Positions 1 to 64,000 of a stretch of DNA of 64,000 nt are shown piece by piece (within the stretch, counting starts at the first letter, position 1; each line of letters starts with the position of its first letter). Position numbers and translations under genes: made by a program. The stretch is taken from NCBI GenBank assembly GCA_900113425.1, contig FOZF01000002.1, positions 637,027-701,026 of the forward strand. The letters run 5' to 3'. The stretch is from Stenotrophomonas maltophilia (GTDB taxonomy: Bacteria > Pseudomonadota > Gammaproteobacteria > Xanthomonadales > Xanthomonadaceae). Under the pieces are notes generated by a model. The model did not search any database. It was not told the DNA's origin and was given only the letters and a program-made list of their open reading frames with translations.

Positions 1-1301
1 GCGGCCCGGTAGGCAGGGCCGACATCGTGCAGGATGTGGTGGAGCGAAGGCAGGGAGTGAAGTCGGCGGCCAGCAACCCACTGGTGGCCGCCCTGGCCGC
101 GCGCATCCGCCGTGCGATCCTGGCCGGGCAAGGCTTCCATGTGTACATCACCCTGCCGGTGCACCCGGAGGGCAGCCTGGCGGACGGTGCCGTGGTGAAG
201 CAGCAGTACTGGGTGCAGCAGACCCTGCTGCGTGGTGACGACAGCCTGATCCGGCGCATCTGCCGATCATTGATCGCACGCGACAAGGACATCCGCGAGG
301 CCAGCGTGGAGGAGGCCGACCTGCAGGCCGAGGTCAAGGCCGGGCGCTGGAAGGAATACCTGTCGGTGATGAATCTGCGCAGTTACGGCGTGTTGGCCGA
401 AACGCGCGGAAGCGATCATCTGCCGCCGCACACGATCGGCTCCGAGCATGGCCCCTCCCTGTATGTGGTGACCGAGCAGTGCTATGTACATTCCAAGCTG
501 CTGATCGTTGATGACGCGGTGGCGATCATCGGCAGCGCGAACTGCAATGACCGCAGCCTGCTGGGGACGGGCGATACCGAGATCGCCGCAGTGATCGTTG
601 ATGGCGAGGCGAAGCGGATGGATCTGGGCAACGGCGTGCAGGTAATAACCCGAACATTTGCGCGGGAGCTGCGGTCGAAGCTATGGAGGAAGTTTCTGGG
701 GCAGGAGATTCAAGAGCTGCCGGAGAAGGAGAATCAGCACTTCGCGTTCTCTGAGTTGACCAAGGGCTACTACCCGTGGTTCAACAAGAACGTGCCAACT
801 TTGACGGTGGACAGGCCAGCAAGTGCCGAAACGTGGAGAAGCATCAGAAATCTTGCCGATTCAAATTCCGCCGCTTATCAGCGTGTCTTCACCAATGTCC
901 CCCGCGACTCGTTCCCTCGCTACGACTCCGTGCTTCAAGGATTTCCCGCCGCAGGCCTGAGTGACAAAGGACACGTCAAGCGCATCCTGTACGCGCAGCC
1001 GGCGGACCTGCAACCAGAGTTCATGCTGGAGCCAAGCGTTGTAAGCAACTACGTGACCGGTGCCGTGGGTCGGCACGATGTGCGTAAGGCGACGGACTTC
1101 CTTCGAGACACGGCATTAGGGGACTACGGTGTTCAGGGCTTCTGGGTGACGATGCCACTTCTATGGGGGAGCAGCATGGACGACCCTGCTGCCATGATGC
1201 CGAACGAGATTATCGCTGCCGTGCCTGTCGACAGGAGTCGGTCAATTGAATCTGGTTACTCGAATGGAGGTATTCCAGGGAAATCCGGAGAAAAGGCATG
1301 A
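1..1301 (+). CDS. Phospholipase D-family protein, C-terminal part (5' end outside window)
   Basis: The frame is open to the first base of the window, so the true start lies upstream; the first internal start codon is GTG at 27. A canonical HKD motif (H-S-K-L-L-I-V-D-D, then G-S-A-N-C-N-D-R-S) begins at about base 489, as in the second catalytic motif of the phospholipase D superfamily. The first HKD motif would be upstream. The roughly 250-residue tail after the motif resembles no domain I recognise. The gene overlaps the next one by 4 bp (ATGA), which implies translational coupling. PLD enzymes paired with a small secreted neighbour are often type VI lipase effectors (Tle5 type); that role is inference. 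A plain cardiolipin synthase/PLD enzyme is possible. Confidence 0.8.
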   Translation, partial: GPVGRADIVQDVVERRQGVKSAASNPLVAALAARIRRAILAGQGFHVYITLPVHPEGSLADGAVVKQQYWVQQTLLRGDDSLIRRICRSLIARDKDIREASVEEADLQAEVKAGRWKEYLSVMNLRSYGVLAETRGSDHLPPHTIGSEHGPSLYVVTEQCYVHSKLLIVDDAVAIIGSANCNDRSLLGTGDTEIAAVIVDGEAKRMDLGNGVQVITRTFARELRSKLWRKFLGQEIQELPEKENQHFAFSELTKGYYPWFNKNVPTLTVDRPASAETWRSIRNLADSNSAAYQRVFTNVPRDSFPRYDSVLQGFPAAGLSDKGHVKRILYAQPADLQPEFMLEPSVVSNYVTGAVGRHDVRKATDFLRDTALGDYGVQGFWVTMPLLWGSSMDDPAAMMPNEIIAAVPVDRSRSIESGYSNGGIPGKSGEKA

Positions 1302-2845
1302 ATGAGCATAATCTGTTGAGATGGCTGATGGCGTTGGGTGTCTTTTCTGCTGCGCACACTGCGTTGGCAGACTGCAGTTCACCAATCGGGAAGTCGCACA
1401 CTTCTCAGGGGGTTAGCTTGGTGATCAAGTTCAGACCAAGCCCCAAGGGGGTGCTGAGCGCAAGTCTTAGTCGTGCGAACGAAGTTGCGCCCTATGTGCG
1501 GATCAATCTCTATCCTAAACTTGCTGAGCTGCACAATGAGCCATTCGATTCGAATGGTGGTGCGGTCTACTACTTGGAAAAGGACGCGCAAGGGCAGCGA
1601 CTATGCCGCGTTGAAGAGTGGAAAAGGCGGGAATACAAGTTGATTGGTGAAGCACCTGCTGAGCACCTGCATCCTGCGGTGAGGCCGGTGTATCCGTACT
1701 TCGAGCTGCACAAGACGTATGAGCTCTATTATCATTCGACTGGTCAATTAACGTCGATTCAGAGGACTGATGCGGAAGGGCATAGAGCGACAACCTTCTG
1801 TGCGCTCTATGATGGTGATGGTCGCATAGAGGTGGCTAATCAGAGTTCCGGGATGAGTATTTCGGATGATCCGGACTTCACGTGCTCGCAGCTACGTGAA
1901 AAGGCCTCGAGGAGAATGACCTGGTACTTTACTTATCGGCCGGATGGGTTGCTGGCTTCCGACGTGATCAAGGAAGCCACGCGTAAGCCCGGTGAGGATC
2001 CCAATCGCGAGGACACCGGCTTTGGAACCGAGGCCACCGATGGTGCATGGACTGTGAGTGGCTTCGTGAATGTCGACGATGCTGAATTGAAGCGGGTCGT
2101 GGGTATTCGCTTCCATGGAAGTGAAAAGCGTGGGCTTCGTGGCGTTGAAAGTGCTTCCTTCTCCATGGCGCCGTCGGACGCCACGGCTGTCTTCGCGCAA
2201 CGCAGTCAAGAGCCCACTGATAAGCTGAAATACAGATTCCCTGGCGAGCGTGTGCCAGCAGAAATCGCCAAGGGGCTGTTCGAGGGCATCACCGACTACA
2301 CCCGCGTCCGGGAGTACTACCATCGCTCGCATCGACGGATCTTCGAAGTCTTCGGACCGGGTGCCAAGCACCCGCGCGAGCGCCAGTGGCGCACGCTGGA
2401 TCTGAATCGCCAGGAAAACTACGACGCAAGCGGCAGGCTCACGCGGGTGATCCTGTTCGGCCCGGTTCCCGATGATGGTGGCTACACCGAGAACCTGCGC
2501 GCATACGTAGAGAAGGATGTGTTGAAGCTCACGCCGCTGACCAGCGGCTACAGCTCCTACCGCGTCTACGACTATGACGCAGCAGGCAACGAGACGCTCT
2601 CGTTCGTGTGCTGGCGCTACGAAGTCTCGACCAACAAGCCGTATGCCCATTTCCCTTGGTGGGAGCCCGATCCCCGCCCCAAGCGCAGTCGCGAAGCCGA
2701 ACTGCAGTACGGCAGGACGCAGGTGGGGACACGCTGCGGGACGCCGGACGGCAGGATGATCGTAGAGGGCATGGGACCGGTGAAGACGCTGATGGAGACC
2801 CGGTATGGATTCGGGACGACGAAGCTGGGATTCCTGAGCGAGTAG
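1298..2845 (+). CDS. Secreted protein with YD-like repeats, possible PLD immunity protein
   Basis: A 515-residue protein. A Sec-type signal peptide is visible (residues 1-24: a polar start, a hydrophobic stretch around L-M-A-L-G-V-F, then an A-L-A-D cleavage region). The mature part contains several segments reminiscent of YD/RHS strands, for example D-A-S-G-R-L-T-R, Y-D-Y-D-A-A-G-N-E and S-T-G-Q-L-T-S-I-Q. It has no membrane segment or enzyme motif I recognise. It starts inside the stop codon of the PLD gene, so the two are made together. Its first half is clearly lower in GC than the surrounding genes, which suggests horizontal acquisition. A periplasmic protein coupled to a PLD lipase is the usual arrangement of a type VI effector and immunity pair; function here is inferred. 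Confidence 0.7.
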   Translation: MNEHNLLRWLMALGVFSAAHTALADCSSPIGKSHTSQGVSLVIKFRPSPKGVLSASLSRANEVAPYVRINLYPKLAELHNEPFDSNGGAVYYLEKDAQGQRLCRVEEWKRREYKLIGEAPAEHLHPAVRPVYPYFELHKTYELYYHSTGQLTSIQRTDAEGHRATTFCALYDGDGRIEVANQSSGMSISDDPDFTCSQLREKASRRMTWYFTYRPDGLLASDVIKEATRKPGEDPNREDTGFGTEATDGAWTVSGFVNVDDAELKRVVGIRFHGSEKRGLRGVESASFSMAPSDATAVFAQRSQEPTDKLKYRFPGERVPAEIAKGLFEGITDYTRVREYYHRSHRRIFEVFGPGAKHPRERQWRTLDLNRQENYDASGRLTRVILFGPVPDDGGYTENLRAYVEKDVLKLTPLTSGYSSYRVYDYDAAGNETLSFVCWRYEVSTNKPYAHFPWWEPDPRPKRSREAELQYGRTQVGTRCGTPDGRMIVEGMGPVKTLMETRYGFGTTKLGFLSE

Positions 2846-3091
2846 CCCGGTGCGTCCTTCTGAGGCTCAGAGTAGACCCGCTCAGCGAAGGTTGCGGCCA
2901 GCAGCGAGGCCCGGCAGGTTCGCCCCCTGAGCCCCACTGCTTTTCCACAATCACTGTGGAACGACGCGCAATCAACCTGTGGATAGGTGACGCAAAGCCT
3001 TCTGCACCGACGGTCTGCGTGGCGTGGTGAGAAAATCACCACGCCTGCTGCGTCTCTGGGGGAAGCCGCGCAGGAGCCCCCCGCCCGGCGA

Positions 3092-4513
3092 TCAGCCTTC
3101 CGTCACCACGCGCCCGCGCAGCGAATTGGTCAATGCCTCGGTGATCACGACATCCACGAACTGACCGATCAGGCGTGCCGGTGCCGGGAAGTTCACCGAG
3201 CGCATGTTCTCGGTCTTGCCGGTCAGCTCGTTCGGGTTCTTGCGCGAAGGACCTTCCACCAGCACCGTCTGCACGGTGCCGACCATCTTCGCGGAAATGC
3301 CGGCGGCGTGCGCGTTGATGCGTTCCTGCAGGCGCGACAGCCGCGCGTGCTTTTCGGCATCGCTGAGGGTGTCCTCCAGGTCGGCGGCCGGGGTGCCCGG
3401 ACGACGCGAGTAGATGAAGGAGAAACTGTGGTCGAAGCCGATGTCCTCGATCAGTTTCATGGTCTTCTCGAAGTCCGCCTCGGTCTCGCCAGGGAAGCCG
3501 ACGATGAAGTCCGAACTGATCGAGATGTCCGGGCGCACCGCGCGCAGCTTGCGGATCTTCGACTTGAACTCCAGCGCGGTGTAGCCGCGCTTCATCGCCG
3601 ACAGCACGCGGTCGCTGCCGGCCTGCACCGGCAGATGCAGGAAGTTGGCCAGCTGCGGCACGTCGCGGAACGCGTCCACCAGCGAGTCGCTGAACTCCAG
3701 CGGGTGCGAGGTGGTGAAGCGGATGCGGCCGACGCCATCGATCTCGGCGATGGTGCGGATCAACAGGCCCAGGTCGGCGAACTCGCCATCGCCATACGGG
3801 CCGCGGTAGGCGTTGACATTCTGGCCGAGCAGGTTGATCTCGCGTACGCCCTGCGCGGCCAGCTGTGCCACTTCCACCACCACGTCCTCGAACGGACGGC
3901 TGACTTCGGTGCCGCGGGTGTAGGGCACCACGCAGAACGAGCAGTACTTCGAGCAGCCTTCCATGATCGACACGAACGCCGATGCGCCTTCAGCGCGCGG
4001 CTCGGGCAGGCGGTCGAACTTCTCGATCTCCGGGAAGCTGATGTCCACCTGCGGTCGCTTCTGCTCGCGACGCGCACGGATCAACTCCGGCAACCGGTGC
4101 AGGGTCTGCGGGCCGAACACCAGGTCCACGAACGGCGCGCGCTTGATGATGGCCTCGCCCTCCTGCGAAGCGACGCAGCCACCGACGCCGATGATGACCT
4201 CGCGGCCCTGGTTCTTCAGCCCCTTCCAGACGCCGAGCTGGCTGAACACCTTCTCCTGCGCCTTCTCGCGGATGGAGCAGGTGTTGACCAGGATGACGTC
4301 GGCGTCCTCCGGGGTGTCGGTCAGCACCAGGCCGTCGCTGGCGGCGAGCACGTCGGCCATCTTGGCCGAGTCGTACTCGTTCATCTGGCAACCGTGGGTC
4401 TTGATGTACAGCTTGCCCTTGATCTGCTCCGGCGTGCGCGGAGCGGAGGGCAGGGCAACGAGCGGGGTGCCGCCGGGCGTGGCGGGCGGAAAGACGTCTG
4501 GCGTCCCGGTCAT
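3092..4513 (-). CDS. miaB: tRNA-2-methylthio-N6-dimethylallyladenosine synthase
   Basis: A 473-residue radical SAM methylthiotransferase that adds the 2-methylthio group to i6A37 in tRNAs reading UNN codons. The N-terminal UPF0004 domain carries three cluster cysteines (C42 in G-C-Q-M-N, C79 in N-T-C-S, C113 in G-G-C-V-A). The radical SAM CX3CX2C motif is C187/C191/C194 (C-S-K-Y-C-S-F-C). A TRAM domain occupies about the last 65 residues. The length is normal apart from a roughly 30-residue Pro/Ala-rich N-terminal extension. The ATG lies about 100 bp from a GTAG palindrome upstream. It appears to be a single-gene unit. Confidence 0.97.
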
Positions 4514-4616
4514 GGCGCTTAATCCATTCGGGTGGCGGGAAAGCGGGCAATTCTACCCGCATCCCGCGCCTCCCGCCGCGCTGCGCGCTCGTGGGGCACG
4601 GCCCCTGCCGCGCCCG

Positions 4617-4642
4617 GTAGCGCCGGGCCGTGCCCGGCGGGC
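4617..4642 (+). repeat. GTAG palindromic (SMAG-like REP) element
   Basis: GTAG followed by a perfect 8-bp stem, CGCCGGGC-cgt-GCCCGGCG. It lies between the convergent-side end of the GST gene and the miaB start. The architecture matches the SMAG family of REP elements described from Stenotrophomonas maltophilia. A reverse-orientation copy with the same stem sits at 11460-11482. Confidence 0.75.
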
Positions 4643-4646
4643 ATCC

Positions 4647-5267
4647 TTACGCCGCGATCAGCTCTGCGTCGATCTGCCGCGACCGGTCGAAGGCCGTCAA
4701 TGCGCCCATCCGGGCGATGTAGTCCGCCGTGGCGGGGGCGGGCTGCACCAGCCCGAAGTCGGTGGTCCATTTCAGGGCATTGCCCCACAGCACGTCGGCG
4801 GCGCTCATCTCCTCACCCAGCAGGTAAGGTCCCTGCGCCAGCTGCGCCTCGATCACCTGCAGTACGGTCTCGGCGTCGTTGTAGGGCGACATCGACTGCG
4901 GTGGCGGGTCGCGGCGCATCGCGCGGTCGATCATCGCCGGCTCGAAACAGGCGCCGTAGAACGCCATCCAGCGCAGGTAGGGGCCGCGCAGCGGCGAGCC
5001 GATCGGCGGCGCCAGCCCGGCTTCGGGGTAGAGATCGGCCAGGTACAGGTAGATCGCCACCTGCTCGGTCACCAGTGCGCCCTCATGGATGATCGCCGGC
5101 ACTTTGCCCATCGGGTTGATGGCCAGGTAGGCCGGGGCCAGGTTGGCGCCGGCTTTCAGGTCCAGCACATGCAGGCGGTAGTCGGCACCCAGGGCTTCGA
5201 GCAGGGCCACGGCGCCGCTCGAGCGTGAACGGGCAGCGTGATAGAGGGTGATCTGGCGGGACGTCAT
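4647..5267 (-). CDS. Glutathione S-transferase family protein
   Basis: A 206-residue GST. The N-terminal thioredoxin-fold domain (about 1-78) has the usual I-T-L-Y-H-A start with an R-S-x-S-x-A segment where the catalytic Ser/Tyr/Cys lies, the conserved cis-Pro segment (M-G-K-V-P-A-I) and the glutathione-binding L-V-T-E-Q-V-A-I-Y-L-Y-L segment. The C-terminal helical domain includes M-S-A-A-D-V-L-W (N-capping box and hydrophobic staple). ATG at 5267 gives MTSRQITLYH, the expected N terminus for the fold. The substrate is unknown. It is divergently transcribed from the WYL regulator, which may control it. Confidence 0.92.
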   Translation of the reverse strand: MTSRQITLYHAARSRSSGAVALLEALGADYRLHVLDLKAGANLAPAYLAINPMGKVPAIIHEGALVTEQVAIYLYLADLYPEAGLAPPIGSPLRGPYLRWMAFYGACFEPAMIDRAMRRDPPPQSMSPYNDAETVLQVIEAQLAQGPYLLGEEMSAADVLWGNALKWTTDFGLVQPAPATADYIARMGALTAFDRSRQIDAELIAA

Positions 5268-5348
5268 GGCAGTGCTCCTTGCAGCAGAGGGGTGAACTGG
5301 GGCCCATGCTGAGGCACTATTGCGGACGACTTCTGTCCTCGATCCTTC

Positions 5349-6317
5349 ATGCGCCATACCGCCCATCGCCTGCTCCGCCTGATCGCCCTGCTGCAGGCCC
5401 GCCGACAGTGGTCGGGGGCTGAACTGGCCGAGCGCATGGGTGTGGACCGGCGCAGCATCCGCCGCGACATCGAGCGCCTTCGCGAGCTGGGCTATCCGGT
5501 CAGGGCGTCGGCCGGGGTAGGGGGCGGCTATCAGCTGGGGGCGGGCGCACCCATACTGCCGATGCTGCTGGACGAAGAGGAGGCGACCACCCTGGCCATC
5601 GCCCTGCGCGCGGCCTCGGCCACGGTGGCCGGCATCGACGAGACCGCGCGCGGTCTGCTGTCCAAGCTTGACCCACTGGTGCCGACCCGCCGCCGCCAGC
5701 AGGCTGGCGAGGTGCACGCCGCCACCGCGACGCTGTCGGACCTGCCTTCCACCGATGCACGGCTGCTGGGGCGCCTGGCCCAGCATTGCCGCCAGGCAGC
5801 CCGGCTGGCCTTCGAGTACCGCAGCGCGCAGGACGCGGTCACCCAGCGCCAGGTCGAGGCCCAGCATCTGGTCAACTATGGACGTCGCTGGTACCTGCTG
5901 GCCTGGGATCTGGTCCGCCAGGACTGGCGTACGTTGCGGGTGGACCGGATGGGCGCGGTGCGTGCGCTGGCCGAGCCCGGCCTGCATCGGCGCACGCCGG
6001 CACCGCCCGATGTGATGGTGCGGCAGGCGGTCAGCCAAGCGCCGTTCGCATTGCAGGCGGTGCTGCGCCTGGCCGGCAGCCACGCCGAGCTGGAAGGTCG
6101 CATTCCCCCTTGGTGCGGCGTGCTCGAAGCCGATGGTGCCGATCACTGCCTGCTGCGCATGGGCGCGGAAAGCCGCGGCATGATGCTGGCACAGATTCTC
6201 AGCCTCGACCGCGTGCCGCTGGAGCTGTGGACCACGCCGCCGGCGTTGCGCCAGGAACTGGCGCAGCGCCTGGGCGGGCTGGCGCAGCTGCTGGCTGTGC
6301 CTGACGTCACAGGCTGA
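5349..6317 (+). CDS. WYL-domain transcriptional regulator (YafY family)
   Basis: A 322-residue regulator. Residues 1-60 form a winged HTH_11 domain (W-S-G-A-E-L-A-E-R-M-G-V-D-R-R-S-I-R-R-D recognition region), followed by the G-G-G-Y-Q-L wing. A central linker leads to a WYL domain around 150-220, where the signature reads R-R-W-Y-L-L-A-W-D. A WCX-type C-terminal domain follows. WYL regulators sense nucleotides or nucleic acids and often control neighbouring genes. Here the divergent GST gene starts only 81 bp away, so that intergenic region is the likely operator. The ligand is not deducible. Confidence 0.92.
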   Translation: MRHTAHRLLRLIALLQARRQWSGAELAERMGVDRRSIRRDIERLRELGYPVRASAGVGGGYQLGAGAPILPMLLDEEEATTLAIALRAASATVAGIDETARGLLSKLDPLVPTRRRQQAGEVHAATATLSDLPSTDARLLGRLAQHCRQAARLAFEYRSAQDAVTQRQVEAQHLVNYGRRWYLLAWDLVRQDWRTLRVDRMGAVRALAEPGLHRRTPAPPDVMVRQAVSQAPFALQAVLRLAGSHAELEGRIPPWCGVLEADGADHCLLRMGAESRGMMLAQILSLDRVPLELWTTPPALRQELAQRLGGLAQLLAVPDVTG

Positions 6318-6363
6318 GCCGCACGGCTTGGCAACGCGGGGCGAAGCTGGGACACTCGCGGCC

Positions 6364-7281
6364 ATGAAGGGGAGACTGGGGACAACGGCGATCATCATCG
6401 CTGCGCTGACCGCTGCGCCGGCCAGCGCCGGCACCCTGTACAAGTGCCAGGGGGCAGACGGGGTCACCAGCTATGTGAGCAAGCGCGTGGCCGGTGCCCA
6501 ATGCAGCACCATCAGCTACAGCCGGGAGGCCGCCCGCCCGGCACGCCCGGCGGCGACGGTTGCCAGGCCTGTGCCGGCCACCGTGGCCAGCATCGAGCGC
6601 AATCCGGTGGCGGTGGCCGCCAGTACCGCCGTGCCCGTGCCGGCCGCACCGGTGCCTGCTTCGACCCCGGCGGTTGCTGCCGGCACGTCCCGCACCGGGC
6701 GCATGGTCAGTGGCCAGGTCTATTCCTATATGAAGGATGGCGTGCGCCACTACACCAGTGCGCGGCCCAGCCAGGTTGCCCACCTGGGGCCGGTGCGCAC
6801 CATCCGCTACAGCTTCATGGAGCGCTGCTACGCCTGCGGGGCCAACCCGCGCGTGGACTTCGGCACCGTGCGTCTGAACACGACGGCGTTCCAGACCGAG
6901 ATCGCTTCGGCCGCGCGCGAGTTCGGCGTGGAGGAGGCAGTGGTCCGGGCGATCATCCATGCCGAGTCGGCCTACAATCCGACCGCGCTCAGCCGCGCCG
7001 GTGCGCAGGGCCTGATGCAGCTGATGCCGCCCACTGCCGCGCGCTTCGGGGTCAGTGATTCCTACGATGCGGGCCAGAACATCCGGGGCGGGGTGCAATA
7101 CCTGTCGTGGCTGCTGAAGCGCTTCAACGGCAACCTCACCCTGGCCGCCGCCGGTTACAACGCCGGGGAAGGTGCGGTCGACCGCCACGGTGGCGTGCCC
7201 CCCTACAGTGAAACCCAGTACTACGTGCGTCGGGTTGGCCAGCTGGCCGAGCGTTACCGCAGTGCCTTGAGTCACCAGTAG
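6364..7281 (+). CDS. Lytic transglycosylase (SLT domain) with N-terminal DUF4124-like region
   Basis: A 305-residue periplasmic murein-degrading enzyme. ATG at 6364 gives a clean signal peptide (M-K-G-R-L... ending A-P-A-S-A-G); upstream in-frame starts would add a polar extension. The segment T-L-Y-K-C-Q-G-A-D-G-V-T-S-Y after the signal resembles the DUF4124 module often found before SLT domains. A Pro/Ala/Val-rich linker follows. The goose-lysozyme-like SLT domain covers about 175-300: catalytic Glu in I-I-H-A-E-S-A-Y-N-P, then G-L-M-Q-L-M-P, and A-A-A-G-Y-N-A-G near the end. It cleaves glycan strands to 1,6-anhydro products. Confidence 0.93.
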   Translation: MKGRLGTTAIIIAALTAAPASAGTLYKCQGADGVTSYVSKRVAGAQCSTISYSREAARPARPAATVARPVPATVASIERNPVAVAASTAVPVPAAPVPASTPAVAAGTSRTGRMVSGQVYSYMKDGVRHYTSARPSQVAHLGPVRTIRYSFMERCYACGANPRVDFGTVRLNTTAFQTEIASAAREFGVEEAVVRAIIHAESAYNPTALSRAGAQGLMQLMPPTAARFGVSDSYDAGQNIRGGVQYLSWLLKRFNGNLTLAAAGYNAGEGAVDRHGGVPPYSETQYYVRRVGQLAERYRSALSHQ

Positions 7282-7284
7282 TCC

Positions 7285-7312
7285 GGCCGGTGCCGGTGCC
7301 GGTGCCGGTGCC
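7285..7312 (+). repeat. Short tandem GGTGCC hexamer repeat
   Basis: About four tandem copies of GGTGCC immediately after the lytic transglycosylase stop codon, upstream of the pet promoter. This simple repeat could vary in length by slippage. It lies outside coding sequence. No function is evident. Confidence 0.7.
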
Positions 7313-7372
7313 GACTGACGGCCCATCGCCGGCTGCCGGTCGGCACACGCTGCAAAGAGTTGTTGCAATGCG

Positions 7373-7402
7373 TTGTGTGGCGCGTAACGGTTCCGCTACA
7401 CT
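7373..7402 (+). promoter_or_regulatory. Putative sigma70 promoter of petABC
   Basis: TTGTGT (7373-7378), an 18-bp spacer and TACACT (7397-7402), 80 bp before the petA ATG. It is the best hexamer pair in the intergenic region. Called by eye only. Confidence 0.4.
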
Positions 7403-7482
7403 CGCCCATGATTCAATGCGGCTCTGGCCCCCACCAGACCGCTGGCAGCCTTAAAGCTACCTAATCAATATCGGAGTGCCGG

Positions 7483-8103
7483 ATGGCCAACGATGGGGTA
7501 CACGATCCAGTCAACACCGGACGTCGGCGTTTTCTTACTGCCACCACAGCCGTGGTTGGCGCCGTCGGCGTCGGATTCACCGCAGTTCCTTTCATCAAAT
7601 CGTGGAACCCCAGTGCCCGCGCGAAGCTCGCGGGAGCACCGGTGGTGGCCGATATCAGTGCCCTGCAGGAAGGCCAGCGCCTGATCGTGGAATGGCGCGG
7701 CCAGCCGATCTGGATCGTCAAACGGTCCAAGGCGATCCTCGACGCGCTGCATGGGCTCGACGACCGCCTCAAGGACCCCGAGTCCGGCGAGAAGGACCAG
7801 CAGCCCGCCTACGTGCTCAAGCAGAATCCCGAGCTGCGCTCGATCAAGGCCGATGTGTCGGTGCTGGTCGGTCTGTGCACGCATCTGGGCTGCTCGCCGG
7901 AGATGGTGGCCGAGATCCGCCCCGAACCGTATGACCCGCAGTGGAAGGGCGGCTACTTCTGCCCCTGCCACAAGTCGCGCTTCGACATGTCCGGCCGCGT
8001 CTTCAAGGACGTGCCGGCGCCGATCAACCTGCTGGTGCCACCGCACCACTACCAGGACGACAACACGCTCATCATCGGTGTCGATCCGGAGGGGGCAGCC
8101 TGA
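7483..8103 (+). CDS. petA: Ubiquinol-cytochrome c reductase, Rieske iron-sulfur subunit
   Basis: A 206-residue Rieske protein of the cytochrome bc1 complex. It oxidises ubiquinol at the Qo site and passes the electron to cytochrome c1. A twin-arginine signal/anchor (G-R-R-R-F-L-T-A, residues 13-20, followed by a hydrophobic helix) fits export of a folded Fe-S protein. The 2Fe-2S ligands are C132/H134 in C-T-H-L-G-C and C160/H163 in C-P-C-H, with the disulfide pair C137 and C162. It is the first gene of petABC; its TGA overlaps the petB ATG by one base. Confidence 0.98.
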   Translation: MANDGVHDPVNTGRRRFLTATTAVVGAVGVGFTAVPFIKSWNPSARAKLAGAPVVADISALQEGQRLIVEWRGQPIWIVKRSKAILDALHGLDDRLKDPESGEKDQQPAYVLKQNPELRSIKADVSVLVGLCTHLGCSPEMVAEIRPEPYDPQWKGGYFCPCHKSRFDMSGRVFKDVPAPINLLVPPHHYQDDNTLIIGVDPEGAA

Positions 8104-9362
8104 TGGCCAATATCCTGAGCCGTACCGCGACAGGCGTCGCCGACTGGGTCAACGCCCGCGCGCCGGGGCTGATGCCGATCTACCGCAAGCACGTCAGCGA
8201 GTACTACGCGCCGAAGAACTTCAACATCTGGTACTACTTCGGTTCACTGGCACTGCTGGTGCTGGTCAACCAGATCGTCACCGGCATCTTCCTGACGATG
8301 CACTACAAGACCAGCGCGGCGGAGGCCTTCGGCTCCATCGAATACATCATGCGTGATGTCGAGTGGGGCTGGCTGATCCGTTACATGCACTCCACCGGTG
8401 CGTCGCTGTTCTTCATCGTGGTCTATCTGCACATGTTCCGCGGGCTGCTGTATGGCAGTTACCAGAAACCGCGCGAGCTTGTGTGGATCCTGGGCATGCT
8501 GATCTACCTGGTGCTGATGGCCGAGGCCTTCATGGGCTACGTGCTGCCGTGGGGCCAGATGTCGTTCTGGGGTGCCAAGGTGATCATCTCGCTGTTTGGC
8601 GCGATTCCGGTGATCGGCAATGGCCTGACCGAGTGGATCATGGGCGATTACCTGCCCAGCGATGCCACGCTCAACCGCTTCTTCGCCCTGCACGTGATCG
8701 CACTGCCGCTGGTGCTGCTGCTGCTGGTGGTGCTGCACCTGGGCGCGCTGCATGAGGTGGGGTCCAACAACCCGGATGGCGTGGAGATCAAGAAGGGGCC
8801 CAAGGGCAACCGCTGGTCGCCCAATGCACCGGCCGATGGCATTCCCTTCCATCCTTACTACACGCTCAAGGATGGCGTCGGCGCCGGCTTCCTGCTGATC
8901 ATTGCCGCCTTCATCATCTTCTTCGCCCCCGGCTTCGGCGGCCTGTTCCTGGAGCACGACAACTTCACCGAGGCCAACCGGCTGGTGACTCCGGAACACA
9001 TCAAACCGGTGTGGTACTACACCCCGTACTACGCGATGCTGCGCGTGGTGCCGAACAAGCTCGGTGGCGTGCTGGTGATGTTCTCGGCGATCGCCATCCT
9101 GTTCCTGGTGCCCTGGCTGGACAAGGCGCGGGTGAAGTCGGTGCGCTACCGCGGCTGGATCTCGAAGGTGATGCTGGGCATGCTGGCCGTGTGCTTCGTG
9201 TGGCTGGGCGTGATCGGCTCCGGTCCGGGCACCGACGTGCATGAGACCTACATCGGGCGGGTGCTGACCTTCCTGTACTTCGCGTTCTTCATCACCATGC
9301 CGCTATGGACAAGGCTGGACAAGACCAAGCCGGTACCGGAGAGGGTGACCACGCATGACTGA
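8103..9362 (+). CDS. petB: Cytochrome b subunit of the bc1 complex
   Basis: A 419-residue integral membrane diheme cytochrome b that carries the Qo and Qi quinone sites. ATG at 8103 overlaps the petA stop. The heme-ligand helices are visible (R-Y-M-H-S-T-G-A-S and Y-L-H-M-F-R-G; later F-A-L-H-V-I and V-V-L-H-L-G). About eight to nine membrane segments are present. The Qo-site PEWY motif reads P-V-W-Y here (H-I-K-P-V-W-Y-Y-T-P-Y-Y-A), a variant known from some beta/gammaproteobacteria. It overlaps petC by 8 bp. Confidence 0.97.
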   Translation: MANILSRTATGVADWVNARAPGLMPIYRKHVSEYYAPKNFNIWYYFGSLALLVLVNQIVTGIFLTMHYKTSAAEAFGSIEYIMRDVEWGWLIRYMHSTGASLFFIVVYLHMFRGLLYGSYQKPRELVWILGMLIYLVLMAEAFMGYVLPWGQMSFWGAKVIISLFGAIPVIGNGLTEWIMGDYLPSDATLNRFFALHVIALPLVLLLLVVLHLGALHEVGSNNPDGVEIKKGPKGNRWSPNAPADGIPFHPYYTLKDGVGAGFLLIIAAFIIFFAPGFGGLFLEHDNFTEANRLVTPEHIKPVWYYTPYYAMLRVVPNKLGGVLVMFSAIAILFLVPWLDKARVKSVRYRGWISKVMLGMLAVCFVWLGVIGSGPGTDVHETYIGRVLTFLYFAFFITMPLWTRLDKTKPVPERVTTHD

Positions 9363-10104
9363 GCGCTGGATGGTCCGGCTGGCCCTCGCGGCCGCCCTGA
9401 TGCTGGGCAGTTTCCTGGCCACCGCTGCCGAAGGCGGCACCAAGCTGCTGCAGGCCGGCAACGACCTCGGTGACCGCGCATCGCTGCAGCGCGGCGCGCA
9501 GCTGTACATGAACTACTGCTCCAGCTGCCACGCGCTGAAGTACCTGCGCTACTCGCGGATGGCGCAGGACCTGGGGCTGACCGAGGAGGAGGTGATGAAC
9601 AACCTCAACTTCACCGGTGCGGCGATCGGCGATCCGGTGCCGGTGGCGATGCCCAAGGAGCAGGCCGAGAAGTGGTTCGGCAAGATGCCGCCGGACCTGA
9701 GCCTGATCTCGCGTGTGCGGGGCAGCGACTGGGTCTACACCTACCTCAAGTCGTTCTATCTCGACAGCAGCCGCCCGCTGGGCTGGAACAACGCGTTGTT
9801 CGCCAACGCCTCCATGCCCAACCCGCTCTGGGAGATGCAGGGCCTGCAGCATGCCGTGCACGGCAAGGCCGAAGGGCCGGGCATGGACCCGCCGGTGACC
9901 GGGCTGCGCATCGACAGTCCCGGCTCGGTTGATGCCGCCCAGTACGACCAGGCCGTGCGGGACATCACCAACTTCCTCGAATACGCCGGGGAGCCGGCCG
10001 CGCTCAAGCGGCAGCAGCTGGGCGTGTGGGTGATCCTGTTCCTGGCCCTGTTGACCTTCCTGGTGTACCTGCTGAAGAAGGAATACTGGAAGGACGTTCA
10101 CTGA
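9355..10104 (+). CDS. petC: Cytochrome c1 of the bc1 complex
   Basis: A 249-residue periplasmic heme protein held by a C-terminal anchor. It accepts electrons from the Rieske centre and reduces soluble cytochrome c. The signal peptide spans residues 1-25 (ending A-T-A-A-E). The c-type heme motif is C55-S-S-C58-H59. The Met-ligand region lies later in the chain. The final helix (V-W-V-I-L-F-L-A-L-L-T-F-L-V-Y-L) is followed by K-K-E-Y-W-K-D. It is the third gene of the pet operon; sspA follows about 130 bp later, the usual proteobacterial order. Confidence 0.97.
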   Translation: MTERWMVRLALAAALMLGSFLATAAEGGTKLLQAGNDLGDRASLQRGAQLYMNYCSSCHALKYLRYSRMAQDLGLTEEEVMNNLNFTGAAIGDPVPVAMPKEQAEKWFGKMPPDLSLISRVRGSDWVYTYLKSFYLDSSRPLGWNNALFANASMPNPLWEMQGLQHAVHGKAEGPGMDPPVTGLRIDSPGSVDAAQYDQAVRDITNFLEYAGEPAALKRQQLGVWVILFLALLTFLVYLLKKEYWKDVH

Positions 10105-10238
10105 TTCTGCCGCCGGCCGTCGGCTGGGCCTATTGGCTTTTGTGATGGTCGGTTGCACACTCGGGGAGAAGTCGACCGCCGGCACGGTGCTGGCGGCGCC
10201 GATGCGGCAGGCGGTCTCCTGTCGTAGGAGAGCCTTTG

Positions 10239-10874
10239 ATGGCGGCGAGCGTACGCATGCGCAATACACTGACGCTGTTTTCCTCGAACGACGATGTACT
10301 GTGCCACCGTGTGCGCCTGGTCCTTGCGGCCAAGGGTGTGACGTTCGATTTCGTTGCGGTCGATCCGCAGAATCCGCCCGAAGACCTGATCGACCTCAAT
10401 CCGTACCATTCGGTGCCGACCCTGGTCGAGCGCGAACTGGTGCTGTACGCCGCTTCGGTGGTGAGCGAGTACCTTGACGAGCGCTATCCGCATCCGCCGC
10501 TGATGCCGGTCGATCCGCTGTCGCGTGCACGCATCCGCCTGGCGATGCTGCGCATCGAGCACGACTGGGTGCCGCAGGTGCAGGCCATCCAGCTGGGCAA
10601 CAAGACCCAGGCCGAGGCCGGGCGCAAGCGCTTGAAGGAGTTGCTGACCGCGTCACTGCCGCTGTTCAAGGCCAGCAAGTTCTTCCTGAACCCGGAAATG
10701 AGCCTGGCCGACTGCGCAATGGCGCCGATCATCTGGCGCCTGCAGTCACTGGATGTGCCGCTGCCGAAGGACGGCAAGGCCATCGAGGATTACGGCAACC
10801 GCATCTTCCGTCACCCGGGGTTCGTGCGCAGCCTGACCGAGCAGGAAAAGAAGCTGCGCGACCTGCCCGTCTGA
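10239..10874 (+). CDS. sspA: Stringent starvation protein A (RNA polymerase-associated GST fold)
   Basis: A 211-residue GST-fold protein without detectable GST chemistry. In E. coli it binds RNA polymerase and supports stationary-phase and acid-stress transcription. Visible family features are T-L-F-S-S-N-D-D-V-L-C-H-R-V-R-L-V-L near the start, N-P-Y-H-S-V-P-T-L and Y-L-D-E-R-Y-P-H-P-P-L-M-P-V-D. ATG at 10239 is chosen because GTAGGAG lies 8 bp upstream; M at residue 7 is an alternative. It sits between petC and sspB, the classic context. Confidence 0.95.
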   Translation: MAASVRMRNTLTLFSSNDDVLCHRVRLVLAAKGVTFDFVAVDPQNPPEDLIDLNPYHSVPTLVERELVLYAASVVSEYLDERYPHPPLMPVDPLSRARIRLAMLRIEHDWVPQVQAIQLGNKTQAEAGRKRLKELLTASLPLFKASKFFLNPEMSLADCAMAPIIWRLQSLDVPLPKDGKAIEDYGNRIFRHPGFVRSLTEQEKKLRDLPV

Positions 10875-10894
10875 GCAGGTCGCTGCTTTCCCGT

Positions 10895-10916
10895 CTGCAC
10901 GCCGACCGGCGTGCAG
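10895..10916 (+). other. Hairpin between sspA and sspB
   Basis: A perfect 9-bp stem, CTGCACGCC-gacc-GGCGTGCAG, 20 bp after the sspA stop. It has no U-tract, so it is more likely an RNA-stabilising or attenuating hairpin than an intrinsic terminator. Confidence 0.5.
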
Positions 10917-10958
10917 GTGATCCGCCCGGTCGGGGCGTCGGGCGCGTACACTTCACGC

Positions 10959-11411
10959 ATGACCGAAGACTTCTTCCACATGACCAGCCACCGCCCGTAC
11001 CTGCTGCGGGCACTGGTGGAATGGATCAATGACAACCAGCTGACCCCGCACATCCTGGTCGACGCCGGCGTCCCCGGCGTGCAGGTGCCGCCTTCGGCGG
11101 TCAAGGATGGCAGAGTGGTGCTCAACATCGCCGAACGCGCGGTGGTGCGCCTGATGATCGACAACGAGATGGTGAGCTTCTCGGCGCGCTTCTCCGGTAC
11201 CAGCTACCCGGTACAGGTGCCGATCAGTGCCGTGCTGGCCGTCTACGCCCGCGAGACCGGGCAGGGCATGGCACTGCCGGACGACATTCCGGGCAGCGAA
11301 CCGGCGTCGACCGGCGACGGAGTGCAGCATGATGACGACACGCCGCCGGAGGATACGCCACCGGCAGGTCCGCCGCCGAAGGGCCGGCCGAACCTGCGCG
11401 TGGTCAAGTAA
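10959..11411 (+). CDS. sspB: ClpXP adaptor / stringent starvation protein B
   Basis: A 150-residue adaptor that tethers ssrA-tagged proteins to ClpXP. The core has the signature S-H-R-P-Y-L-L-R-A-L-V-E-W-I near the start and the substrate-groove segment S-A-R-F-S-G. A flexible acidic/proline-rich tail follows, ending in the ClpX-binding motif (G-R-P-N-L-R-V-V-K). ATG at 10959 (MTEDFFHMTSHRP) is chosen; ATG at 10980 is also possible. It is downstream of sspA, separated by a hairpin. Confidence 0.96.
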   Translation: MTEDFFHMTSHRPYLLRALVEWINDNQLTPHILVDAGVPGVQVPPSAVKDGRVVLNIAERAVVRLMIDNEMVSFSARFSGTSYPVQVPISAVLAVYARETGQGMALPDDIPGSEPASTGDGVQHDDDTPPEDTPPAGPPPKGRPNLRVVK

Positions 11412-11459
11412 CAGGAGCGTCCAGCGCAGCCTTGCGCTTTGCCGTTCTACAGAGCTGGT

Positions 11460-11482
11460 CGCCGGGCATGGCCCGGCGCTAC
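11460..11482 (-). repeat. GTAG palindromic (SMAG-like REP) element
   Basis: Reverse-orientation copy: CGCCGGGC-atg-GCCCGGCG followed by CTAC (GTAG on the minus strand). The stem is the same as at 4621-4639. It lies between convergent sspB and the DUF3301 gene. Confidence 0.75.
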
Positions 11483-11483
11483 C

Positions 11484-11530
11484 GATCCCGGATCAGGAAG
11501 ATCCACGCCACGCGTGGATGTCCGGGATCA
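11484..11530. repeat. Nested inverted repeat between convergent genes
   Basis: An outer arm, GATCCCGGA...TCCGGGATC, encloses an inner perfect 8-bp stem, ATCCACGC-cac-GCGTGGAT. Together with the adjacent GTAG palindrome it forms about 70 bp of strongly structured DNA. Its right end reaches the last codon of the DUF3301 gene. It may act as a bidirectional terminator. Confidence 0.6.
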
Positions 11531-11878
11531 GACATCCTCGGCATCGTCCACATCCGGCCGGATCTGGCTGATCCGCGCCGCGCCCGGGCCGGTGAACGAC
11601 ACCAGCTGATCGCCGCGCAGCACCATCCGGCCCACATGGCGATCGATGCCATCGTAGGAATACTCGAACTTGAAGGTGCGCTCGAAACCGAGCCGGCCAT
11701 CCTCGCCGCGTGACAGGCGCAGGCCGGTGGCATGCACCGCCTGGTCCAGCCACTGCACATTGGCGGCGCGGCAGGCGTTGCGTCCCAGCTCGACTGCGCG
11801 CTCGGCGGCGGAGCGGGCAGCGTTCCAGAAGAAGTAGACGATGGCGCCGGCAATCAGCAACAGCAGCAGGGTGGGCAT
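11528..11878 (-). CDS. DUF3301 family protein
   Basis: A 116-residue protein with an N-terminal membrane segment (L-L-L-L-L-I-A-G-A-I-V-Y-F-F-W) and a cytoplasmic-type remainder. The conserved run C-R-A-A-N-V-Q-W-L-D-Q-A-V and the F-K-F-E-Y-S-Y-D-G segment are typical of DUF3301, a family common in gammaproteobacteria with no established function. It is convergent with sspB; the stop codon lies within structured repeat DNA. Confidence 0.85.
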   Translation of the reverse strand: MPTLLLLLIAGAIVYFFWNAARSAAERAVELGRNACRAANVQWLDQAVHATGLRLSRGEDGRLGFERTFKFEYSYDGIDRHVGRMVLRGDQLVSFTGPGAARISQIRPDVDDAEDV

Positions 11879-11946
11879 GGTTCCAGGGCGTCAGGTGTCG
11901 ATGCGGCAAAGATGGCGGCGAATGCCTGCTGGATCAAGCAGAAGAT

Positions 11947-12927
11947 TCAGTTCATCCGCTGCGGATCGCCGGAAGCCGGCGGCACTGCAGGCACTGTGGT
12001 CATCGGTGGCGTTGCCGGTGCCGGTGCGATCAACGGCGCGGTCGCAGTCAGCTGCAGCAGCGCGGCCCAATCCTGGCGGTTGAAACTGCATTCGTCCTCG
12101 CGCCCTGGCGTGCAGCTGGCGTCGATGCCGGTGCTGTCGCGTTCGCGGGCTGCAGGCAACTGGATCAGTCCGGTCCGATCCAGCGGAAGCAGCCGCATCG
12201 CCACGGTGTTCATGACGTTGCCGCCTACCAGGTACAAGGTCTGGTCACCGCCGAGGTTGGCCGCGACCACCACTTCGCAGTGCGACTTCCAATGGCCGAC
12301 CGAGCCGTTGCCAAGCGCCTGTACCAGTCCGCTGTAGCTGAGCGTGGTGCTGCGGTCGCGCAGGAAGCACAGAAGATCACCGGGGGCCGGCTTTGCCGTG
12401 GCGGGATCGACCAGCCGGTAAGGCACGCCGGAAGGACCGCCCTGGTAGGCAGCACGGATGTAGTCGATGTGGCGCGGCGAGGTGTTGAAGCCGGGGACAC
12501 CGGCACGCACCATCACCCAGGAAATGAAGGCAGCCGACCAGGGATTGTCGATCAGGAAGGCACGGCAGTCGCTGTCGGTATAGCGGGAGCCCAGGGGCGT
12601 GGCACAACTGCTGGCACCGGCGATGCTGCCCATGGCGTTGAGCGTGCCGCTGTCGCGCCAGTAGTGGGAGACGCGCTGCCAGGCGATCAGGCCGTTGTCG
12701 GCCAGATGCTCGTTCTCGGCTTCCGTGACGCTGAGACTGGCGGCGCGGCCATCGCGGTCGATGAAGGGGCGGAACCACAGCCGATGCTCGTTGCACGCCG
12801 CGTTGCGGATTGCGATGGCCAAGGGGCTCAGGCCGAAGCGCGGCGGGACATCACAGGCTTCGGCCGCTGCGGCGGACAAGGGCATTGACGCGAGCAGCAG
12901 ACAGGCAGGCAACAGCATCCGGCGCAT
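11947..12927 (-). CDS. DUF2272 domain-containing secreted protein
   Basis: A 326-residue protein with a signal peptide (L-L-P-A-C-L-L-L-A-S-M-P-L-S-A-A-A-A, residues 5-22). The body carries DUF2272 features: W-R-D-S-G..., N-P-W-S-A-A-F-I-S-W-V-M, H-I-D-Y-I and a P-A-P-G-D-L-L-C-F segment. These are reminiscent of CHAP/NlpC-like cysteine amidase folds, though a catalytic triad is not certain. A Pro/Ala/Thr-rich tail ends the protein. ATG at 12927 is chosen because GGAG lies 6 bp upstream; ATG 12918 is the alternative. A cell-wall role is inferred. Confidence 0.85.
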   Translation of the reverse strand: MRRMLLPACLLLASMPLSAAAAEACDVPPRFGLSPLAIAIRNAACNEHRLWFRPFIDRDGRAASLSVTEAENEHLADNGLIAWQRVSHYWRDSGTLNAMGSIAGASSCATPLGSRYTDSDCRAFLIDNPWSAAFISWVMVRAGVPGFNTSPRHIDYIRAAYQGGPSGVPYRLVDPATAKPAPGDLLCFLRDRSTTLSYSGLVQALGNGSVGHWKSHCEVVVAANLGGDQTLYLVGGNVMNTVAMRLLPLDRTGLIQLPAARERDSTGIDASCTPGREDECSFNRQDWAALLQLTATAPLIAPAPATPPMTTVPAVPPASGDPQRMN

Positions 12928-12997
12928 GCGCGGCTCCAGTGGGGGATGCGCGCAGCGTCGCAGCGCCGTCGTGAACGCCGGGTGGATCCGGCAATGT

Positions 12998-13066
12998 CGG
13001 CCGGGCATGGCCCGGTGCTCCCCAGTGCATGACGCCTCCGTTGGCACCGGGCCATGCCCGGCGGGC
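12998..13066. repeat. Pair of inverted GGGC-ATG-GCCC palindromes (degenerate REP dimer)
   Basis: Two palindromes face each other: GGCCGGGC-atg-GCCCGGTGC at 12999-13018 and GCACCGGGC-cat-GCCCGGCGGGC at 13044-13066. They resemble the GTAG elements elsewhere in the window but lack an intact GTAG. An inverted pair separated by about 25 bp is the usual dimeric REP arrangement. It lies between nadC and the DUF2272 gene. Confidence 0.55.
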
Positions 13067-13095
13067 AACGCGGCTGCGTCAGGCGTTACCGGGCC

Positions 13096-13947
13096 TCAAC
13101 CCGGGGGCGGGCCCAGCTTCAGTGACAGATCGATGGCCTGTACATGCTTGGTCAGCCCGCCGATGGAGATGCAGTCCACGCCGTCCTCCGCGATCGAGCG
13201 CAGGCCGCCCAGGCCGACGCTGCCGGACACCTCCAGCGGAATGCGGCCGGCGGTGATGCGTACGGCTTCACGGCGCAGGTCGGGGCTGAAATCATCGAGC
13301 AGGATGCGATCGCAGCCGGACTCCAGCGCCTGACGCAGCTGGTCCAGGTCTTCGACCTCGACCACCAGCGGCAACCGTGGCCATTGGCGACGCGCGGCCG
13401 CCACCGCAGCGGCCAGCGAACCGGCGGCACGGATATGGTTTTCTTTCAGCATCACCGTGTCGTACAGGCCGAAACGATGGTTTTCCCCGCCTCCGCAGCG
13501 CACTGCGTATTTCTGTGCAAGGCGCAGGCCGGGCAGGGTCTTGCGGGTGTCGAGAATGCGTGTGCCGGTACCGGCCACGGCGGCCACGTAGCGCGCCGTG
13601 GTGGTAGCGGTGCCGGACAGGGTCTGCAGGAAGTTCAGCGAGGTGCGCTCGGCGCTGACCAGGCTGCGGCTGCGGCCTTGCAGCAGCGCAAGTACCGTAC
13701 CGGCAGTAACGGACTCGCCTTCGGCGATGCGCCATTCGATGCGCACGTCCGGGTCGAGCGCGCTATGGGTGGCGTCGAACCACGGCCGACCGGCAATCAC
13801 CGCATCCTGCTTGCACAGCAGGTAGGCGCTGTCGGCCTGGTCGGGCAGCAGGGCGGCGGTGACGTCGCCGCTGCCCAGATCCTCCGCCAGTGCGCGGGCG
13901 ACATCGGCGGCGACGACGGCCGCATCCGGCGTCGGCAGCATGCTCAT
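13096..13947 (-). CDS. nadC: Carboxylating nicotinate-nucleotide diphosphorylase (quinolinate PRTase)
   Basis: A 283-residue enzyme that converts quinolinate and PRPP to nicotinate mononucleotide in de novo NAD synthesis. Recognisable motifs are the L-N-F-L-Q-T-L-S-G-T-A-T-T-T segment, D-T-R-K-T-L-P-G-L-R, G-G-G-E-N-H-R-F-G-L-Y-D, V-E-V-E-D-L-D-Q and the C-terminal S-G-S-V-G-L and I-S-I-G-G-L-T-K-H. The length is normal. Its ATG overlaps the stop of the upstream Trm112-like gene (4 bp). Confidence 0.97.
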   Translation of the reverse strand: MSMLPTPDAAVVAADVARALAEDLGSGDVTAALLPDQADSAYLLCKQDAVIAGRPWFDATHSALDPDVRIEWRIAEGESVTAGTVLALLQGRSRSLVSAERTSLNFLQTLSGTATTTARYVAAVAGTGTRILDTRKTLPGLRLAQKYAVRCGGGENHRFGLYDTVMLKENHIRAAGSLAAAVAAARRQWPRLPLVVEVEDLDQLRQALESGCDRILLDDFSPDLRREAVRITAGRIPLEVSGSVGLGGLRSIAEDGVDCISIGGLTKHVQAIDLSLKLGPPPG

Positions 13948-14213
13948 GCGGCCGGGAAGTCAGCGATCTGCGCGGTTGGAATGGCCTCCTCGGCCAGCAG
14001 CACCGGGATGCCGTCATCGACCCGGAACACCTGCTTGCGGTCACGGGTGACCAGGGCCTCGCGCAGCGGCTGTGCCAGCAGGTTGCCGTCGGCCTTGTTC
14101 ACCGCGCCGGCGGAAATCGCCTTGTTGAGGGCTTCCAGGCCCTTGCCATCCAGCAGGGACAGGGGCTGGCGGGTGTCCGGCGACACCAGCAGGTCGAGCA
14201 GCTTGCGATCCAT
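13944..14213 (-). CDS. Trm112/YcaR-like small protein lacking the usual cysteines
   Basis: An 89-residue protein. The start (M-D-R-K-L-L-D-L-L-V-S-P) and the end (V-F-R-V-D-D-G-I-P-V-L-L-A-E-E-A) match the Trm112/UPF0434 family. The zinc-binding cysteines of many members (C-P-x-C near the start and one more later) are absent; the segment reads V-S-P-D-T-R-Q-P-L and the protein has no cysteine. The central part is longer than in the 60-residue YcaR type. It is coupled to nadC by a 4-bp overlap. Function is unknown; a methyltransferase-partner role is only an analogy. Confidence 0.8.
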   Translation of the reverse strand: MDRKLLDLLVSPDTRQPLSLLDGKGLEALNKAISAGAVNKADGNLLAQPLREALVTRDRKQVFRVDDGIPVLLAEEAIPTAQIADFPAA

Positions 14214-14271
14214 GGTTCTTCGTCTTGCGTGGAAGACGGCTAGAATACGTCTTTAAGGCAGGTGACGGCCA

Positions 14272-14775
14272 ATGACCCCCAATCCGAACGCGCCGCTTGT
14301 CGGCATCGTCATGGGTTCCCGCTCCGACTGGGAAACCATGCAGCACGCCGCCCAGAAGCTTGAGGCCCTGGGTGTACCCTTTGAAGTGAAGGTGGTGTCC
14401 GCCCATCGGACGCCGGATGTGTTGTTCAGCTATGCCGAACAGGCGGGCGGACGCGGCCTGCGCGCGATCATCGCCGGCGCCGGCGGTGCCGCGCATCTGC
14501 CGGGCATGATCGCGGCCAAGACCGCGGTTCCGGTGCTGGGCGTGCCGGTGCAGTCCAAGGCGCTTAATGGCATGGACTCGCTGCTGTCGATCGTGCAGAT
14601 GCCGGCCGGCATTCCGGTGGCCACCTTCGCCATCGGCAATGCGGGTGCCTCCAACGCCGCGCTGTTCGCCGCCGCGATGCTGGCCAGCGACCAGCCGGCC
14701 ATCGGCCAGGCGCTGGAAGCCTTCCGCACGCGCCAGACCGAAGATGTGATGGCCCACGACGACCCGCGCCAATGA
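14272..14775 (+). CDS. purE: 5-(carboxyamino)imidazole ribonucleotide mutase
   Basis: A 167-residue class I PurE that converts N5-CAIR to CAIR in purine synthesis. Signature segments are [16 protein letters not shown] (the catalytic-loop His), [12 protein letters not shown] and [17 protein letters not shown]. It forms a purEK operon with purK, overlapping by 4 bp. A TAGAAT hexamer at 14241 may be the -10 element. Confidence 0.98.
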
Positions 14776-15917
14776 ACCTGACTGTCGGCATCCTCGGCGG
14801 CGGCCAGTTGGCCCGCATGATGGCCCTGGCCGGTGCGCCGCTGGGACTGCGCTTCGAACTGTACGATCCGGCGGCGGACGCCTGCAGCGGGCCGCTGGCA
14901 CCGCTCACCGTCGGTGCGTTTGATGACCGCCAGGCGCTGGCGGACTTCGCCGCCAAGGTCGATGTCGTGACGTTCGACTTCGAGAATGTGCCCGCGGACA
15001 GTGCGCAGTGGCTGGCCGAGCGGGTGCCGGTGTACCCGCCGCCCGCAGCGCTGGCTGTAGCGCAGGACCGCCTGAGCGAGAAGACGCTGTTCCAGCAGCT
15101 GGGCATTCCGCTGCCGCCGTTCGCCGATATCCGCAGCCGCGAGGAGCTCGCCGCGAAGGCGGCCGCGTTCGGCCTGCCGTGCATCCTCAAGACCCGGCGC
15201 CTCGGCTATGACGGCAAGGGCCAGTTCCGGTTGCGCAGCGAAGCCGACATCGACGCTGCCTGGCAGGCCCTGGGCGCCCAGGTCGAGCACACCGGCCTGA
15301 TCCTGGAGGGCTTCGTGGCTTTCCAGCGCGAGGTCAGCGTGGTGGCCGTGCGCGGCCGTGACGGCGGTTTCCAGGCTTGGCCTGTGACCGGCAACTGGCA
15401 TGTGGATGGCGTGCTTTCGGCCAGTGTGGCGCCTGCCGTGCTGTCGGCCGCCGAACAGGATGCCGCCATCGGCTATGCCCGTCGGCTGGCCGAGCATCTG
15501 CAGTACGTGGGCGTGTTCGCCCTGGAGCTGTTCTGCCGCGACGGCGAACTGCTGGCCAACGAGATGGCGCCGCGCGTGCACAACTCCGGCCACTGGACCA
15601 TCGAAGGCAGCGAGACCTCGCAGTTCGAGAATCATCTTCGTGCCGTGCTGGGCCTGCCGCTGGGCAGTACCCGCATGCTCGGCCACGCCTGCATGCTCAA
15701 CTGGCTGGGCGAGATGCCGGACCCGGCGCCGGTGCTGGCCCAGGCCAGCGGCCACTGGCACGATTATGGAAAGCAGCCCCGTGAAGGCCGCAAGGTGGGG
15801 CACGCCACGCTGCGCGACGACCAGGCCGGCGCACTGGCCACGGCGCTGGAACAGGTGGGCGAGGCACTGGGGCGCCAGCTGCAGGTCGCACCGGCCGTGC
15901 GGGCGCTGCGCGGTTGA
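14772..15917 (+). CDS. purK: 5-(carboxyamino)imidazole ribonucleotide synthase
   Basis: A 381-residue ATP-grasp enzyme that carboxylates AIR to N5-CAIR with ATP and bicarbonate, supplying PurE. The N-terminal [11 protein letters not shown] motif is diagnostic. The ATP-grasp core includes [13 protein letters not shown] and the metal-binding [23 protein letters not shown]. Its ATG lies within the purE stop. Confidence 0.98.
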
Positions 15918-16014
15918 CCGCGACGCGAAAGCGCAACGCTGTGGCGCGCCGATGCACGCATCGGCGCATCATCCAGGGTGATAGCGTGAGGCTCCTTTCC
16001 CCGGAGTCATCGTC

Positions 16015-16356
16015 ATGCTCGACTGGAACGCATACCGCAAGGAACTGAAGGGCCGTATCGGCGAGATTGGCAAGCTCTCGCCGGATACCATCAAAGGCTA
16101 CGCCACTCTGGCCAATGCCGGTGCCCAGACCAACCATCTCGATGCAAAAACCCGCGAACTGATCGCGCTGGCGGTCGCCGTGACCACCCGTTGCGACGGC
16201 TGCATCACGGTGCACGTCGATGCCGCGCTCAAGCAGGGCGCCAGCCGCGAGGAGATTGCCGAGGCACTCGGGGTGGCGGTTTCGCTCAACGCCGGCGCGG
16301 CACTGGTGTACTCGGCCCGGGTCATGGATGCGGTGGCGGCGCACGAGAGCGCGTGA
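16015..16356 (+). CDS. Carboxymuconolactone decarboxylase (AhpD-like) family protein
   Basis: A 113-residue all-helical CMD-domain protein. The AhpD-type redox motif is visible as C-D-G-C-I-T-V-H-V (CxxC followed by His), preceded by K-T-R-E-L-I-A-L-A-V-A-V-T-T-R. Such proteins are thiol peroxidases or peroxiredoxin partners. There is no ahpC neighbour, so the partner is unknown. It stands alone between purK and convergent sodB. Confidence 0.92.
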   Translation: MLDWNAYRKELKGRIGEIGKLSPDTIKGYATLANAGAQTNHLDAKTRELIALAVAVTTRCDGCITVHVDAALKQGASREEIAEALGVAVSLNAGAALVYSARVMDAVAAHESA

Positions 16357-16367
16357 TGCCCACTGCG

Positions 16368-16392
16368 TCGCCAGGCATGGCCTGGTGCTGCC
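16368..16392 (-). repeat. Degenerate GTAG-type palindrome
   Basis: GCCAGGC-atg-GCCTGGTGC between convergent genes. It has the same architecture as the other REP-like palindromes but a diverged sequence, with CTGC in place of CTAC. Confidence 0.4.
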
Positions 16393-16414
16393 CGGCTGCG
16401 CCCGGCGGATGCGC

Positions 16415-16993
16415 TCAGCGCAGCCGGCTCTCGGCGAATTCCCAGTTGGCCAGCTGCCAGAACGCCTCCAGGTAGCGTGCGCGGTCGTTCTGGTAGTCGG
16501 TGTAGTACGCGTGTTCCCACACGTCGCAGCACAGCAGCGGCGTGCTGTCGCCGGTCAGCGGGGTGCCGGCGTTGCGGGTGGCCTGGATGCCGAGCTGGCC
16601 GCCCGGATGCTGCACCAGCCACACCCAGCCGGAGCCGAACAGGCCCAGCGCGGTGCGGTTGAACTCCTCACGCAGGCGCTGCACGTCGCCGAACTGGCGC
16701 TTGACCAGCTCGCCCAGCCGTCCCTGCGGCTCACCGCCGCCGCGCGGGCGCAGGCACTGCCAATAGAAGCCGTGGTTCCAGGCCTGGGCCGCGGCGTCGA
16801 ACAGCGCGCCCTGGGCATGGCGGACGATCTCCTCCAGCGAGGCCTCTTCCCATTCGGTGCCGCGGATGCCGGCATTGACCGCATCGACGTAGGCACGATG
16901 GTGCGCGCCGTGATGCAGTTCCACGGTCTGCGCGGAAAGATGGGGCTGCAGGGAGCCGGACAGGTAGGGCAGGGCAGGCAGTTCGACGGGCAT
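16415..16993 (-). CDS. sodB: Superoxide dismutase, Fe type
   Basis: A 192-residue Fe/Mn-family superoxide dismutase. Metal ligands are visible: a His in H-H-G-A-H-H (27-32), H74 in A-W-N-H-G-F-Y-W, then Asp and His in D-V-W-E-H-A-Y-Y. The A-W-N-H-G-F-Y-W form (instead of N-H-S-L-F-W) favours the iron-type subgroup, but metal use cannot be proved from sequence. ATG at 16993 (MPVELPALPY) is the usual start; the longer frame to 17035 looks non-coding. Confidence 0.93.
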   Translation of the reverse strand: MPVELPALPYLSGSLQPHLSAQTVELHHGAHHRAYVDAVNAGIRGTEWEEASLEEIVRHAQGALFDAAAQAWNHGFYWQCLRPRGGGEPQGRLGELVKRQFGDVQRLREEFNRTALGLFGSGWVWLVQHPGGQLGIQATRNAGTPLTGDSTPLLCCDVWEHAYYTDYQNDRARYLEAFWQLANWEFAESRLR

Positions 16994-17114
16994 GGACAGG
17001 TTCGTGGACAGAGGGGCGGCGGCAGCCGGTTCCATCCGCTTACAATGGCGGCTACCTTGGGCAGTCTAGCCGACCATCGCGGTCGGTTTGTCCGGCGAAG
17101 CAAGGAGTGTGGTT

Positions 17115-17435
17115 GTGGCTGTAATGCAGCAAATCCAGGCCGAGGTCGATCGTTACCCGCTCGTGCTGTTCATGAAGGGCACCCCGCAATACCCGACGTG
17201 CGGCTTCTCCAGCCGCGCCGTACAGGCGCTGATGGCTGCCGGCGCCGTCTCCCTGCGCACCGTCAACGTGCTGGAGGAGCCGGAAATCCGCGCGAACCTG
17301 CCGCGTTTCTCCAACCTGCCGACGTTTCCGCAGCTGTTCATCAACGGGGAGCTGATCGGCGGCTGCGACATCATCATGGAGCTGTTCGAATCCGGCGAGC
17401 TCAAGCGCATCGTCGAAGAGGCGAACCTGGGATGA
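17115..17435 (+). CDS. grxD: Monothiol glutaredoxin, Grx4 type
   Basis: A 106-residue CGFS glutaredoxin that binds a 2Fe-2S cluster with glutathione and serves Fe-S cluster transfer and iron regulation. The active site is Y-P-T-C-G-F-S-S, preceded by V-L-F-M-K-G-T-P and followed later by P-T-F-P-Q-L-F-I-N-G-E-L-I-G-G-C-D. GTG at 17115 is chosen because AAGGAG (17102-17107) lies 7 bp upstream; ATG 17124 is possible but poorly spaced. Its stop overlaps the next start by 4 bp. Confidence 0.93.
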   Translation: MAVMQQIQAEVDRYPLVLFMKGTPQYPTCGFSSRAVQALMAAGAVSLRTVNVLEEPEIRANLPRFSNLPTFPQLFINGELIGGCDIIMELFESGELKRIVEEANLG

Positions 17436-18208
17436 GTGCGCAGCCATCGACGTCACCGACCAACGGGGCGCTCGATGGCCGTCCGTTGCAGGACCGCGTG
17501 GTGCTGGTGGCCGGTGCCGGTGGTGGCCTCGGAAGTGCCGCCGCGGTGGCCGCCGCCAGCGCAGGTGCGACCGTGGTCCTGCTGGGGCGCAAGCCGCGCC
17601 GGCTGGACCGCGTCTACGCCCAGGTGCAGGCAGCCGGTCCCGAGCCCCTGCTGTATCCGCTGGATCTGGAAGGGGCCGGTCCCGATGACTACGCCGACCT
17701 TGCCCAGGCGCTGCAGACGGAGCTGGGGCGACTGGACGGGGTCCTTGTCTGCGCCGCCCATTTCCCGGGCTTGACCCCGTTCGAGCTGGCCGACCCGGCA
17801 AGTTTCGCCCGCGCCGTCCACGTCACCCTGACCGCACCCGCCTGGCTGGCGCAGGCCTGCCTGCCGCTGCTGCGCCAGCGCGAGGATGCGGCGCTGGTGT
17901 TCACGGTCGACGCCCCGGAACGGGTGGGGCAGGCCTACTGGGGAGGCTATGGTGCCGCCCAGCATGGGCTGCGCGGTCTGATCGCCAGCCTGCATGATGA
18001 GCTGGGCCGCAGTCCGGTCCGGGTCAGCGGCCTGTACCCGGGCCCCCTGCGCACGGCCCTGCGCGCCCGCGCCTACTCGATCGACCAGGACCCGGCTGCG
18101 CAGGGACCCGAGGCCGCCGCCGCCGCGGCCGTGACCCTGCTGTCCAGCGCCGGCTCGGCTTGGCGGGGGCAGATCCTGGACGCAGGCAGCACACGCCCGG
18201 CAGGGTGA
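17432..18208 (+). CDS. SDR-fold protein (YciK-like) with lost catalytic residues
   Basis: A 258-residue Rossmann-fold short-chain dehydrogenase/reductase relative. The cofactor motif is intact (V-A-G-A-G-G-G-L-G near residue 26). The Y-x-x-x-K active site reads Y-G-A-A-Q, and the catalytic Ser segment, usually S-S-S, reads T-V-D-A-P. Both Ser and Lys therefore appear absent, while the Tyr remains. The overall layout resembles YciK-type SDRs. It is coupled to grxD (ATGA overlap). Function is unknown; it may be a non-catalytic nucleotide-binding protein or use altered chemistry. Confidence 0.88.
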   Translation: MSAQPSTSPTNGALDGRPLQDRVVLVAGAGGGLGSAAAVAAASAGATVVLLGRKPRRLDRVYAQVQAAGPEPLLYPLDLEGAGPDDYADLAQALQTELGRLDGVLVCAAHFPGLTPFELADPASFARAVHVTLTAPAWLAQACLPLLRQREDAALVFTVDAPERVGQAYWGGYGAAQHGLRGLIASLHDELGRSPVRVSGLYPGPLRTALRARAYSIDQDPAAQGPEAAAAAAVTLLSSAGSAWRGQILDAGSTRPAG

Positions 18209-18441
18209 AGGGCGACGTAAGGCGGAATGAAGATCCCGTCATGATTGCGTTGCGATCCGGTGCCGTTTGTCGCACAACCGTCACATTGATGGCGTAGCGT
18301 GTTAATCTAGTGTTAACCGTTATGGCTGCCTTCAGCCAACACGGTCGGGAACCCCAGATCACTGTCCAGTCGGCCACCCGCAAGGCCGCTTGGATGCGTC
18401 TTTTTTTCCGCCATCGCCAACTCGTATCGAGGCTACCCTAG

Positions 18442-21400
18442 ATGACCCACCCACTCCGGATGTCCAAGCTCACCCTTGGTCTCGTGGCCGCACTTGCTGC
18501 CGCTCCCGCCTTCGCCCAGAGCACCTCTGCAGGTGTCGGCGGCCAGGTCGTGTCCGCCGCAGGCCAGCCTGTCGCCGGTGCTGAAGTCACCATCACCCAC
18601 ACCGAGTCGGGCACCGTTTCGCGCGCCACGACCGATGCGTCGGGTCGTTACAACGCGCGCGGCCTGCGCGTGGGTGGTCCATACACCATCACCATCACCA
18701 AGCCGGGCGAAGGCACCAAGACTGAAGAGGGTGTCTACCTGAACCTGAACCAGGTCAACACCGTCAATGCCAACCTGACCGGCGACGTGGCGGCCACCAA
18801 CCTGGACGCCGTGAACGTTGTCGCCACCGCGGGCGGCCTGGACATCTTCAGCGCCACCAAGATGGGTACCGGCTCGAACGTGACCCGCGAAACGATGGAC
18901 GCGCTGCCGTCGGCCAACCGCAACATCCAGGACTACATCCGCCTGGACCCGCGCATCTCGCAGGTCAGCAAGGCTGACGGCGCGATCTCGGCTGGTGGTC
19001 AGAACACCCGTTACAACGCGATCCGCATCGACGGCATCAGTGCGTCCGATCCGTTCGGCCTGGGCTCCAACAACCTGCCGACCGAGCGTCAGCCGGTGTC
19101 GATGGATGCCATCCAGGAAATCAACATCGACCTCGCGAACTACGACACCACCATCGCCGGTGGTACCGGTGCGGTGATCAATGCCGTGACCAAGTCGGGT
19201 ACCAACGAGTTCCATGGCACTGTCTACGGTTCCTACCGCGACAAGGACATGGTCCGCGAGGAACTGCGTGGCGAGAAGTTCAACGGCTTCGAGGACGAGA
19301 AGACCTACGGCATGACCTTCGGCGGCCCGATCGTCAAGGACAAGCTGTTCTTCTTCAGCAACTACGAGAAGTACGAGCGTTCGGCCGCTGGCATCAGCCT
19401 GAGCGACACCCCGATCGGCAAGGGCACCATCACCCAGCAGCAGATCACCGACGTCCAGAATTTCCTGGGTGGACTCGGCTATGACCCGGGCAGCCTGACG
19501 GCACCGAACAGCAAGACCGAGATCGAAGAGTACGCGGTCAAGCTGGACTGGAACATCAATGAAAACCACCGTGCGGCCCTGCGCTACAACAAGATGGAGC
19601 AGAACGTCGTTCGCTTCCCGCAGGTCAGCACCAGTGCGATCTCGCTGAGCAACTTCTGGTACCAGCAGCCGACCGAATACGAAACCTGGATGGGCGAACT
19701 GTTCAGCGACTGGTCCGAGAACTTCTCGACCGAGTTCAAGGTCTCGCACAAGGATTACTCGGCCAACCGCGTTCCGCTGGTCGACATGCCTCAGATCCGC
19801 ATCCGTTCGGGTAACGACTCGCTGTACGTCGGTACCGAGCAGAACACGCACGTCAACATCGTGGAATCGAAGGAACTGAGCGCCTTCGGTGCCGGTACCT
19901 GGTACATCGGCGATCACACCGTCAAGTTCGGCTTCGATTACTCGAAGAACGACCTGATGAACTTCTACGGCCGCAACCTCAACGGCGTCTACGAGTTCAA
20001 CAGCGTCGAGGACTTCCTGAACGGTCGCATCGCGCGCTACCAGCTGCGTGCCCCGCGCGCCGGCGGCAGCCGCAGTGATATCCCGGCAGACTTCACCCTG
20101 AAGAACACCGGTGTGTTCGTCCAGGATACCTGGGCGATCAACTACAACCTGAGCCTGATGTTCGGTGTCCGCGTCGACATGCCTGACTTCAGCAGCCAGC
20201 GCCTGTACAACCCGCGTATCGAGCAGCTGTACGGCTTCAACAACACCCAGCTGGTCGACAAGAACCTGGTGCAGCCGCGCGTCGGCTTCAACTACACCTT
20301 CGACAGCGAGCGCCCGACCCAGCTGCGTGGTGGCGTGGGCCTGTTCGGTGGCGCTGCTCCGAACGTGTGGCTGGCGGGTGCCTACCAGAACACCGGCCTG
20401 AACTACATCGAGTACGACGAGCGCAACCTGACCAGCGGCTTCACCCCGGACGGCAACAATCCGTACATTCCGGCGGGTGGCCCCGCAGCTGCGCGCCAGA
20501 ACGTCGACATCATCGCCCCGGGCACCCGCCTGCCGTCGGTGTGGAAGGCCAACCTGGCGTTTGACCATGAGCTGCCGTGGTACGGCATCGTGGCGTCGGC
20601 CGAGGTGCTGATGACCAAGGTCAAGGACGGCATCTACTTCGACCGTCTCGACGTTTCGGCGCCGACCGCTTACGGCCAGGACGGTCGTGCGATCTACTGG
20701 GATGCGAATGGCCGTAATCCGGCAAACAGCCGCATGTCGGGTGGCACCAACTTCGGCATGACCACCGGCACCAACCGTGCCACCGACCGTGCCAACCGTC
20801 CGAGCGACATCGGCGACGTGCTGGTCATGCGCAACACCGACAAGGGTCGTGGTACGCAGGCCACCTTCTCGCTGGCCAAGCCGCTGACCGAGAACTGGGG
20901 CTGGTCGCTGGGTTACACCTATACCAAGTCCAAGGAAGTCAGCCCGCTGACCAGCTCGCAGAACACCTCGAACTGGAACAACACGCTGATCTTCAATGCC
21001 AACGAAGACGTGGCCTACGACTCGCGTTACGCGATCAAGGACCGCATCACCGGCACCCTGGAGTGGAAGCACAACTTCTTCGGTGACAACGCCACCCGCG
21101 TCGGCCTGTTCTACGAAGGTCGTTCGGGCCGTCCGTACAGCTACATCTTCTACAACGATGCCAACGGCGACGGTGCTACCACCAACGACCTGTTCTATGT
21201 GCCGAGCGGCCCGGGTGACGTGCTGTTCGGTTCGGTGGTCGGCGGTCGCTTCGTGCAGAGCGCGCAGATGGAGCAGGACTTCTTCAACTGGCTGGCGCAG
21301 AATCCGGAACTCGATGCCTACCGTGGCAGCGTGGTCCCGGCCAACTCGCACCGTGCCAAGTGGATCAACACCTTCGACGTCCGCATCAGCCAGGAGTTCC

Positions 21401-21675
21401 CGGGCTTCGTGAAGAGCCACAAGGGTGAGATCGCGCTGGACATCATGAATGTCGGCAACCTGCTGAACAAGAAGTGGGGTCTGATCGACGACTACGGCTT
21501 CTACGCTACCCGTCGCGTCGCCAACTACGCGGGTATCGACCCGGCGACCGGCAAGTACGTGTACTCGTTCACCGGTTCCACCGACAACCCGGCGATCCAG
21601 GAAAACAACAACGACAAGGGCAACACTGCCGTGTCGCGCTGGTCGATGCAGCTGACCCTGAAGTACAAGTTCTGA
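18442..21675 (+). CDS. TonB-dependent receptor, Oar-like
   Basis: A 1077-residue outer-membrane receptor. The signal peptide ends A-P-A-F-A-Q at about residue 26. A carboxypeptidase-regulatory-like beta domain follows (about 30-115: G-Q-V-V-S-A-A-G-Q-P-V-A-G-A and the D-A-S-G-R-Y motif), then a plug domain (about 120-250, N-R-N-I-Q-D-Y-I-R-L-D-P and G-G-Q-N-T-R-Y-N-A-I-R-I-D-G). A 22-strand-type barrel ends in an aromatic residue (L-T-L-K-Y-K-F). The architecture matches Oar proteins of Xanthomonadales and myxobacteria. The substrate is unknown. Codon use is strongly biased, as in highly expressed genes. A strong terminator follows. Confidence 0.95.
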   Translation: MTHPLRMSKLTLGLVAALAAAPAFAQSTSAGVGGQVVSAAGQPVAGAEVTITHTESGTVSRATTDASGRYNARGLRVGGPYTITITKPGEGTKTEEGVYLNLNQVNTVNANLTGDVAATNLDAVNVVATAGGLDIFSATKMGTGSNVTRETMDALPSANRNIQDYIRLDPRISQVSKADGAISAGGQNTRYNAIRIDGISASDPFGLGSNNLPTERQPVSMDAIQEINIDLANYDTTIAGGTGAVINAVTKSGTNEFHGTVYGSYRDKDMVREELRGEKFNGFEDEKTYGMTFGGPIVKDKLFFFSNYEKYERSAAGISLSDTPIGKGTITQQQITDVQNFLGGLGYDPGSLTAPNSKTEIEEYAVKLDWNINENHRAALRYNKMEQNVVRFPQVSTSAISLSNFWYQQPTEYETWMGELFSDWSENFSTEFKVSHKDYSANRVPLVDMPQIRIRSGNDSLYVGTEQNTHVNIVESKELSAFGAGTWYIGDHTVKFGFDYSKNDLMNFYGRNLNGVYEFNSVEDFLNGRIARYQLRAPRAGGSRSDIPADFTLKNTGVFVQDTWAINYNLSLMFGVRVDMPDFSSQRLYNPRIEQLYGFNNTQLVDKNLVQPRVGFNYTFDSERPTQLRGGVGLFGGAAPNVWLAGAYQNTGLNYIEYDERNLTSGFTPDGNNPYIPAGGPAAARQNVDIIAPGTRLPSVWKANLAFDHELPWYGIVASAEVLMTKVKDGIYFDRLDVSAPTAYGQDGRAIYWDANGRNPANSRMSGGTNFGMTTGTNRATDRANRPSDIGDVLVMRNTDKGRGTQATFSLAKPLTENWGWSLGYTYTKSKEVSPLTSSQNTSNWNNTLIFNANEDVAYDSRYAIKDRITGTLEWKHNFFGDNATRVGLFYEGRSGRPYSYIFYNDANGDGATTNDLFYVPSGPGDVLFGSVVGGRFVQSAQMEQDFFNWLAQNPELDAYRGSVVPANSHRAKWINTFDVRISQEFPGFVKSHKGEIALDIMNVGNLLNKKWGLIDDYGFYATRRVANYAGIDPATGKYVYSFTGSTDNPAIQENNNDKGNTAVSRWSMQLTLKYKF

Positions 21676-21700
21676 TCCGTCGGAACATCACGCAGTAGAC

Positions 21701-21730
21701 GGAAACGGCCGGGGCAACCCGGCCGTTTCC
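21701..21730 (+). terminator. Terminator of the Oar-like receptor gene
   Basis: A perfect 13-bp stem, GGAAACGGCCGGG / CCCGGCCGTTTCC, with a 4-nt loop, 25 bp after the receptor stop codon. The T-rich tail is weak, but the stem is very stable. Confidence 0.75.
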
Positions 21731-21847
21731 CGTTCGGGTGAAAGGTCTTGCAGTGGTCACAACATCGGCGTAGCATCCGGGTTCGTGCGCGGCGCCGACG
21801 CCGCAGATGCGGTCCCGGAATGGCGAACGCGGTCAGCACATATCCAA

Positions 21848-21876
21848 CGGTCGGGATTCCCGGCCGTTTTGCTTTT
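21848..21876 (+). terminator. Intrinsic terminator or attenuator just upstream of ppnN
   Basis: An 8-bp stem (CGGTCGGG-att-CCCGGCCG, one GU pair) followed by TTTTGCTTTTT. It ends 45 bp before the ppnN start. Either it is a second terminator for the receptor gene or it lies within the ppnN leader. Confidence 0.7.
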
Positions 21877-21921
21877 TAAGGGGGCGGCAGTACAGTCGGA
21901 ATCCTTGAAGGAAGCGAAACG

Positions 21922-23316
21922 TTGGATATGACCACGAACGAAAAGGCGGCCCGTGCGCTGCCGGTACAGGACGCGCGAATCTACCCGCGCGGTGGGCTGG
22001 ATGTGCTGTCGCGGGCAGAAGTGGCGCGCCTGCGCGACGCCTCCGGCGGCGGCATGCACGAGCTGCTGCGCCGCTGCGCGCTGGCCGTGCTGACCAGCGG
22101 CAGCGCATCGGATGATCCGCGCGCGGCGCGCGATCTCTATCCCGACTTCGACATCCAGGTCGCGCAGCAGGATCGCGGTGTGCGCATCGACCTGGTCAAC
22201 GCGCCGGCGATGGCCTTCGTCGACGGCGAAATCATCCGCGGCGTGGCCGAGCTGCTGTTTGCCGTGGTCCGCGACCTCGCCTACATGGCCATCGAAATGG
22301 GCCCGGCCTACGCGGCCGAACTGGAGTCCTCCGAAGGCATCACCAACGCGGTGTTCGGCCTGCTGCGCAACGCGCGCATCCTCAACCCCGGTGACCCGAA
22401 CCTGGTGGTCTGCTGGGGCGGCCACTCGATCTCGCGCGATGAATACCTGTACACCAAGCAGGTGGGCTACGAGCTGGGCCTGCGCGGCCTGGACATCTGC
22501 ACCGGCTGCGGACCGGGTGCGATGAAGGGCCCGATGAAGGGGGCCACGATCGCCCACGCCAAGCAGCGCAAGACGGTGACGCGCTACATCGGCCTGACCG
22601 AGCCGGGCATCATCGCCGCAGAGTCGCCCAACCCGATCGTCAACCACCTGGTGATCATGCCGGACATCGAGAAGCGCCTGGAGGCGTTCGTCCGCATCGG
22701 CCACGGCATCATCGTGTTTGCAGGTGGTGTCGGCACCGCCGAGGAGATCCTGTACCTGCTCGGTATCCTGCTGCGCGACGAGAACAAGGACCTGCCGTTC
22801 CCGCTGATCCTGACCGGCCCGACCGTGGCTGCGCCGTATTTCGAGCAGATCGACCGCTTCATCCGGCTGACCCTGGGCGATGCCGCTGCCGAGCGTTACG
22901 AGATCATCATCGGCGACCCGGTTGCCGTGGCCAGGAAGATGTCCGCCGGCATCAAGCGCGTGCGCGAGCATCGCCTGGCGCAGAAGGATTCGTTCTTCTT
23001 CAACTGGTCCATCGAGATTCCGTGGGAGTACCAGCAGCCCTTCGTGCCGACCCATGAGGCCATGGCTGCACTGGATCTGCACCACGGGCGTGCGCCGCAC
23101 GCCCTTGCGGCGGACCTGCGTCGTGCCTTCTCCGGCATCGTTGCCGGCAATGTGAAGGAGGATGGCATGCGCCGCATCGAGCAGTTCGGGCCGTTCCAGA
23201 TCCACGGTGACCCGGACATGATGCAGGCCCTGGACGCGCTGCTGCGCGCGTTCGTCGAGCAGCGCCGGATGAAGATCTCCGGCGAGTACCAGCCCTGTTA
23301 CCAGGTGCTGGCCTGA
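21922..23316 (+). CDS. ppnN: Pyrimidine/purine nucleotide 5'-monophosphate nucleosidase
   Basis: A 464-residue YgdH/PpnN-type enzyme that hydrolyses nucleoside monophosphates to base and ribose 5-phosphate. In E. coli it is activated by (p)ppGpp. The central LOG/Rossmann region shows C-W-G-G-H-S-I, T-G-C-G-P-G-A-M-K-G-P-M and V-F-A-G-G-V-G-T-A-E-E. The N- and C-terminal PpnN domains are complete. TTG at 21922 has AAGGAAG 7 bp upstream; ATG at 21928 is the alternative. It stands alone. Confidence 0.95.
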   Translation: MDMTTNEKAARALPVQDARIYPRGGLDVLSRAEVARLRDASGGGMHELLRRCALAVLTSGSASDDPRAARDLYPDFDIQVAQQDRGVRIDLVNAPAMAFVDGEIIRGVAELLFAVVRDLAYMAIEMGPAYAAELESSEGITNAVFGLLRNARILNPGDPNLVVCWGGHSISRDEYLYTKQVGYELGLRGLDICTGCGPGAMKGPMKGATIAHAKQRKTVTRYIGLTEPGIIAAESPNPIVNHLVIMPDIEKRLEAFVRIGHGIIVFAGGVGTAEEILYLLGILLRDENKDLPFPLILTGPTVAAPYFEQIDRFIRLTLGDAAAERYEIIIGDPVAVARKMSAGIKRVREHRLAQKDSFFFNWSIEIPWEYQQPFVPTHEAMAALDLHHGRAPHALAADLRRAFSGIVAGNVKEDGMRRIEQFGPFQIHGDPDMMQALDALLRAFVEQRRMKISGEYQPCYQVLA

Positions 23317-23323
23317 GACCGTA

Positions 23324-23347
23324 CCGGCGCGATGGGGATCGCGCCGG
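23324..23347 (+). other. Hairpin downstream of ppnN
   Basis: A perfect 10-bp stem, CCGGCGCGAT-gggg-ATCGCGCCGG, 7 bp after the ppnN stop. There is no U-tract. It is a probable transcript-end hairpin. Confidence 0.55.
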
Positions 23348-23478
23348 CAGCGGTGGGGAAGGGTGGTTCGTCAAGCGTTTGACGCCCGTCGCCCCGGATT
23401 GACCGTTCATCCTGCCGCCGCTTGCTGGCGGCAGGGCGATGGCCCATGGTGGCGATCAATACGCTGGGGAGCGTCCAC

Positions 23479-23997
23479 ATGTCTTTGCGCCGGCAGAACG
23501 GCTTCACGCTGGTTGAGTTGATGATCACGGTGGTAGTGCTGGGCGTGCTGGCGACGATCGCGTTTCCGAGCTTCCAGAGCACCATCCGCTCCAACCGCGT
23601 TGCCACCACCAGCAATGACCTCATCGCGTCGATGGCGCTGGCCCGCAGTGAAGCGGTCAAGAACCGCAGGGGCGCCGGCGTGTGTGCCTCTGCCGGAGGC
23701 ACGTCCTGTGATGGCGACAGCTGGACCGATGGCTGGCTGGTCTGGGCCGACAGCAACGGCGACGGTGCGCTCAGTGCCGGCGAAACCGTCCTGCGCTACA
23801 GCCCCGGGCGTTCGGCGCTGGTCGCCGTCGGTACGCCCGACCTGTCGGTGAGTTTCGACCCGCGGGGCCGCAATCGCGCCAATGCCACGCTCGACCTGAC
23901 GCTGCGCCCGGACAACTGCGGCAAGCAGCCGCTGCAGCGCACGCTGCGCCTGTCACCGACCGGTCAGGTGCGTCTGTTGAAGGAGGACTGCAAGTGA
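23479..23997 (+). CDS. fimT: Type IV pilus minor pseudopilin, GspH/FimT family
   Basis: A 172-residue prepilin. The leader is cleaved at G-F in R-R-Q-N-G-F-T-L-V-E-L-M, with Glu5 present, and is followed by the hydrophobic N-terminal helix. The C-terminal globular part has the GspH pattern (A-R-S-E-A-V-K-N-R, a C-x-x-x-x-x-x-x-C pair, G-W-L-V-W-A-D). ATG at 23479 is preceded by GGGGAG with 7-bp spacing. It is the first gene of a six-gene pilus-tip operon in which each gene overlaps or nearly abuts the next. Confidence 0.92.
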   Translation: MSLRRQNGFTLVELMITVVVLGVLATIAFPSFQSTIRSNRVATTSNDLIASMALARSEAVKNRRGAGVCASAGGTSCDGDSWTDGWLVWADSNGDGALSAGETVLRYSPGRSALVAVGTPDLSVSFDPRGRNRANATLDLTLRPDNCGKQPLQRTLRLSPTGQVRLLKEDCK

Positions 23998-24461
23998 GAA
24001 CGCCCCGTTTCCGTTCCCCGCGCAAAGCGCAGGGCGGCTTCAGCCTGATCGAGGTACTGATCGCGATCCTGGTGCTGGGGGTCGGTTTGCTGGGTTTCGC
24101 ACTGCTGCAGACGATGAACGTGCGCTTCGTGCAGAGCGCCAACTATCGCACCCAGGCGACCAACCTGACCTACGAGATGCTCGATCAGCTGCGGATGAAC
24201 CGCTCGATGGCTCCGTCCTATGTGGGCAACTACACCGCGACCACCGCGGCCAAGAACTGCCTGCCACCGGTCGGCAACGACATCGGCAAGGACGCGTTCA
24301 CCCTGGACTGGACCTGCCGTCTCGGCAAGGCCCTGGGGGATGGGGCCACGGCCAAGGTCGCACGTGCCGGCACCCAGTACACGGTCAGCGTGACGTGGGG
24401 TGACGAGCGCTGGAACGCCGACGCCAGCGATACCACCTTCAGTGCCGGGAGCCGCCTGTGA
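23994..24461 (+). CDS. pilV: Type IV pilus minor pilin PilV
   Basis: A 155-residue minor pilin. The prepilin motif is Q-G-G-F-S-L-I-E-V-L-I-A-I-L-V-L-G-V-G-L-L-G, which is the PilV form. It begins at GTG 23994, overlapping the fimT stop by 4 bp. PilV belongs to the PilVWX-PilY1 tip complex that primes pilus assembly. Confidence 0.93.
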   Translation: MRTPRFRSPRKAQGGFSLIEVLIAILVLGVGLLGFALLQTMNVRFVQSANYRTQATNLTYEMLDQLRMNRSMAPSYVGNYTATTAAKNCLPPVGNDIGKDAFTLDWTCRLGKALGDGATAKVARAGTQYTVSVTWGDERWNADASDTTFSAGSRL

Positions 24462-25648
24462 TGCGCGCGCCTTCCCCGGCCCGGCGCATGGCCGGCCTGT
24501 CCATGGTCGAACTGATGATCGCGCTGACCATCGGCGTGATCGTCATGCTCGGTGTCGTCCAGGTGTTCGCGGCCTCGCGTGCTGCCTATCAGCTGTCCGA
24601 TGGCCTGGCGCGCGTGCAGGAGAACAGTCGCTTCGCCATGGATACCCTGCAGCGCGAACTGCGCATGGCAGGTCATTTCGGCTGCGTCAACGATCAGGCC
24701 CGGCAGTCGCCGGATGGCGTCTCGCTGTTCACGACGTTCGCGGCCACGCCTCATCCGGCGCTGGACTTCCAGCGATCCATCCAGGGCTACGAGGCGACCG
24801 ATACGGCGCCCGGCGATGCGGTGACGCTGCCGGCCACTCCGGCGACGGGCGGCACCGCCTACACGCCCGCATTGCCCGATGAATTCGCTGCGGCGCTGCC
24901 CAACCGCGTCAACGGCAGCGACATCGTCGCCCTGCGATACCTGATGCCGGACGGCGTGCCGGTCACGGCTTCCGGCGGTACCGTCGCGCAGCCTGTTTTC
25001 AGTTTCGACAAGGCGCGACTCGCCGTGCTGCAGAGTGGCGTTGCCGATTCCGGGCTGTACGGCGCTGCCGACTGCGCCAGCGCCACCGTTTTCCAGGCGC
25101 GCAGCATTGACAAGGCAGGGGGCACGATCACCTTCGGCGATGCCCCGAACAATGCGAGCAATTTCATCCGTCCGGTGACCGCAGGCCAGGCGATGCTGCA
25201 CCGTGCGGAAAGCGCTGTGTACTACGTGGGCTATGACGCTGCCAGTGCACGTTCCTCGCTGTACCGTGTGCGTTTCAACGCCACGCCCAATGGTGCGCTG
25301 GTCGCCGGCGCGCCGGAGGCCCTGGTGGAGGGTGTGGAGAACATGCAGCTGCTGTACGGCCAGGATCGTCGACTGACCAGTGCCTACCCGACCGGCTTCA
25401 TTGATCGCCAGGGCACCGCGGCCACCGTGCAGGCATCGGCCAATCCCAACATCAACGCCTGGCGGCGCGTGGGTGCCGTGCAGATGGGCCTGGTGATGGC
25501 CAGTCCCGATCCCTCGGCCGCCCCCCAGGCCGACCAGAATGCGGTGCTGACCTCGATGGGCGTGACGTTCACCGCGCCCGAGGACGGCCGCATGCGCGCC
25601 GTTTACCAGACCACCATCGCCCTCCGCAATCGCCTCTTCGGCAACTGA
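24461..25648 (+). CDS. pilW: Type IV pilus minor pilin PilW
   Basis: A 395-residue minor pilin, the largest of the set. The prepilin motif is M-A-G-L-S-M-V-E-L-M-I-A-L-T-I-G-V-I-V-M-L-G-V. The large globular domain shows the PilW pattern G-L-A-R-V-Q-E-N-S-R-F-A-M-D-T-L-Q-R-E-L-R-M-A-G and Y-Y-V-G near the middle. ATG at 24461 shares its first base with the pilV stop; GTG at 24458 would add one residue. Confidence 0.94.
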   Translation: MRAPSPARRMAGLSMVELMIALTIGVIVMLGVVQVFAASRAAYQLSDGLARVQENSRFAMDTLQRELRMAGHFGCVNDQARQSPDGVSLFTTFAATPHPALDFQRSIQGYEATDTAPGDAVTLPATPATGGTAYTPALPDEFAAALPNRVNGSDIVALRYLMPDGVPVTASGGTVAQPVFSFDKARLAVLQSGVADSGLYGAADCASATVFQARSIDKAGGTITFGDAPNNASNFIRPVTAGQAMLHRAESAVYYVGYDAASARSSLYRVRFNATPNGALVAGAPEALVEGVENMQLLYGQDRRLTSAYPTGFIDRQGTAATVQASANPNINAWRRVGAVQMGLVMASPDPSAAPQADQNAVLTSMGVTFTAPEDGRMRAVYQTTIALRNRLFGN

Positions 25649-25655
25649 GGCCACC

Positions 25656-26144
25656 ATGCATCCGCGCCCGCGCATCCCATCCTTCGCATCGCACCGCCAA
25701 CAGCGCGGCGCGGTGCTGTATGTCGCCCTGATCATGTTGATCCTGTTGGCCCTGATCGGCATCGCCGGCATGCAGGTGACCGGCATGCAGGAACGCATGG
25801 CCGCCAACTACCTGCGCTCGAACCAGGCGTTCCAGAACGCCGAGGCCGATGTGCGTTCGCAGGAAGCGGCGATCCAGGCGGTCATCGACAGCGGCAAGAT
25901 CTTCGAGGCCAACCAGGAAGAGTGCAGCCCGGTGTTCGACCCGGCGACCTGGGCCGATGGCAAGACCACGGCAACAGCGATCAATACCCGCCGCCTGGAC
26001 AAATGCGTGCCGGTGGGGCCGCTGGGCCTGGGGCGGCGCAAGAACGAAGAGACCGAGAACATCTACCAGATCACCGTGTTGGCCAGTGACGATCCGGCCA
26101 ATCCTTCTTCCAGCGCCGTCATCGACACGATCTTCATTCCATGA
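25656..26144 (+). CDS. pilX: Type IV pilus assembly protein PilX
   Basis: A 162-residue minor pilin. The N terminus Q-Q-R-G-A-V-L-Y-V-A-L-I-M-L-I-L-L-A-L-I-G-I-A-G-M is typical of PilX, in which the class III motif is less canonical (no FTLIE). Conserved E-R-M-A-A-N and A-F-Q-N-A-E-A follow. It ends in a 4-bp overlap with pilY1. Confidence 0.93.
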   Translation: MHPRPRIPSFASHRQQRGAVLYVALIMLILLALIGIAGMQVTGMQERMAANYLRSNQAFQNAEADVRSQEAAIQAVIDSGKIFEANQEECSPVFDPATWADGKTTATAINTRRLDKCVPVGPLGLGRRKNEETENIYQITVLASDDPANPSSSAVIDTIFIP

Positions 26145-29100
26145 ATACTCCGCGCCGATTCTCCCGCCTTGTCTCCTCCCCGTGGCTGCGTGCAGGCACC
26201 GCCGCTGCCGTGCTGGTGGGCGTGGGCGCACTGGTCTATCCGTTGTTCGCCGCGCTTGGCGACTATGACATCGCGCAGGAACCGCTCTACAGCAAGAAGA
26301 CACAGCCGCCGCTGATGATGATGGTGATGTCGCGCGACGAGCAGCTGTTCAACAAGGCCTACAGCGACTACAGCGATCTGGATGAGGACGGCACGCTCGA
26401 CACCACCTACCAGGACAAGTTCGACTACTCCGGGTACTTCGACTCCAATCTCTGCTACACGTACAGCAGCAGCCAGTTCAAGGCCACGGCCCAGGCGACC
26501 GGCGCGCAGAGGCACACGTGCTCGGGTACCTGGTCGGGCAACTTCCTCAACTGGGCGACCATGAGCCGCCTGGATGTGATGCGCTACGTGCTGTACGGCG
26601 GCCATCGCATCACCGATACCGCCAGCAAGACGGTGCTCGAGCGGGCGCAGATTCCCAACGACCTGCATGCCTGGGTCAAGGTCTACAGCGGTACGGACAT
26701 CAACAACTTCACCCCGTACAAGACCCCCATGTCGTTCTGCAACGCCAGCATCAGTGCCACCGGTGCACCGCTGATGCGCGTTGCCAGTGGCAGCTGGGGT
26801 GAATGGGCCTCGACTGCCGGCCGGCAGTGCATTACCGGGCGCACGGATGAGGGCAAGGATGACTCCCCCGGCTCGGCGACTGATCTGAATGTACGCGTCG
26901 AGGTCTGCGCCACCGGTTCAGGAACCTTCCAGGAGGCGTTCTGCCGCAAGTACAACGACGGCACCCGGGACTACCTGAAACCGGCGGGACTGCTGCAGTC
27001 CTATGGTGAAAGTGGCCGACTGCGGTTTGGTCTGGTCACCGGCACCTACGTCAATCCGCGCGATGGTGGCGTGGTCCGCCGCAACATCGGCAAGATCGCC
27101 GGCAACGGCACGACCTTCTGCGCAGCCGGCGACGAGATCAACCTGTCCAATGGCCAGTTCTGCAACACGCTGGCGGGCGGGGCAGAGGGCATCATCAATA
27201 CGATCTCCAACTTCCGTATCGACCAGTGGAACTGGAGGGACAACTGGAACGACTGCAACGCCTACAGCATCCTCAATCGGCAGGGTTTCAACGGCAACGG
27301 CAATCTGACTGATCCAGGCAACGCGTCCAAGAACTGCAGTGCCTGGGGCAATCCGCTGGCGGAGATGTACGCCGAGGCGCTGCGCTACATCAAGGGTGAG
27401 GCGAAGGGGATCTACAGTGCCACCGGTGATCTCAGCGGCCTGCCCAATTCGGTGGCGTGGAAAGATCCGTACCGCTCGCCGAACGATGGCGGCAACTCCT
27501 ACTGCGCCACCTGCAACATCCTGGTGATGTCCTCGGGCCTGCCGTCCTTCGACAGCGACAACATCGGTACGGTCAACGGCCTGACAACGGCAGCGGCGGC
27601 CACCGATGCGATCGGCAACCTGGAGAACATCACCGGTGGCAGCTACATGGCAGGACGTGTGGGCCTGACCGAGCGCTATGCCTCGATCAATACCCATGAG
27701 GACATCTGCCGTGCGGCCAAGGTCACCGGTCTGTCGCTCGTGCGCGGCATCTGCCCGGACGTGCCGTCCACGGAAGGCAGTTACCTGATCTCGGGGTTGG
27801 CCAAAGCTGCTGCCGAGACCGATCTGCGTCCGGGCGTGCAGAACAAACCCAACACCTACAAGCTGACCGCCACCACCTACACCGTGGCCATGGCCGAAAG
27901 CCTGCCGAAATTCGAGATTCCGGTGGGCAACGGCAAGATCACCCTGGCTCCCTTGTGCCAGGCCAACAACAGCGAAGGAGCCGGTATCAACAGCGGCGGC
28001 TGGCGCAGCTGCTTCCTCGGCTCGGTCGGCATTGGTACCAAGCGGTCAGCGGTATCGCCGAACTACGTCTATGGCCGTGACTACCGTGCCGATGGCAAGG
28101 CCGGCAGCTTCTCGCTGGTCTGGGAGGATTCGCTGTGGGGCAATGACCACGACAACGACGTGGTCTCCATGCTCAGCTACTGCGTAGGCAGTACCTGCAG
28201 CGACGGTGGCACGACGCCGTTCCGCAACATCTGCTGGCGCTCCAACAGTGGTGAATGCAGCAACAACGCCGTTCGCAACAAGGTCGGCGAAGACGAAGTG
28301 CTGGTCCGCATCGAGAACCTGTCCGCCTATGCAGGCAACGCGATGCTGACCGGCTACACGATCGTGGGCTCCAATGCGGCTGACAACGTGCAGCGGCTGG
28401 TGCTGCGCCCCGGCAACCGCAACGGTTCGGTACTGAGCACCAGCGCCGATCCGCCGGGTACCTGGACCGGCGCGGTCGTAGTGCGCTACAAGCTGGGTAC
28501 CGGCCAGGCCGGGCAGCTGGAAAGCCCGCTGTGGTACGCCGCCAAGTACGGCGTGCCGGAAGGCAGGAAGTGGGACAGCAAGGTGCCCGGTGTACCGGAC
28601 AACTACTTCCTGGCACGCAATCCGGCCAAGCTGAAGTCCGCGCTGGAATCGATCTTCGACAGCGCTGCGGCTGGCGAGGCCCCGGTCGGTGGCAGCGGAA
28701 CCGGCGCCCGTGTCAACGCCGGCTCCTTCACCGTGTCCGCGCACTACACGGTGCCGTCGGGCTCGAACGACTGGACCGGTGATGTCATCGCCAGCCAGAC
28801 CACGAGCACCGGAGGCGCCGGCGCTGAACTATGGCGTGCGTCGACCAAGATGAGCGCCTCCGGGCGGACCATCGTGATGTCGACCGCACCGACCTATGTG
28901 AACACGTCCAACCAGCTGGTGCCGGTGGCAGCGGCTGATTTCACCGCTGACAACGTTCCCGGGCGGGATCGCGCCGAGAAGCTCGGCAACATGGGTCTCA
29001 ACACGGTTCCGAACTGGTTCGGTTCGCACAGCGTGGCGGATCTGGTCAGCTACCTGCGCGGCTCACCGGTGAGCGGCTTCCGCCCGCGCAGTTCACTGCT

Positions 29101-30715
29101 CGGCGATATCGTCAATTCCAGCGTGGAGATCGTGTCCAACAAGGACGACTACGGCTTCACCTCCTGGCAGGCGCAGGGCGGAGTGAGCTGGAAGACCTCG
29201 CTGGGCTTGAGCTATCGGGCCTACCTGGCGACCAAGGTGGCAGACGGTGGCCCACCGTCGATGGTCTACGTCGGTGCGAATGACGGCATGCTGCATGGCT
29301 TCAATGCCAGCACCGGCACCTCCGCGGGCAGCGAGCAGTTCGCCTTCATTCCATCGGCTTCGCTGCAGCACATGGCGGAGCTGGCCAACCCCACCTATGG
29401 TCATCGCTACTACGTGGATGGCGGACTGACCTCGTCGGACGTCTACTACGGCGATGCCTGGCGCACGGTACTGGTCGGTTCGACCGGCGGCGGTGGCGCG
29501 TCGCGCGGGCCGTCGGCCACGGCAGTGGGCAATGGTTCGGTGTTCGCCCTGGATATCAGCAATCCGACCGGATTCACCTCCAGCAACGTGCTGTGGGAGA
29601 TTTCCGGCAAGACCGAATCGGACCTGGGCTTCGTCATGGGCAAGCCGGTCGTGGTGCCCGTCGCCGGCCCCAATGCGGACAGTCCGCCCCGGTTCGTCGC
29701 CCTGTTCGGCAACGGTGTCAATTCCAGCACCGGCCGACCGGTGCTCTATGTGGTCGACATCCGCACCGGCGAGATCCTCAAGCGCGTGTACCCCACGGCG
29801 GGCAAGTACGCAGTCGCCAATGGCCTCAACCATGTCACCGCGGTAGCGCTGCACAACAGCAGTGGCCTGGCCGATACCGTCTATGGCGGCGACATGCAGG
29901 GCAACATGTGGCGCTTCGACCTGCGTGGCGGTGATCCCAGCGCCTGGAATGTGGCCCTCAACGGCACGCCGCTGTTCACCGCCGTGCGTAGCGCTGTCGC
30001 CCAGCCGATCACCGGTGCGATCGAAGTCTCGGCAGGGCCGGGCGGTGGCGTCAGCCTGTTCTTCGGTACCGGCCGCTACTTCACCGCTGACGACAATGCA
30101 GTGACCCGGAATTCGCCGGTGCAGACGCTGTATGGTCTCTGGGACAACCTCTCCACTGCCATTTCCAGCCGTGATTCGCTGGTGGGGCAGACCGTCAGTG
30201 CCAATGGTGCCGGCTTCCGTGACGTGTCGGGCAACGGCGTGGACTACGCGAGCAAGCGCGGCTGGTACGTCGACCTGATCGTGGGTTCCGACGTGGAGGG
30301 CGAGCGCTTCTTCGGCTATCCGACGCTGCAGGGCGGCGCGGTGATGTTCACCACCTATGTGCCCGGGCAGGCGGTCTGCGGCACAGGCGGCGGCACCAAC
30401 TGGCGCTATCGCCTGAACATGCTGACCGGCCAGCCGGCGATGAGCGGCTTGACCGACGAGGTCGGCGGAAGCGCGCTGTGCGGTGCCAACTGCGGTGCCG
30501 GTGCGCTGACCCGCGGCGGAGACATCGCAACCGGTGCCCCGGTGCTGTCCACCAATGTCAACAGCACCACCCTGAAGGGCTGCGATCCCAGCGATGCGAA
30601 GTGCACGGTCGATGGATCGCTGGACCGCTGCATCGTGGCCCTGAACACGCCGGGCGCGGATACCGCGTATGGCCAGCGTGCCTGTGGTCGCCAGTCGTGG
30701 CGCCAGATCCGATGA
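26141..30715 (+). CDS. pilY1: Type IV pilus tip adhesin/assembly factor PilY1 (PilC family)
   Basis: A 1524-residue exported protein at the pilus tip, needed for pilus extension and adhesion. An N-terminal signal/anchor covers about residues 17-42. The N-terminal half carries M-M-M-V-M-S-R-D-E-Q-L-F-N-K and an acidic D-L-D-E-D-G-T-L-D segment; I see no DxSxS MIDAS motif of a von Willebrand A domain there. The C-terminal third is the PilC beta-propeller (Y-V-G-A-N-D-G-M-L-H-G-F-N-A, D-I-S-N-P-T, Y-G-G-D-M-Q-G-N-M-W-R-F). It has many cysteines, consistent with disulfides. It sits between pilX and pilE, with 4-bp overlaps to both. Confidence 0.95.
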   Translation: MNTPRRFSRLVSSPWLRAGTAAAVLVGVGALVYPLFAALGDYDIAQEPLYSKKTQPPLMMMVMSRDEQLFNKAYSDYSDLDEDGTLDTTYQDKFDYSGYFDSNLCYTYSSSQFKATAQATGAQRHTCSGTWSGNFLNWATMSRLDVMRYVLYGGHRITDTASKTVLERAQIPNDLHAWVKVYSGTDINNFTPYKTPMSFCNASISATGAPLMRVASGSWGEWASTAGRQCITGRTDEGKDDSPGSATDLNVRVEVCATGSGTFQEAFCRKYNDGTRDYLKPAGLLQSYGESGRLRFGLVTGTYVNPRDGGVVRRNIGKIAGNGTTFCAAGDEINLSNGQFCNTLAGGAEGIINTISNFRIDQWNWRDNWNDCNAYSILNRQGFNGNGNLTDPGNASKNCSAWGNPLAEMYAEALRYIKGEAKGIYSATGDLSGLPNSVAWKDPYRSPNDGGNSYCATCNILVMSSGLPSFDSDNIGTVNGLTTAAAATDAIGNLENITGGSYMAGRVGLTERYASINTHEDICRAAKVTGLSLVRGICPDVPSTEGSYLISGLAKAAAETDLRPGVQNKPNTYKLTATTYTVAMAESLPKFEIPVGNGKITLAPLCQANNSEGAGINSGGWRSCFLGSVGIGTKRSAVSPNYVYGRDYRADGKAGSFSLVWEDSLWGNDHDNDVVSMLSYCVGSTCSDGGTTPFRNICWRSNSGECSNNAVRNKVGEDEVLVRIENLSAYAGNAMLTGYTIVGSNAADNVQRLVLRPGNRNGSVLSTSADPPGTWTGAVVVRYKLGTGQAGQLESPLWYAAKYGVPEGRKWDSKVPGVPDNYFLARNPAKLKSALESIFDSAAAGEAPVGGSGTGARVNAGSFTVSAHYTVPSGSNDWTGDVIASQTTSTGGAGAELWRASTKMSASGRTIVMSTAPTYVNTSNQLVPVAAADFTADNVPGRDRAEKLGNMGLNTVPNWFGSHSVADLVSYLRGSPVSGFRPRSSLLGDIVNSSVEIVSNKDDYGFTSWQAQGGVSWKTSLGLSYRAYLATKVADGGPPSMVYVGANDGMLHGFNASTGTSAGSEQFAFIPSASLQHMAELANPTYGHRYYVDGGLTSSDVYYGDAWRTVLVGSTGGGGASRGPSATAVGNGSVFALDISNPTGFTSSNVLWEISGKTESDLGFVMGKPVVVPVAGPNADSPPRFVALFGNGVNSSTGRPVLYVVDIRTGEILKRVYPTAGKYAVANGLNHVTAVALHNSSGLADTVYGGDMQGNMWRFDLRGGDPSAWNVALNGTPLFTAVRSAVAQPITGAIEVSAGPGGGVSLFFGTGRYFTADDNAVTRNSPVQTLYGLWDNLSTAISSRDSLVGQTVSANGAGFRDVSGNGVDYASKRGWYVDLIVGSDVEGERFFGYPTLQGGAVMFTTYVPGQAVCGTGGGTNWRYRLNMLTGQPAMSGLTDEVGGSALCGANCGAGALTRGGDIATGAPVLSTNVNSTTLKGCDPSDAKCTVDGSLDRCIVALNTPGADTAYGQRACGRQSWRQIR

Positions 30716-30738
30716 TTACCAGGAATACGGGAGCTGCC

Positions 30739-31152
30739 ATGCGCGCATCCAGCAGACAACAGCAGGTAACGGGCTTCACCCTGATCGAACTGATGATCAC
30801 CGTTGCCGTCATCGCGGTGCTCGCGGCCGTGGCGTTGCCTTCCTATCAGCGACATGTGCTGAAGACGCACCGCGCGATGGCCAAGGCCGATCTGGTCGAG
30901 ATCGCGCAGCTGCTCGAGCGGCATCACACCGTGCAGAACAGCTACGACGGCTTCTCGCTGCCGTTCAGCCAGTCGCCGCGGCAGGGTTCGGCCCGCTATG
31001 CCATATCGTTCGACGGCAAGGCGACCGCCGGGACCTATACCCTGCAGGCGGTTCCGGAAACCGGCCAGGACAAGGACGCGTGCGGCACGCTGAAACTCGA
31101 TCAGGCGGGCCGCAAGACGCCGGACAGCAAGACCAACCCGGAGTGCTGGTAG
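30739..31152 (+). CDS. pilE: Type IV minor pilin PilE
   Basis: A 137-residue pilin-like protein. The cleavage motif is V-T-G-F-T-L-I-E-L-M-I-T-V-A-V-I-A-V-L-A-A-V-A-L-P-S-Y, with a C-terminal disulfide-loop cysteine pair (D-A-C-G... and ...E-C-W). ATG 30739 is chosen because GGGAG lies 5 bp upstream. ATG 30712, which overlaps the pilY1 stop, would give a 9-residue longer leader. It is the last gene of the pilus-tip operon. Confidence 0.92.
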   Translation: MRASSRQQQVTGFTLIELMITVAVIAVLAAVALPSYQRHVLKTHRAMAKADLVEIAQLLERHHTVQNSYDGFSLPFSQSPRQGSARYAISFDGKATAGTYTLQAVPETGQDKDACGTLKLDQAGRKTPDSKTNPECW

Positions 31153-31178
31153 ACGGCAGCGGCGAATGTGGAAGGGGC

Positions 31179-31208
31179 TTGCACCCCGCTTCTGGAATTG
31201 GCTAGAAT
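31179..31208 (+). promoter_or_regulatory. Promoter of tRNA-Asn
   Basis: TTGCAC (31179-31184), an 18-bp spacer and TAGAAT (31203-31208), 9 bp before the mature 5' end. A GC-rich stretch follows the -10, as expected for stringently controlled promoters. Confidence 0.65.
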
Positions 31209-31217
31209 GCGCACCCC

Positions 31218-31294
31218 GCCCGAATAGCTCAGCCGGTTAGAGCACTTGACTGTTAATCAGGGGGTCGTTGGTTCGAGTCCAACTTCGGGCGCCA
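31218..31294 (+). tRNA. tRNA-Asn(GTT)
   Basis: A complete cloverleaf: acceptor GCCCGAA pairs with TTCGGGC, the anticodon loop is CT-GTT-AA, the T-arm is GGTTCGAGTCC and CCA is encoded. A terminator follows. Confidence 0.97.
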
Positions 31295-31302
31295 GTTTCG
31301 AG

Positions 31303-31329
31303 AAAGCCGCGAGCAATCGCGGCTTTTTT
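31303..31329 (+). terminator. Intrinsic terminator of tRNA-Asn
   Basis: AAAGCCGCGA-gcaa-TCGCGGCTTT followed by further T residues; a 10-bp stem. Confidence 0.9.
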
Positions 31330-31351
31330 CGTTGGGGCGTGCCGGGCCGGA

Positions 31352-31882
31352 TCAGCAGGGCGTAGGCACGCGTGGGCGCAGGCTCCGGATCCGTCCGGGG
31401 ATGTTGATGATCACGCGGCTGTGTTCCAGGCCCTGCACGCACAGCACGATGGACTGGTTGGTGCCGGCGTTGCGCCCGTCAGCACGGAACCGGATGTGGG
31501 CGCGATGGTCGCTCGCTCTCAGTTCCACATGCCGATAGCGGTTCTCCAGCGTGTGCAGCAGGGTGGTCATTCCCCCGCTGGCGACCCGTGGCTCAACCTG
31601 AACGCGCCAGCCCTGGCTCCAGCTGTTGTCGCAGCGGCTACCGTCGCCGGATCCGCACACGGTGACCGGGCGTCCCTCGGTGATGGCGGTGCTGCGCGCC
31701 AGCGACAGGCTGCCGACCAGCTGGGCACGCAGGGATTCGGCCTGCAGCTGGCGCACCGCGCGCTGCCAGGGGCGCCAGGCTACAGCCAGCAGTACGGACA
31801 GGATCATCAGGACCACCAGCACTTCAGGCAGGTGGAGCCCCCGGGCCTTTCGCGCGGGGTGGTTGCAGAGGGTCTGGAGCAT
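31352..31882 (-). CDS. Orphan GspH/FimT-type pseudopilin
   Basis: A 176-residue prepilin-like protein. The leader ends K-A-R-G, followed by [20 protein letters not shown]. Glu5 is kept but the usual F-T-L-I is replaced. The globular part shows the GspH pattern ([23 protein letters not shown]). ATG 31882 places the leader at the normal length; ATG 31933 is also in frame. It is oriented opposite to the pilus operon and stands alone, so it may belong to the type IV pilus or a type II secretion system. Confidence 0.8.
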
Positions 31883-32010
31883 GCCCCCAGCCTGCCGGCC
31901 CCGCCGCCCGGCCTCCATTGGAGGTTGGCGCATCGGGGTGTCCGGCTTCCCCTCAGCCGGCCGTCACCGCATGCCCCGTATACTGGGCCTTCCCGGGATC
32001 TGGCAACATC

Positions 32011-34035
<2,025 letters not shown>

Positions 34036-34140
34036 ACGCGACAGTGCTGCGCTTCTTCACAAAAGTGTTGCGCTTCCGGGCCGGCATCCGTAATATACGC
34101 GGCCTGCACCGACGCATTCGCGGACGTTCAGACCCAAAAC

Positions 34141-34215
34141 GGGCGGTTAGCTCAGCGGTAGAGCACTACCTTGACATGGTAGGGGTCACAGGTTCGAACC
34201 CTGTACCGCCCACCA
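34141..34215 (+). tRNA. tRNA-Val(GAC), copy 1
   Basis: Acceptor GGGCGGT/ACCGCCC, anticodon loop TT-GAC-AT, encoded CCA. Identical over its full 75 nt to the copy at 34313. Confidence 0.97.
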
Positions 34216-34251
34216 CGACGTTCTCGAAGGAGGGCGGTCGTGAATTGAAAG

Positions 34252-34274
34252 CCCGGCCCTGGCGCCGGGTTTTT
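34252..34274 (+). terminator. Hairpin with T-tract between the tRNA-Val copies
   Basis: CCCGGC-cctggc-GCCGGG followed by TTTTT. A second hairpin (GCCCGC-tg-GCGGGC) lies a few bases downstream, before the second tRNA. Confidence 0.7.
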
Positions 34275-34312
34275 ACGTAAAGAGGCCCGCTGGCGGGCTG
34301 CAGGAACACGAC

Positions 34313-34387
34313 GGGCGGTTAGCTCAGCGGTAGAGCACTACCTTGACATGGTAGGGGTCACAGGTTCGAACCCTGTACCGCCCACCA
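34313..34387 (+). tRNA. tRNA-Val(GAC), copy 2
   Basis: Identical 75-nt copy of the preceding tRNA-Val, with encoded CCA. It probably arose by tandem duplication. Confidence 0.97.
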
Positions 34388-34426
34388 CCTGGCTCCCGGC
34401 CCTGCCGGTGCAGCGGTGGTAATACG

Positions 34427-34452
34427 AAAAGCCGGCCATCGCCGGCTTTTTT
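34427..34452 (+). terminator. Intrinsic terminator after tRNA-Val copy 2
   Basis: AAAAGCCGGC-catc-GCCGGCTTTT plus TT; a 10-bp stem with a T-run. Confidence 0.9.
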
Positions 34453-34480
34453 CATGTCCGCATGCGATGGCCGCGTGATG

Positions 34481-34822
34481 TCACATCCGCGTGGCCCGGT
34501 GGTCAATGACGAGCGTCCGCCGTATCCGCCACTGCCCATCGATACGCTCCCAGAGCTGGATCATGCGTGCCTCGCCGATGATTTCGCGATGGCCATCGGC
34601 CTGTTCCTGCGACAGGCACTGTTGTCCCACCCGCAGCAGTCGATCCTGCCGCAGGTGGAAAAGCCGCAGGCTGGCAGGTTGCAGTTCGCGCTGCATGGCG
34701 GGCTGCGCCACCCTCGTCGATGATCCGGACTGCAGGGGCAGATCGGCCAGCACGGGCTCGTCGGCACCGGTGGCGTGACCGAACGCGCCAGCGCACAGCA
34801 GCAACAGGGCAAGCATCGGCAT
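34481..34822 (-). CDS. Small secreted protein, NTF2/DUF4440-like tail
   Basis: A 113-residue protein with a signal peptide (M-P-M-L-A-L-L-L-L-C-A-G-A-F-G-H-A, cleaved near A-T-G-A-D). The C-terminal stretch L-W-E-R-I-D-G-Q-W-R-I-R-R-T-L-V-I-D-H-R resembles the last strands of SnoaL/DUF4440 folds, but the protein is too short for the whole domain and the match is weak. ATG 34822 is preferred over the upstream frame start because it begins the signal peptide directly. Function unknown. Confidence 0.65.
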   Translation of the reverse strand: MPMLALLLLCAGAFGHATGADEPVLADLPLQSGSSTRVAQPAMQRELQPASLRLFHLRQDRLLRVGQQCLSQEQADGHREIIGEARMIQLWERIDGQWRIRRTLVIDHRATRM

Positions 34823-35002
34823 GGCACGGTGCTCCAGCGGGAAAGTGCACGCAGACTGGCACTTCGCCGCCGGGACCACAGCCGGCCTGCGACGAACACC
34901 GGGATTGAGCCGCCAAACACAGCCAGGCGCCGATGAATCCGGACAGGGCAGGCGTAGAGTAGTGGCGACCGCGCAATCGCGGCCGTCTCAAGGAGCAGCT
35001 GC

Positions 35003-35143
35003 ATGAGCGACCACGTTCCCGTTTCCAGGCCCAACCCGCTGCTCGAACTGTTGTTCGGCGGCAACATGCTGGCGGGCACGTTCAAGGCCGTGGTCTGGGT
35101 GGCCATCCTGTGTGCCGTGCTGGCCGGGACGACCTGCCGCTGA
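35003..35143 (+). CDS. 46-residue single-pass membrane microprotein
   Basis: A short frame starting MSDHVPVSRPNPLLELLFGG, with a predicted membrane helix (A-V-V-W-V-A-I-L-C-A-V-L-A-G) near the C terminus and ending T-T-C-R. AAGGAG at 34990-34995 lies 7 bp before the ATG, which is the main evidence that it is translated. It is flanked by minus-strand genes. Not recognised; possibly a small membrane regulator. Confidence 0.6.
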   Translation: MSDHVPVSRPNPLLELLFGGNMLAGTFKAVVWVAILCAVLAGTTCR

Positions 35144-35227
35144 TTGCGCACCTGCGTGCTCGCGGGCCGCGCACTCGAACACGTGTGGCCCGCATCGGCT
35201 GCGTACGGGTGCCGCTCTGGGTCCAGG

Positions 35228-35512
35228 TCAGGCGCTGAAGGCCTGGCGCAGGCTGCGCAGTGTCGCCTGCCGGTGCTCCCTCGTGCAGGGCTCACCCATC
35301 TCCAGTTCCTGCAGGCGAAGGCCGATCAGGGTCATCGACAGGGCGTAGCCGCGTGCCGCGTCGGCCACCTTCGACAAGCCCACCGCACGACGGGTCAGCG
35401 CATCGACGTGGTCCAGGTCCGGCAGAAGGCCGAGATAGGCGCGTTCGGCGCTGTCCAGATCGGGGGCGCGCAGGATCGCGTGCGCATCGGTTGCGGGGCT
35501 GGGGGAGGCCAT
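35228..35512 (-). CDS. Small hypothetical helical protein
   Basis: A 94-residue protein without signal or membrane segment. It is rich in Leu/Ala/Asp, with a likely helical body (A-H-A-I-L-R-A-P-D-L-D-S-A-E-R-A-Y-L-G-L-L-P-D). A GAGGAA Shine-Dalgarno lies 6 bp before ATG 35512. It is immediately downstream of the MipA/OmpV gene and may share its transcript (28-bp gap). Not recognised. Confidence 0.6.
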   Translation of the reverse strand: MASPSPATDAHAILRAPDLDSAERAYLGLLPDLDHVDALTRRAVGLSKVADAARGYALSMTLIGLRLQELEMGEPCTREHRQATLRSLRQAFSA

Positions 35513-35540
35513 GGGGATTCCTCGTCCGGGGAGCGCTGGG

Positions 35541-36308
35541 TCAGAACGAACGCATCAGGGAAATGAAGGCGGATGTCTGGCTGCCACGGCGCGCCATCGG
35601 GCTGTCCTTGACCGCATCGCCGAACCATTGGTTGGCCACCACGCCGGTTGCGCGCCATCTGCTGCCGAGTGGCGTGCTGACCGCGATCTGCACGCTCGGC
35701 GAGGTCGCGCTGCCGGGGCTGTAGGCGGCCAGGCCCGAACGCAGTGCTTCCTCGTCGCTGATGCCGTAGTAGTAATCGAGCAGGCGCGCACTGGAGTGCA
35801 CCACTCCGGCCCTCGGCACCCAGGTGAAACGACCGGCCTGCAGCGGATAGCTGTAGTACAGGCTTGATTCCAGGCCGCCACCATGGCCGCTGATCTCGCG
35901 CATCACACTGGCTTCGACGATGCCCCAGTCGGCGCTGTACTCGGCATTGATGCCTCCCATCGCCGACATCTGCCGGCTGTGCAGGCGGCGCAGCTGTGGA
36001 TCGTTGACGTCATCGGTCTTGAAGCGCAGCGTGTAGGGCGTGAGCGCCGCCGACAGGCGCAGGCCCTGGCCCTTGTACAGGTACATGCCCAGCGAGCCGG
36101 GGCTGGCGAAGAAGCGCTCGCCCTGCCAAGACAGGGCGGGAACGACCAATGGCTTGACGTCGTAGTGCGCATAAGCACCCGATGTCGCGCCGACCGTGAT
36201 CCCGGCTTTCACGCCCGGTGTCTGCTCCGCCGCCTGGGCCAGCAGTGGCATCGACAGCACGGCGGAGAACAACATCGGGCGCAGCAGGGCAGGGGGCGAC
36301 AAGGGCAT
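35541..36308 (-). CDS. MipA/OmpV family outer-membrane protein
   Basis: A 255-residue beta-barrel protein with a signal peptide (L-F-S-A-V-L-S-M-P-L-L-A-Q-A-A-E). The start of the mature chain (G-I-T-V-G-A-T-S-G-A-Y-A-H-Y-D) and S-W-Q-G-E-R-F-F-A-S-P-G-S-L-G-M-Y are typical of MipA/OmpV; the chain ends in S-L-M-R-S-F with a terminal aromatic residue. ATG 36308 is chosen, but ATG 36275 is also compatible with a signal peptide. It is divergent from a two-component system, which probably controls it, a frequent pairing for MipA/OmpV proteins. Confidence 0.87.
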   Translation of the reverse strand: MPLSPPALLRPMLFSAVLSMPLLAQAAEQTPGVKAGITVGATSGAYAHYDVKPLVVPALSWQGERFFASPGSLGMYLYKGQGLRLSAALTPYTLRFKTDDVNDPQLRRLHSRQMSAMGGINAEYSADWGIVEASVMREISGHGGGLESSLYYSYPLQAGRFTWVPRAGVVHSSARLLDYYYGISDEEALRSGLAAYSPGSATSPSVQIAVSTPLGSRWRATGVVANQWFGDAVKDSPMARRGSQTSAFISLMRSF

Positions 36309-36445
36309 CGATCGACAGCTTCGCAGGGGATGAGGCTGCATGCTGCGGTGTCAACATTGTCGCAACATTGCGTCGATGCACGCGGAGCGCGATGGGGCCC
36401 TGGCTGGCACAATGATCCGAACCGTTTCCCGCAGCAGAGACCTCC

Positions 36446-37117
36446 ATGCGCATTCTTCTGGTCGAAGATGACCCCGACCTCTCGCGGGCCCTGCAGTCCG
36501 GGCTGGAGCGGCAGGGCGTGGTCGCCGACGTGGTCGGCAGCCTCGCCGAAGCCGCCATCGCGTTGCGCGAACCGGTGCACCAGCTGATGCTGCTCGACCG
36601 CCAGCTGCCGGACGGCGATGGCGCCACCTTCGTCGCTACCGCACGCACGTTGCGACCGAATCTGGCGGTGATCATGCTGACCGCCAAGGGCACGCTGTCG
36701 GACAAGGTCGAGGGCCTGGATGTCGGCGCCGATGACTATCTGGTCAAGCCGGTGGCGATCGAAGAACTGATGGCACGCATCCGCGCGGTATCGCGTCGGC
36801 CATCGGCGATGGTCACCCCCAGCCTGCGGCTCGGGCAGCTGGAGTTCGACTTCGAATCGCTGCAGGCGCAGGTGCAGGGCCAGACGCTGGCCCTGCCGCG
36901 CCGCCAGGTGCTGGTACTGCAGGCGCTGGCGATGCGGCAAGGGCGCACGGTCACGCGCAGCGCATTGGAGGCGGCGGTCTACGGTTTCGATGACGAGATC
37001 CAGTCCAACGCGCTGGATGCGCACATCTCCAAACTGCGCAAGGCGCTGCAGCAGGCCGGCGCTGGCGTGGAGATCCATGTCATCCGCGGCGTCGGCTACC
37101 TGCTGGCGGAGGCCTGA
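36446..37117 (+). CDS. Two-component response regulator, OmpR/PhoB family
   Basis: A 223-residue regulator. The receiver domain (1-115) has the acidic pair E7/D8/D9, phosphoacceptor D51 (L-L-D51-R-Q-L-P-D-G), T in M-L-T-A-K and the conserved Lys in L-V-K-P. The winged-helix DNA-binding domain covers about 128-222 (S-N-A-L-D-A-H-I-S-K-L-R-K-A-L, then I-R-G-V-G-Y-L-L). The kinase gene follows by one base, so the pair is co-transcribed. The likely target is the divergent MipA/OmpV gene 137 bp away. The signal is unknown. Confidence 0.96.
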   Translation: MRILLVEDDPDLSRALQSGLERQGVVADVVGSLAEAAIALREPVHQLMLLDRQLPDGDGATFVATARTLRPNLAVIMLTAKGTLSDKVEGLDVGADDYLVKPVAIEELMARIRAVSRRPSAMVTPSLRLGQLEFDFESLQAQVQGQTLALPRRQVLVLQALAMRQGRTVTRSALEAAVYGFDDEIQSNALDAHISKLRKALQQAGAGVEIHVIRGVGYLLAEA

Positions 37118-37118
37118 C

Positions 37119-38462
37119 ATGGCGCGACCGATCCGATCGATCACCCTCGGCCTGGCCTGGCGGCTGTTCCTGGCGCAGGCGTTCACCGTGCTGTTCGCCG
37201 TGGTCGCACTGATCCTCACCTGGGGTGACAAGGACTCCTGGGGCATGGACATGTTCACCGCCGAGGCGGTGGCCAAGGCCGTACACAGCCAGGATGGGCG
37301 CCTGGCGCTGGACGAGGCGCGCTGGCAGAAGCTGGATGCGCGCGCCGGTGGCAACCTGTGGTTCGCCGCCGTCGATGACCGGGGAGCCTGGCTCGAGCGT
37401 GGCAAGGTACCCGCGATCCACGCGCCACTGCTGGCGCGGCTGCCGACGCTGGGAGCCACCGAACTGGGTTCACTGGTGCCGCCCTATCTGGACGTGGCGC
37501 GGGTGATGATCCGCAACGAGGATGGGCGGCGCATCACGGTGATGGTGGGCGGCGCACCGAAGGGCGGCCTGCTGGATGGCGCGCTGATGGTGCTGCGCCT
37601 GATTGGCCTGTGGTTCTTCCTGCCGCTGATCGTGGTCACCCTGCTGGTGATGCCGACCGTGATCCATCGCGCGATGCGCGGTGTCCGACGCTCCGCGCAG
37701 CAGGCCAAGGAACTGGACATCGGCCAGCCGGGCGCGCGGCTGGACGCGCAGCTGGTCTCGACCGAGATCGCACCGCTGGTGGAGGCGTTCAACGATGCCA
37801 TCGACAAGGTGCAGCAGGGCTATGCGGCGCGCGACAAGTTCCTTGCTGATGCCGCGCATGAGCTGCGCGTGCCGATTGCCGTGGTGCAGGCGCGCCTGTC
37901 GCAGCTGCCGCAGGGCGAGTTGAAATCGCAGTTGCTGACAGACGTTGCGCGCCTGGGCAACGTGGCCGAGCACCTGCTGGATCTGCAGCGGCTGGATCGC
38001 AACACCAGTGCGATGCAACGGTTGGACCTGGCCCTGGTGGTGCGCGAAGCGGCGGCCGAACTGGCTCCGCTGGTGGTGGGCGCCGGCTACGGTTTCGAGG
38101 TGGACGCACCGGAGACGCCGGTGTGGATCCACGGCGACAGCCTGGCGCTGGGGCGGGTCATCGCCAATCTCGTGCACAACGCCATCGTCCATGGCGGCGG
38201 GCGTGGCACGATCTGCGTACGTCTTGACCGGACCGGTCTGCTGGAAGTCAGCGACCAGGGCGCGGGCGTGCCGGTCGGCGACCGCGAGGCGATCTTCGAG
38301 CCTTTCCATCGACTGCGTGCGGCGGGCAGCGGCAGCGGGTTGGGCCTGCACCTGGTCAAGGAGATCGTCCAGCATCACGGTGGCTCGGTCAGTGTGGGTG
38401 AAGCCGTCGGCGGCGGCGCCAGCTTCCGGGTCAATTTCCATCGTGGCAGCGTGCGGCGCTGA
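37119..38462 (+). CDS. Sensor histidine kinase
   Basis: A 447-residue membrane kinase. TM1 lies at about 12-35, a periplasmic sensor region at about 36-155 and TM2 at about 157-180, followed by a HAMP-like linker. The H-box has phosphoacceptor H247 (A-D-A-A-H247-E-L-R-V-P). The ATPase domain has an N-box (N-L-V-H-N-A-I-V-H), G1 (D-Q-G-A-G-V-P) and G2 (G-S-G-L-G-L-H-L-V). The periplasmic region resembles no sensor fold I recognise. It is the partner of the preceding response regulator. Confidence 0.96.
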   Translation: MARPIRSITLGLAWRLFLAQAFTVLFAVVALILTWGDKDSWGMDMFTAEAVAKAVHSQDGRLALDEARWQKLDARAGGNLWFAAVDDRGAWLERGKVPAIHAPLLARLPTLGATELGSLVPPYLDVARVMIRNEDGRRITVMVGGAPKGGLLDGALMVLRLIGLWFFLPLIVVTLLVMPTVIHRAMRGVRRSAQQAKELDIGQPGARLDAQLVSTEIAPLVEAFNDAIDKVQQGYAARDKFLADAAHELRVPIAVVQARLSQLPQGELKSQLLTDVARLGNVAEHLLDLQRLDRNTSAMQRLDLALVVREAAAELAPLVVGAGYGFEVDAPETPVWIHGDSLALGRVIANLVHNAIVHGGGRGTICVRLDRTGLLEVSDQGAGVPVGDREAIFEPFHRLRAAGSGSGLGLHLVKEIVQHHGGSVSVGEAVGGGASFRVNFHRGSVRR

Positions 38463-38521
38463 CGCCTGCGCGGGTCGTTGCCTGATAGGAGGGGAGGGGC
38501 CGCAGGCGCCAGGCTGATGCC

Positions 38522-40921
38522 ATGGCCGCCGATACTCCTTTGCCCGCTCCCATTGGCGGGGTCTGCGCTGCCGCTTTCGTCTGCGGCGCCCTGGCGTGCG
38601 TGCTGCTGCCGGCGTTGCCACCGCTCTGGAGCTGCGCGCTGGCCAGCACCGTGGCCGGCCTGGGGTGGGCGCTGCCGTGGCGTGGCCGCGTGGCTGCCGC
38701 GCTGCTGTTCGGCGCAGCGTGGGCGGCCCTGCATGGCCAATGGACGCTGCAGCAGCAACTGCCCCCGGCCATGCCGGCCCGCGATGCCGTGGTCAGCGGG
38801 CGCGTCGTCGATCTGCCGGTAACGGCGGGCGGCCATACCCGTTTCGTCCTGCAGGTCAGCGATGCATCGGGGCATCCCGCACTGGCGGGCAAGCGCCTGC
38901 AGATCACCTGGAGCGATCCATGGCCCGGAGCCCGCACGCGCGTTGAGGGTGGAGGCCGTCATCAGGTCCGCGCGGGGGCGCAGTGGCGGTTGCCCTTGCG
39001 GCTGCGGGCGCCACGCTCGCGGATCAATCCTGGCGGCTTCGACGCCGAGCGTCATGCCGTGCTGGCAGGCATTGCCGGTCACGGCACGGTGCGTGCAGCG
39101 GGCAGTGCGCGTGAACTGCAGGCGCCGGACGGGCTGCTGGCCTGGCGCGAGCGCAGCAGCGACGCGATCGCAATGCAGGTTCCCGGCCCTGCATCGCGCT
39201 TCATCCGCGCGCTCGCGCTGGGCGATACGCGGTGGCTATCCGACACCGATTGGAATCAGCTGCGTGCGCTGGGGCTGATCCACCTGATCGCCATCTCGGG
39301 TTTCCACGTGGGCCTGGTGGGGGGCTGCGCGGCACTGCTGTGCACCGCAGTGTGGTGGCCGTTGCCGTCGCTGGCCCGTCGTTGGCCGCGTCCGCAGGCC
39401 GCCGCGTGTGCCGCCGCGCTGGCAGCGGCCGGCTACGCCCTGGTGGCCGGCGCGGAACTGCCGACCGTACGCACGGCGTTGATGATCGGGCTGATCGCCC
39501 TCGCACGCGGGGGGCGACGACCTCCCGACGTGGTCCAGGCCGTGTCACTGGCGGCCCTGGCGCTGCTGTTGCCAGCACCACTGTCCGTGCTGTCGGCCGG
39601 CTTCTGGCTCAGCTTCGGTGGCGTGCTCTGGCTGCTGTGGTGCCTGCCGACAGCAAGCACCGACGGTGTGGGGAGCCGCCTACGGGCCTTCTTCGCGGCC
39701 CAGGGTGTGGCCAGTCTCGGCCTCCTGCCGCTGTGCGTGGCCCTGTTCGGAGGCGCCGCGCGCCTGGGGCCTCTGGTCAATCTGCCGGTCATCCCGTGGT
39801 GGAGCCTGCTGGTGGTGCCTCTGGCACTGCTTGGCACCGGCCTGGATGCCCTGTACAGCGGGGCGGGACGATGGCCCTGGCGCGCAGCGTCTTGGCTGTT
39901 CGACCTCAGCTGGCAGGCCCTGCAGCCGCTGGCAGAGCACCCGCAGGCGATGTGGTGGCTGGCCGAGGCTCCGGCGTGGACCGTGCCGGCGGCGTTGGTG
40001 GGCCTGTTCTGGTGGTTGCTGCCGCGCGGGGCCGGCGGCGTGCTGGCCGGTGCGCTGCTGTGCCTGCCGCTGTCATGGCCGTCACGTGACGTACCGGTTG
40101 CCGGGGAGGTGCAGCTGCTGGTGCATGACGTCGGGCAGGGCACGGCGGTGCTGGTGCGCACGGCACGGCATGCCTTGTGGTACGACGTCGGCCCGGCGAT
40201 CGGTGGCGATGGCGACGAACGGGTCCTGCTGCCAGCCGTACGCGCGCTGGGTCAGGTGCCGCCCGGCCGCGTGGTGCTCAGTCACGATCATCTGGATCAT
40301 GCCGGCGCACTGTCGCGGCTGCGCCGGCAGCTGCCGCACCTGGAGCTGCTGGCACCCCCAGGCAGCAGCCTCGACGATGCCGGCAGCTGCCATCGTGGCG
40401 TTCGCTGGCGGTGGGACGGGGTGGACTTCGAGGTGCTGCATCCCGGGCCGGACGGGCCGACGGCCGGCAACGAGGACAGCTGCGTGCTGCGCATCGCCAG
40501 CGCCCAGGGCGTGATCCTTCTGGCCGGCGACATCGGCGCGGCGACCGAACGGCGCCTGGTTGAGCGGGCGCCCGGCGAGCTGCGCGCGGACGTGGTGCTG
40601 GTGCCGCACCATGGCAGCGGGGGCAGTTCGGATCCGGCCTGGGTGGCGGCGGTGGCTCCCCGGCTGGCCGTGGTCTCGGCCGGGCACCAGAACCGTTTTG
40701 GCCACCCGAAACGTGACGTGGTGCAGCGCTGGCGCGCCGTGGGCGCCGAAGTGCTGGCCACGGCCGAATCCGGCGCGATCCGCATATGGCTTGGCGCACA
40801 AGGCCTGCAGCTGCGTGAACAGCGCATCCACGCGGCCCGGTGGTGGGATGCCGCTGGGCGGGCGCGGTCGGCTGCTATCCTATCGCCGATCGAACAGGCG
40901 GCCGCTGGGCCGGAGGGTTGA
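38522..40921 (+). CDS. comEC: DNA internalization competence protein ComEC/Rec2
   Basis: A 799-residue inner-membrane channel that takes single-stranded DNA into the cytoplasm during natural transformation. An N-terminal DUF4131 region precedes the multi-helix Competence domain (about 215-500; L-I-A-I-S-G-F-H-V-G-L-V, G-A-E-L-P-T-V-R-T-A-L-M). The C-terminal metallo-beta-lactamase domain has H-D-V-G-Q-G-T-A and the metal motif S-H-D-H-L-D-H-A-G-A, then V-P-H-H-G-S-G-G-S. All domains are intact. The pilus genes in this window could supply the uptake pseudopilus. Confidence 0.95.
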   Translation: MAADTPLPAPIGGVCAAAFVCGALACVLLPALPPLWSCALASTVAGLGWALPWRGRVAAALLFGAAWAALHGQWTLQQQLPPAMPARDAVVSGRVVDLPVTAGGHTRFVLQVSDASGHPALAGKRLQITWSDPWPGARTRVEGGGRHQVRAGAQWRLPLRLRAPRSRINPGGFDAERHAVLAGIAGHGTVRAAGSARELQAPDGLLAWRERSSDAIAMQVPGPASRFIRALALGDTRWLSDTDWNQLRALGLIHLIAISGFHVGLVGGCAALLCTAVWWPLPSLARRWPRPQAAACAAALAAAGYALVAGAELPTVRTALMIGLIALARGGRRPPDVVQAVSLAALALLLPAPLSVLSAGFWLSFGGVLWLLWCLPTASTDGVGSRLRAFFAAQGVASLGLLPLCVALFGGAARLGPLVNLPVIPWWSLLVVPLALLGTGLDALYSGAGRWPWRAASWLFDLSWQALQPLAEHPQAMWWLAEAPAWTVPAALVGLFWWLLPRGAGGVLAGALLCLPLSWPSRDVPVAGEVQLLVHDVGQGTAVLVRTARHALWYDVGPAIGGDGDERVLLPAVRALGQVPPGRVVLSHDHLDHAGALSRLRRQLPHLELLAPPGSSLDDAGSCHRGVRWRWDGVDFEVLHPGPDGPTAGNEDSCVLRIASAQGVILLAGDIGAATERRLVERAPGELRADVVLVPHHGSGGSSDPAWVAAVAPRLAVVSAGHQNRFGHPKRDVVQRWRAVGAEVLATAESGAIRIWLGAQGLQLREQRIHAARWWDAAGRARSAAILSPIEQAAAGPEG

Positions 40922-40924
40922 AAC

Positions 40925-41593
40925 GTGTGGGAACTGGTCAAGGCCGGTGGCTGGCCGATGGTGCCGCTGCTGCTGTTGGGCGTACTGGCTTTGGCAATCG
41001 TCCTGGAGCGTTTCTGGTCCCTGCGGCGCGCTGAAGTGCTGCCACCGGGGCTGGGCCAGGAGGTGCGCAACTGGGCTGCGCGCGGCAAGCTCGACCCTGC
41101 CCATCTGCAGACGCTGCGTGCCAACTCGCCGCTGGGAGCGCTGCTGGCCGCCGCGTTGGAAGCACGCAATCGTCCGCGCGACCAGATCCGCGAGCGCATC
41201 GAGGACACCGGCCGCCACCTGGTGCACCGCATGGAGCGGTTCCTCAACGCGCTCGGCACCATTGCCTCGGCCGGCCCGCTGCTGGGCCTGCTCGGCACGG
41301 TGATCGGCATGATCCAGATGTTCCTGGGCATCCTCGACCACGGCGTGGGCGATGTGAACCAGTTGGCCGGTGGCATCGGCAAGGCCCTGGTCTGCACGGC
41401 TACCGGCATGATCGTGGCGATTCCCGCGCTGATGTTCCATCGCTATTTCAAGGGCCGGATCCACGGCTACGTGGTGGAGATGGAACAGGAAGCCAGCGCG
41501 TTGCTGGATACGCTCGATGGCCGCCCCGGCGTGATGGCGCCCGCACCGGCATCGGCTGCACGTGCCGCTGCGCCCGCCCCGGCGAAGGCCTGA
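40925..41593 (+). CDS. exbB: MotA/TolQ/ExbB proton channel family protein
   Basis: A 222-residue inner-membrane protein with three membrane segments: an N-terminal one (M-V-P-L-L-L-L-G-V-L-A-L-A-I-V-L) and two in the conserved core (A-S-A-G-P-L-L-G-L-L-G-T-V-I-G-M-I and A-L-V-C-T-A-T-G-M-I-V-A-I-P-A). The start is GTG. With ExbD it forms a proton-driven motor. Placement between comEC and msbA is conserved in gammaproteobacteria, where this ExbB/TolQ paralogue is often of unclear partner. Confidence 0.93.
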   Translation: MWELVKAGGWPMVPLLLLGVLALAIVLERFWSLRRAEVLPPGLGQEVRNWAARGKLDPAHLQTLRANSPLGALLAAALEARNRPRDQIRERIEDTGRHLVHRMERFLNALGTIASAGPLLGLLGTVIGMIQMFLGILDHGVGDVNQLAGGIGKALVCTATGMIVAIPALMFHRYFKGRIHGYVVEMEQEASALLDTLDGRPGVMAPAPASAARAAAPAPAKA

Positions 41594-41596
41594 TCG

Positions 41597-42019
41597 ATGC
41601 GTATCGGCAACGACCGATCCCAGGATGAGCCGCATATCGATCTGGTACCGCTGATCGATGTCATCCTGGTGCTGATCATCTTCTTCGTGGTCACCACCAC
41701 CTTCGATGCACGTTCGACGCTGCAGGTGCAGCTGCCCACCGCCAGCCAGCAGCACACCGACGAACCGCCGCGTTCGTTGAGCGTGCTGATCAACGCCGAC
41801 GGCCGCTATTTCATCAATGACCAGGAAGTGCTGCGCAGCGACGTCGAGTCGGTCAAGCAGACCATTGCCGCTGTGGCGGGCAGTGATCGCGAACAGACCG
41901 TGCTGCTGCGTGCCGACGCGCGCACTCCCTACCAGGCCGTCGTGACCGCGCAGGATGCGCTCGGTCAGCTCGGTTTCCGCCGTATTGCAATCGCCACTGC
42001 GCCAGAGGTGCGTCCATGA
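41597..42019 (+). CDS. exbD: Biopolymer transport protein ExbD/TolR
   Basis: A 140-residue protein with a single N-terminal membrane helix containing the proton-path Asp (L-V-P-L-I-D-V-I-L-V-L-I-I-F-F-V-V) and a periplasmic domain ending L-G-F-R-R-I-A-I-A. It partners the preceding ExbB. Its stop overlaps the msbA start by 4 bp. Confidence 0.94.
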   Translation: MRIGNDRSQDEPHIDLVPLIDVILVLIIFFVVTTTFDARSTLQVQLPTASQQHTDEPPRSLSVLINADGRYFINDQEVLRSDVESVKQTIAAVAGSDREQTVLLRADARTPYQAVVTAQDALGQLGFRRIAIATAPEVRP

Positions 42020-43764
42020 GTTCCAAACACGCGCCGGTGTGGCCGATCTACAAACGCCTGCTGGGCTATACCCGGGCCTATTGGGTGTTCATGGTGGCTG
42101 CGGTCATCGCGATGGTGGTCGAAGCACTGGCCGGCTATCACTTCACCAAGCTGATGGAGCCGCTGGTCAACCGGGGCTTCGTCAACCCGGAGCCGCGCAT
42201 GGCGGTGATCCTGCCGCTGACCATCCTGGGCCTGTTCCTGATGCGCAGCCTGGCCACCTGGGTCAGCGACTACACGCTGGCCAAGACAGGGCGCAGCGTG
42301 GTCCGCGACCTGCGCGAGCAGGTTCTGCAGAAGTACCTGCACCTGCCGTCTTCGCACTTCGACAACGAGGCGACGCCGGTGATGGTCAGCCGCCTCAACT
42401 TCGACACCGAGCAGGTCACCCAGGCCAGCGCCGACGCGCTGAAGACGGTGGTTGCCGACACCCTGACCATCATCGCCATGCTGGTGGTGATGCTGCAGAT
42501 GAGCGTGAAGGTGACCCTGGCGATGCTGCTGGTGGTACCGCTGATCGGCGGCATCGTGTCCTATGTCGGCAAGCGCTACCGCCGCATCAGCCGCGGCATC
42601 CAGGACGGCATGGGCACGATGGCGCAGACGGCGGAACAGTCGCTCGCCGCGCAGCAGGAAGTGAAGGTGCATGGCACGCAGGCGCATGAGATCGCCCGTT
42701 ACTCGCGCCTGGCCAACCGCATGCTGGCGCTGAACATGAAAGTCGAAGTGACGCGTGCCGCCGCGTCCAGCGTGGTCCAGTTCCTCGCAGCACTGGCCCT
42801 GGCGGTGATCGTCTGGGTGTCCACCCGCGAAGCACTGGCCGGCAAGCTCAATGCGGGCCAGTTCATGGGCCTGATGACCTCGATGATGGCGATCATCCCT
42901 TCGCTGCGGCGCCTGACCAGCGTGCAGACCTCGATTTCGCGTGGCGTCGCGGCGGCCGAGCGCCTGTTCGGCATCATCGACATGCCGGTCGAGCGCGACG
43001 ACGGCACGCATGTCGTGCAGCGCGTACGCGGCGAGCTGTCGTTCGAGCACGTCATGCTGCGTTATCGCGAAGACAGCGGCATCGCCCTGGATGACATCAG
43101 TTTCGTTGCCAGGCCCGGAACGGTCACCGCCATCGTCGGTCGCTCCGGCAGCGGCAAGACCAGCCTGATCCGGCTGGTGCCACGGTTCTACGAACCCAAT
43201 GGCGGCGTCATCCGGCTGGACGGCGTACCCCTGGACGACTATCCGCTGGCGGACCTGCGCCGGCAGGTGGCGATCGTCGGGCAGAAGGTCATGCTGTTCG
43301 ACGACACCATCGCTGCCAACATCGCCTATGGCATGGATGCGACCGACGAGCAGATCCGTGCCGCAGCCGAAGCGGCCAATGCCTGGGAATTCATCGCACG
43401 CATGCCACAGCAGCTGCAGACGCCGGTGGGCGAGAACGGTGCGCTGCTGTCCGGTGGCCAGCGCCAGCGCCTGGCGATCGCCCGCGCGATCCTGCGTGAT
43501 GCGCCGATCCTGATCCTGGATGAAGCCACCGCGGCGCTGGACAATGAATCCGAACGGCTGGTGCAGGACGCGCTGCAGCGACTGATGCCCGAGCGCACCA
43601 CGCTGGTGATCGCCCATCGCCTGTCCACCATCGAGCACGCCGACCAGGTGCTGGTGATGGATCACGGCCGCATCGTCGAACGTGGCACCCACCATGAGCT
43701 GCTTGCCATGGGTGGCCTGTACCAGCACCTGCACAGCATGCAGTTCCGCGAAAGGCAGGACTGA
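42016..43764 (+). CDS. msbA: Lipid A export ATP-binding/permease protein MsbA
   Basis: A 582-residue half-size ABC exporter that flips lipid A-core across the inner membrane. The six-helix transmembrane domain covers about 20-320. The nucleotide-binding domain has Walker A (G-R-S-G-S-G-K-T-S), signature (L-L-S-G-G-Q-R-Q-R) and Walker B ([12 protein letters not shown]). It is followed by lpxK with a one-base overlap and then kdsB, giving an LPS-biosynthesis cluster. Confidence 0.96.
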
Positions 43765-44783
43765 TGGCAGGCAAGGGTACCCAGACCCCGCCGTACTGGT
43801 ATGACGGCAGTTCGGTTCCATGGCCCATGCGCCTGCTGGCTCCGTTGTACGCCGGCGTCACCGCGCTGCGGCGACGCCTGTACCAGCGCGGTTGGCGCAA
43901 GCGCCACACGTTGCCGGTGCCGGTCATCGTGGTCGGCAACATCACCGCTGGCGGCACCGGCAAGACGCCGTTGACCATCGCCCTGGTCGAGCGGCTGCGC
44001 GCGGCCGGCTGGACGCCAGGCGTAGCGAGCCGTGGTTATGGCCGCGAGAATGCCGACAAGCCGCAGTGGGTAAAGGCCGATACGCCGGTTGCAACCGGCG
44101 GCGATGAGCCGGTGCTGATTGCCTGGAAGACCGGCGTGCCGGTGCGCGTCGATCGCGATCGGGTGGCGGCGGGCCGTGCGCTGATCGAGGCCGGTTGCGA
44201 TGTGATCGTCTGCGACGACGGCCTGCAGCACTACCGGCTGGCGCGTGACATCGAAATCGAAGTGGTGGATGCGCAGCGCCGCTACGGCAACGGCCGGATG
44301 ATCCCGGCCGGCCCGTTGCGCGAGCCGGTCAGCCGCGCTGCCGAGTGCGATTTCCGCGTGGTCAACCTGGGCCAGACGGATGAGGACGGCGCGGCGCAGG
44401 CCTGCGGATTCGGTCAATGGCCGATGGCCCTGCATATCGACACTGCACAGCCTCTCGCGGGGGGCCGTGCGCGCCCGCTGGGCTACTTCAAGGGCCAGCG
44501 CGTGCATGCCGTGGCGGGCATCGCCCATCCACAACGCTTCTTCGACATGCTGCGCGCGCGCGGCATCGGCGTGGTGCCGCATGCCTTCGCCGATCACCAC
44601 GCCTACCAGCCGCAGGAACTGTCCTTTGGCAGCCAGCTGCCGGTGTTGATGACCGAGAAGGACGCGGTGAAGTGCCGCGCGTTCGGCAACGACTGGCACT
44701 ACGCCGTGCCGTTGCGTGCCGAACTGCCTGCCGCTTTCTGGGTGGCGCTGACCGATCGCCTGGACAAGCTGCGACCGAACTGA
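43764..44783 (+). CDS. lpxK: Tetraacyldisaccharide 4'-kinase
   Basis: A 339-residue membrane-associated kinase that phosphorylates the 4' position of the lipid A precursor. Walker A is [13 protein letters not shown]. Conserved S-R-G-Y-G-R and C-D-D-G-L-Q-H-Y follow, then the M-T-E-K-D-A-V-K segment. The N-terminal hydrophobic region fits membrane association. Its ATG shares one base with the msbA stop. Confidence 0.96.
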
Positions 44784-44858
44784 GGGGCCGGGCGACGCTT
44801 GCAATCAGGCGCCGCTGGCCACATTCCCGTTGTAACGAGCCTGCCGAGTACCGCCCTC

Positions 44859-45632
44859 ATGACTGAATTCGTCGTTGCCATCCCCGCCCGCTATGCCGCC
44901 TCGCGGCTGCCGGGCAAGCCGCTGCGCCTGCTCGGCGGCGAGCCGCTGGTGCTGCACGTGGCGCGCCGTGCGCTGCTGGCTGGCGCGCGCGAGGTATGGG
45001 TGGCCACCGACGATCAGCGGATCGCCGACGCACTGGCCGGCCTGGGCGAAGTGAAGGTGGCGATGACTTCCGCATCGCATGCGTCCGGCACGGATCGCCT
45101 GGCCGAGTGTGCACGCATCGCCGGTTGGGACGACGACACCGTGGTGGTGAACCTGCAGGGCGATGAGCCGTTCGCGCCGGCTGCCGGCATCCGCGCCGTG
45201 GCCGAGGCGCTGGTCGATGGCGCCGCGCCGATGTCGACCCTGGCTACGACCGTCGAGGACGCCGAGACCTTGTTCGATCCGAACGTGGTCAAGCTGGTGC
45301 GCAACGTGCGCAACGAGGCGCTGTACTTCAGCCGCGCCCCGATCGCCTGGCACCGGGACGGCTTCGCACGCAGCCGCGAGGCCCTGCCTGAAGGCCACCA
45401 GTGGCTTCGTCACATCGGCATCTACGGTTACCGCGCCGGATTCCTCCAGCAGGTCGCGGCGATGCCGCCGGGCCGGCTGGAGCAGATCGAAGCGCTGGAG
45501 CAGCTGCGCGTGCTGGAAGCGGGCTTCCCGATCAGCGTCGCGATCTCGCCTGAAGCGTTTCCGCCCGGCATCGACACCCCGGAGGACCTGGAGCGGGCCG
45601 AGGCGGTGCTGCGGGCCATGACCCCGCGATGA
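44859..45632 (+). CDS. kdsB: 3-deoxy-manno-octulosonate cytidylyltransferase
   Basis: A 257-residue enzyme that makes CMP-Kdo for the LPS inner core. Family motifs are [35 protein letters not shown] and [11 protein letters not shown] 44859 gives the standard N terminus ([11 protein letters not shown]). It overlaps the phosphatase gene by 4 bp. Confidence 0.97.
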
Positions 45633-46117
45633 AGCTGCTGGTCGTCTGCCTGGGCAACATCTGCCGCTCGCCGATGGCCGAGGGGGCCTTGCGCGCGCGC
45701 CTGGAGGCATCCCCGTTGGCCGGCCATGTGCAGGTCGATTCGGCCGGCACCGGCGACTGGCATGTGGGCGAGCCGCCGGACCGGCGGGCGATCGCCTGCG
45801 CAGCCGGCCATGGCGTCGACATCAGCGGGCTGCGTGCCCGCCAGCTGCGCGCCGATGACTTCCAGCGCTTCGACTGGATTCTCTGCGCCGATGAGGCCAA
45901 CCTGCGCGATGCCGGGCGGTTGGCCACCGCGCAGGAGCGCCAGCGCCTGGCCCTGTACCTGCCATGGTCAGGCGGGCAGGGCGCGGCCGCCATTCCGGAT
46001 CCGTATACCGGCGGCAGCGATCATTTCGAGCAGGTCTGGACCCTGGTTGACCAGGCAGCAGAACGTGCGGTGGCACGACTGTTGCATGACGTCGACTCCG
46101 GCATAATCAGGGCATGA
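45629..46117 (+). CDS. Low-molecular-weight protein tyrosine phosphatase
   Basis: A 162-residue cytoplasmic phosphatase. The active-site loop C7-L-G-N-I-C12-R13-S is at the N terminus, and the general-acid Asp lies in I-P-D-P-Y-T-G-G near residue 122. It lies between kdsB and an NHL-repeat gene with overlapping ends. Such enzymes often counter tyrosine kinases of polysaccharide export, but no kinase is in view. Confidence 0.95.
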
Positions 46118-47526
46118 ACGCCCAGCCTGTCCCGGACCTGCCCGAGTTCGCCACCTGGCTCAATGCCACCCCCTGCACCCTGGCGGAACTGCGCGGCCGG
46201 CCGGTCGCGCTGCTGTTCGTCAACGCTGCCTCTGCCTGGAGCGCACAACGCCTGGCCGAGTTCGGCCAATGGCTGTCGCGCCATCCGGGCAAGCTGCAGC
46301 CGCTGGTGCTGCAGGTGCCGCGCTTCGACTTCGAGCGCGATGCCGATGCCGCGTTGAAACTGCTGCGCCGCCAGGGCCTGACCGCCCCGGTACTGCTGGA
46401 CGCGGATTGGGACGGCTGGCGCCGTTTCGGCGTCACCGCGTGGCCGACCCTGATCCTTCTCGATGCGCAGGGACGCGAGCGGCAGCGGCTGGTCGGGCAG
46501 GGCGCAGCGGGTGACCTCGAGCGCGCGCTGAACGCCCTGTGCGAGGGTGCACCCTCGGCCCCGCCGCGCGGTGGCAACGAGCTGCACCCCGAGCCGCGGC
46601 ACGCGTTGCGCTTTCCGCTGGGCCTGGCGGTCAGCACCGAGCGCCTGTACATCGCTGACAGCGGCCATCACCGCATTCTCGAATGCAGCCATGGCGGCCG
46701 CGTGCTTCGCCAGTTCGGGCTGGGTACCGCAGATTTCATGGATGGCAATCTGGCCGAGGCCGCCTTCCACAGGCCGCAGGCACTGGTGCTCGAGCGCGAC
46801 GCCCTGTATGTCGCTGACACCGGCAACCACGCCATCCGCCGGATCAACCTGTTGACCGGTCTGGTCGACACCCTGTGCGGCAATGGGCGCCCGGGCGCGC
46901 CGGTGGAAGGGCCTGTCGCCCAGCCGCGGCAGGTACCGCTGGATCATCCGGTCGGCCTCGCCATCGCCGACAACCAACTGCATATCGCCATGGCGGGTGA
47001 CAACCGGATCTGGAGCTACCACCTCGGCCAGCGCAGCCTGCAATGGCGCGCCGGCAGTGGCGCGATCGACGAGCGCGACGGCAGTGGGCATCTGGCCGCC
47101 TTCGCGCAACCCACCGCGCTTGCCGTGGTACAGCAGGTCCTGTACGTGGCCGACGCGCTGGGGTCTTCGATCCGCGCGCTGCAGCTGCGTGGGGATCTGG
47201 TGCAGACGCTGCTCGGGCAGGGCACATGGCGCTTCGGCGAAGCCGACGGGCCGCGAGCCCAGGCCAGCCTGCAGTTCCCGCAGGCGATTGCGTTGAGTCC
47301 GGGCGCACCGCTGCTGTGGATTGCCGATACCGGCAACGGTCGCCTGCGCACGCTGCGCCTGGGGGGCGGCGAACTGACCACGCAACCGTTGCCACGGCGC
47401 CTGCATGGCCCGGCCGGCCTGGCTGTGGGCGCGGGCGCGGTGTGGATCGCCGAGACCGACGCGCACGCCGTGCTGCGTTTCGACCCTGACAGCGGCGTAC
47501 TCAGCGAAGTACCGATCAGCGAATGA
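46114..47526 (+). CDS. NHL-repeat protein with Cys-less thioredoxin-like domain
   Basis: A 470-residue protein. Residues 1-150 have a thioredoxin-like pattern (L-R-G-R-P-V-A-L-L-F-V-N-A, then F-G-V-T-A-W-P-T-L-I-L-L-D with the cis-Pro), but the CxxC position reads S-A-W-S with no cysteine. Residues 155-465 form an NHL beta-propeller (repeats of the type L-Y-I-A-D-S-G-H-H-R-I, L-Y-V-A-D-T-G-N-H-A-I-R, L-W-I-A-D-T-G-N-G-R-L). The arrangement resembles NHLRC2 proteins. No signal peptide is seen. It overlaps both neighbours by 4 bp. Function unknown. Confidence 0.85.
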   Translation: MNAQPVPDLPEFATWLNATPCTLAELRGRPVALLFVNAASAWSAQRLAEFGQWLSRHPGKLQPLVLQVPRFDFERDADAALKLLRRQGLTAPVLLDADWDGWRRFGVTAWPTLILLDAQGRERQRLVGQGAAGDLERALNALCEGAPSAPPRGGNELHPEPRHALRFPLGLAVSTERLYIADSGHHRILECSHGGRVLRQFGLGTADFMDGNLAEAAFHRPQALVLERDALYVADTGNHAIRRINLLTGLVDTLCGNGRPGAPVEGPVAQPRQVPLDHPVGLAIADNQLHIAMAGDNRIWSYHLGQRSLQWRAGSGAIDERDGSGHLAAFAQPTALAVVQQVLYVADALGSSIRALQLRGDLVQTLLGQGTWRFGEADGPRAQASLQFPQAIALSPGAPLLWIADTGNGRLRTLRLGGGELTTQPLPRRLHGPAGLAVGAGAVWIAETDAHAVLRFDPDSGVLSEVPISE

Positions 47527-49367
47527 CCGACGTCCCCGTCCCGGCCTTCGACGGCAAGGCCTTCGCGGCCCAACTCAGCACCGCCCCCGGCGTGTACCGC
47601 ATGTACGCCGCCGACGACACCCTGCTGTACGTCGGCAAGGCACGCGCGCTTCGCAACCGCGTGGGCAGCTACTTCAATGGCAGCCCCAAGAACGCGCGGA
47701 TCATGTCGATGATCTCGCAGATCACGCGGATGGATGTGACCGTCACGCGCTCGGAAGCCGAGGCGCTGCTGCTGGAAAACCAGCTGATCAAGTCGCTGGC
47801 ACCGCGCTACAACGTCTCCCTGCGCGACGACAAGACCTACCCGCACGTGCTGCTGACCCGCGAGGAATGGCCGCGCATCGCCCTGCACCGAGGGCCGCGG
47901 GCGATCCCCGGCCGCTATTTCGGGCCGTATCCGGGTGTCACCGCGGTGCGTGAGACGCTGAACCTGATGCACAAGCTGTTCAAGCTGCGCAGCTGTGAGG
48001 ACAGCGTGTTCCGCAACCGCTCACGGCCGTGCCTGCAGTACCAGATCGGCCGCTGCAGTGCCCCGTGTGTCGAGCTGGTACCGGCAGGCGAGTATGCCGA
48101 GTCGGTGCGCCGTGCGGCGCTGTTCCTGGAAGGCAAGAGCGATGAGCTGACCCGTGAACTGGGTGAGCAGATGCAGGCCGCCAGTGAAGCGCTGGAGTTC
48201 GAGCAGGCCGCGCGCCTGCGTGACCTGATTTCGTCGCTGCGCAGCATGCAGACCCGCCAGTACGTCGATGGCCGCGCCGCCGACCTGGACGTGCTGGCCG
48301 TGGCCATGCAGGGCTCGCAGGCCTGCGTGCTGCTGCTGGCATTCCGCGACGGGCGCAACCTGGGCACCCGTCCGTTCTTCCCCCGCACCAATGGCGAGGA
48401 CAGCCCGCAGGAAGTGCTGGCGGCGTTCGTCTCCCAGTACTACATCGAGTTCGAGCCACCGCGCGAGATCCTGCTGGATCGCGAGATTCCGGATGCCGAT
48501 CTGCTGATGGCCGCACTGTCTGCTTCGGCCGAGCGCAAGGTGCAGCTGAAGTGGAGCGTGCGCGGCGAGCGCGCCGGTTATGTGGAGCTGGCCAGCCGCA
48601 ACGCGCAGCTGACTCTGGCCACCGAGCTCAACAGCCGCAACGCGCAGCACGTGCGCAGCGAAGCCCTGCGCGAAATGCTGGGCCTGGCCGAGCCGGTCAA
48701 GCGCGTGGAGTGCTTCGACATCAGCCACACGCTGGGTGAGGCGACCGTGGCGTCCTGCGTAGTGTTCGATGCGGCCGGCCCGGTGCGTGCCCAGTATCGC
48801 CGCTTCAACATCAGCGGCATCGAACCGGGCGACGACTATGCCGCCATGCGTCAGGCCATCGACCGCCGCTTCCGACGCGCCGTGGAAGAGCAGGGCGTGT
48901 TGCCCGACGTGCTGCTGATCGACGGTGGCGCCGGCCAGCTGGCGCAGGCGCAGGCGGCGCTGGCCGACCTGGGCGTGGAGGGCGTATTGCTGGTGGGCGT
49001 GGCGAAGGGCGTGGAGCGCCGCGCCGGTCATGAGGCGCTGGTCATGCCCGACGGCCGCGAGCTGCGCCCCGGTGCCGCCAACCCCGCTCTGCAGTTCATC
49101 CAGCAGGTGCGCGACGAGGCGCACCGCTTCGCCATCACCGGTCACCGCGGCCGCCGGCAGAAGGCGCGCATGACCAGCCGGCTGGAAGACATTCCGGGCA
49201 TCGGCCCGCGTCGTCGCGCCAGCCTGCTGAAGCATTTCGGTGGGCTGGTCGGCCTGAAGGCAGCCGGTGAAGCCGAGATCGCCAAGGTGGAAGGCATCAA
49301 TGATGCCCTCGCGGCCCGTATCTACGCTAACCTGCACGGGTTGGCCACGCCCGATGCGGCCGATTAG
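47523..49367 (+). CDS. uvrC: Excinuclease ABC subunit C
   Basis: A 614-residue dual-incision nuclease of nucleotide excision repair. The N-terminal GIY-YIG domain (G-V-Y-R-M-Y... L-L-Y-V-G-K-A-R-A-L) makes the 3' cut. A UVR motif lies at about 205-240 (E-A-L-E-F-E-Q-A-A-R-L-R-D). The RNase H-like domain making the 5' cut has C-F-D-I-S-H and L-L-I-D-G-G. A helix-hairpin-helix ends the protein (I-P-G-I-G-P-R-R-R). pgsA follows 18 bp later. Confidence 0.97.
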   Translation: MTDVPVPAFDGKAFAAQLSTAPGVYRMYAADDTLLYVGKARALRNRVGSYFNGSPKNARIMSMISQITRMDVTVTRSEAEALLLENQLIKSLAPRYNVSLRDDKTYPHVLLTREEWPRIALHRGPRAIPGRYFGPYPGVTAVRETLNLMHKLFKLRSCEDSVFRNRSRPCLQYQIGRCSAPCVELVPAGEYAESVRRAALFLEGKSDELTRELGEQMQAASEALEFEQAARLRDLISSLRSMQTRQYVDGRAADLDVLAVAMQGSQACVLLLAFRDGRNLGTRPFFPRTNGEDSPQEVLAAFVSQYYIEFEPPREILLDREIPDADLLMAALSASAERKVQLKWSVRGERAGYVELASRNAQLTLATELNSRNAQHVRSEALREMLGLAEPVKRVECFDISHTLGEATVASCVVFDAAGPVRAQYRRFNISGIEPGDDYAAMRQAIDRRFRRAVEEQGVLPDVLLIDGGAGQLAQAQAALADLGVEGVLLVGVAKGVERRAGHEALVMPDGRELRPGAANPALQFIQQVRDEAHRFAITGHRGRRQKARMTSRLEDIPGIGPRRRASLLKHFGGLVGLKAAGEAEIAKVEGINDALAARIYANLHGLATPDAAD

Positions 49368-49385
49368 AGAGAGAAGCGCGCAAGC

Positions 49386-50015
49386 ATGAAGTTGACCCTG
49401 CCCACCTGGCTGACACTGTTGCGGATCGTGATGATCCCGGTGCTGGTGCTGGTGTTCTACCTGCCCTACACCTGGACCAACTTCGCTTCCGCGGCGATCT
49501 TCGGTCTGGCCGCGATCACCGATTGGCTCGATGGCTGGATCGCCCGCCGCTACCAGCTGGAATCGGCGTTCGGTGCCTTTCTCGACCCGGTGGCGGACAA
49601 GTTGATGGTGGCGGTGGCGCTGTTCCTGATCGTGCAGGGGCATCCGACGCCGTGGATGGCGTTCTGGGCCGCCGTCATCGTTGGCCGCGAGATCGCGGTC
49701 TCGGCATTGCGCGAATGGATGGCCGAGCTTGGCCAGCGTGCCAAGGTGCGGGTGGCGATGATCGGCAAGGTGAAGACAACGGCGCAGATGGTCGCGCTGC
49801 TGTGCCTGCTGTACTCGGTGGCACCCAGCGTGGCGGTCGAGGACATCTGGATGGGCTGGCCGATCTTCCACATCGGTGACTGGACGCTGGCCATCGCGGC
49901 GGTGCTGACGCTGTGGTCCGGCCTGCAGTACCTGCACGCGGCCTGGCCGAGCCTGCGCGAGGACGAGCGTGCCGCACGCGAGCGCTCGCGACAGAAGAAG
50001 CTGGGCAACGGTTGA
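49386..50015 (+). CDS. pgsA: CDP-diacylglycerol-glycerol-3-phosphate 3-phosphatidyltransferase
   Basis: A 209-residue inner-membrane enzyme that makes phosphatidylglycerophosphate, the step to phosphatidylglycerol. The CDP-alcohol phosphotransferase motif D-x2-D-G-x2-A-R-x8-G-x3-D-x3-D is seen as D-W-L-D-G-W-I-A-R-R...F-G-A-F-L-D-P-V-A-D-K. Several membrane helices are present. It sits between uvrC and a tRNA-Gly/Cys cluster, as in many gammaproteobacteria. Confidence 0.97.
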   Translation: MKLTLPTWLTLLRIVMIPVLVLVFYLPYTWTNFASAAIFGLAAITDWLDGWIARRYQLESAFGAFLDPVADKLMVAVALFLIVQGHPTPWMAFWAAVIVGREIAVSALREWMAELGQRAKVRVAMIGKVKTTAQMVALLCLLYSVAPSVAVEDIWMGWPIFHIGDWTLAIAAVLTLWSGLQYLHAAWPSLREDERAARERSRQKKLGNG

Positions 50016-50086
50016 TCCGCGGCGGAAGGGATGCCCGTCCGGTTGCGAAGCGCTGGTTGCTGGATGCGCGCAATTGAAAAAAGGCC

Positions 50087-50114
50087 TTGACGCCCCTTCC
50101 AGAATGGGTAGAAT
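50087..50114 (+). promoter_or_regulatory. Promoter of tRNA-Gly copy 1
   Basis: TTGACG (50087-50092), a 16-bp spacer and TAGAAT (50109-50114), 12 bp before the tRNA. A clear near-consensus pair. Confidence 0.7.
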
Positions 50115-50126
50115 TTCGCCTCCCAA

Positions 50127-50202
<76 letters not shown>

Positions 50203-50210
50203 GATTCTGA

Positions 50211-50238
50211 AAGAGAGGCCTCTGGCCTCTCTTTTTTT
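50211..50238 (+). terminator. Intrinsic terminator after tRNA-Gly copy 1
   Basis: AAGAGAGGCC-tct-GGCCTCTCTT followed by T residues; a 10-bp stem. Confidence 0.92.
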
Positions 50239-50320
50239 ATGTCGTGCCGGCCCTGGATTGCCGGGGTTTCCGCGTCATCCGAACCTGAACGGAAAACGGG
50301 AATCGACGATGAGATTTCTG

Positions 50321-50339
50321 TTGACGCATCGCTGCAATC

Positions 50340-50349
<10 letters not shown>
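50321..50349 (+). promoter_or_regulatory. Promoter of tRNA-Gly copy 2
   Basis: TTGACG (50321-50326), a 17-bp spacer and CACAAT (50344-50349). The -10 and discriminator region is repeated upstream of copy 3. Confidence 0.75.
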
Positions 50350-50457
<108 letters not shown>

Positions 50458-50470
50458 GATTCAAGAATGA

Positions 50471-50489
50471 ACGCTCCCGCAAGGGGGCG
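50471..50489 (+). terminator. Intrinsic terminator after tRNA-Gly copy 2
   Basis: ACGCTCCC-gcaa-GGGGGCGT followed by TTTT; an 8-bp stem with one GU pair. Confidence 0.8.
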
Positions 50490-50603
50490 TTTTTCGTTTC
50501 CGGTCTGGCCGGACGCTCCTGCCTGCCATTGCGGACCGGGCCGAATGGATATCATCCGCTGTAGTCGTCGGGGTGACGCAGGGAGCGGGGCAAGGGCTGG
50601 CAG

Positions 50604-53600
50604 ATGGAGGCTGTGCACGAAACCAGGCAGGACGGTGGGCAGACCGCCTACCGGGCGTACCGTGATCGGATGCTGGAGCGTTGCCGGGGACGATCCCCGG
50701 GTGCGTTCGACGACGACATCGACGACGAGCGGACGGATGACCGGCCCGAAACAACACGCAACCGCATCCGCGCCTTCCGCATCGAAGTAGCCGATGCGCT
50801 GCACGGGCAGGAGCCGACCGTGGTCGCCGACGAAGACATGGCGCGCCGTGCGCTGGGGATTCCGGCGGACATCGCGCTGCATCCCGGCAAGGGCCGCGGG
50901 TGGCCGCTTCTGGTGCGGGTGTTCATGCCGTTCCCATGGGTGCTCAGTTACGTGCGACACGCACTGTCGCGGATCCGTACGTTCGAGGGCCGCCAGTACA
51001 TCCATCGCCAGTTCCACGCCCGGCTGTTCCTGCATGCGGAAGCACGCATCTACGGCCGCAGCCTGGACATCGCCCTGCGCCGCTTCGAAGCCACGTCCTG
51101 CGAAGAACTGCGGGCGCTGCAGCTGCGCGACGCTGGCTGGCTCATCGCTGCCCATCGCCTGGGCATCCGTCGGCTGGCGGACCTTGACCGGTGTGCTGGA
51201 CGGTCTGAAGCGCCTGGATGGTTTGCGCGGTGGATGGTGGATGAGGGCATCATCCAGCAGAAGGAAGAGCTGCAGTGGATGCAATCCGAGCAAAGGACAT
51301 GGAGCGTGGGCTGGCGGCCGCGGCGAAGGCAGCGCGAGCCGGTGCGGTTCATTGTGCGCCAGCTGATGAGCGTGGGCGTGGCACGGCCGCACCTTGCGCG
51401 CCTTCATGATGTCGACCTGGATGAATCTGATGCGGCGCGTCTGGCCGCGACTCTGAAACTGCTGGCGGGTGCCGGCGTTGCGCCCGTGCACGAGGTATTC
51501 GATTCTGCACGTCATCTGTTGTGGCGCACCCGGACGGAGACGTGGGCCTGGGTGCTGGGTGCAGCCGGCGCACGCACACCTGCGGATATCCGCACGCTGC
51601 GCGGCTACCTGGGGTTTCATGCTCCACCGCCCGACTGGATCGCCCATCACCTGATCGCGCGTGGTGCAGGCCTCCATGCGCTTGCCACCTGCTGTCGGTT
51701 GCTGGGCGAGCTGAGCGATGATGCCCAGGCCGAAGATGTGGAGGCTGCCATCGATCTCTTGCTGGCAGCACCTCATTGCCTGGACTTCACGCAGTTGGGT
51801 GCCTGCAGCCAGTATCTGCGACGGCCCGATCGGCTGGATCGGTTCCTGCAGGTGCTGGTCCGCCATGATCTCGGTGCAGCGGGCCACGTTGTTGCGTTCC
51901 AGGCCTGCTATCGCGTCGGTGACGCCGATCGCCTGGACGCGTGGTTGACCCTCCTTGCCGGGCGCACGGCGGGCATGGACGTCGACGTGCTGGTCGAATG
52001 GGTGGGACGAATGCTTGCACAGGGAAGCCTGGACGCGTTCCAGTACCTGCATTCGACCATTGCGCCTGCTGATTTTGCAGAGCTGCGGAAGCTGGAAGTG
52101 CTGGCTTCCCTCGGTCCGGAACTGCTGCGTTACCTGGTTGAAGACAAAGGCCTGGATTCGGTGAAGGCGCTGCGCGACTGGTACTTCGCTACCCGGGGCC
52201 TGCACGGGGTGGCCTGGTGGGGCGGCAACGATCCCGAACTGTGTCGGCTGCTGGCGGATGACGCCTTCCAGCGGCACAACTTCGGCTTCATGATGCAGAA
52301 CCATCGATGCGTTCTGGAGGTAGTCGAACGACGGGCGCACCAGGTGATTCCCCGCCCACAGAGAACCGTCGACACAGATGCCATGGCGCGCTACTACGAT
52401 GCGCTGGCCACGCAGCGTCGCGAAGAGATGGCGCGCCTCCTGCCGCAGTTGCCCGCGATGCTGGTGGGAACCGGCGGACTTCTGCTCGCATCGGTCCTTC
52501 GCGCAGGCGCAACCTCGACGGCAGCACTGCAGGACAGGCTGGCCCAGTTGCAGCCGGCGGTCGAGCAGTTGCTGGCCGGGCAGGGAACAACGTCAGCCGA
52601 GCTGGACGAGGTGGATGCGGAGCTCATTTCGATGGTCTACCGCACGTCCGTCGATGTCGTCCGTGGCAGTTGGGCGGCGGCACGCGGATTCCAGTCGCAC
52701 CTGGATGGATGGAGGCTGGAGCCGTTCCATCCGATGGCCTGGCAGCGCTCGATCAGAAAACGCACAGGCGTGCTGGAGCGCAGCAGCCTGCTGGCGCTGA
52801 AACGTGCCAGCGAACATGCAACGCGGTTCCAGCACGGCCCGGATGAGGGGCCGCGAACGTTCCGTGACCTGCGATCAAAACGGCTGCGGGATCCCGCGCG
52901 GGATCCGTGGTCGGTCTCCGCCCATCTCGGCCTGCTGCTGGCTGCCGCAGGCAATGATCCGGAGATCCTCCAGTGGCGGCGCAGCACCTTCAGCGAGGTC
53001 GCCAGCATGCCGGAGGACGGTGCGCAGACCAGCGAGTACCTGGAGCAGCTGGATCGGTTGTTCAGCAGCGCATTGCCGGATGCCCTCGATGCACATGCGC
53101 AGCGTTTTCTGCGTAGCCTCGCTTCCGATGACGCCGCGCAGCTGCTGCAACGGCTGCTGCCGCCATCGCCGTCCGTTGACAGTGCGGTACCGGTCATGTC
53201 ACTGGATCAGGCCTTCGCGCAGATGCGCAACAACGTTCTGGAGGTCTGCCTGCGCTGGGTGAAGCGCGAGAAGGGCAGGTATGGCCGTCCGGACCCTTCC
53301 GGATCGTGCACGCATCTGCAGGCGACGTTGACCAAGCACCCGGCGGCGTACTTCGCCAAGCATGCCGCCAATCTGTGCTCACGCGATCGCGTTGCGATGT
53401 GGCAGGAGGCGCGTCACGCGCACCTGGTGGTATTCGATCCGCGGCAGCGACGATTGGCGGGCATGGCCATGGTGAACATCGAGGTCGTGCCGTCCCTGCA
53501 CGCTTCCGGGAGCTGCCTCATCATCCGCGCGATCAATCCCATGGAAGACATGCTTGCCACGCATTGTCTCCGGTCCATCGTGGAGTCCTTCCTGGACATC

Positions 53601-53915
53601 GCCATCCAGATCGCAGAACGCAACGACCTGGTTGCGGTACTGATGCCCTGGCACAACGGGGCCCATCTGTTGTCGAACCTTCCCGGGATCGAGAAGTACC
53701 TCGAGAAGCAGTACCTGCAGAAGGCTCAGACGGCATCTGCCGACCGGTTTGGCGAGCTGATGGCCAACGACGACCTGCGCCGCCGCCCCCGCAAGGTGAA
53801 GGCCAGATTCTCGGCATTCGAGCAGGGAATGGAGATCGTCGGAACGCTGTATGCAATCTGGCAGCGGGCCCCGGTGGACCAAGCCGCGCGTCGCACGCCA
53901 TCGGAAGACGGTTGA
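50604..53915 (+). CDS. Unrecognised 1103-residue protein between duplicated tRNA-Gly genes
   Basis: A large soluble-looking protein; I recognise no family. It starts with an acidic/Arg-rich region (about 1-60), followed by a long Leu/Ala-rich helical body. A hydrophobic run at about 618-635 (M-L-V-G-T-G-G-L-L-L-A-S-V-L) could be a buried helix. The C-terminal region (about 925-1045) looks like a separate alpha/beta domain (H-L-V-V-F-D-P-R-Q-R-R-L-A-G-M-A-M-V, then L-I-I-R-A-I-N-P and V-A-V-L-M-P-W-H-N) and loosely recalls a GNAT-like fold. No signal peptide. It is the only gene between tRNA-Gly copies 2 and 3. Its stop codon lies within the -35 hexamer of the next tRNA promoter. Confidence 0.75.
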   Translation: MEAVHETRQDGGQTAYRAYRDRMLERCRGRSPGAFDDDIDDERTDDRPETTRNRIRAFRIEVADALHGQEPTVVADEDMARRALGIPADIALHPGKGRGWPLLVRVFMPFPWVLSYVRHALSRIRTFEGRQYIHRQFHARLFLHAEARIYGRSLDIALRRFEATSCEELRALQLRDAGWLIAAHRLGIRRLADLDRCAGRSEAPGWFARWMVDEGIIQQKEELQWMQSEQRTWSVGWRPRRRQREPVRFIVRQLMSVGVARPHLARLHDVDLDESDAARLAATLKLLAGAGVAPVHEVFDSARHLLWRTRTETWAWVLGAAGARTPADIRTLRGYLGFHAPPPDWIAHHLIARGAGLHALATCCRLLGELSDDAQAEDVEAAIDLLLAAPHCLDFTQLGACSQYLRRPDRLDRFLQVLVRHDLGAAGHVVAFQACYRVGDADRLDAWLTLLAGRTAGMDVDVLVEWVGRMLAQGSLDAFQYLHSTIAPADFAELRKLEVLASLGPELLRYLVEDKGLDSVKALRDWYFATRGLHGVAWWGGNDPELCRLLADDAFQRHNFGFMMQNHRCVLEVVERRAHQVIPRPQRTVDTDAMARYYDALATQRREEMARLLPQLPAMLVGTGGLLLASVLRAGATSTAALQDRLAQLQPAVEQLLAGQGTTSAELDEVDAELISMVYRTSVDVVRGSWAAARGFQSHLDGWRLEPFHPMAWQRSIRKRTGVLERSSLLALKRASEHATRFQHGPDEGPRTFRDLRSKRLRDPARDPWSVSAHLGLLLAAAGNDPEILQWRRSTFSEVASMPEDGAQTSEYLEQLDRLFSSALPDALDAHAQRFLRSLASDDAAQLLQRLLPPSPSVDSAVPVMSLDQAFAQMRNNVLEVCLRWVKREKGRYGRPDPSGSCTHLQATLTKHPAAYFAKHAANLCSRDRVAMWQEARHAHLVVFDPRQRRLAGMAMVNIEVVPSLHASGSCLIIRAINPMEDMLATHCLRSIVESFLDIAIQIAERNDLVAVLMPWHNGAHLLSNLPGIEKYLEKQYLQKAQTASADRFGELMANDDLRRRPRKVKARFSAFEQGMEIVGTLYAIWQRAPVDQAARRTPSEDG

Positions 53916-53930
53916 CGGCGTGAAGGAACT

Positions 53931-53940
<10 letters not shown>
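53912..53940 (+). promoter_or_regulatory. Promoter of tRNA-Gly copy 3, overlapping the upstream stop codon
   Basis: TTGACG (53912-53917), a 17-bp spacer and CACAAT (53935-53940). The TGA at 53913-53915 inside the -35 element is the stop of the 1103-residue protein. Confidence 0.75.
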
Positions 53941-54046
<106 letters not shown>

Positions 54047-54053
54047 GATTCTA

Positions 54054-54080
54054 CAGGGCCCCGGTTGGGGCCTTGTTTTT
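54054..54080 (+). terminator. Intrinsic terminator after tRNA-Gly copy 3
   Basis: CAGGGCCCC-ggtt-GGGGCCTTG followed by TTTTT; a 9-bp stem with one GU pair. Confidence 0.85.
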
Positions 54081-54201
54081 CTCCCGCCCTTGGCAAGGCG
54101 GGGCCCGTTGAGCCACAAGGCTCTTCGCGCAGTCAGAAAAGTGAAATCAAGTGTGAAATCGCTGGTGTGGGTTCCGGGCTTCCGGTATCATGACAGCATA
54201 C

Positions 54202-54277
<76 letters not shown>

Positions 54278-54283
54278 TGTTCC

Positions 54284-54309
54284 GACAGGCCCCATCGCGG
54301 GGTTTTGTC
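54284..54309 (+). terminator. Weak hairpin/T-run between tRNA-Gly copy 4 and tRNA-Cys
   Basis: A CCCC/GGGG core with GU-extended stem and TTTT at 54303-54306. It is weaker than the other tRNA terminators, so copy 4 and tRNA-Cys may be co-transcribed. Confidence 0.4.
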
Positions 54310-54344
54310 ATGTCAGGGGCTCCATTCCTGGCGCGCAGTACGTT

Positions 54345-54418
54345 GGCCTCATGGCAGAGTGGCTATGCACCGGATTGCAAATCCGTTTACAGCGGTTCGA
54401 TTCCGCTTGAGGCCTCCA
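54345..54418 (+). tRNA. tRNA-Cys(GCA)
   Basis: Acceptor GGCCTCA/TGAGGCC, anticodon loop TT-GCA-AA, encoded CCA. Last gene of the Gly/Cys cluster downstream of pgsA; no tRNA-Leu follows. Confidence 0.96.
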
Positions 54419-54427
54419 ATTGAAAAG

Positions 54428-54454
54428 CCCTGACTCCGGTCAGGGTTTTTTTTT
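54428..54454 (+). terminator. Intrinsic terminator of the tRNA cluster
   Basis: CCCTGAC-tccg-GTCAGGG followed by nine T residues; the strongest terminator of the cluster. Confidence 0.93.
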
Positions 54455-54721
54455 GTCTGATGTTTGGTGGTGCCACCAAGGCGGCGTGGGATCTGCGCAG
54501 CCAGATAACCGACTGCTTGCCGCAGCTGACCTCCGCCTGGGCGACCGAGTGGGTCACCACCTCGACCGACATTCGGCGCGCGGTGCGCATTCATTACCTG
54601 CAGAAGCTCGTCTTCGGTAGCAAGATGTACCCTGCTGTAGGCATCAAGCAATCGGCTGGAGCAGGTCCTTGCGGTTGAACATCACGACGTTTACTGATGC
54701 AGGCGATCCGACCTCCGTGAG
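54455..54721. other. Region without a supported gene
   Basis: A 267-bp stretch between the tRNA-Cys terminator and the accessory island. A 72-residue plus-strand frame (54460-54678) and a 100-residue minus-strand frame exist, but neither has a Shine-Dalgarno or recognisable composition, and the minus one runs through the tRNA-Cys gene. It could be remnant DNA of an integrated element. Confidence 0.4.
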
Positions 54722-55159
54722 CTAGGGAGTTTTTGTAGGAAGCTCACCCGCAACAGGTTTCAGAACTCCTTGCTCGAATGACAGCGGAATTTTCAGTTCG
54801 CCAGAAGGTGTTGAAATCCGAAGAGTCAGGAACTGCGCCGTTGATGTGCAGGAAGACGTAATCCTATTGAACGAAGAAAGCTCAGGTATCAACGCGTTGA
54901 CGGCGTTGAGCTGAACCGAGGAAACGGACTTTCCGTCGATCTTCAACTCGGTGAGGCGAGCTGGCCGAGGTGATTCAATCGTCAACTCAAAAGTTGAAGT
55001 TCCGCATTTCAGGCGATGTTGAGATGTATAGCTGGAGGCCGAACCCCCGTCCTCGAGCCGGATCTCTCTAAGGTCAGGTCCCTGCGCTGCAGCGTGAGCC
55101 CAACCTGCCGCGCTACCCATCGCAAAAATCAGAATGGTCCATGGCGCCTTGGCTCTCAT
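54722..55159 (-). CDS. Small secreted protein, candidate immunity protein
   Basis: A 145-residue protein with a signal peptide (I-L-I-F-A-M-G-S-A-A-G-W-A-H-A-A-A, cleaved about residue 25). The mature part is predicted beta-rich, with two cysteines (L-K-C-G-T and S-S-C-T-S) that could form a disulfide in the periplasm. It starts within the stop codon of the double-glycine-leader gene (4-bp overlap), so the two are translated together. It is lower in GC than the core genes. No family recognised. The arrangement suggests a periplasmic immunity protein for the upstream exported peptidase-like protein; this is inference. Confidence 0.75.
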   Translation of the reverse strand: MRAKAPWTILIFAMGSAAGWAHAAAQGPDLREIRLEDGGSASSYTSQHRLKCGTSTFELTIESPRPARLTELKIDGKSVSSVQLNAVNALIPELSSFNRITSSCTSTAQFLTLRISTPSGELKIPLSFEQGVLKPVAGELPTKTP

Positions 55160-55845
55160 AGATTGCTCCCCAACGTCTCCGCGTCACGATCATTGAAGTC
55201 GTACTCGCGTGTTACCCCGTCTGGGCCGATGATGTAGTGACGGAAAGTCTCTGGATTCATGCCATTGTCGCGCAACAGGTCGGCCGCGGCCCAGTCCCCG
55301 CCACCGTATGGTACGCCGTCGACAACCCGGTTGTCGGAAGGATATTTGTTGACCTCGAGTTCCTCGGGGTCGAATGCGTTTGCCGGATGTGAGTGGATGA
55401 TGCCAACCACGTCGCTGGCCTTGATTCCCGCATCTCCCAGCGGGAGGCTCAACTGATCCGGTGCATTAACCGCTCCATATGTCAAAGCCGTCGCCTTGAT
55501 CTCACCCGTCGCCGGATCTCGATAAAGCACGGCGCCAATCTCTTGGTTCAGATAGCCGGGATCGGCCTTGATCAACGCTTCCACGCTTCGAGCCACCGTA
55601 TCGACCGCCCCGTCAATTTCCTCATATGGGGTCAGCGACGAACCGCCGCCTCCGCCATCTCTATCGCCGGGATTGGGGAAGGGGTCGCAAGGATCTGTAA
55701 AGTCTGGTGGACCGATGTCCGGCCAACCGTCGTCTCCAGGTGGCCGGACATCAATCGGTGGCAGATCGGTCGTGTCTACCTGCGCACCGCCCGAGATCAA
55801 AGCCAGTTCTTCTGACGACAGGGGGCGGATTCCGTCCTTTGACAT
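55156..55845 (-). CDS. Double-glycine-leader protein with JAMM/MPN-like peptidase motif
   Basis: A 229-residue protein. Residues 1-20 form a class II bacteriocin-type leader (L-S-S-E-E-L-A-L-I-S-G19-G20) of the kind cut by C39-peptidase ABC exporters. A Pro/Asp/Gly-rich linker (about 28-72) follows. The C-terminal domain (about 75-229) has E102 (Q-E-I-G-A-V-L-Y), then V-G-I-I-H151-S-H153-P and D184 (Y-G-G-G-D-W), the spacing of a JAMM/MPN metallopeptidase or DUF4329-like toxin domain. A strong Shine-Dalgarno (AAGGAG) precedes the ATG. No exporter gene is in the window. Likely an exported antibacterial effector; this is inference. Confidence 0.8.
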   Translation of the reverse strand: MSKDGIRPLSSEELALISGGAQVDTTDLPPIDVRPPGDDGWPDIGPPDFTDPCDPFPNPGDRDGGGGGSSLTPYEEIDGAVDTVARSVEALIKADPGYLNQEIGAVLYRDPATGEIKATALTYGAVNAPDQLSLPLGDAGIKASDVVGIIHSHPANAFDPEELEVNKYPSDNRVVDGVPYGGGDWAAADLLRDNGMNPETFRHYIIGPDGVTREYDFNDRDAETLGSNL

Positions 55846-56446
55846 GGGTAGCTCCTTCTAACGAAAGCGACAGGATCAACGTGTGGGCGATGATTCGGCG
55901 AGGCGGAGGGCTAGTCTGATCTGCAGCACTCAAGCAAGAACGGTGCAGTGGGTCTATCACCCCCGGCCATTCAAGGGTTGGTTCAATATTTGTTCATTTC
56001 TTAAGCGACTCCGCGCCGAACCTCTTGGTCCGGGCGCCGCCCTGCCGCAGCCCCCATCTGCGAAGCAGTGCCCGTTCTGCGGCACACACTGGACGCGCAG
56101 GTACTGGCCAACCCCATCGCGTGAGACCGCCCGATGTCGCCGAACGGGGTAGGTGGATATCTGGTGTTGCCGGATCCGGGACCGATGGCAGCTCGACCCG
56201 GGGGCGCGAACGCCAGGGGCGAGTCAGGCTGGACCCTGAAATTCGCGGGAATTGCTGATTTCGTCAAATGACCGGTGCCGGTCAGGGCTTTTTTTGCGCC
56301 GTCACCGCGCGCCGCCAAGCGTGCCTGACATCCAGTCTCAGCGGCCTACGACATGCGAAGGGGGTATGGTCAGTGCAGAGGCCTTCGGGAGCGGCAATGG
56401 CAGGCAGCGACACTATGGCGAGTGGCGAACAGGCGGCGGATCGGCA
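55846..56446. other. Region without a supported gene
   Basis: About 600 bp of mixed composition between the island genes and the next plus-strand gene. Frames on both strands are short, lack ribosome-binding sites and look non-coding. The only clear element is a terminator-like hairpin at 56269-56295. The left 150 bp must contain the promoter of the double-glycine-leader gene, but no convincing hexamer pair was found. Confidence 0.5.
56269..56295 (+). terminator. Orphan intrinsic terminator
   Basis: TGACCGG-tg-CCGGTCA followed by GGGCTTTTTTT on the plus strand. No supported plus-strand gene lies upstream, so it may end transcription of an unseen RNA or of a lost gene. Confidence 0.65.
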
Positions 56447-56716
56447 ATGAGCAAACCCGCAACGGAAGTACGCTGGCTGACATTCCGGCTGATGAACGGA
56501 CAATCGATCGGCCCGGAGCGCCTGCGCGACGGCTGGAGCACCGCTTCGGAAACCCGCCACTGCGGGGTCCGGCGCGAGGCCATCGAGGGAGCAGGTGTGG
56601 TCTACGCGCTGTACGGGCCTGCCAACCTGGCATCGCCGCGTCGTGCCGAGATGCGCATGCGTGAGTTCCTGATGAGCAGCGGCTACACCTTCACCATGGG
56701 TACGCTGGGCGGCTAG
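56447..56716 (+). CDS. Small hypothetical protein
   Basis: An 89-residue protein starting M-S-K-P-A-T-E-V-R-W-L-T-F-R-L-M-N-G-Q-S. Basic, without signal or membrane segment, ending Y-T-F-T-M-G-T-L-G-G. The frame is open upstream to 56252 but those residues look non-coding; ATG 56447 has only a weak GGCGGA upstream. Its stop overlaps the convergent hydrolase stop by 4 bp. Not recognised. Confidence 0.5.
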   Translation: MSKPATEVRWLTFRLMNGQSIGPERLRDGWSTASETRHCGVRREAIEGAGVVYALYGPANLASPRRAEMRMREFLMSSGYTFTMGTLGG

Positions 56717-57801
56717 CGCATCGCCGCAGCCCTCAGGGCCGCGACCACCTGTTCTGCGGAGAAGCCACAGTGGCCCGTACCTGCTGCGGGCAGTACGCGC
56801 GGCAGGGGCGTCGCACCCGCGTGCGCGGCCAGTTGCGGATAGCGTTCCTGCATGCGGGGCGCGATGGTGGGATCGTCGTTGTTGAACTGGATCACCAGCG
56901 GCCGCTTCAGTGCCCCGGTCAATCCGAGTGTTTCGCGCACACGCGCCTGTGCTGCGGGAATGGCAGCGATGCGCTGCACCCGCGCATTGAACGCGACATC
57001 ATCACCGAATCCACGGTAGACGACGCCGATGTTGCTGGCTGGCATGCCGCCACTGCGCGTGGCCAGTTCGTGCAGGACCAGGGCGTGCAGGCTGATCGTT
57101 CCGGGCAGCGCATCGGACGCGACCTGCAACTGCGTGGCCAGCAGCGCAGCGGAGTGCGGCGCGCGTTGCAGCGCGTTGGCGATGCCTTGGTACAGCTCGC
57201 CCTGTGGCACCGAAGCGGCTTCGCTGGACGCCAGGCCAGCGGCAGGCAATCCCTCGGCATGCGGGAAGAAGTAGTCGAACGCCACTACGGTGGTGAGCAG
57301 TTCGCCGGCCAGCTGCTCGCCTGTCAGGTTGGCACCGCACAGCGAAACACCGCCGGCGTAGTGGGCCGGATGCCGTTCGAGGCTGGCGAGGGCCACCGCG
57401 CCGCCCATCGAGAAGCCGAGCAACCAGGTGTTACGCACGCCCTGCAATCCGGCCAGCGTGTGTTGACGCAGGCGCTCCACATCGTTGACGGCATCGGCCA
57501 CTGCCCACCCCTGGCTTGCGTAGGCGCTCTGTGCGACCGCGTAGCCGGCTGCCAGCAGAGGCGCGGTCGCCTCGTTGGCGGCCATCGGCGATTCGCGTGG
57601 CGTGCCCACGGGTTCGTAGCCGTGGGCCAGCATTACCAGATCTCCGTTCCACTCCGCGGGGATGTCCAGGCGCCACGGCGCACCCTGCAGCTCGCCACTG
57701 AGCATGCGTGGCGCGGCAGGCGGTGCCGCCAGCAGCGGCGTGGAAGGTAACGCCAGGGCCAGTGCCAGGGTCAGCCGGAGCAGGGCGCGCATCGTGTTCA
57801 T
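56713..57801 (-). CDS. Secreted alpha/beta hydrolase
   Basis: A 362-residue protein with a signal peptide (L-R-L-T-L-A-L-A-L-A-L-P-S-T-P-L-L-A-A). The nucleophile elbow G-F-S-M-G-G carries the catalytic Ser near residue 144. An oxyanion-side L-A-H-G-Y-E and a C-terminal G-H-C-G-F with the catalytic His fit the alpha/beta hydrolase fold. The substrate is unknown. ATG 57801 is chosen; ATG 57792 is three codons in. Confidence 0.88.
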   Translation of the reverse strand: MNTMRALLRLTLALALALPSTPLLAAPPAAPRMLSGELQGAPWRLDIPAEWNGDLVMLAHGYEPVGTPRESPMAANEATAPLLAAGYAVAQSAYASQGWAVADAVNDVERLRQHTLAGLQGVRNTWLLGFSMGGAVALASLERHPAHYAGGVSLCGANLTGEQLAGELLTTVVAFDYFFPHAEGLPAAGLASSEAASVPQGELYQGIANALQRAPHSAALLATQLQVASDALPGTISLHALVLHELATRSGGMPASNIGVVYRGFGDDVAFNARVQRIAAIPAAQARVRETLGLTGALKRPLVIQFNNDDPTIAPRMQERYPQLAAHAGATPLPRVLPAAGTGHCGFSAEQVVAALRAAAMR

Positions 57802-57865
57802 CCGGGCAGGTGATACGCCGAGCATAGAACCGGCCGCGGTGCCGTGCCCGCTGCAATGCGTCAGG

Positions 57866-58360
57866 TCATGGGGCCGTCGCCGGCCCGCCGCAGGCGACGC
57901 GGTGCATCGGAAATTCCATGGCCTGTGCCGGATCGTCCTGTGCGATCTCGATACGTGCGTGCAGGCGCTGCCCATTGATGCGGCGATAGGTGATCCGTTG
58001 CGGGAAGTCATTGGCCGGGTTCTCGAAGACGACCTCGTCGGCCTCCATGCGGACGGCGTTGAAATCAGTGGCGTTGCGGCCGGAGGGCAGCGCGGTGAAC
58101 ACCAGCCGCCCATCGTCGTGCTGGCGCAGCTGCATGAACTCGAAACCCACGGTGCGCCCGTCGCGCAGGCTGCGGCTGCTGCCGAACATCGTTCCGCCGG
58201 CCACGGTGGACCACTGCTCACCCGCTCCGGGGGGGTGCCCATCCAGCTGCCAGCAGCCGGAGAGCCAGCCCAGCTGTTCAATGTCCGCGGTTGCGGCGGC
58301 GTGTCCATCGGCGGCGAAAAGCAGCAGAGGCAACACGGCGCGGGCGATCCGGTTCGACAT
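57866..58360 (-). CDS. DUF6265-family secreted protein
   Basis: A 164-residue protein with a signal peptide (L-P-L-L-L-F-A-A-D-G-H-A-A-A). Diagnostic segments are L-G-W-L-S-G-C-W-Q-L-D, E-Q-W-S-T-V-A-G-G-T-M-F-G-S-S-R and F-E-N-P-A-N-D-F-P-Q-R-I-T-Y. These are lipocalin-like beta-barrel proteins of unknown role, frequent in proteobacteria. ATG 58360 has GGAG 6 bp upstream. It is divergent from an AraC regulator. Confidence 0.85.
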   Translation of the reverse strand: MSNRIARAVLPLLLFAADGHAAATADIEQLGWLSGCWQLDGHPPGAGEQWSTVAGGTMFGSSRSLRDGRTVGFEFMQLRQHDDGRLVFTALPSGRNATDFNAVRMEADEVVFENPANDFPQRITYRRINGQRLHARIEIAQDDPAQAMEFPMHRVACGGPATAP

Positions 58361-58493
58361 CGTGGGCTCCATGCGCGGGACGGTGGCCCCTGTATAGCGC
58401 CGCATAGCGTTGGCGGCCAGCGCCGCACGCAATGACGCCGAATTCGATACGATCTGCGGGTTCTTCCCCCTTCTGCTTGCCCTGGAGTCCGAC

Positions 58494-59327
58494 ATGGTGG
58501 ATCGCCTCGCCGTCCTGCTTGAGCGTTTCGCGGTCACTGCGTCGGTCTTCCACGCCGGTGCACTGTGCGGCATCAACAGCCTGGAAGGGGAGGACGAAGC
58601 CGGCCAGCTGCACCTGGTACGGCGTGGACCGGTGCAGGTCAGCCATGGACAGCAGACCGTGCAGGTTGATGTGCCCAGCCTGCTGCTGTACCCGAGGCCG
58701 ATGCCCCACCGTTTCCAGACCGACCCGCACCTCGGTGCCGACATGGCCTGCGCCAACCTGCATTTCGAAGGTGGCCGGCTCAATCCGATCAGTGCCGCGT
58801 TGCCCGATTTCATCTGCCTGCCACTGGCGGACCTGCACGGCAGCGATGCGGTGCTGGAAATGCTGTTCGAGGAGGCGTTCGAGCAGCGTTGCGGCCGTGC
58901 GGCAATGGTCAATCGTCTGTTCGAGGTGGTGATGATCCAGGTGCTGCGGCAGCTGATGGAAGGCGGTGAGATGCGCGGCGGTCTGTTTGCCGGCCTCGGC
59001 CACCCGCGCCTGCGTCTGGCATTGGTCGCGATGCACGAGGCGCCGTCGCAGGCATGGACGCTGGAAGACCTTGCCGACGTCGCGGGGATGTCGCGCAGCG
59101 TGTTCGCTGCGAGCTTCCGTGAGGCGATGGGCACCACCCCCGGCCAGTACCTGCAGGGCTGGCGCGTAGGCCTGGCACAGCAGGCCCTGCGCCAGGGCCG
59201 ACCGCTGAAGCGGATTGCCGACGAGGTGGGCTACGGCAGTGAAGCGGCGCTTTCGCGTGCGTTCAAGGCGCATACCGGGCAATCGCCCCGGCAGTGGCGG
59301 GGGCAGGTGCGGACCTCGGCGGCCTGA
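58494..59327 (+). CDS. AraC-family transcriptional regulator with cupin sensor domain
   Basis: A 277-residue regulator. The N-terminal cupin_6-like domain covers about 1-170 (F-H-A-G-A-L-C-G-I, L-H-L-V-R-R-G). The C-terminal double-HTH AraC domain is at about 180-275 (W-T-L-E-D-L-A-D-V-A-G-M-S-R-S-V-F and I-A-D-E-V-G-Y-G-S-E-A-A-L-S-R-A-F-K). GGAG lies 6 bp before ATG 58494; an upstream in-frame ATG at 58410 is less likely. The target is unknown, perhaps the divergent DUF6265 gene. Confidence 0.92.
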   Translation: MVDRLAVLLERFAVTASVFHAGALCGINSLEGEDEAGQLHLVRRGPVQVSHGQQTVQVDVPSLLLYPRPMPHRFQTDPHLGADMACANLHFEGGRLNPISAALPDFICLPLADLHGSDAVLEMLFEEAFEQRCGRAAMVNRLFEVVMIQVLRQLMEGGEMRGGLFAGLGHPRLRLALVAMHEAPSQAWTLEDLADVAGMSRSVFAASFREAMGTTPGQYLQGWRVGLAQQALRQGRPLKRIADEVGYGSEAALSRAFKAHTGQSPRQWRGQVRTSAA

Positions 59328-59331
59328 GCGT

Positions 59332-59724
59332 TCAGCCCAGCGCGAGGCGGGCCAGCTTCATGCCCACGAACAGGCCGGCCAGTCCCAGTGCGATCGATCC
59401 CCCTGCATACAGCGCGGCCAGTCCGTGCTGCCCCCGTTGCAGCAGCAGGCCGATCTCCAGCGAATAGGTGGAGAAGGTGGTGTAGCCCCCCAGGATGCCC
59501 GTGGTCAGCAGCAGCCGCAGCTGCGGCGACGCGCCGTTGCGCAGGGCGAAGGCCTCGACGACCACGCCCATCAGCAGGGCGCCGCTGATGTTGACCAGGA
59601 AGGTGGACCAGGGCCATGGACTGCCGACGGCGACCCGCGTGCCGATCAGGTTGCAGGCATGGCGCAGGCAGGCGCCGGCGCCGCCTCCCACGAAGACCAG
59701 GACGTAGTTGTTCAGTGCTTGCAT
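59332..59724 (-). CDS. crcB: Fluoride efflux channel CrcB/Fluc
   Basis: A 130-residue four-helix membrane protein that exports fluoride. Conserved features are G-G-G-A-G-A-C-L-R, the W-P-W-S-T-F-L-V-N-I-S-G-A-L-L-M-G segment (Asn/Ser/Thr of the pore) and T-G-I-L-G-G-Y-T-T-F-S-T-Y-S (the Phe-box and Thr/Ser track). ATG 59724 gives the normal start. A fluoride riboswitch lies about 90 bp upstream, which fixes the regulation. Convergent with the AraC gene. Confidence 0.96.
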   Translation of the reverse strand: MQALNNYVLVFVGGGAGACLRHACNLIGTRVAVGSPWPWSTFLVNISGALLMGVVVEAFALRNGASPQLRLLLTTGILGGYTTFSTYSLEIGLLLQRGQHGLAALYAGGSIALGLAGLFVGMKLARLALG

Positions 59725-59809
59725 GGCGGGCCTCGAGTACGTGTTCGCAGATGCGGAGGCGAACGCGATGGCGGGCACGGCCTGCCATCGACGAACGCCA
59801 GGTTCGTCA

Positions 59810-59862
59810 CAGCAGGAGCCATCAGCCATGCCTGGCGGTTATCGGGGGAGCCCCATCCCCAT
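59810..59862 (-). promoter_or_regulatory. Fluoride riboswitch (crcB motif)
   Basis: On the minus strand, GGGGATGGGGCTCCCCC is followed by GATAACCGCC, a short loop, and GGCTGATGGCTCCTGC. These are the conserved blocks of the crcB aptamer (GGnGATGG, AACCGCC, GGCTGATGnCNCCT). It lies in the leader of crcB, so fluoride should turn the channel gene on. Identification is by motif reading; a covariance-model scan was not run. Confidence 0.85.
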
Positions 59863-59891
59863 CGGTCCCCATGCTACCAGCGCCGACCCGG

Positions 59892-60326
59892 TCAGGGCAG
59901 GGAGGTCATCACCACGCGGGCCACCCTGCTGCGGCTGACGCCATCCATCAACAGTTCGAATGCCAGCAGATCCAGTGCCGCGTGGCGCCGGTGGTCGATC
60001 TCCAGGCCCTTCTCGGCGACCAGCACGCTCACCAGTTCATAGGCATCCTGCCAGACATCCAGGTGCGCTTCGCTGGGCATGTAATAGCTGGTGCGTTCGC
60101 CGACGCCCCGCCCATGGATGCCGTAGAGCAGCTCGCGTGCATCCAGCTTGGCTGCGTCGGCGATCCGGAACAGCTGTTCGGCCTTCACATGTGAGGGGCT
60201 GACGTGGTCGTTGAGCCAGTTGCTGATGGTCGCTGTCGTTGAAGCGGCGGCGCGGGCCAGATCGGCCGGGCGCGGGTGCCCGGCTTTCTTCATGGCGATG
60301 GCGAGTCGTTGGCCGAGAGTATTCAT
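59892..60326 (-). CDS. CI-like XRE-family repressor, short
   Basis: A 144-residue protein. The helix-turn-helix domain is at about 5-65 (L-G-Q-R-L-A-I-A-M-K-K-A, D-L-A-R-A-A-A-S-T-T-A-T-I-S-N-W-L). A roughly 70-residue helical C-terminal part follows, with no LexA/CI serine-protease motif. It is divergent from a Cro-like gene in the arrangement of a lysogeny switch, but no other phage gene is near. It may be a domesticated regulator. Confidence 0.85.
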   Translation of the reverse strand: MNTLGQRLAIAMKKAGHPRPADLARAAASTTATISNWLNDHVSPSHVKAEQLFRIADAAKLDARELLYGIHGRGVGERTSYYMPSEAHLDVWQDAYELVSVLVAEKGLEIDHRRHAALDLLAFELLMDGVSRSRVARVVMTSLP

Positions 60327-60371
60327 CTATGCAAGCCAGCTTAACGCGTGGAAGCGAAAGAATCCTTGTCG

Positions 60372-60396
60372 CAAGAATAAGTCTGGTTAACGACAG
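60372..60396. promoter_or_regulatory. Candidate operator between CI-like and Cro-like genes
   Basis: An inverted pair CTTGTCG / CGACAGG (arms about 60365-60371 and 60391-60397) spans the short intergenic region, with a related TTAACG half-site repeated at 60340 and 60387. This is the expected position for operator sites of a divergent repressor pair. Found by eye. Confidence 0.4.
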
Positions 60397-60404
60397 GACC
60401 GACC

Positions 60405-60614
60405 ATGACTGACTTGTGGAGCAAGCGGCAGGTGCGCACGCGCCTGGGATTCCAGACCGACGCCGAGCTGGCGCAGCTCTTTGGCATAACGCGATCCGCC
60501 GTGTCGCAATGGCCCCAGGACGCTCCCATTCCTCCATTGCGACAGTTCATCCTCCACCAGCGCCATCCCGACCTGTTCCCCTGGGCTGCGGCCTCTGAAG
60601 ACGAATCAAGCTAG
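60405..60614 (+). CDS. Cro-like DNA-binding protein
   Basis: A 69-residue protein. The helix-turn-helix (about 15-38: T-D-A-E-L-A-Q-L-F-G-I-T-R-S-A-V-S-Q-W) and the following P-I-P-P-L-R-Q-F segment are the Cro/YdaS pattern. AGGA lies 6 bp before the ATG. It is divergent from the CI-like gene with a 78-bp shared control region. Downstream DNA is non-coding, so the pair is an orphan switch. Confidence 0.82.
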   Translation: MTDLWSKRQVRTRLGFQTDAELAQLFGITRSAVSQWPQDAPIPPLRQFILHQRHPDLFPWAAASEDESS

Positions 60615-60962
60615 GTTGCGTCTGAAAATGTCGCATTTAGCACGCTTTGCGGCATGTGTTAAGCATGCTTATCAATATAGGAAAAATTGATCGAAACCCG
60701 CGTTGCGATTGATCGCGCCATGAGGCTGCCCCGGCGACGGAGGGCGCGCCACGTCGGGATCAGCCCCTTCTTTTGCCTGTGCCGATCACAGACCGTTATG
60801 TGAACGATTAATAATTTCAATCGAAAAAGTCGGCGCATGTAATTGACCTGTCGTGAAATCTGTGACTAATTGAGGTCAACCGGTCGTGAAGCCGGGAGTC
60901 TTTCAGCACGCAAGTGAGTCGGTAGACCGTCAACGATGCAGGACAAGTCCAACGGAGGTCGT
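60615..60962. other. AT-richer intergenic region
   Basis: 348 bp with no supported gene and noticeably more A+T than the rest. The right third holds a promoter-like palindrome (60843-60879) serving the next gene; the middle contains several A/T-rich runs. No structured RNA was recognised. Confidence 0.5.
60843..60879 (+). promoter_or_regulatory. Palindromic promoter upstream of the 78-residue protein gene
   Basis: TTGACC (60843-60848), a 16-bp spacer and ACTAAT (60865-60870) form a plausible promoter. The same stretch is bounded by a perfect 7-bp inverted repeat, TTGACCT / AGGTCAA (60843-60849 and 60873-60879). A dimeric repressor could cover the whole core promoter. Confidence 0.45.
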
Positions 60963-61199
60963 ATGGAATACGGCATGCATGGCTTGGCTGAACGGGTACG
61001 CCGCGAACTGGAAGCCAGCTATCACAAACACGGATGCGGCCCTGCCTTCTGGGACACGTACCAGCAGGTGCTGGACCGCCTGGTCCCGCAGGGGACCGAG
61101 CGCACGGAAGTGACCAATGAAATGGCGCTGATCATCGAGCAGCTCGGAATCGTACGGCGTGCCCAGCTGGTGCCTCCGCACGCCAACGGGTCGCGCTGA
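60963..61199 (+). CDS. Small hypothetical protein
   Basis: A 78-residue, mostly helical soluble protein (L-A-E-R-V-R-R-E-L-E-A-S-Y, then F-W-D-T-Y-Q-Q-V-L-D-R-L). GGAGG at 60954-60958 precedes ATG 60963 by 4 bp, which favours it over ATG 60936. Composition is typical of the genome. It is convergent with the CcoG-like gene. Not recognised. Confidence 0.6.
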   Translation: MEYGMHGLAERVRRELEASYHKHGCGPAFWDTYQQVLDRLVPQGTERTEVTNEMALIIEQLGIVRRAQLVPPHANGSR

Positions 61200-61200
61200 T

Positions 61201-62247
61201 TCAGAGCAGGTGCCAGGCGCCAGCGCTCAGCAGCACCAGCAGCAACGATGCCAGGACCACGGTCCGCGGTCGCCACCAGCGCCGCGGCTGTCCTGCCATC
61301 GTCTGTGGGCTGCAGTAGCGGATCAGTCCCGGGCCGAAGCCGGCCCGGGACTGTTGCTGCTCGCAGGCATCCAGGCAGGCTCCGCACGCCAGGCAGTCGG
61401 CCTGCGGGCCCTGGCGGATGTCGAGCAGCATCGGGCAGGCGCGAAGACAGGCCGCGCAATCGGTGCAGTCGCCGAGGCGGTCGGCGCTGAAGGTGGGCAT
61501 GGGGCCGGCCAGCCATGGGTGCGCGGCGCGGAACACGTAGTCCTGCGCGGAGGTCGGATCGAGCAGGCCGCGACCGCGGCCGATCACCCCGCCAAGGCCA
61601 GCGGGCCGGGGCCCGCGGGGTTCGCCGCGGCGTGCGTCATACAGCATCCGGGGGGTCTGCGGGTCGACCAGCAACGGTTGCGCGCGCGCGAAGGGGCACA
61701 GCGAACGGCAGACCTGCTCCCGCAGGAAGCCGGCGTTGCCCCATGTGGCTGCCGCGTAGAACAGCACCCAGAAGGTTTCCCAGCCACTCCAGCCGCCTTG
61801 GACACTGGCGGTGACGAGGCCGGTGATCGGGGTGAACAGTCCCACGAAGGTGATGCCGGTCCATAGCGACAGCAGTATCCATGCGACCTGTGTGGCAGGA
61901 CGCGCCAGGGCGCGTGGCAGGCGCTGGGCAAGGAGGCTGCCGATCAGGCTGAAGGCGTGGCCCCACACCGTCTGCGGGCAGGCATGGCCACACCAGACGC
62001 GGCCGGCGAGGTGGGTCAACAGCGCCAATGCCATCGCCAGCGCCAGCAGCAGGCCCAGAAGCAGGCCAACGTCGTCGGGCCACAGGGTCCAGCCGAACAG
62101 ATCGAAGCGACGTGCGTCCAGGTCCAGCAGCAGCGCCTGGCGGCCGTCCCAGCGCAACCAGGGCAGCCCAAGGAAGCCAACCAGCACACCGACCCGCAGT
62201 GCGCCACGCCATCGCCACGGCGGGGAAGGGGGCCGTAGTGCGTTCAT
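61201..62247 (-). CDS. ccoG: CcoG/RdxA-like membrane ferredoxin protein, short form
   Basis: A 348-residue relative of CcoG, the accessory protein for copper handling in cbb3 oxidase assembly. Membrane helices carry the family motifs C-G-H-A-C-P-Q-T-V-W and C-R-S-L-C-P-F-A-R. Two 4Fe-4S motifs follow (C-T-D-C-A-A-C-L-R-A-C-P and C-L-A-C-G-A-C-L-D-A-C). Typical CcoG has about 470 residues with a C-terminal periplasmic Ig-like domain; here the protein stops after one further membrane helix. It is coupled to an upstream small membrane protein gene (4-bp overlap). An Anr box lies upstream of the pair. Confidence 0.85.
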   Translation of the reverse strand: MNALRPPSPPWRWRGALRVGVLVGFLGLPWLRWDGRQALLLDLDARRFDLFGWTLWPDDVGLLLGLLLALAMALALLTHLAGRVWCGHACPQTVWGHAFSLIGSLLAQRLPRALARPATQVAWILLSLWTGITFVGLFTPITGLVTASVQGGWSGWETFWVLFYAAATWGNAGFLREQVCRSLCPFARAQPLLVDPQTPRMLYDARRGEPRGPRPAGLGGVIGRGRGLLDPTSAQDYVFRAAHPWLAGPMPTFSADRLGDCTDCAACLRACPMLLDIRQGPQADCLACGACLDACEQQQSRAGFGPGLIRYCSPQTMAGQPRRWWRPRTVVLASLLLVLLSAGAWHLL

Positions 62248-62531
62248 CCCAGAGGCAGCTCATCGTCCGCGTCTGCCGGCATCGGTCGCAGCAGATATCC
62301 GGTGATCGCGCTGGACAGCGCCGTCACCGCCCAGAACATGAAGAAGCCGACCGTGTAGCCGAGTTCGCGACTGATCGCCGTGCCCGGAAAACTGATGGCC
62401 TGAAGGCGCAACGGGTCGACGAAAGCGAAGAACACCACGCTGGCCAGCCCGGCGGCGATGAAACTGGGCCAGAGGACGGCGCCCCAATGCTGGATCAGGC
62501 GCTGACGCGGGGACGAAGTGGGTGTATTCAT
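62244..62531 (-). CDS. Small membrane protein upstream of ccoG
   Basis: A 95-residue protein with two predicted membrane helices (W-P-S-F-I-A-A-G-L-A-S-V-V-F-F-A-F and Y-T-V-G-F-F-M-F-W-A-V-T-A-L). ATG 62531 is preferred because the upstream part of the frame is Arg/Pro-rich. Overlap with the CcoG-like gene implies a joint role. The topology differs from FixH, which has one helix and a large domain. Not recognised. Confidence 0.7.
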   Translation of the reverse strand: MNTPTSSPRQRLIQHWGAVLWPSFIAAGLASVVFFAFVDPLRLQAISFPGTAISRELGYTVGFFMFWAVTALSSAITGYLLRPMPADADDELPLG

Positions 62532-62645
62532 GCGGTCGCGGGTCGGGAAGGGGGCGGCGCGTATACTCCGCCATGGTTGGCGCAGCATCCGCAGGGCATG
62601 TTTCCTGCAGGCATGTCAGCCTAGGGGCGCCCACGCGCGCCGACA

Positions 62646-62659
62646 TTGATCTGGATCAA
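62646..62659. promoter_or_regulatory. Anr/FNR box between the ccoG operon and the hemoglobin gene
   Basis: TTGAT-ctgg-ATCAA, a perfect match to the FNR/Anr consensus palindrome. It lies 53 bp before the hemoglobin ATG and 115 bp from the divergent small-membrane-protein start, so it could serve both directions. Confidence 0.8.
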
Positions 62660-62711
62660 CGGCGGTGCCGGCCGGCTGGCGCACTCTGCCGGCAATTGCC
62701 TGGTGCCTCTG

Positions 62712-63152
62712 ATGAACGCAACGCCATCGCTCGTCCCTCCTGTCGCCTCGCCCGCGCTGTGTACCGAAGAGGACGTGACCCGTCTGGTCCACGACTTCTA
62801 TGCACGCGTGCGTGAGGAGGAACGTCTGGGACCCGTGTTCAACGCGCATGTGCACGATTGGCCCGGGCATCTGGCGCAACTGGTGGATTTCTGGTCCGCG
62901 ATGCTCAGGGGAACGCGTCGCTTCAAGGGATCGCCCATGTCCAAGCACATGGCCATCGCCCTGGACAAGGACCTGTTCGACCGCTGGCTCGCGCTGTTCC
63001 GGCTAACCACCGCCGAATGCGGCAATCCACCGATGCAGGCGCTGGCCGATGATGTGGCCGCGCGCATTGCTGAAACGTTCTGGCGCCGGTACCAGATGCT
63101 GCGCTGGCCGCAGGTGGCGCTGCCGGTGCTGGGCGTTCCTGCCCGGGATTGA
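62712..63152 (+). CDS. Group III truncated hemoglobin
   Basis: A 146-residue globin. The group III pattern is visible: V-H-D-F-Y-A-R-V-R-E-E-E-R-L-G-P-V-F-N near the start, W-P-G-H-L-A-Q-L-V-D-F-W, then F-K-G-S-P-M-S-K-H-M-A, where the proximal His region lies, and F-W-R-R-Y near the end. Likely role: NO or oxygen chemistry under low oxygen. ATG 62712 is chosen because the frame upstream includes the Anr box. hemN follows 44 bp later. Confidence 0.9.
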   Translation: MNATPSLVPPVASPALCTEEDVTRLVHDFYARVREEERLGPVFNAHVHDWPGHLAQLVDFWSAMLRGTRRFKGSPMSKHMAIALDKDLFDRWLALFRLTTAECGNPPMQALADDVAARIAETFWRRYQMLRWPQVALPVLGVPARD

Positions 63153-63162
63153 TCTGGGTCAA
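63149..63162 (+). promoter_or_regulatory. Anr/FNR box upstream of hemN
   Basis: TTGAT-ctgg-GTCAA, one mismatch from the palindromic consensus and nearly identical to the box at 62646. It overlaps the hemoglobin stop codon and lies 34 bp before the hemN ATG, close for a class II activator site but compatible with a short leader. Confidence 0.75.
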
Positions 63163-63196
63163 GGCGGCACCGAATGTCCGGCGCGATGCTGGCGGC

Positions 63197-64000
63197 ATGG
63201 ACACGTTCTCTCCCGCTGCCGGCGGCCTGGCCTGGACCTTCGACCCCGATCTGCTGCGCCGGCATGACCGGCCCGGACCGCGCTACACCTCGTATCCGAC
63301 CGCTCCGCACTTCCACGATGGTTTCGGCGCGCCCGCACTGCGCCAGGCGATCGCGGACAGCGACGTGCTGGCGCGCGCGCTGTCGCTGTACGTGCATGTC
63401 CCGTTCTGCTCCAGCCCGTGTTTCTACTGCGGCTGCAACCGGGTGATCACCCGTGATCGAAGCCGTGGCCACAGCTATGTCTCACGGGTCCTGGCCGAGG
63501 CCGATCTGCTGGCGCCGCAGTTCCAGAAGGGCCGTGAGGTGATCCAGCTGCACCTGGGGGGCGGAACCCCGAATTTCCTTGACGCCGAGGCGATGACCAC
63601 GCTGATCGATGGCCTTCGCCGGCGTTTTGACTTCAGCTGCTCGGCCGAGCGCGATTTCTCGATCGAGCTTGATCCACGCTTCATCGAAACGCGTGACGTG
63701 GCGATGCTGGCACGGCTGGGCTTCAATCGCGCCAGCCTGGGCGTGCAGGACTTCGATCCCTCGGTCCAGGCGTCGATCAACCGCGTGCAGGGGGTGCAGC
63801 AGACCCTGGACATCCTGCGTGCCTGTCGTGACAGCGGCATGCGCTCGGTCAACGTGGATCTCATCTACGGGCTGCCAGGACAGAGCCAGGAAGGATTCGG
63901 CCGCACCCTCGAGCAGGTGCTGGCGCTGCGGCCGGACCGACTGGCGGTGTATGGCTACGCGCACCTGCCGCATCTGTTCCGCGCGCAACGGCAGATCGAC
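63197..64000 (+). CDS. hemN: Oxygen-independent coproporphyrinogen III oxidase (3' end outside window)
   Basis: The first 268 residues of a radical SAM enzyme that makes protoporphyrinogen IX without oxygen. The motif Y-V-H-V-P-F-C71-S-S-P-C75-F-Y-C78-G-C80-N gives the HemN CX3CX2CXC cluster site. Further matches are H-L-G-G-G-T-P, S-I-E-L-D-P-R, S-L-G-V-Q-D-F-D and D-L-I-Y-G-L-P-G-Q. The frame is open to the last base. Placed with a CcoG-like gene and an Anr box, it fits microaerobic heme supply. Confidence 0.97.
   Translation, partial: MDTFSPAAGGLAWTFDPDLLRRHDRPGPRYTSYPTAPHFHDGFGAPALRQAIADSDVLARALSLYVHVPFCSSPCFYCGCNRVITRDRSRGHSYVSRVLAEADLLAPQFQKGREVIQLHLGGGTPNFLDAEAMTTLIDGLRRRFDFSCSAERDFSIELDPRFIETRDVAMLARLGFNRASLGVQDFDPSVQASINRVQGVQQTLDILRACRDSGMRSVNVDLIYGLPGQSQEGFGRTLEQVLALRPDRLAVYGYAHLPHLFRAQRQID

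What the first reader, a model, noticed from the sequence alone, without database searches (positions are those of the whole stretch)
54722..55845. Candidate new toxin-immunity system: C39-type leader fused to a JAMM/MPN-like peptidase domain, coupled to a periplasmic protein
Seen: a 229-residue protein with a bacteriocin-style leader ending G19-G20, a Pro/Asp/Gly linker, and a C-terminal domain with E102, H151-S-H153-P and D184. Its stop overlaps by 4 bp the start of a 145-residue gene with a clear signal peptide and two cysteines. The pair is lower in GC and flanked by non-coding DNA next to a tRNA cluster. Known: double-glycine leaders direct export by C39-peptidase ABC transporters (class II microcins), and JAMM domains are zinc isopeptidases/peptidases; DUF4329-like versions occur in polymorphic toxins. 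Inferred: an exported peptidase toxin acting in the periplasm of a competitor (for example on peptidoglycan peptide bonds) with a periplasmic immunity protein. I know of no described system with this exact combination.
Basis: partly seen in the sequence, partly recalled or inferred. Interest (0 to 1): 0.82.

Follow-up and report, generated by a model that had tools for sequence, protein, structure and literature searches.

The report
Exported JAMM toxin with periplasmic immunity
A Stenotrophomonas carries a small exported JAMM-domain (zinc-peptidase-like) toxin and its periplasmic immunity protein, sent out by a bacteriocin-type exporter; Lysobacter relatives of the same pair are instead shipped by the bacteria-killing type IV secretion system, which marks it as a weapon against other bacteria.

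Summary
Window 55156-55845 (-) encodes a 229-aa protein with a double-glycine leader (G19-G20), a Gly/Pro/Asp linker and a divergent JAMM domain. Its stop overlaps by 4 bp a 145-aa protein with a predicted signal peptide and two cysteines (54722-55159). E102, H151, H153, P154, S170, D184 and W185 are invariant across proteobacterial relatives. The own genome holds a 67%-identical copy inside a C39-peptidase ABC exporter/HlyD cluster. That cluster also encodes two proteins with the same leader but different C-terminal domains. The exporter occurs in the same 4 of 91 genus genomes as the leader. Two Lysobacter genomes place leader-JAMM, partner, Fic and C39 exporter side by side. Four other Lysobacter relatives lack the leader but end in XVIPCD, the signal for the bacteria-killing X-T4SS. 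Across all routes a two-cysteine secreted partner stays adjacent (16 of 17 loci). Best reading: an antibacterial effector-immunity module acting in the target periplasm, exported by C39-type T1SS. The toxin domain lies near Tox-JAB-2/DUF4329 (known, below Pfam threshold). The export route, the multi-cargo leader family and the periplasmic immunity family look new. Catalysis, target and toxicity are untested. The window copy sits on a 1.84-kb insert beside tRNA-Cys, absent from a conspecific genome.

The parts
55156..55845 (-). Toxin candidate, 229 aa: double-glycine leader + linker + JAMM (Tox-JAB-2-like) domain
   Evidence: ORF; homologues; purifying selection
55786..55845 (-). Double-glycine leader, residues 1-20 (MSKDGIRPLSSEELALISGG), predicted C39 cleavage after G20
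   Evidence: pattern unique in window; shared with paralogue and with two other proteins of different C-terminus
55636..55785 (-). Pro/Asp/Gly-rich linker, residues 21-70
   Evidence: sequence; low confidence/disordered in model
55159..55623 (-). JAMM-like domain, residues 75-229; E102, H151, H153, S170, D184, W185
   Evidence: invariant columns; sub-threshold Prok-JAB/DUF4329; fold match to BRCC36/Rpn11/CSN5
54722..55159 (-). Immunity candidate, 145 aa, signal peptide and C52/C104
   Evidence: 4-bp overlap; secreted partner beside 16 of 17 JAMM homologues; C52 and C104 invariant; all-beta model pLDDT 73
54436..54455 (.). Left direct repeat CCGGTCAGGGTTTTTTTTTG, in the tRNA-Cys terminator region
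   Evidence: compared with empty site in conspecific G150
56278..56296 (.). Right direct repeat CCGGTCAGGGCTTTTTTTG
54345..54418 (+). tRNA-Cys gene beside which the 1.84-kb insert lies
   Evidence: also intact at the empty site

Best explanation
The two genes are an antibacterial effector-immunity pair. The 229-aa precursor is cut after G19-G20 by a C39-peptidase ABC exporter and sent out with its HlyD adaptor through a type I secretion channel. The exporter is encoded in the same genome, on another contig, next to a paralogue of the pair. The mature protein carries a zinc-JAMM hydrolase domain that attacks something in the periplasm of a competing bacterium, most likely a peptide or isopeptide bond of the envelope (peptidoglycan cross-link as first guess). 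The 145-aa partner is exported to the producer's periplasm and neutralises toxin that comes back or arrives from siblings. The toxin/immunity cassette moves between delivery routes: relatives of the same cassette carry the XVIPCD signal of the bacteria-killing X-T4SS instead of the leader. Shown: genes, homology, conservation, linkage, exporter co-occurrence, XVIPCD fusions, insertion/absence polymorphism. Inferred: cleavage after GG, secretion, zinc binding, hydrolysis, target, neutralisation, entry into the target cell.
For: Leader-JAMM paralogue with its own partner inside a C39-ABC/HlyD cluster of the own genome. Exporter adaptor found in exactly the 4 of 91 genus genomes that have the leader. 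Lysobacter ISL-50 has leader-JAMM, partner, Fic, DUF6932, C39-ABC and HlyD in one run; a second Lysobacter MAG is similar. Same leader with two other C-terminal domains. XVIPCD at the C-terminus of JAMM homologues L023 (7.9e-28), L028 (2e-10), and in the frames of G418 and G238, in genomes with 21-27 XVIPCD hits. Partner profile built without T4SS members ranks T4SS-linked partners top in a list with 1732 other ORFs (L023 1.8e-5, L028 0.0029, L047a 0.009). Partner is always secreted or lipoprotein-like, with two invariant Cys in the aligned set. JAMM residues invariant; fold hits BRCC36/Rpn11/CSN5. Strain-variable insert.
Against: No toxicity, secretion or enzyme data. JAMM fold match is weak (best E 1.8e-3; model pLDDT 60, eight sequences), and the Pfam match of the window protein is below threshold. 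The window pair itself has no exporter beside it. Zhang et al. 2012 (PMC3482391) proposed that Tox-JAB domains are nucleases. How a 21-kDa protein released by type I secretion would cross a target outer membrane is unknown. Signal peptides and lipoboxes were read by eye.
Confidence: 0.74

Rival explanations
1. The JAMM domain is a nuclease toxin (as proposed for Tox-JAB-2 in 2012) that must reach the target cytoplasm; the periplasmic partner traps it on the way.
For: Zhang et al. 2012 argue that toxin JAB domains lost the ubiquitin-tail groove and resemble RadC; Salmonella Rhs-DUF4329 proteins are annotated as RNase effectors; one relative gives a weak RadC match.
Against: Every cognate partner here is exported or lipoprotein-like, including those of the X-T4SS effectors; nuclease toxins need cytoplasmic immunity in the producer, where the toxin is made (established knowledge of effector-immunity pairs).
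Confidence: 0.13
2. Not a toxin but an exported processing peptidase, for example one that matures the other leader-bearing proteins of the cluster on the cell surface, with the partner as its inhibitor or chaperone.
For: It shares leader and exporter with two beta-rich proteins that have aspartyl-protease-like neighbours.
Against: The same cassette is fused to XVIPCD in Lysobacter with a lipoprotein partner, the layout of killing effectors; the window copy is a lone strain-variable insert; G027 has the exporter and one leader cargo but no JAMM.
Confidence: 0.08
3. A decayed, orphan or non-functional copy: the leader-JAMM gene was copied next to a tRNA and is no longer used.
For: No exporter beside it; lower GC; absent from a conspecific genome.
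Against: Both frames are intact with all active-site residues; dN/dS about 0.1; the exporter is present in the same genome.
Confidence: 0.05

Closest known systems
Tox-JAB-2 / DUF4329 (PF14220) polymorphic-toxin domain (Zhang et al. 2012, PMC3482391)
   Same: E, H[S/T/N]H, S, D signature; C-terminal toxin position in leader forms; immunity gene next door; 8 of 11 relatives give weak DUF4329 matches
   Different: Below the Pfam cut-off; exported by a C39 leader or XVIPCD, neither among the routes listed there; partner is a periplasmic two-Cys protein, not Imm-NTF2-2; nuclease idea unlikely here
X-Tfe/X-Tfi effector-immunity pairs of the Xanthomonadales T4SS
   Same: Lysobacter relatives carry XVIPCD and a lipoprotein partner homologous to the window's
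   Different: The window protein has no XVIPCD and its genome gave no XVIPCD match
Class II microcins (double-glycine leader, C39-peptidase ABC exporter)
   Same: Leader shape and exporter type
   Different: Mature product is about 209 aa with an enzyme domain; immunity is a soluble secreted protein; several unrelated C-termini share one leader
JAMM/MPN+ metalloproteases (BRCC36, Rpn11, CSN5)
   Same: Metal-ligand motif and best fold matches
   Different: Exported; no ubiquitin context; S-x-x-D spacing opened by an insert in Stenotrophomonas

Membership tests
JAMM/MPN+ metalloenzymes | E ... H[ST]H ... S ... D motif | tested here: met
   E102, H151, H153, S170, D184 invariant in 8 diverse relatives, with H-S/N/L-H; SxxD spacing kept in Lysobacter, widened in the window protein
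JAMM/MPN+ metalloenzymes | Fold | tested here: inconclusive
   Most of the top Foldseek PDB hits are JAMM/MPN or deaminase-fold proteins, best E 1.8e-3, prob 0.92, on a pLDDT 60 model
JAMM/MPN+ metalloenzymes | Zinc-dependent (iso)peptidase activity | not testable with these tools
   needs biochemistry
Tox-JAB-2 / DUF4329 | Match over the Pfam gathering score | tested here: not met
   window 13.4 bits against 28.6; best relative 28.1
Tox-JAB-2 / DUF4329 | Toxin domain with adjacent immunity gene | tested here: met
   secreted partner adjacent in 16 of 17 loci
Class II microcin / C39-exported double-glycine protein | GG leader and a C39-ABC exporter | tested here: met
Class II microcin / C39-exported double-glycine protein | Small peptide (below about 10 kDa) | tested here: not met
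   209 residues after G20
X-Tfe (Xanthomonadales T4SS effector) | C-terminal XVIPCD | tested here: not met
   absent in window protein and no match in own genome; present in four Lysobacter relatives
Effector-immunity pair | Partner neutralises toxin | not testable with these tools
   only linkage, co-conservation and predicted location tested

The most novel reading that the evidence does not exclude
Xanthomonadaceae have a modular antibacterial weapon system in which one double-glycine leader and a dedicated C39 type I exporter deliver interchangeable toxin domains (JAMM, and at least two beta-rich ones guarded by bilobed aspartyl-protease-like proteins). The JAMM member is a new kind of cell-wall toxin, a JAMM enzyme hydrolysing peptidoglycan (iso)peptide cross-links, whose cassette is traded with the X-T4SS arsenal.
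Probability: 0.35. Interest if true: 0.82.

Novelty: new variant of a known kind. Interest (0 to 1): 0.68.

Why it matters
Bacteriocin-type C39 exporters of Gram-negative bacteria are known for small peptides. Here one appears to export larger modular enzyme toxins with cognate immunity, a delivery route missing from the list of polymorphic-toxin export systems in Zhang et al. 2012. JAMM toxin domains have been in catalogues since 2012 with a guessed nuclease function. Secreted immunity in every delivery context points to the periplasm instead and makes the activity directly testable with a small domain and a small inhibitor. The X-T4SS version gives a ready killing assay in Lysobacter.

Tried and rejected
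NCBIfam, PADLOC and PDB sequence searches of the pair found nothing; the Turandot and HsdM_N Pfam hits are short low-score matches and were rejected. An 11-sequence JAMM alignment had no stretch conserved enough for a collection scan, so a five-sequence one was used. The viral collection gave one hit, a phage-tail-like JAB + NlpC/P60-looking protein. No match in plasmids or phages. The partner fold search gave no confident relative, so no Ig or NTF2 claim is made. Weak hit L031 looked spurious and was dropped. Burkholderiales L048 is a 4-kb contig with no partner found and a probably broken C-terminus; it is the one exception in the partner count. Chance and artefact readings were rejected by conservation and linkage.

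Full report
Observation. The two genes are exactly as described: a 229-aa protein at 55156-55845 (-) and a 145-aa protein at 54722-55159 (-), overlapping in ATGA. The N-terminus MSKDGIRPLSSEELALISGG fits the double-glycine leader shape and is the only match among 422 window ORFs, against 0.005 expected. Between paralogues the toxin shows dN about 0.25 against dS above 2, so both frames are real genes under constraint. The partner has changed faster (50-51% identity against 67%).

Own genome. A search of 150 relatives returned the window copy, a 67% paralogue on another contig, and two further proteins that match only residues 1-69. All three of the latter lie in one cluster (locus L008). The cluster holds JAMM toxin (8394-9089) and partner (7975-8397, again a 4-bp overlap), leader protein B (9358-9990) followed by a secreted bilobed aspartyl-protease-like protein, leader protein C (11993-12547) followed by another, a HlyD adaptor (13954-15231) and a Peptidase_C39/ABC_membrane/ABC_tran exporter (16013-18568; Pfam 1.1e-28, 3.5e-29, 1.1e-32). 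The genome has two C39 matches; the stronger is this one. Across 91 genus genomes the leader family is in four and the adaptor in exactly the same four. By simple combinatorics that is 1 in 2.7 million, ignoring relatedness. Contig lengths tie relative G013 to Stenotrophomonas rhizophila USBA GBX 843, so the window genus is Stenotrophomonas.

Relatives. Family-wide search and the genome collection gave JAMM homologues in Lysobacter, Arenimonas, another Lysobacteraceae, Caulobacterales, Brevundimonas and one Burkholderiales contig. Two Lysobacter proteins have classic leaders (MRELSQQELELITGG, MQQLSQEEMELIAGG). In Lysobacter sp. ISL-50 the run is toxin, partner, Fic, DUF6932, C39-ABC, HlyD, DUF4915, so the link to the exporter is not peculiar to Stenotrophomonas. 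Arenimonas has a Sec-type signal-like N-terminus in place of the leader. Four Lysobacter proteins (L023, L024, L028, L064) lack a leader; XVIPCD was scored in L023 and L028 at 7.9e-28 and 2e-10 and found in the same frames of G418 and G238. Those genomes hold 21-27 XVIPCD matches each. XVIPCD is the recognition domain of the bacteria-killing Xanthomonadales T4SS (PMC11253643).

Partner. Adjacent secreted proteins were found in 16 of 17 homologous loci. A profile built only from non-T4SS partners placed the T4SS-linked ones and a Caulobacterales one at the top of a list containing 1732 other ORFs (L022 7.7e-7, L023 1.8e-5, L021 3.4e-5, L028 0.0029, L024 0.0038, L047a 0.009; first unrelated ORF 0.097). 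The Brevundimonas partner scored only 0.17 and is assigned by position, length and cysteines. In L021 and L022 the domain appears doubled. C52 and C104 are invariant. The model is an all-beta fold with one helix, pLDDT 73, without a confident structural relative.

Domain identity. Pfam matches of the window protein are sub-threshold (Prok-JAB 0.02-0.04, DUF4329 0.08-0.23); relatives reach 2.2e-6 for DUF4329. Invariant residues are those of the JAMM site. The fold search on a modest model ranks BRCC36, Rpn11 and CSN5 first, with cytidine deaminases mixed in, best E 1.8e-3. The domain is best described as a divergent relative of Tox-JAB-2 (PMC3482391), not as a certified DUF4329 member.

Mobility. 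In conspecific genome G150 the left flank (window 52000-54454) and right flank (56279-58392) meet at a 19-bp overlap beside tRNA-Cys. The pair therefore sits on a 1.84-kb insert between direct repeats CCGGTCAGGG(T/C)TTTTTTT, with no integrase seen in it. G150 keeps the cluster copy.

Mechanism. Secreted immunity in every delivery context argues that the toxin works in the periplasm; a cytoplasmic nuclease would require cytoplasmic protection in the producer. A peptide or isopeptide bond is the natural JAMM substrate. The Gram-negative cross-link joins D-Ala to the side-chain amine of meso-DAP and resembles an isopeptide bond, so peptidoglycan is my first guess, but this is inference only. Delivery across a target outer membrane is unexplained.

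Literature. Full-text searches for DUF4329, Tox-JAB, JAMM toxins and C39-exported polymorphic toxins found catalogue entries and T6SS candidates, but no described C39-exported or X-T4SS JAMM toxin. Only open-licence papers were searchable. One cited T6SS study of Tox-JAB-2 (Ma et al. 2017, named in PMC9635880) could not be read.

Noticed in passing
L008 9358-9990 with 10040-11359; L008 11993-12547 with 12616-13905: Two other double-glycine-leader proteins with unrelated beta-rich C-termini, each followed by a secreted protein with two DTG motifs (aspartyl-protease-like). They may be further toxins with protease-like immunity; relatives in genus g53 (L019, L026, L027).
   Followed up: partly
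L009 8169-9491: In S. rhizophila the type-C aspartyl-protease-like gene remains although no type-C leader protein was found in the fetched cluster, as an orphan immunity gene would.
   Followed up: no
window 54436-56296: 1.84-kb insert between direct repeats at the tRNA-Cys terminator; empty site in the same-species genome G150 (L059 4384-4402).
   Followed up: yes
L072 1285-1860 and 1857-2336 (G000:C6 near 219319): A further JAB-like gene in the own genome (DUF4329 1.7e-4), overlapping a lipoprotein gene by 4 bp.
   Followed up: no
L033 6583-7980; L010 13888-15803: A Fic-domain gene and a DUF6932 gene lie beside the C39 exporter in Lysobacter; DUF6932 and a Fic-looking gene also in Stenotrophomonas. 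A role in the export cluster is unknown.
   Followed up: no
L066 161-1443; L068 430-2335: Gammaproteobacterial DUF4329 domains at the end of proteins with barrel-like repeats, followed by a different small secreted partner with two cysteines: periplasmic immunity may be common for DUF4329.
   Followed up: no
L052 5896-6621: Viral-contig protein with a JAB domain followed by an NlpC/P60-looking region, the only viral match to the JAMM profile.
   Followed up: no
window 50127-54277: Two near-identical pairs of tRNA-Gly(gcc) genes flank a 1103-aa ORF (50604-53915); also present in G150.
   Followed up: no
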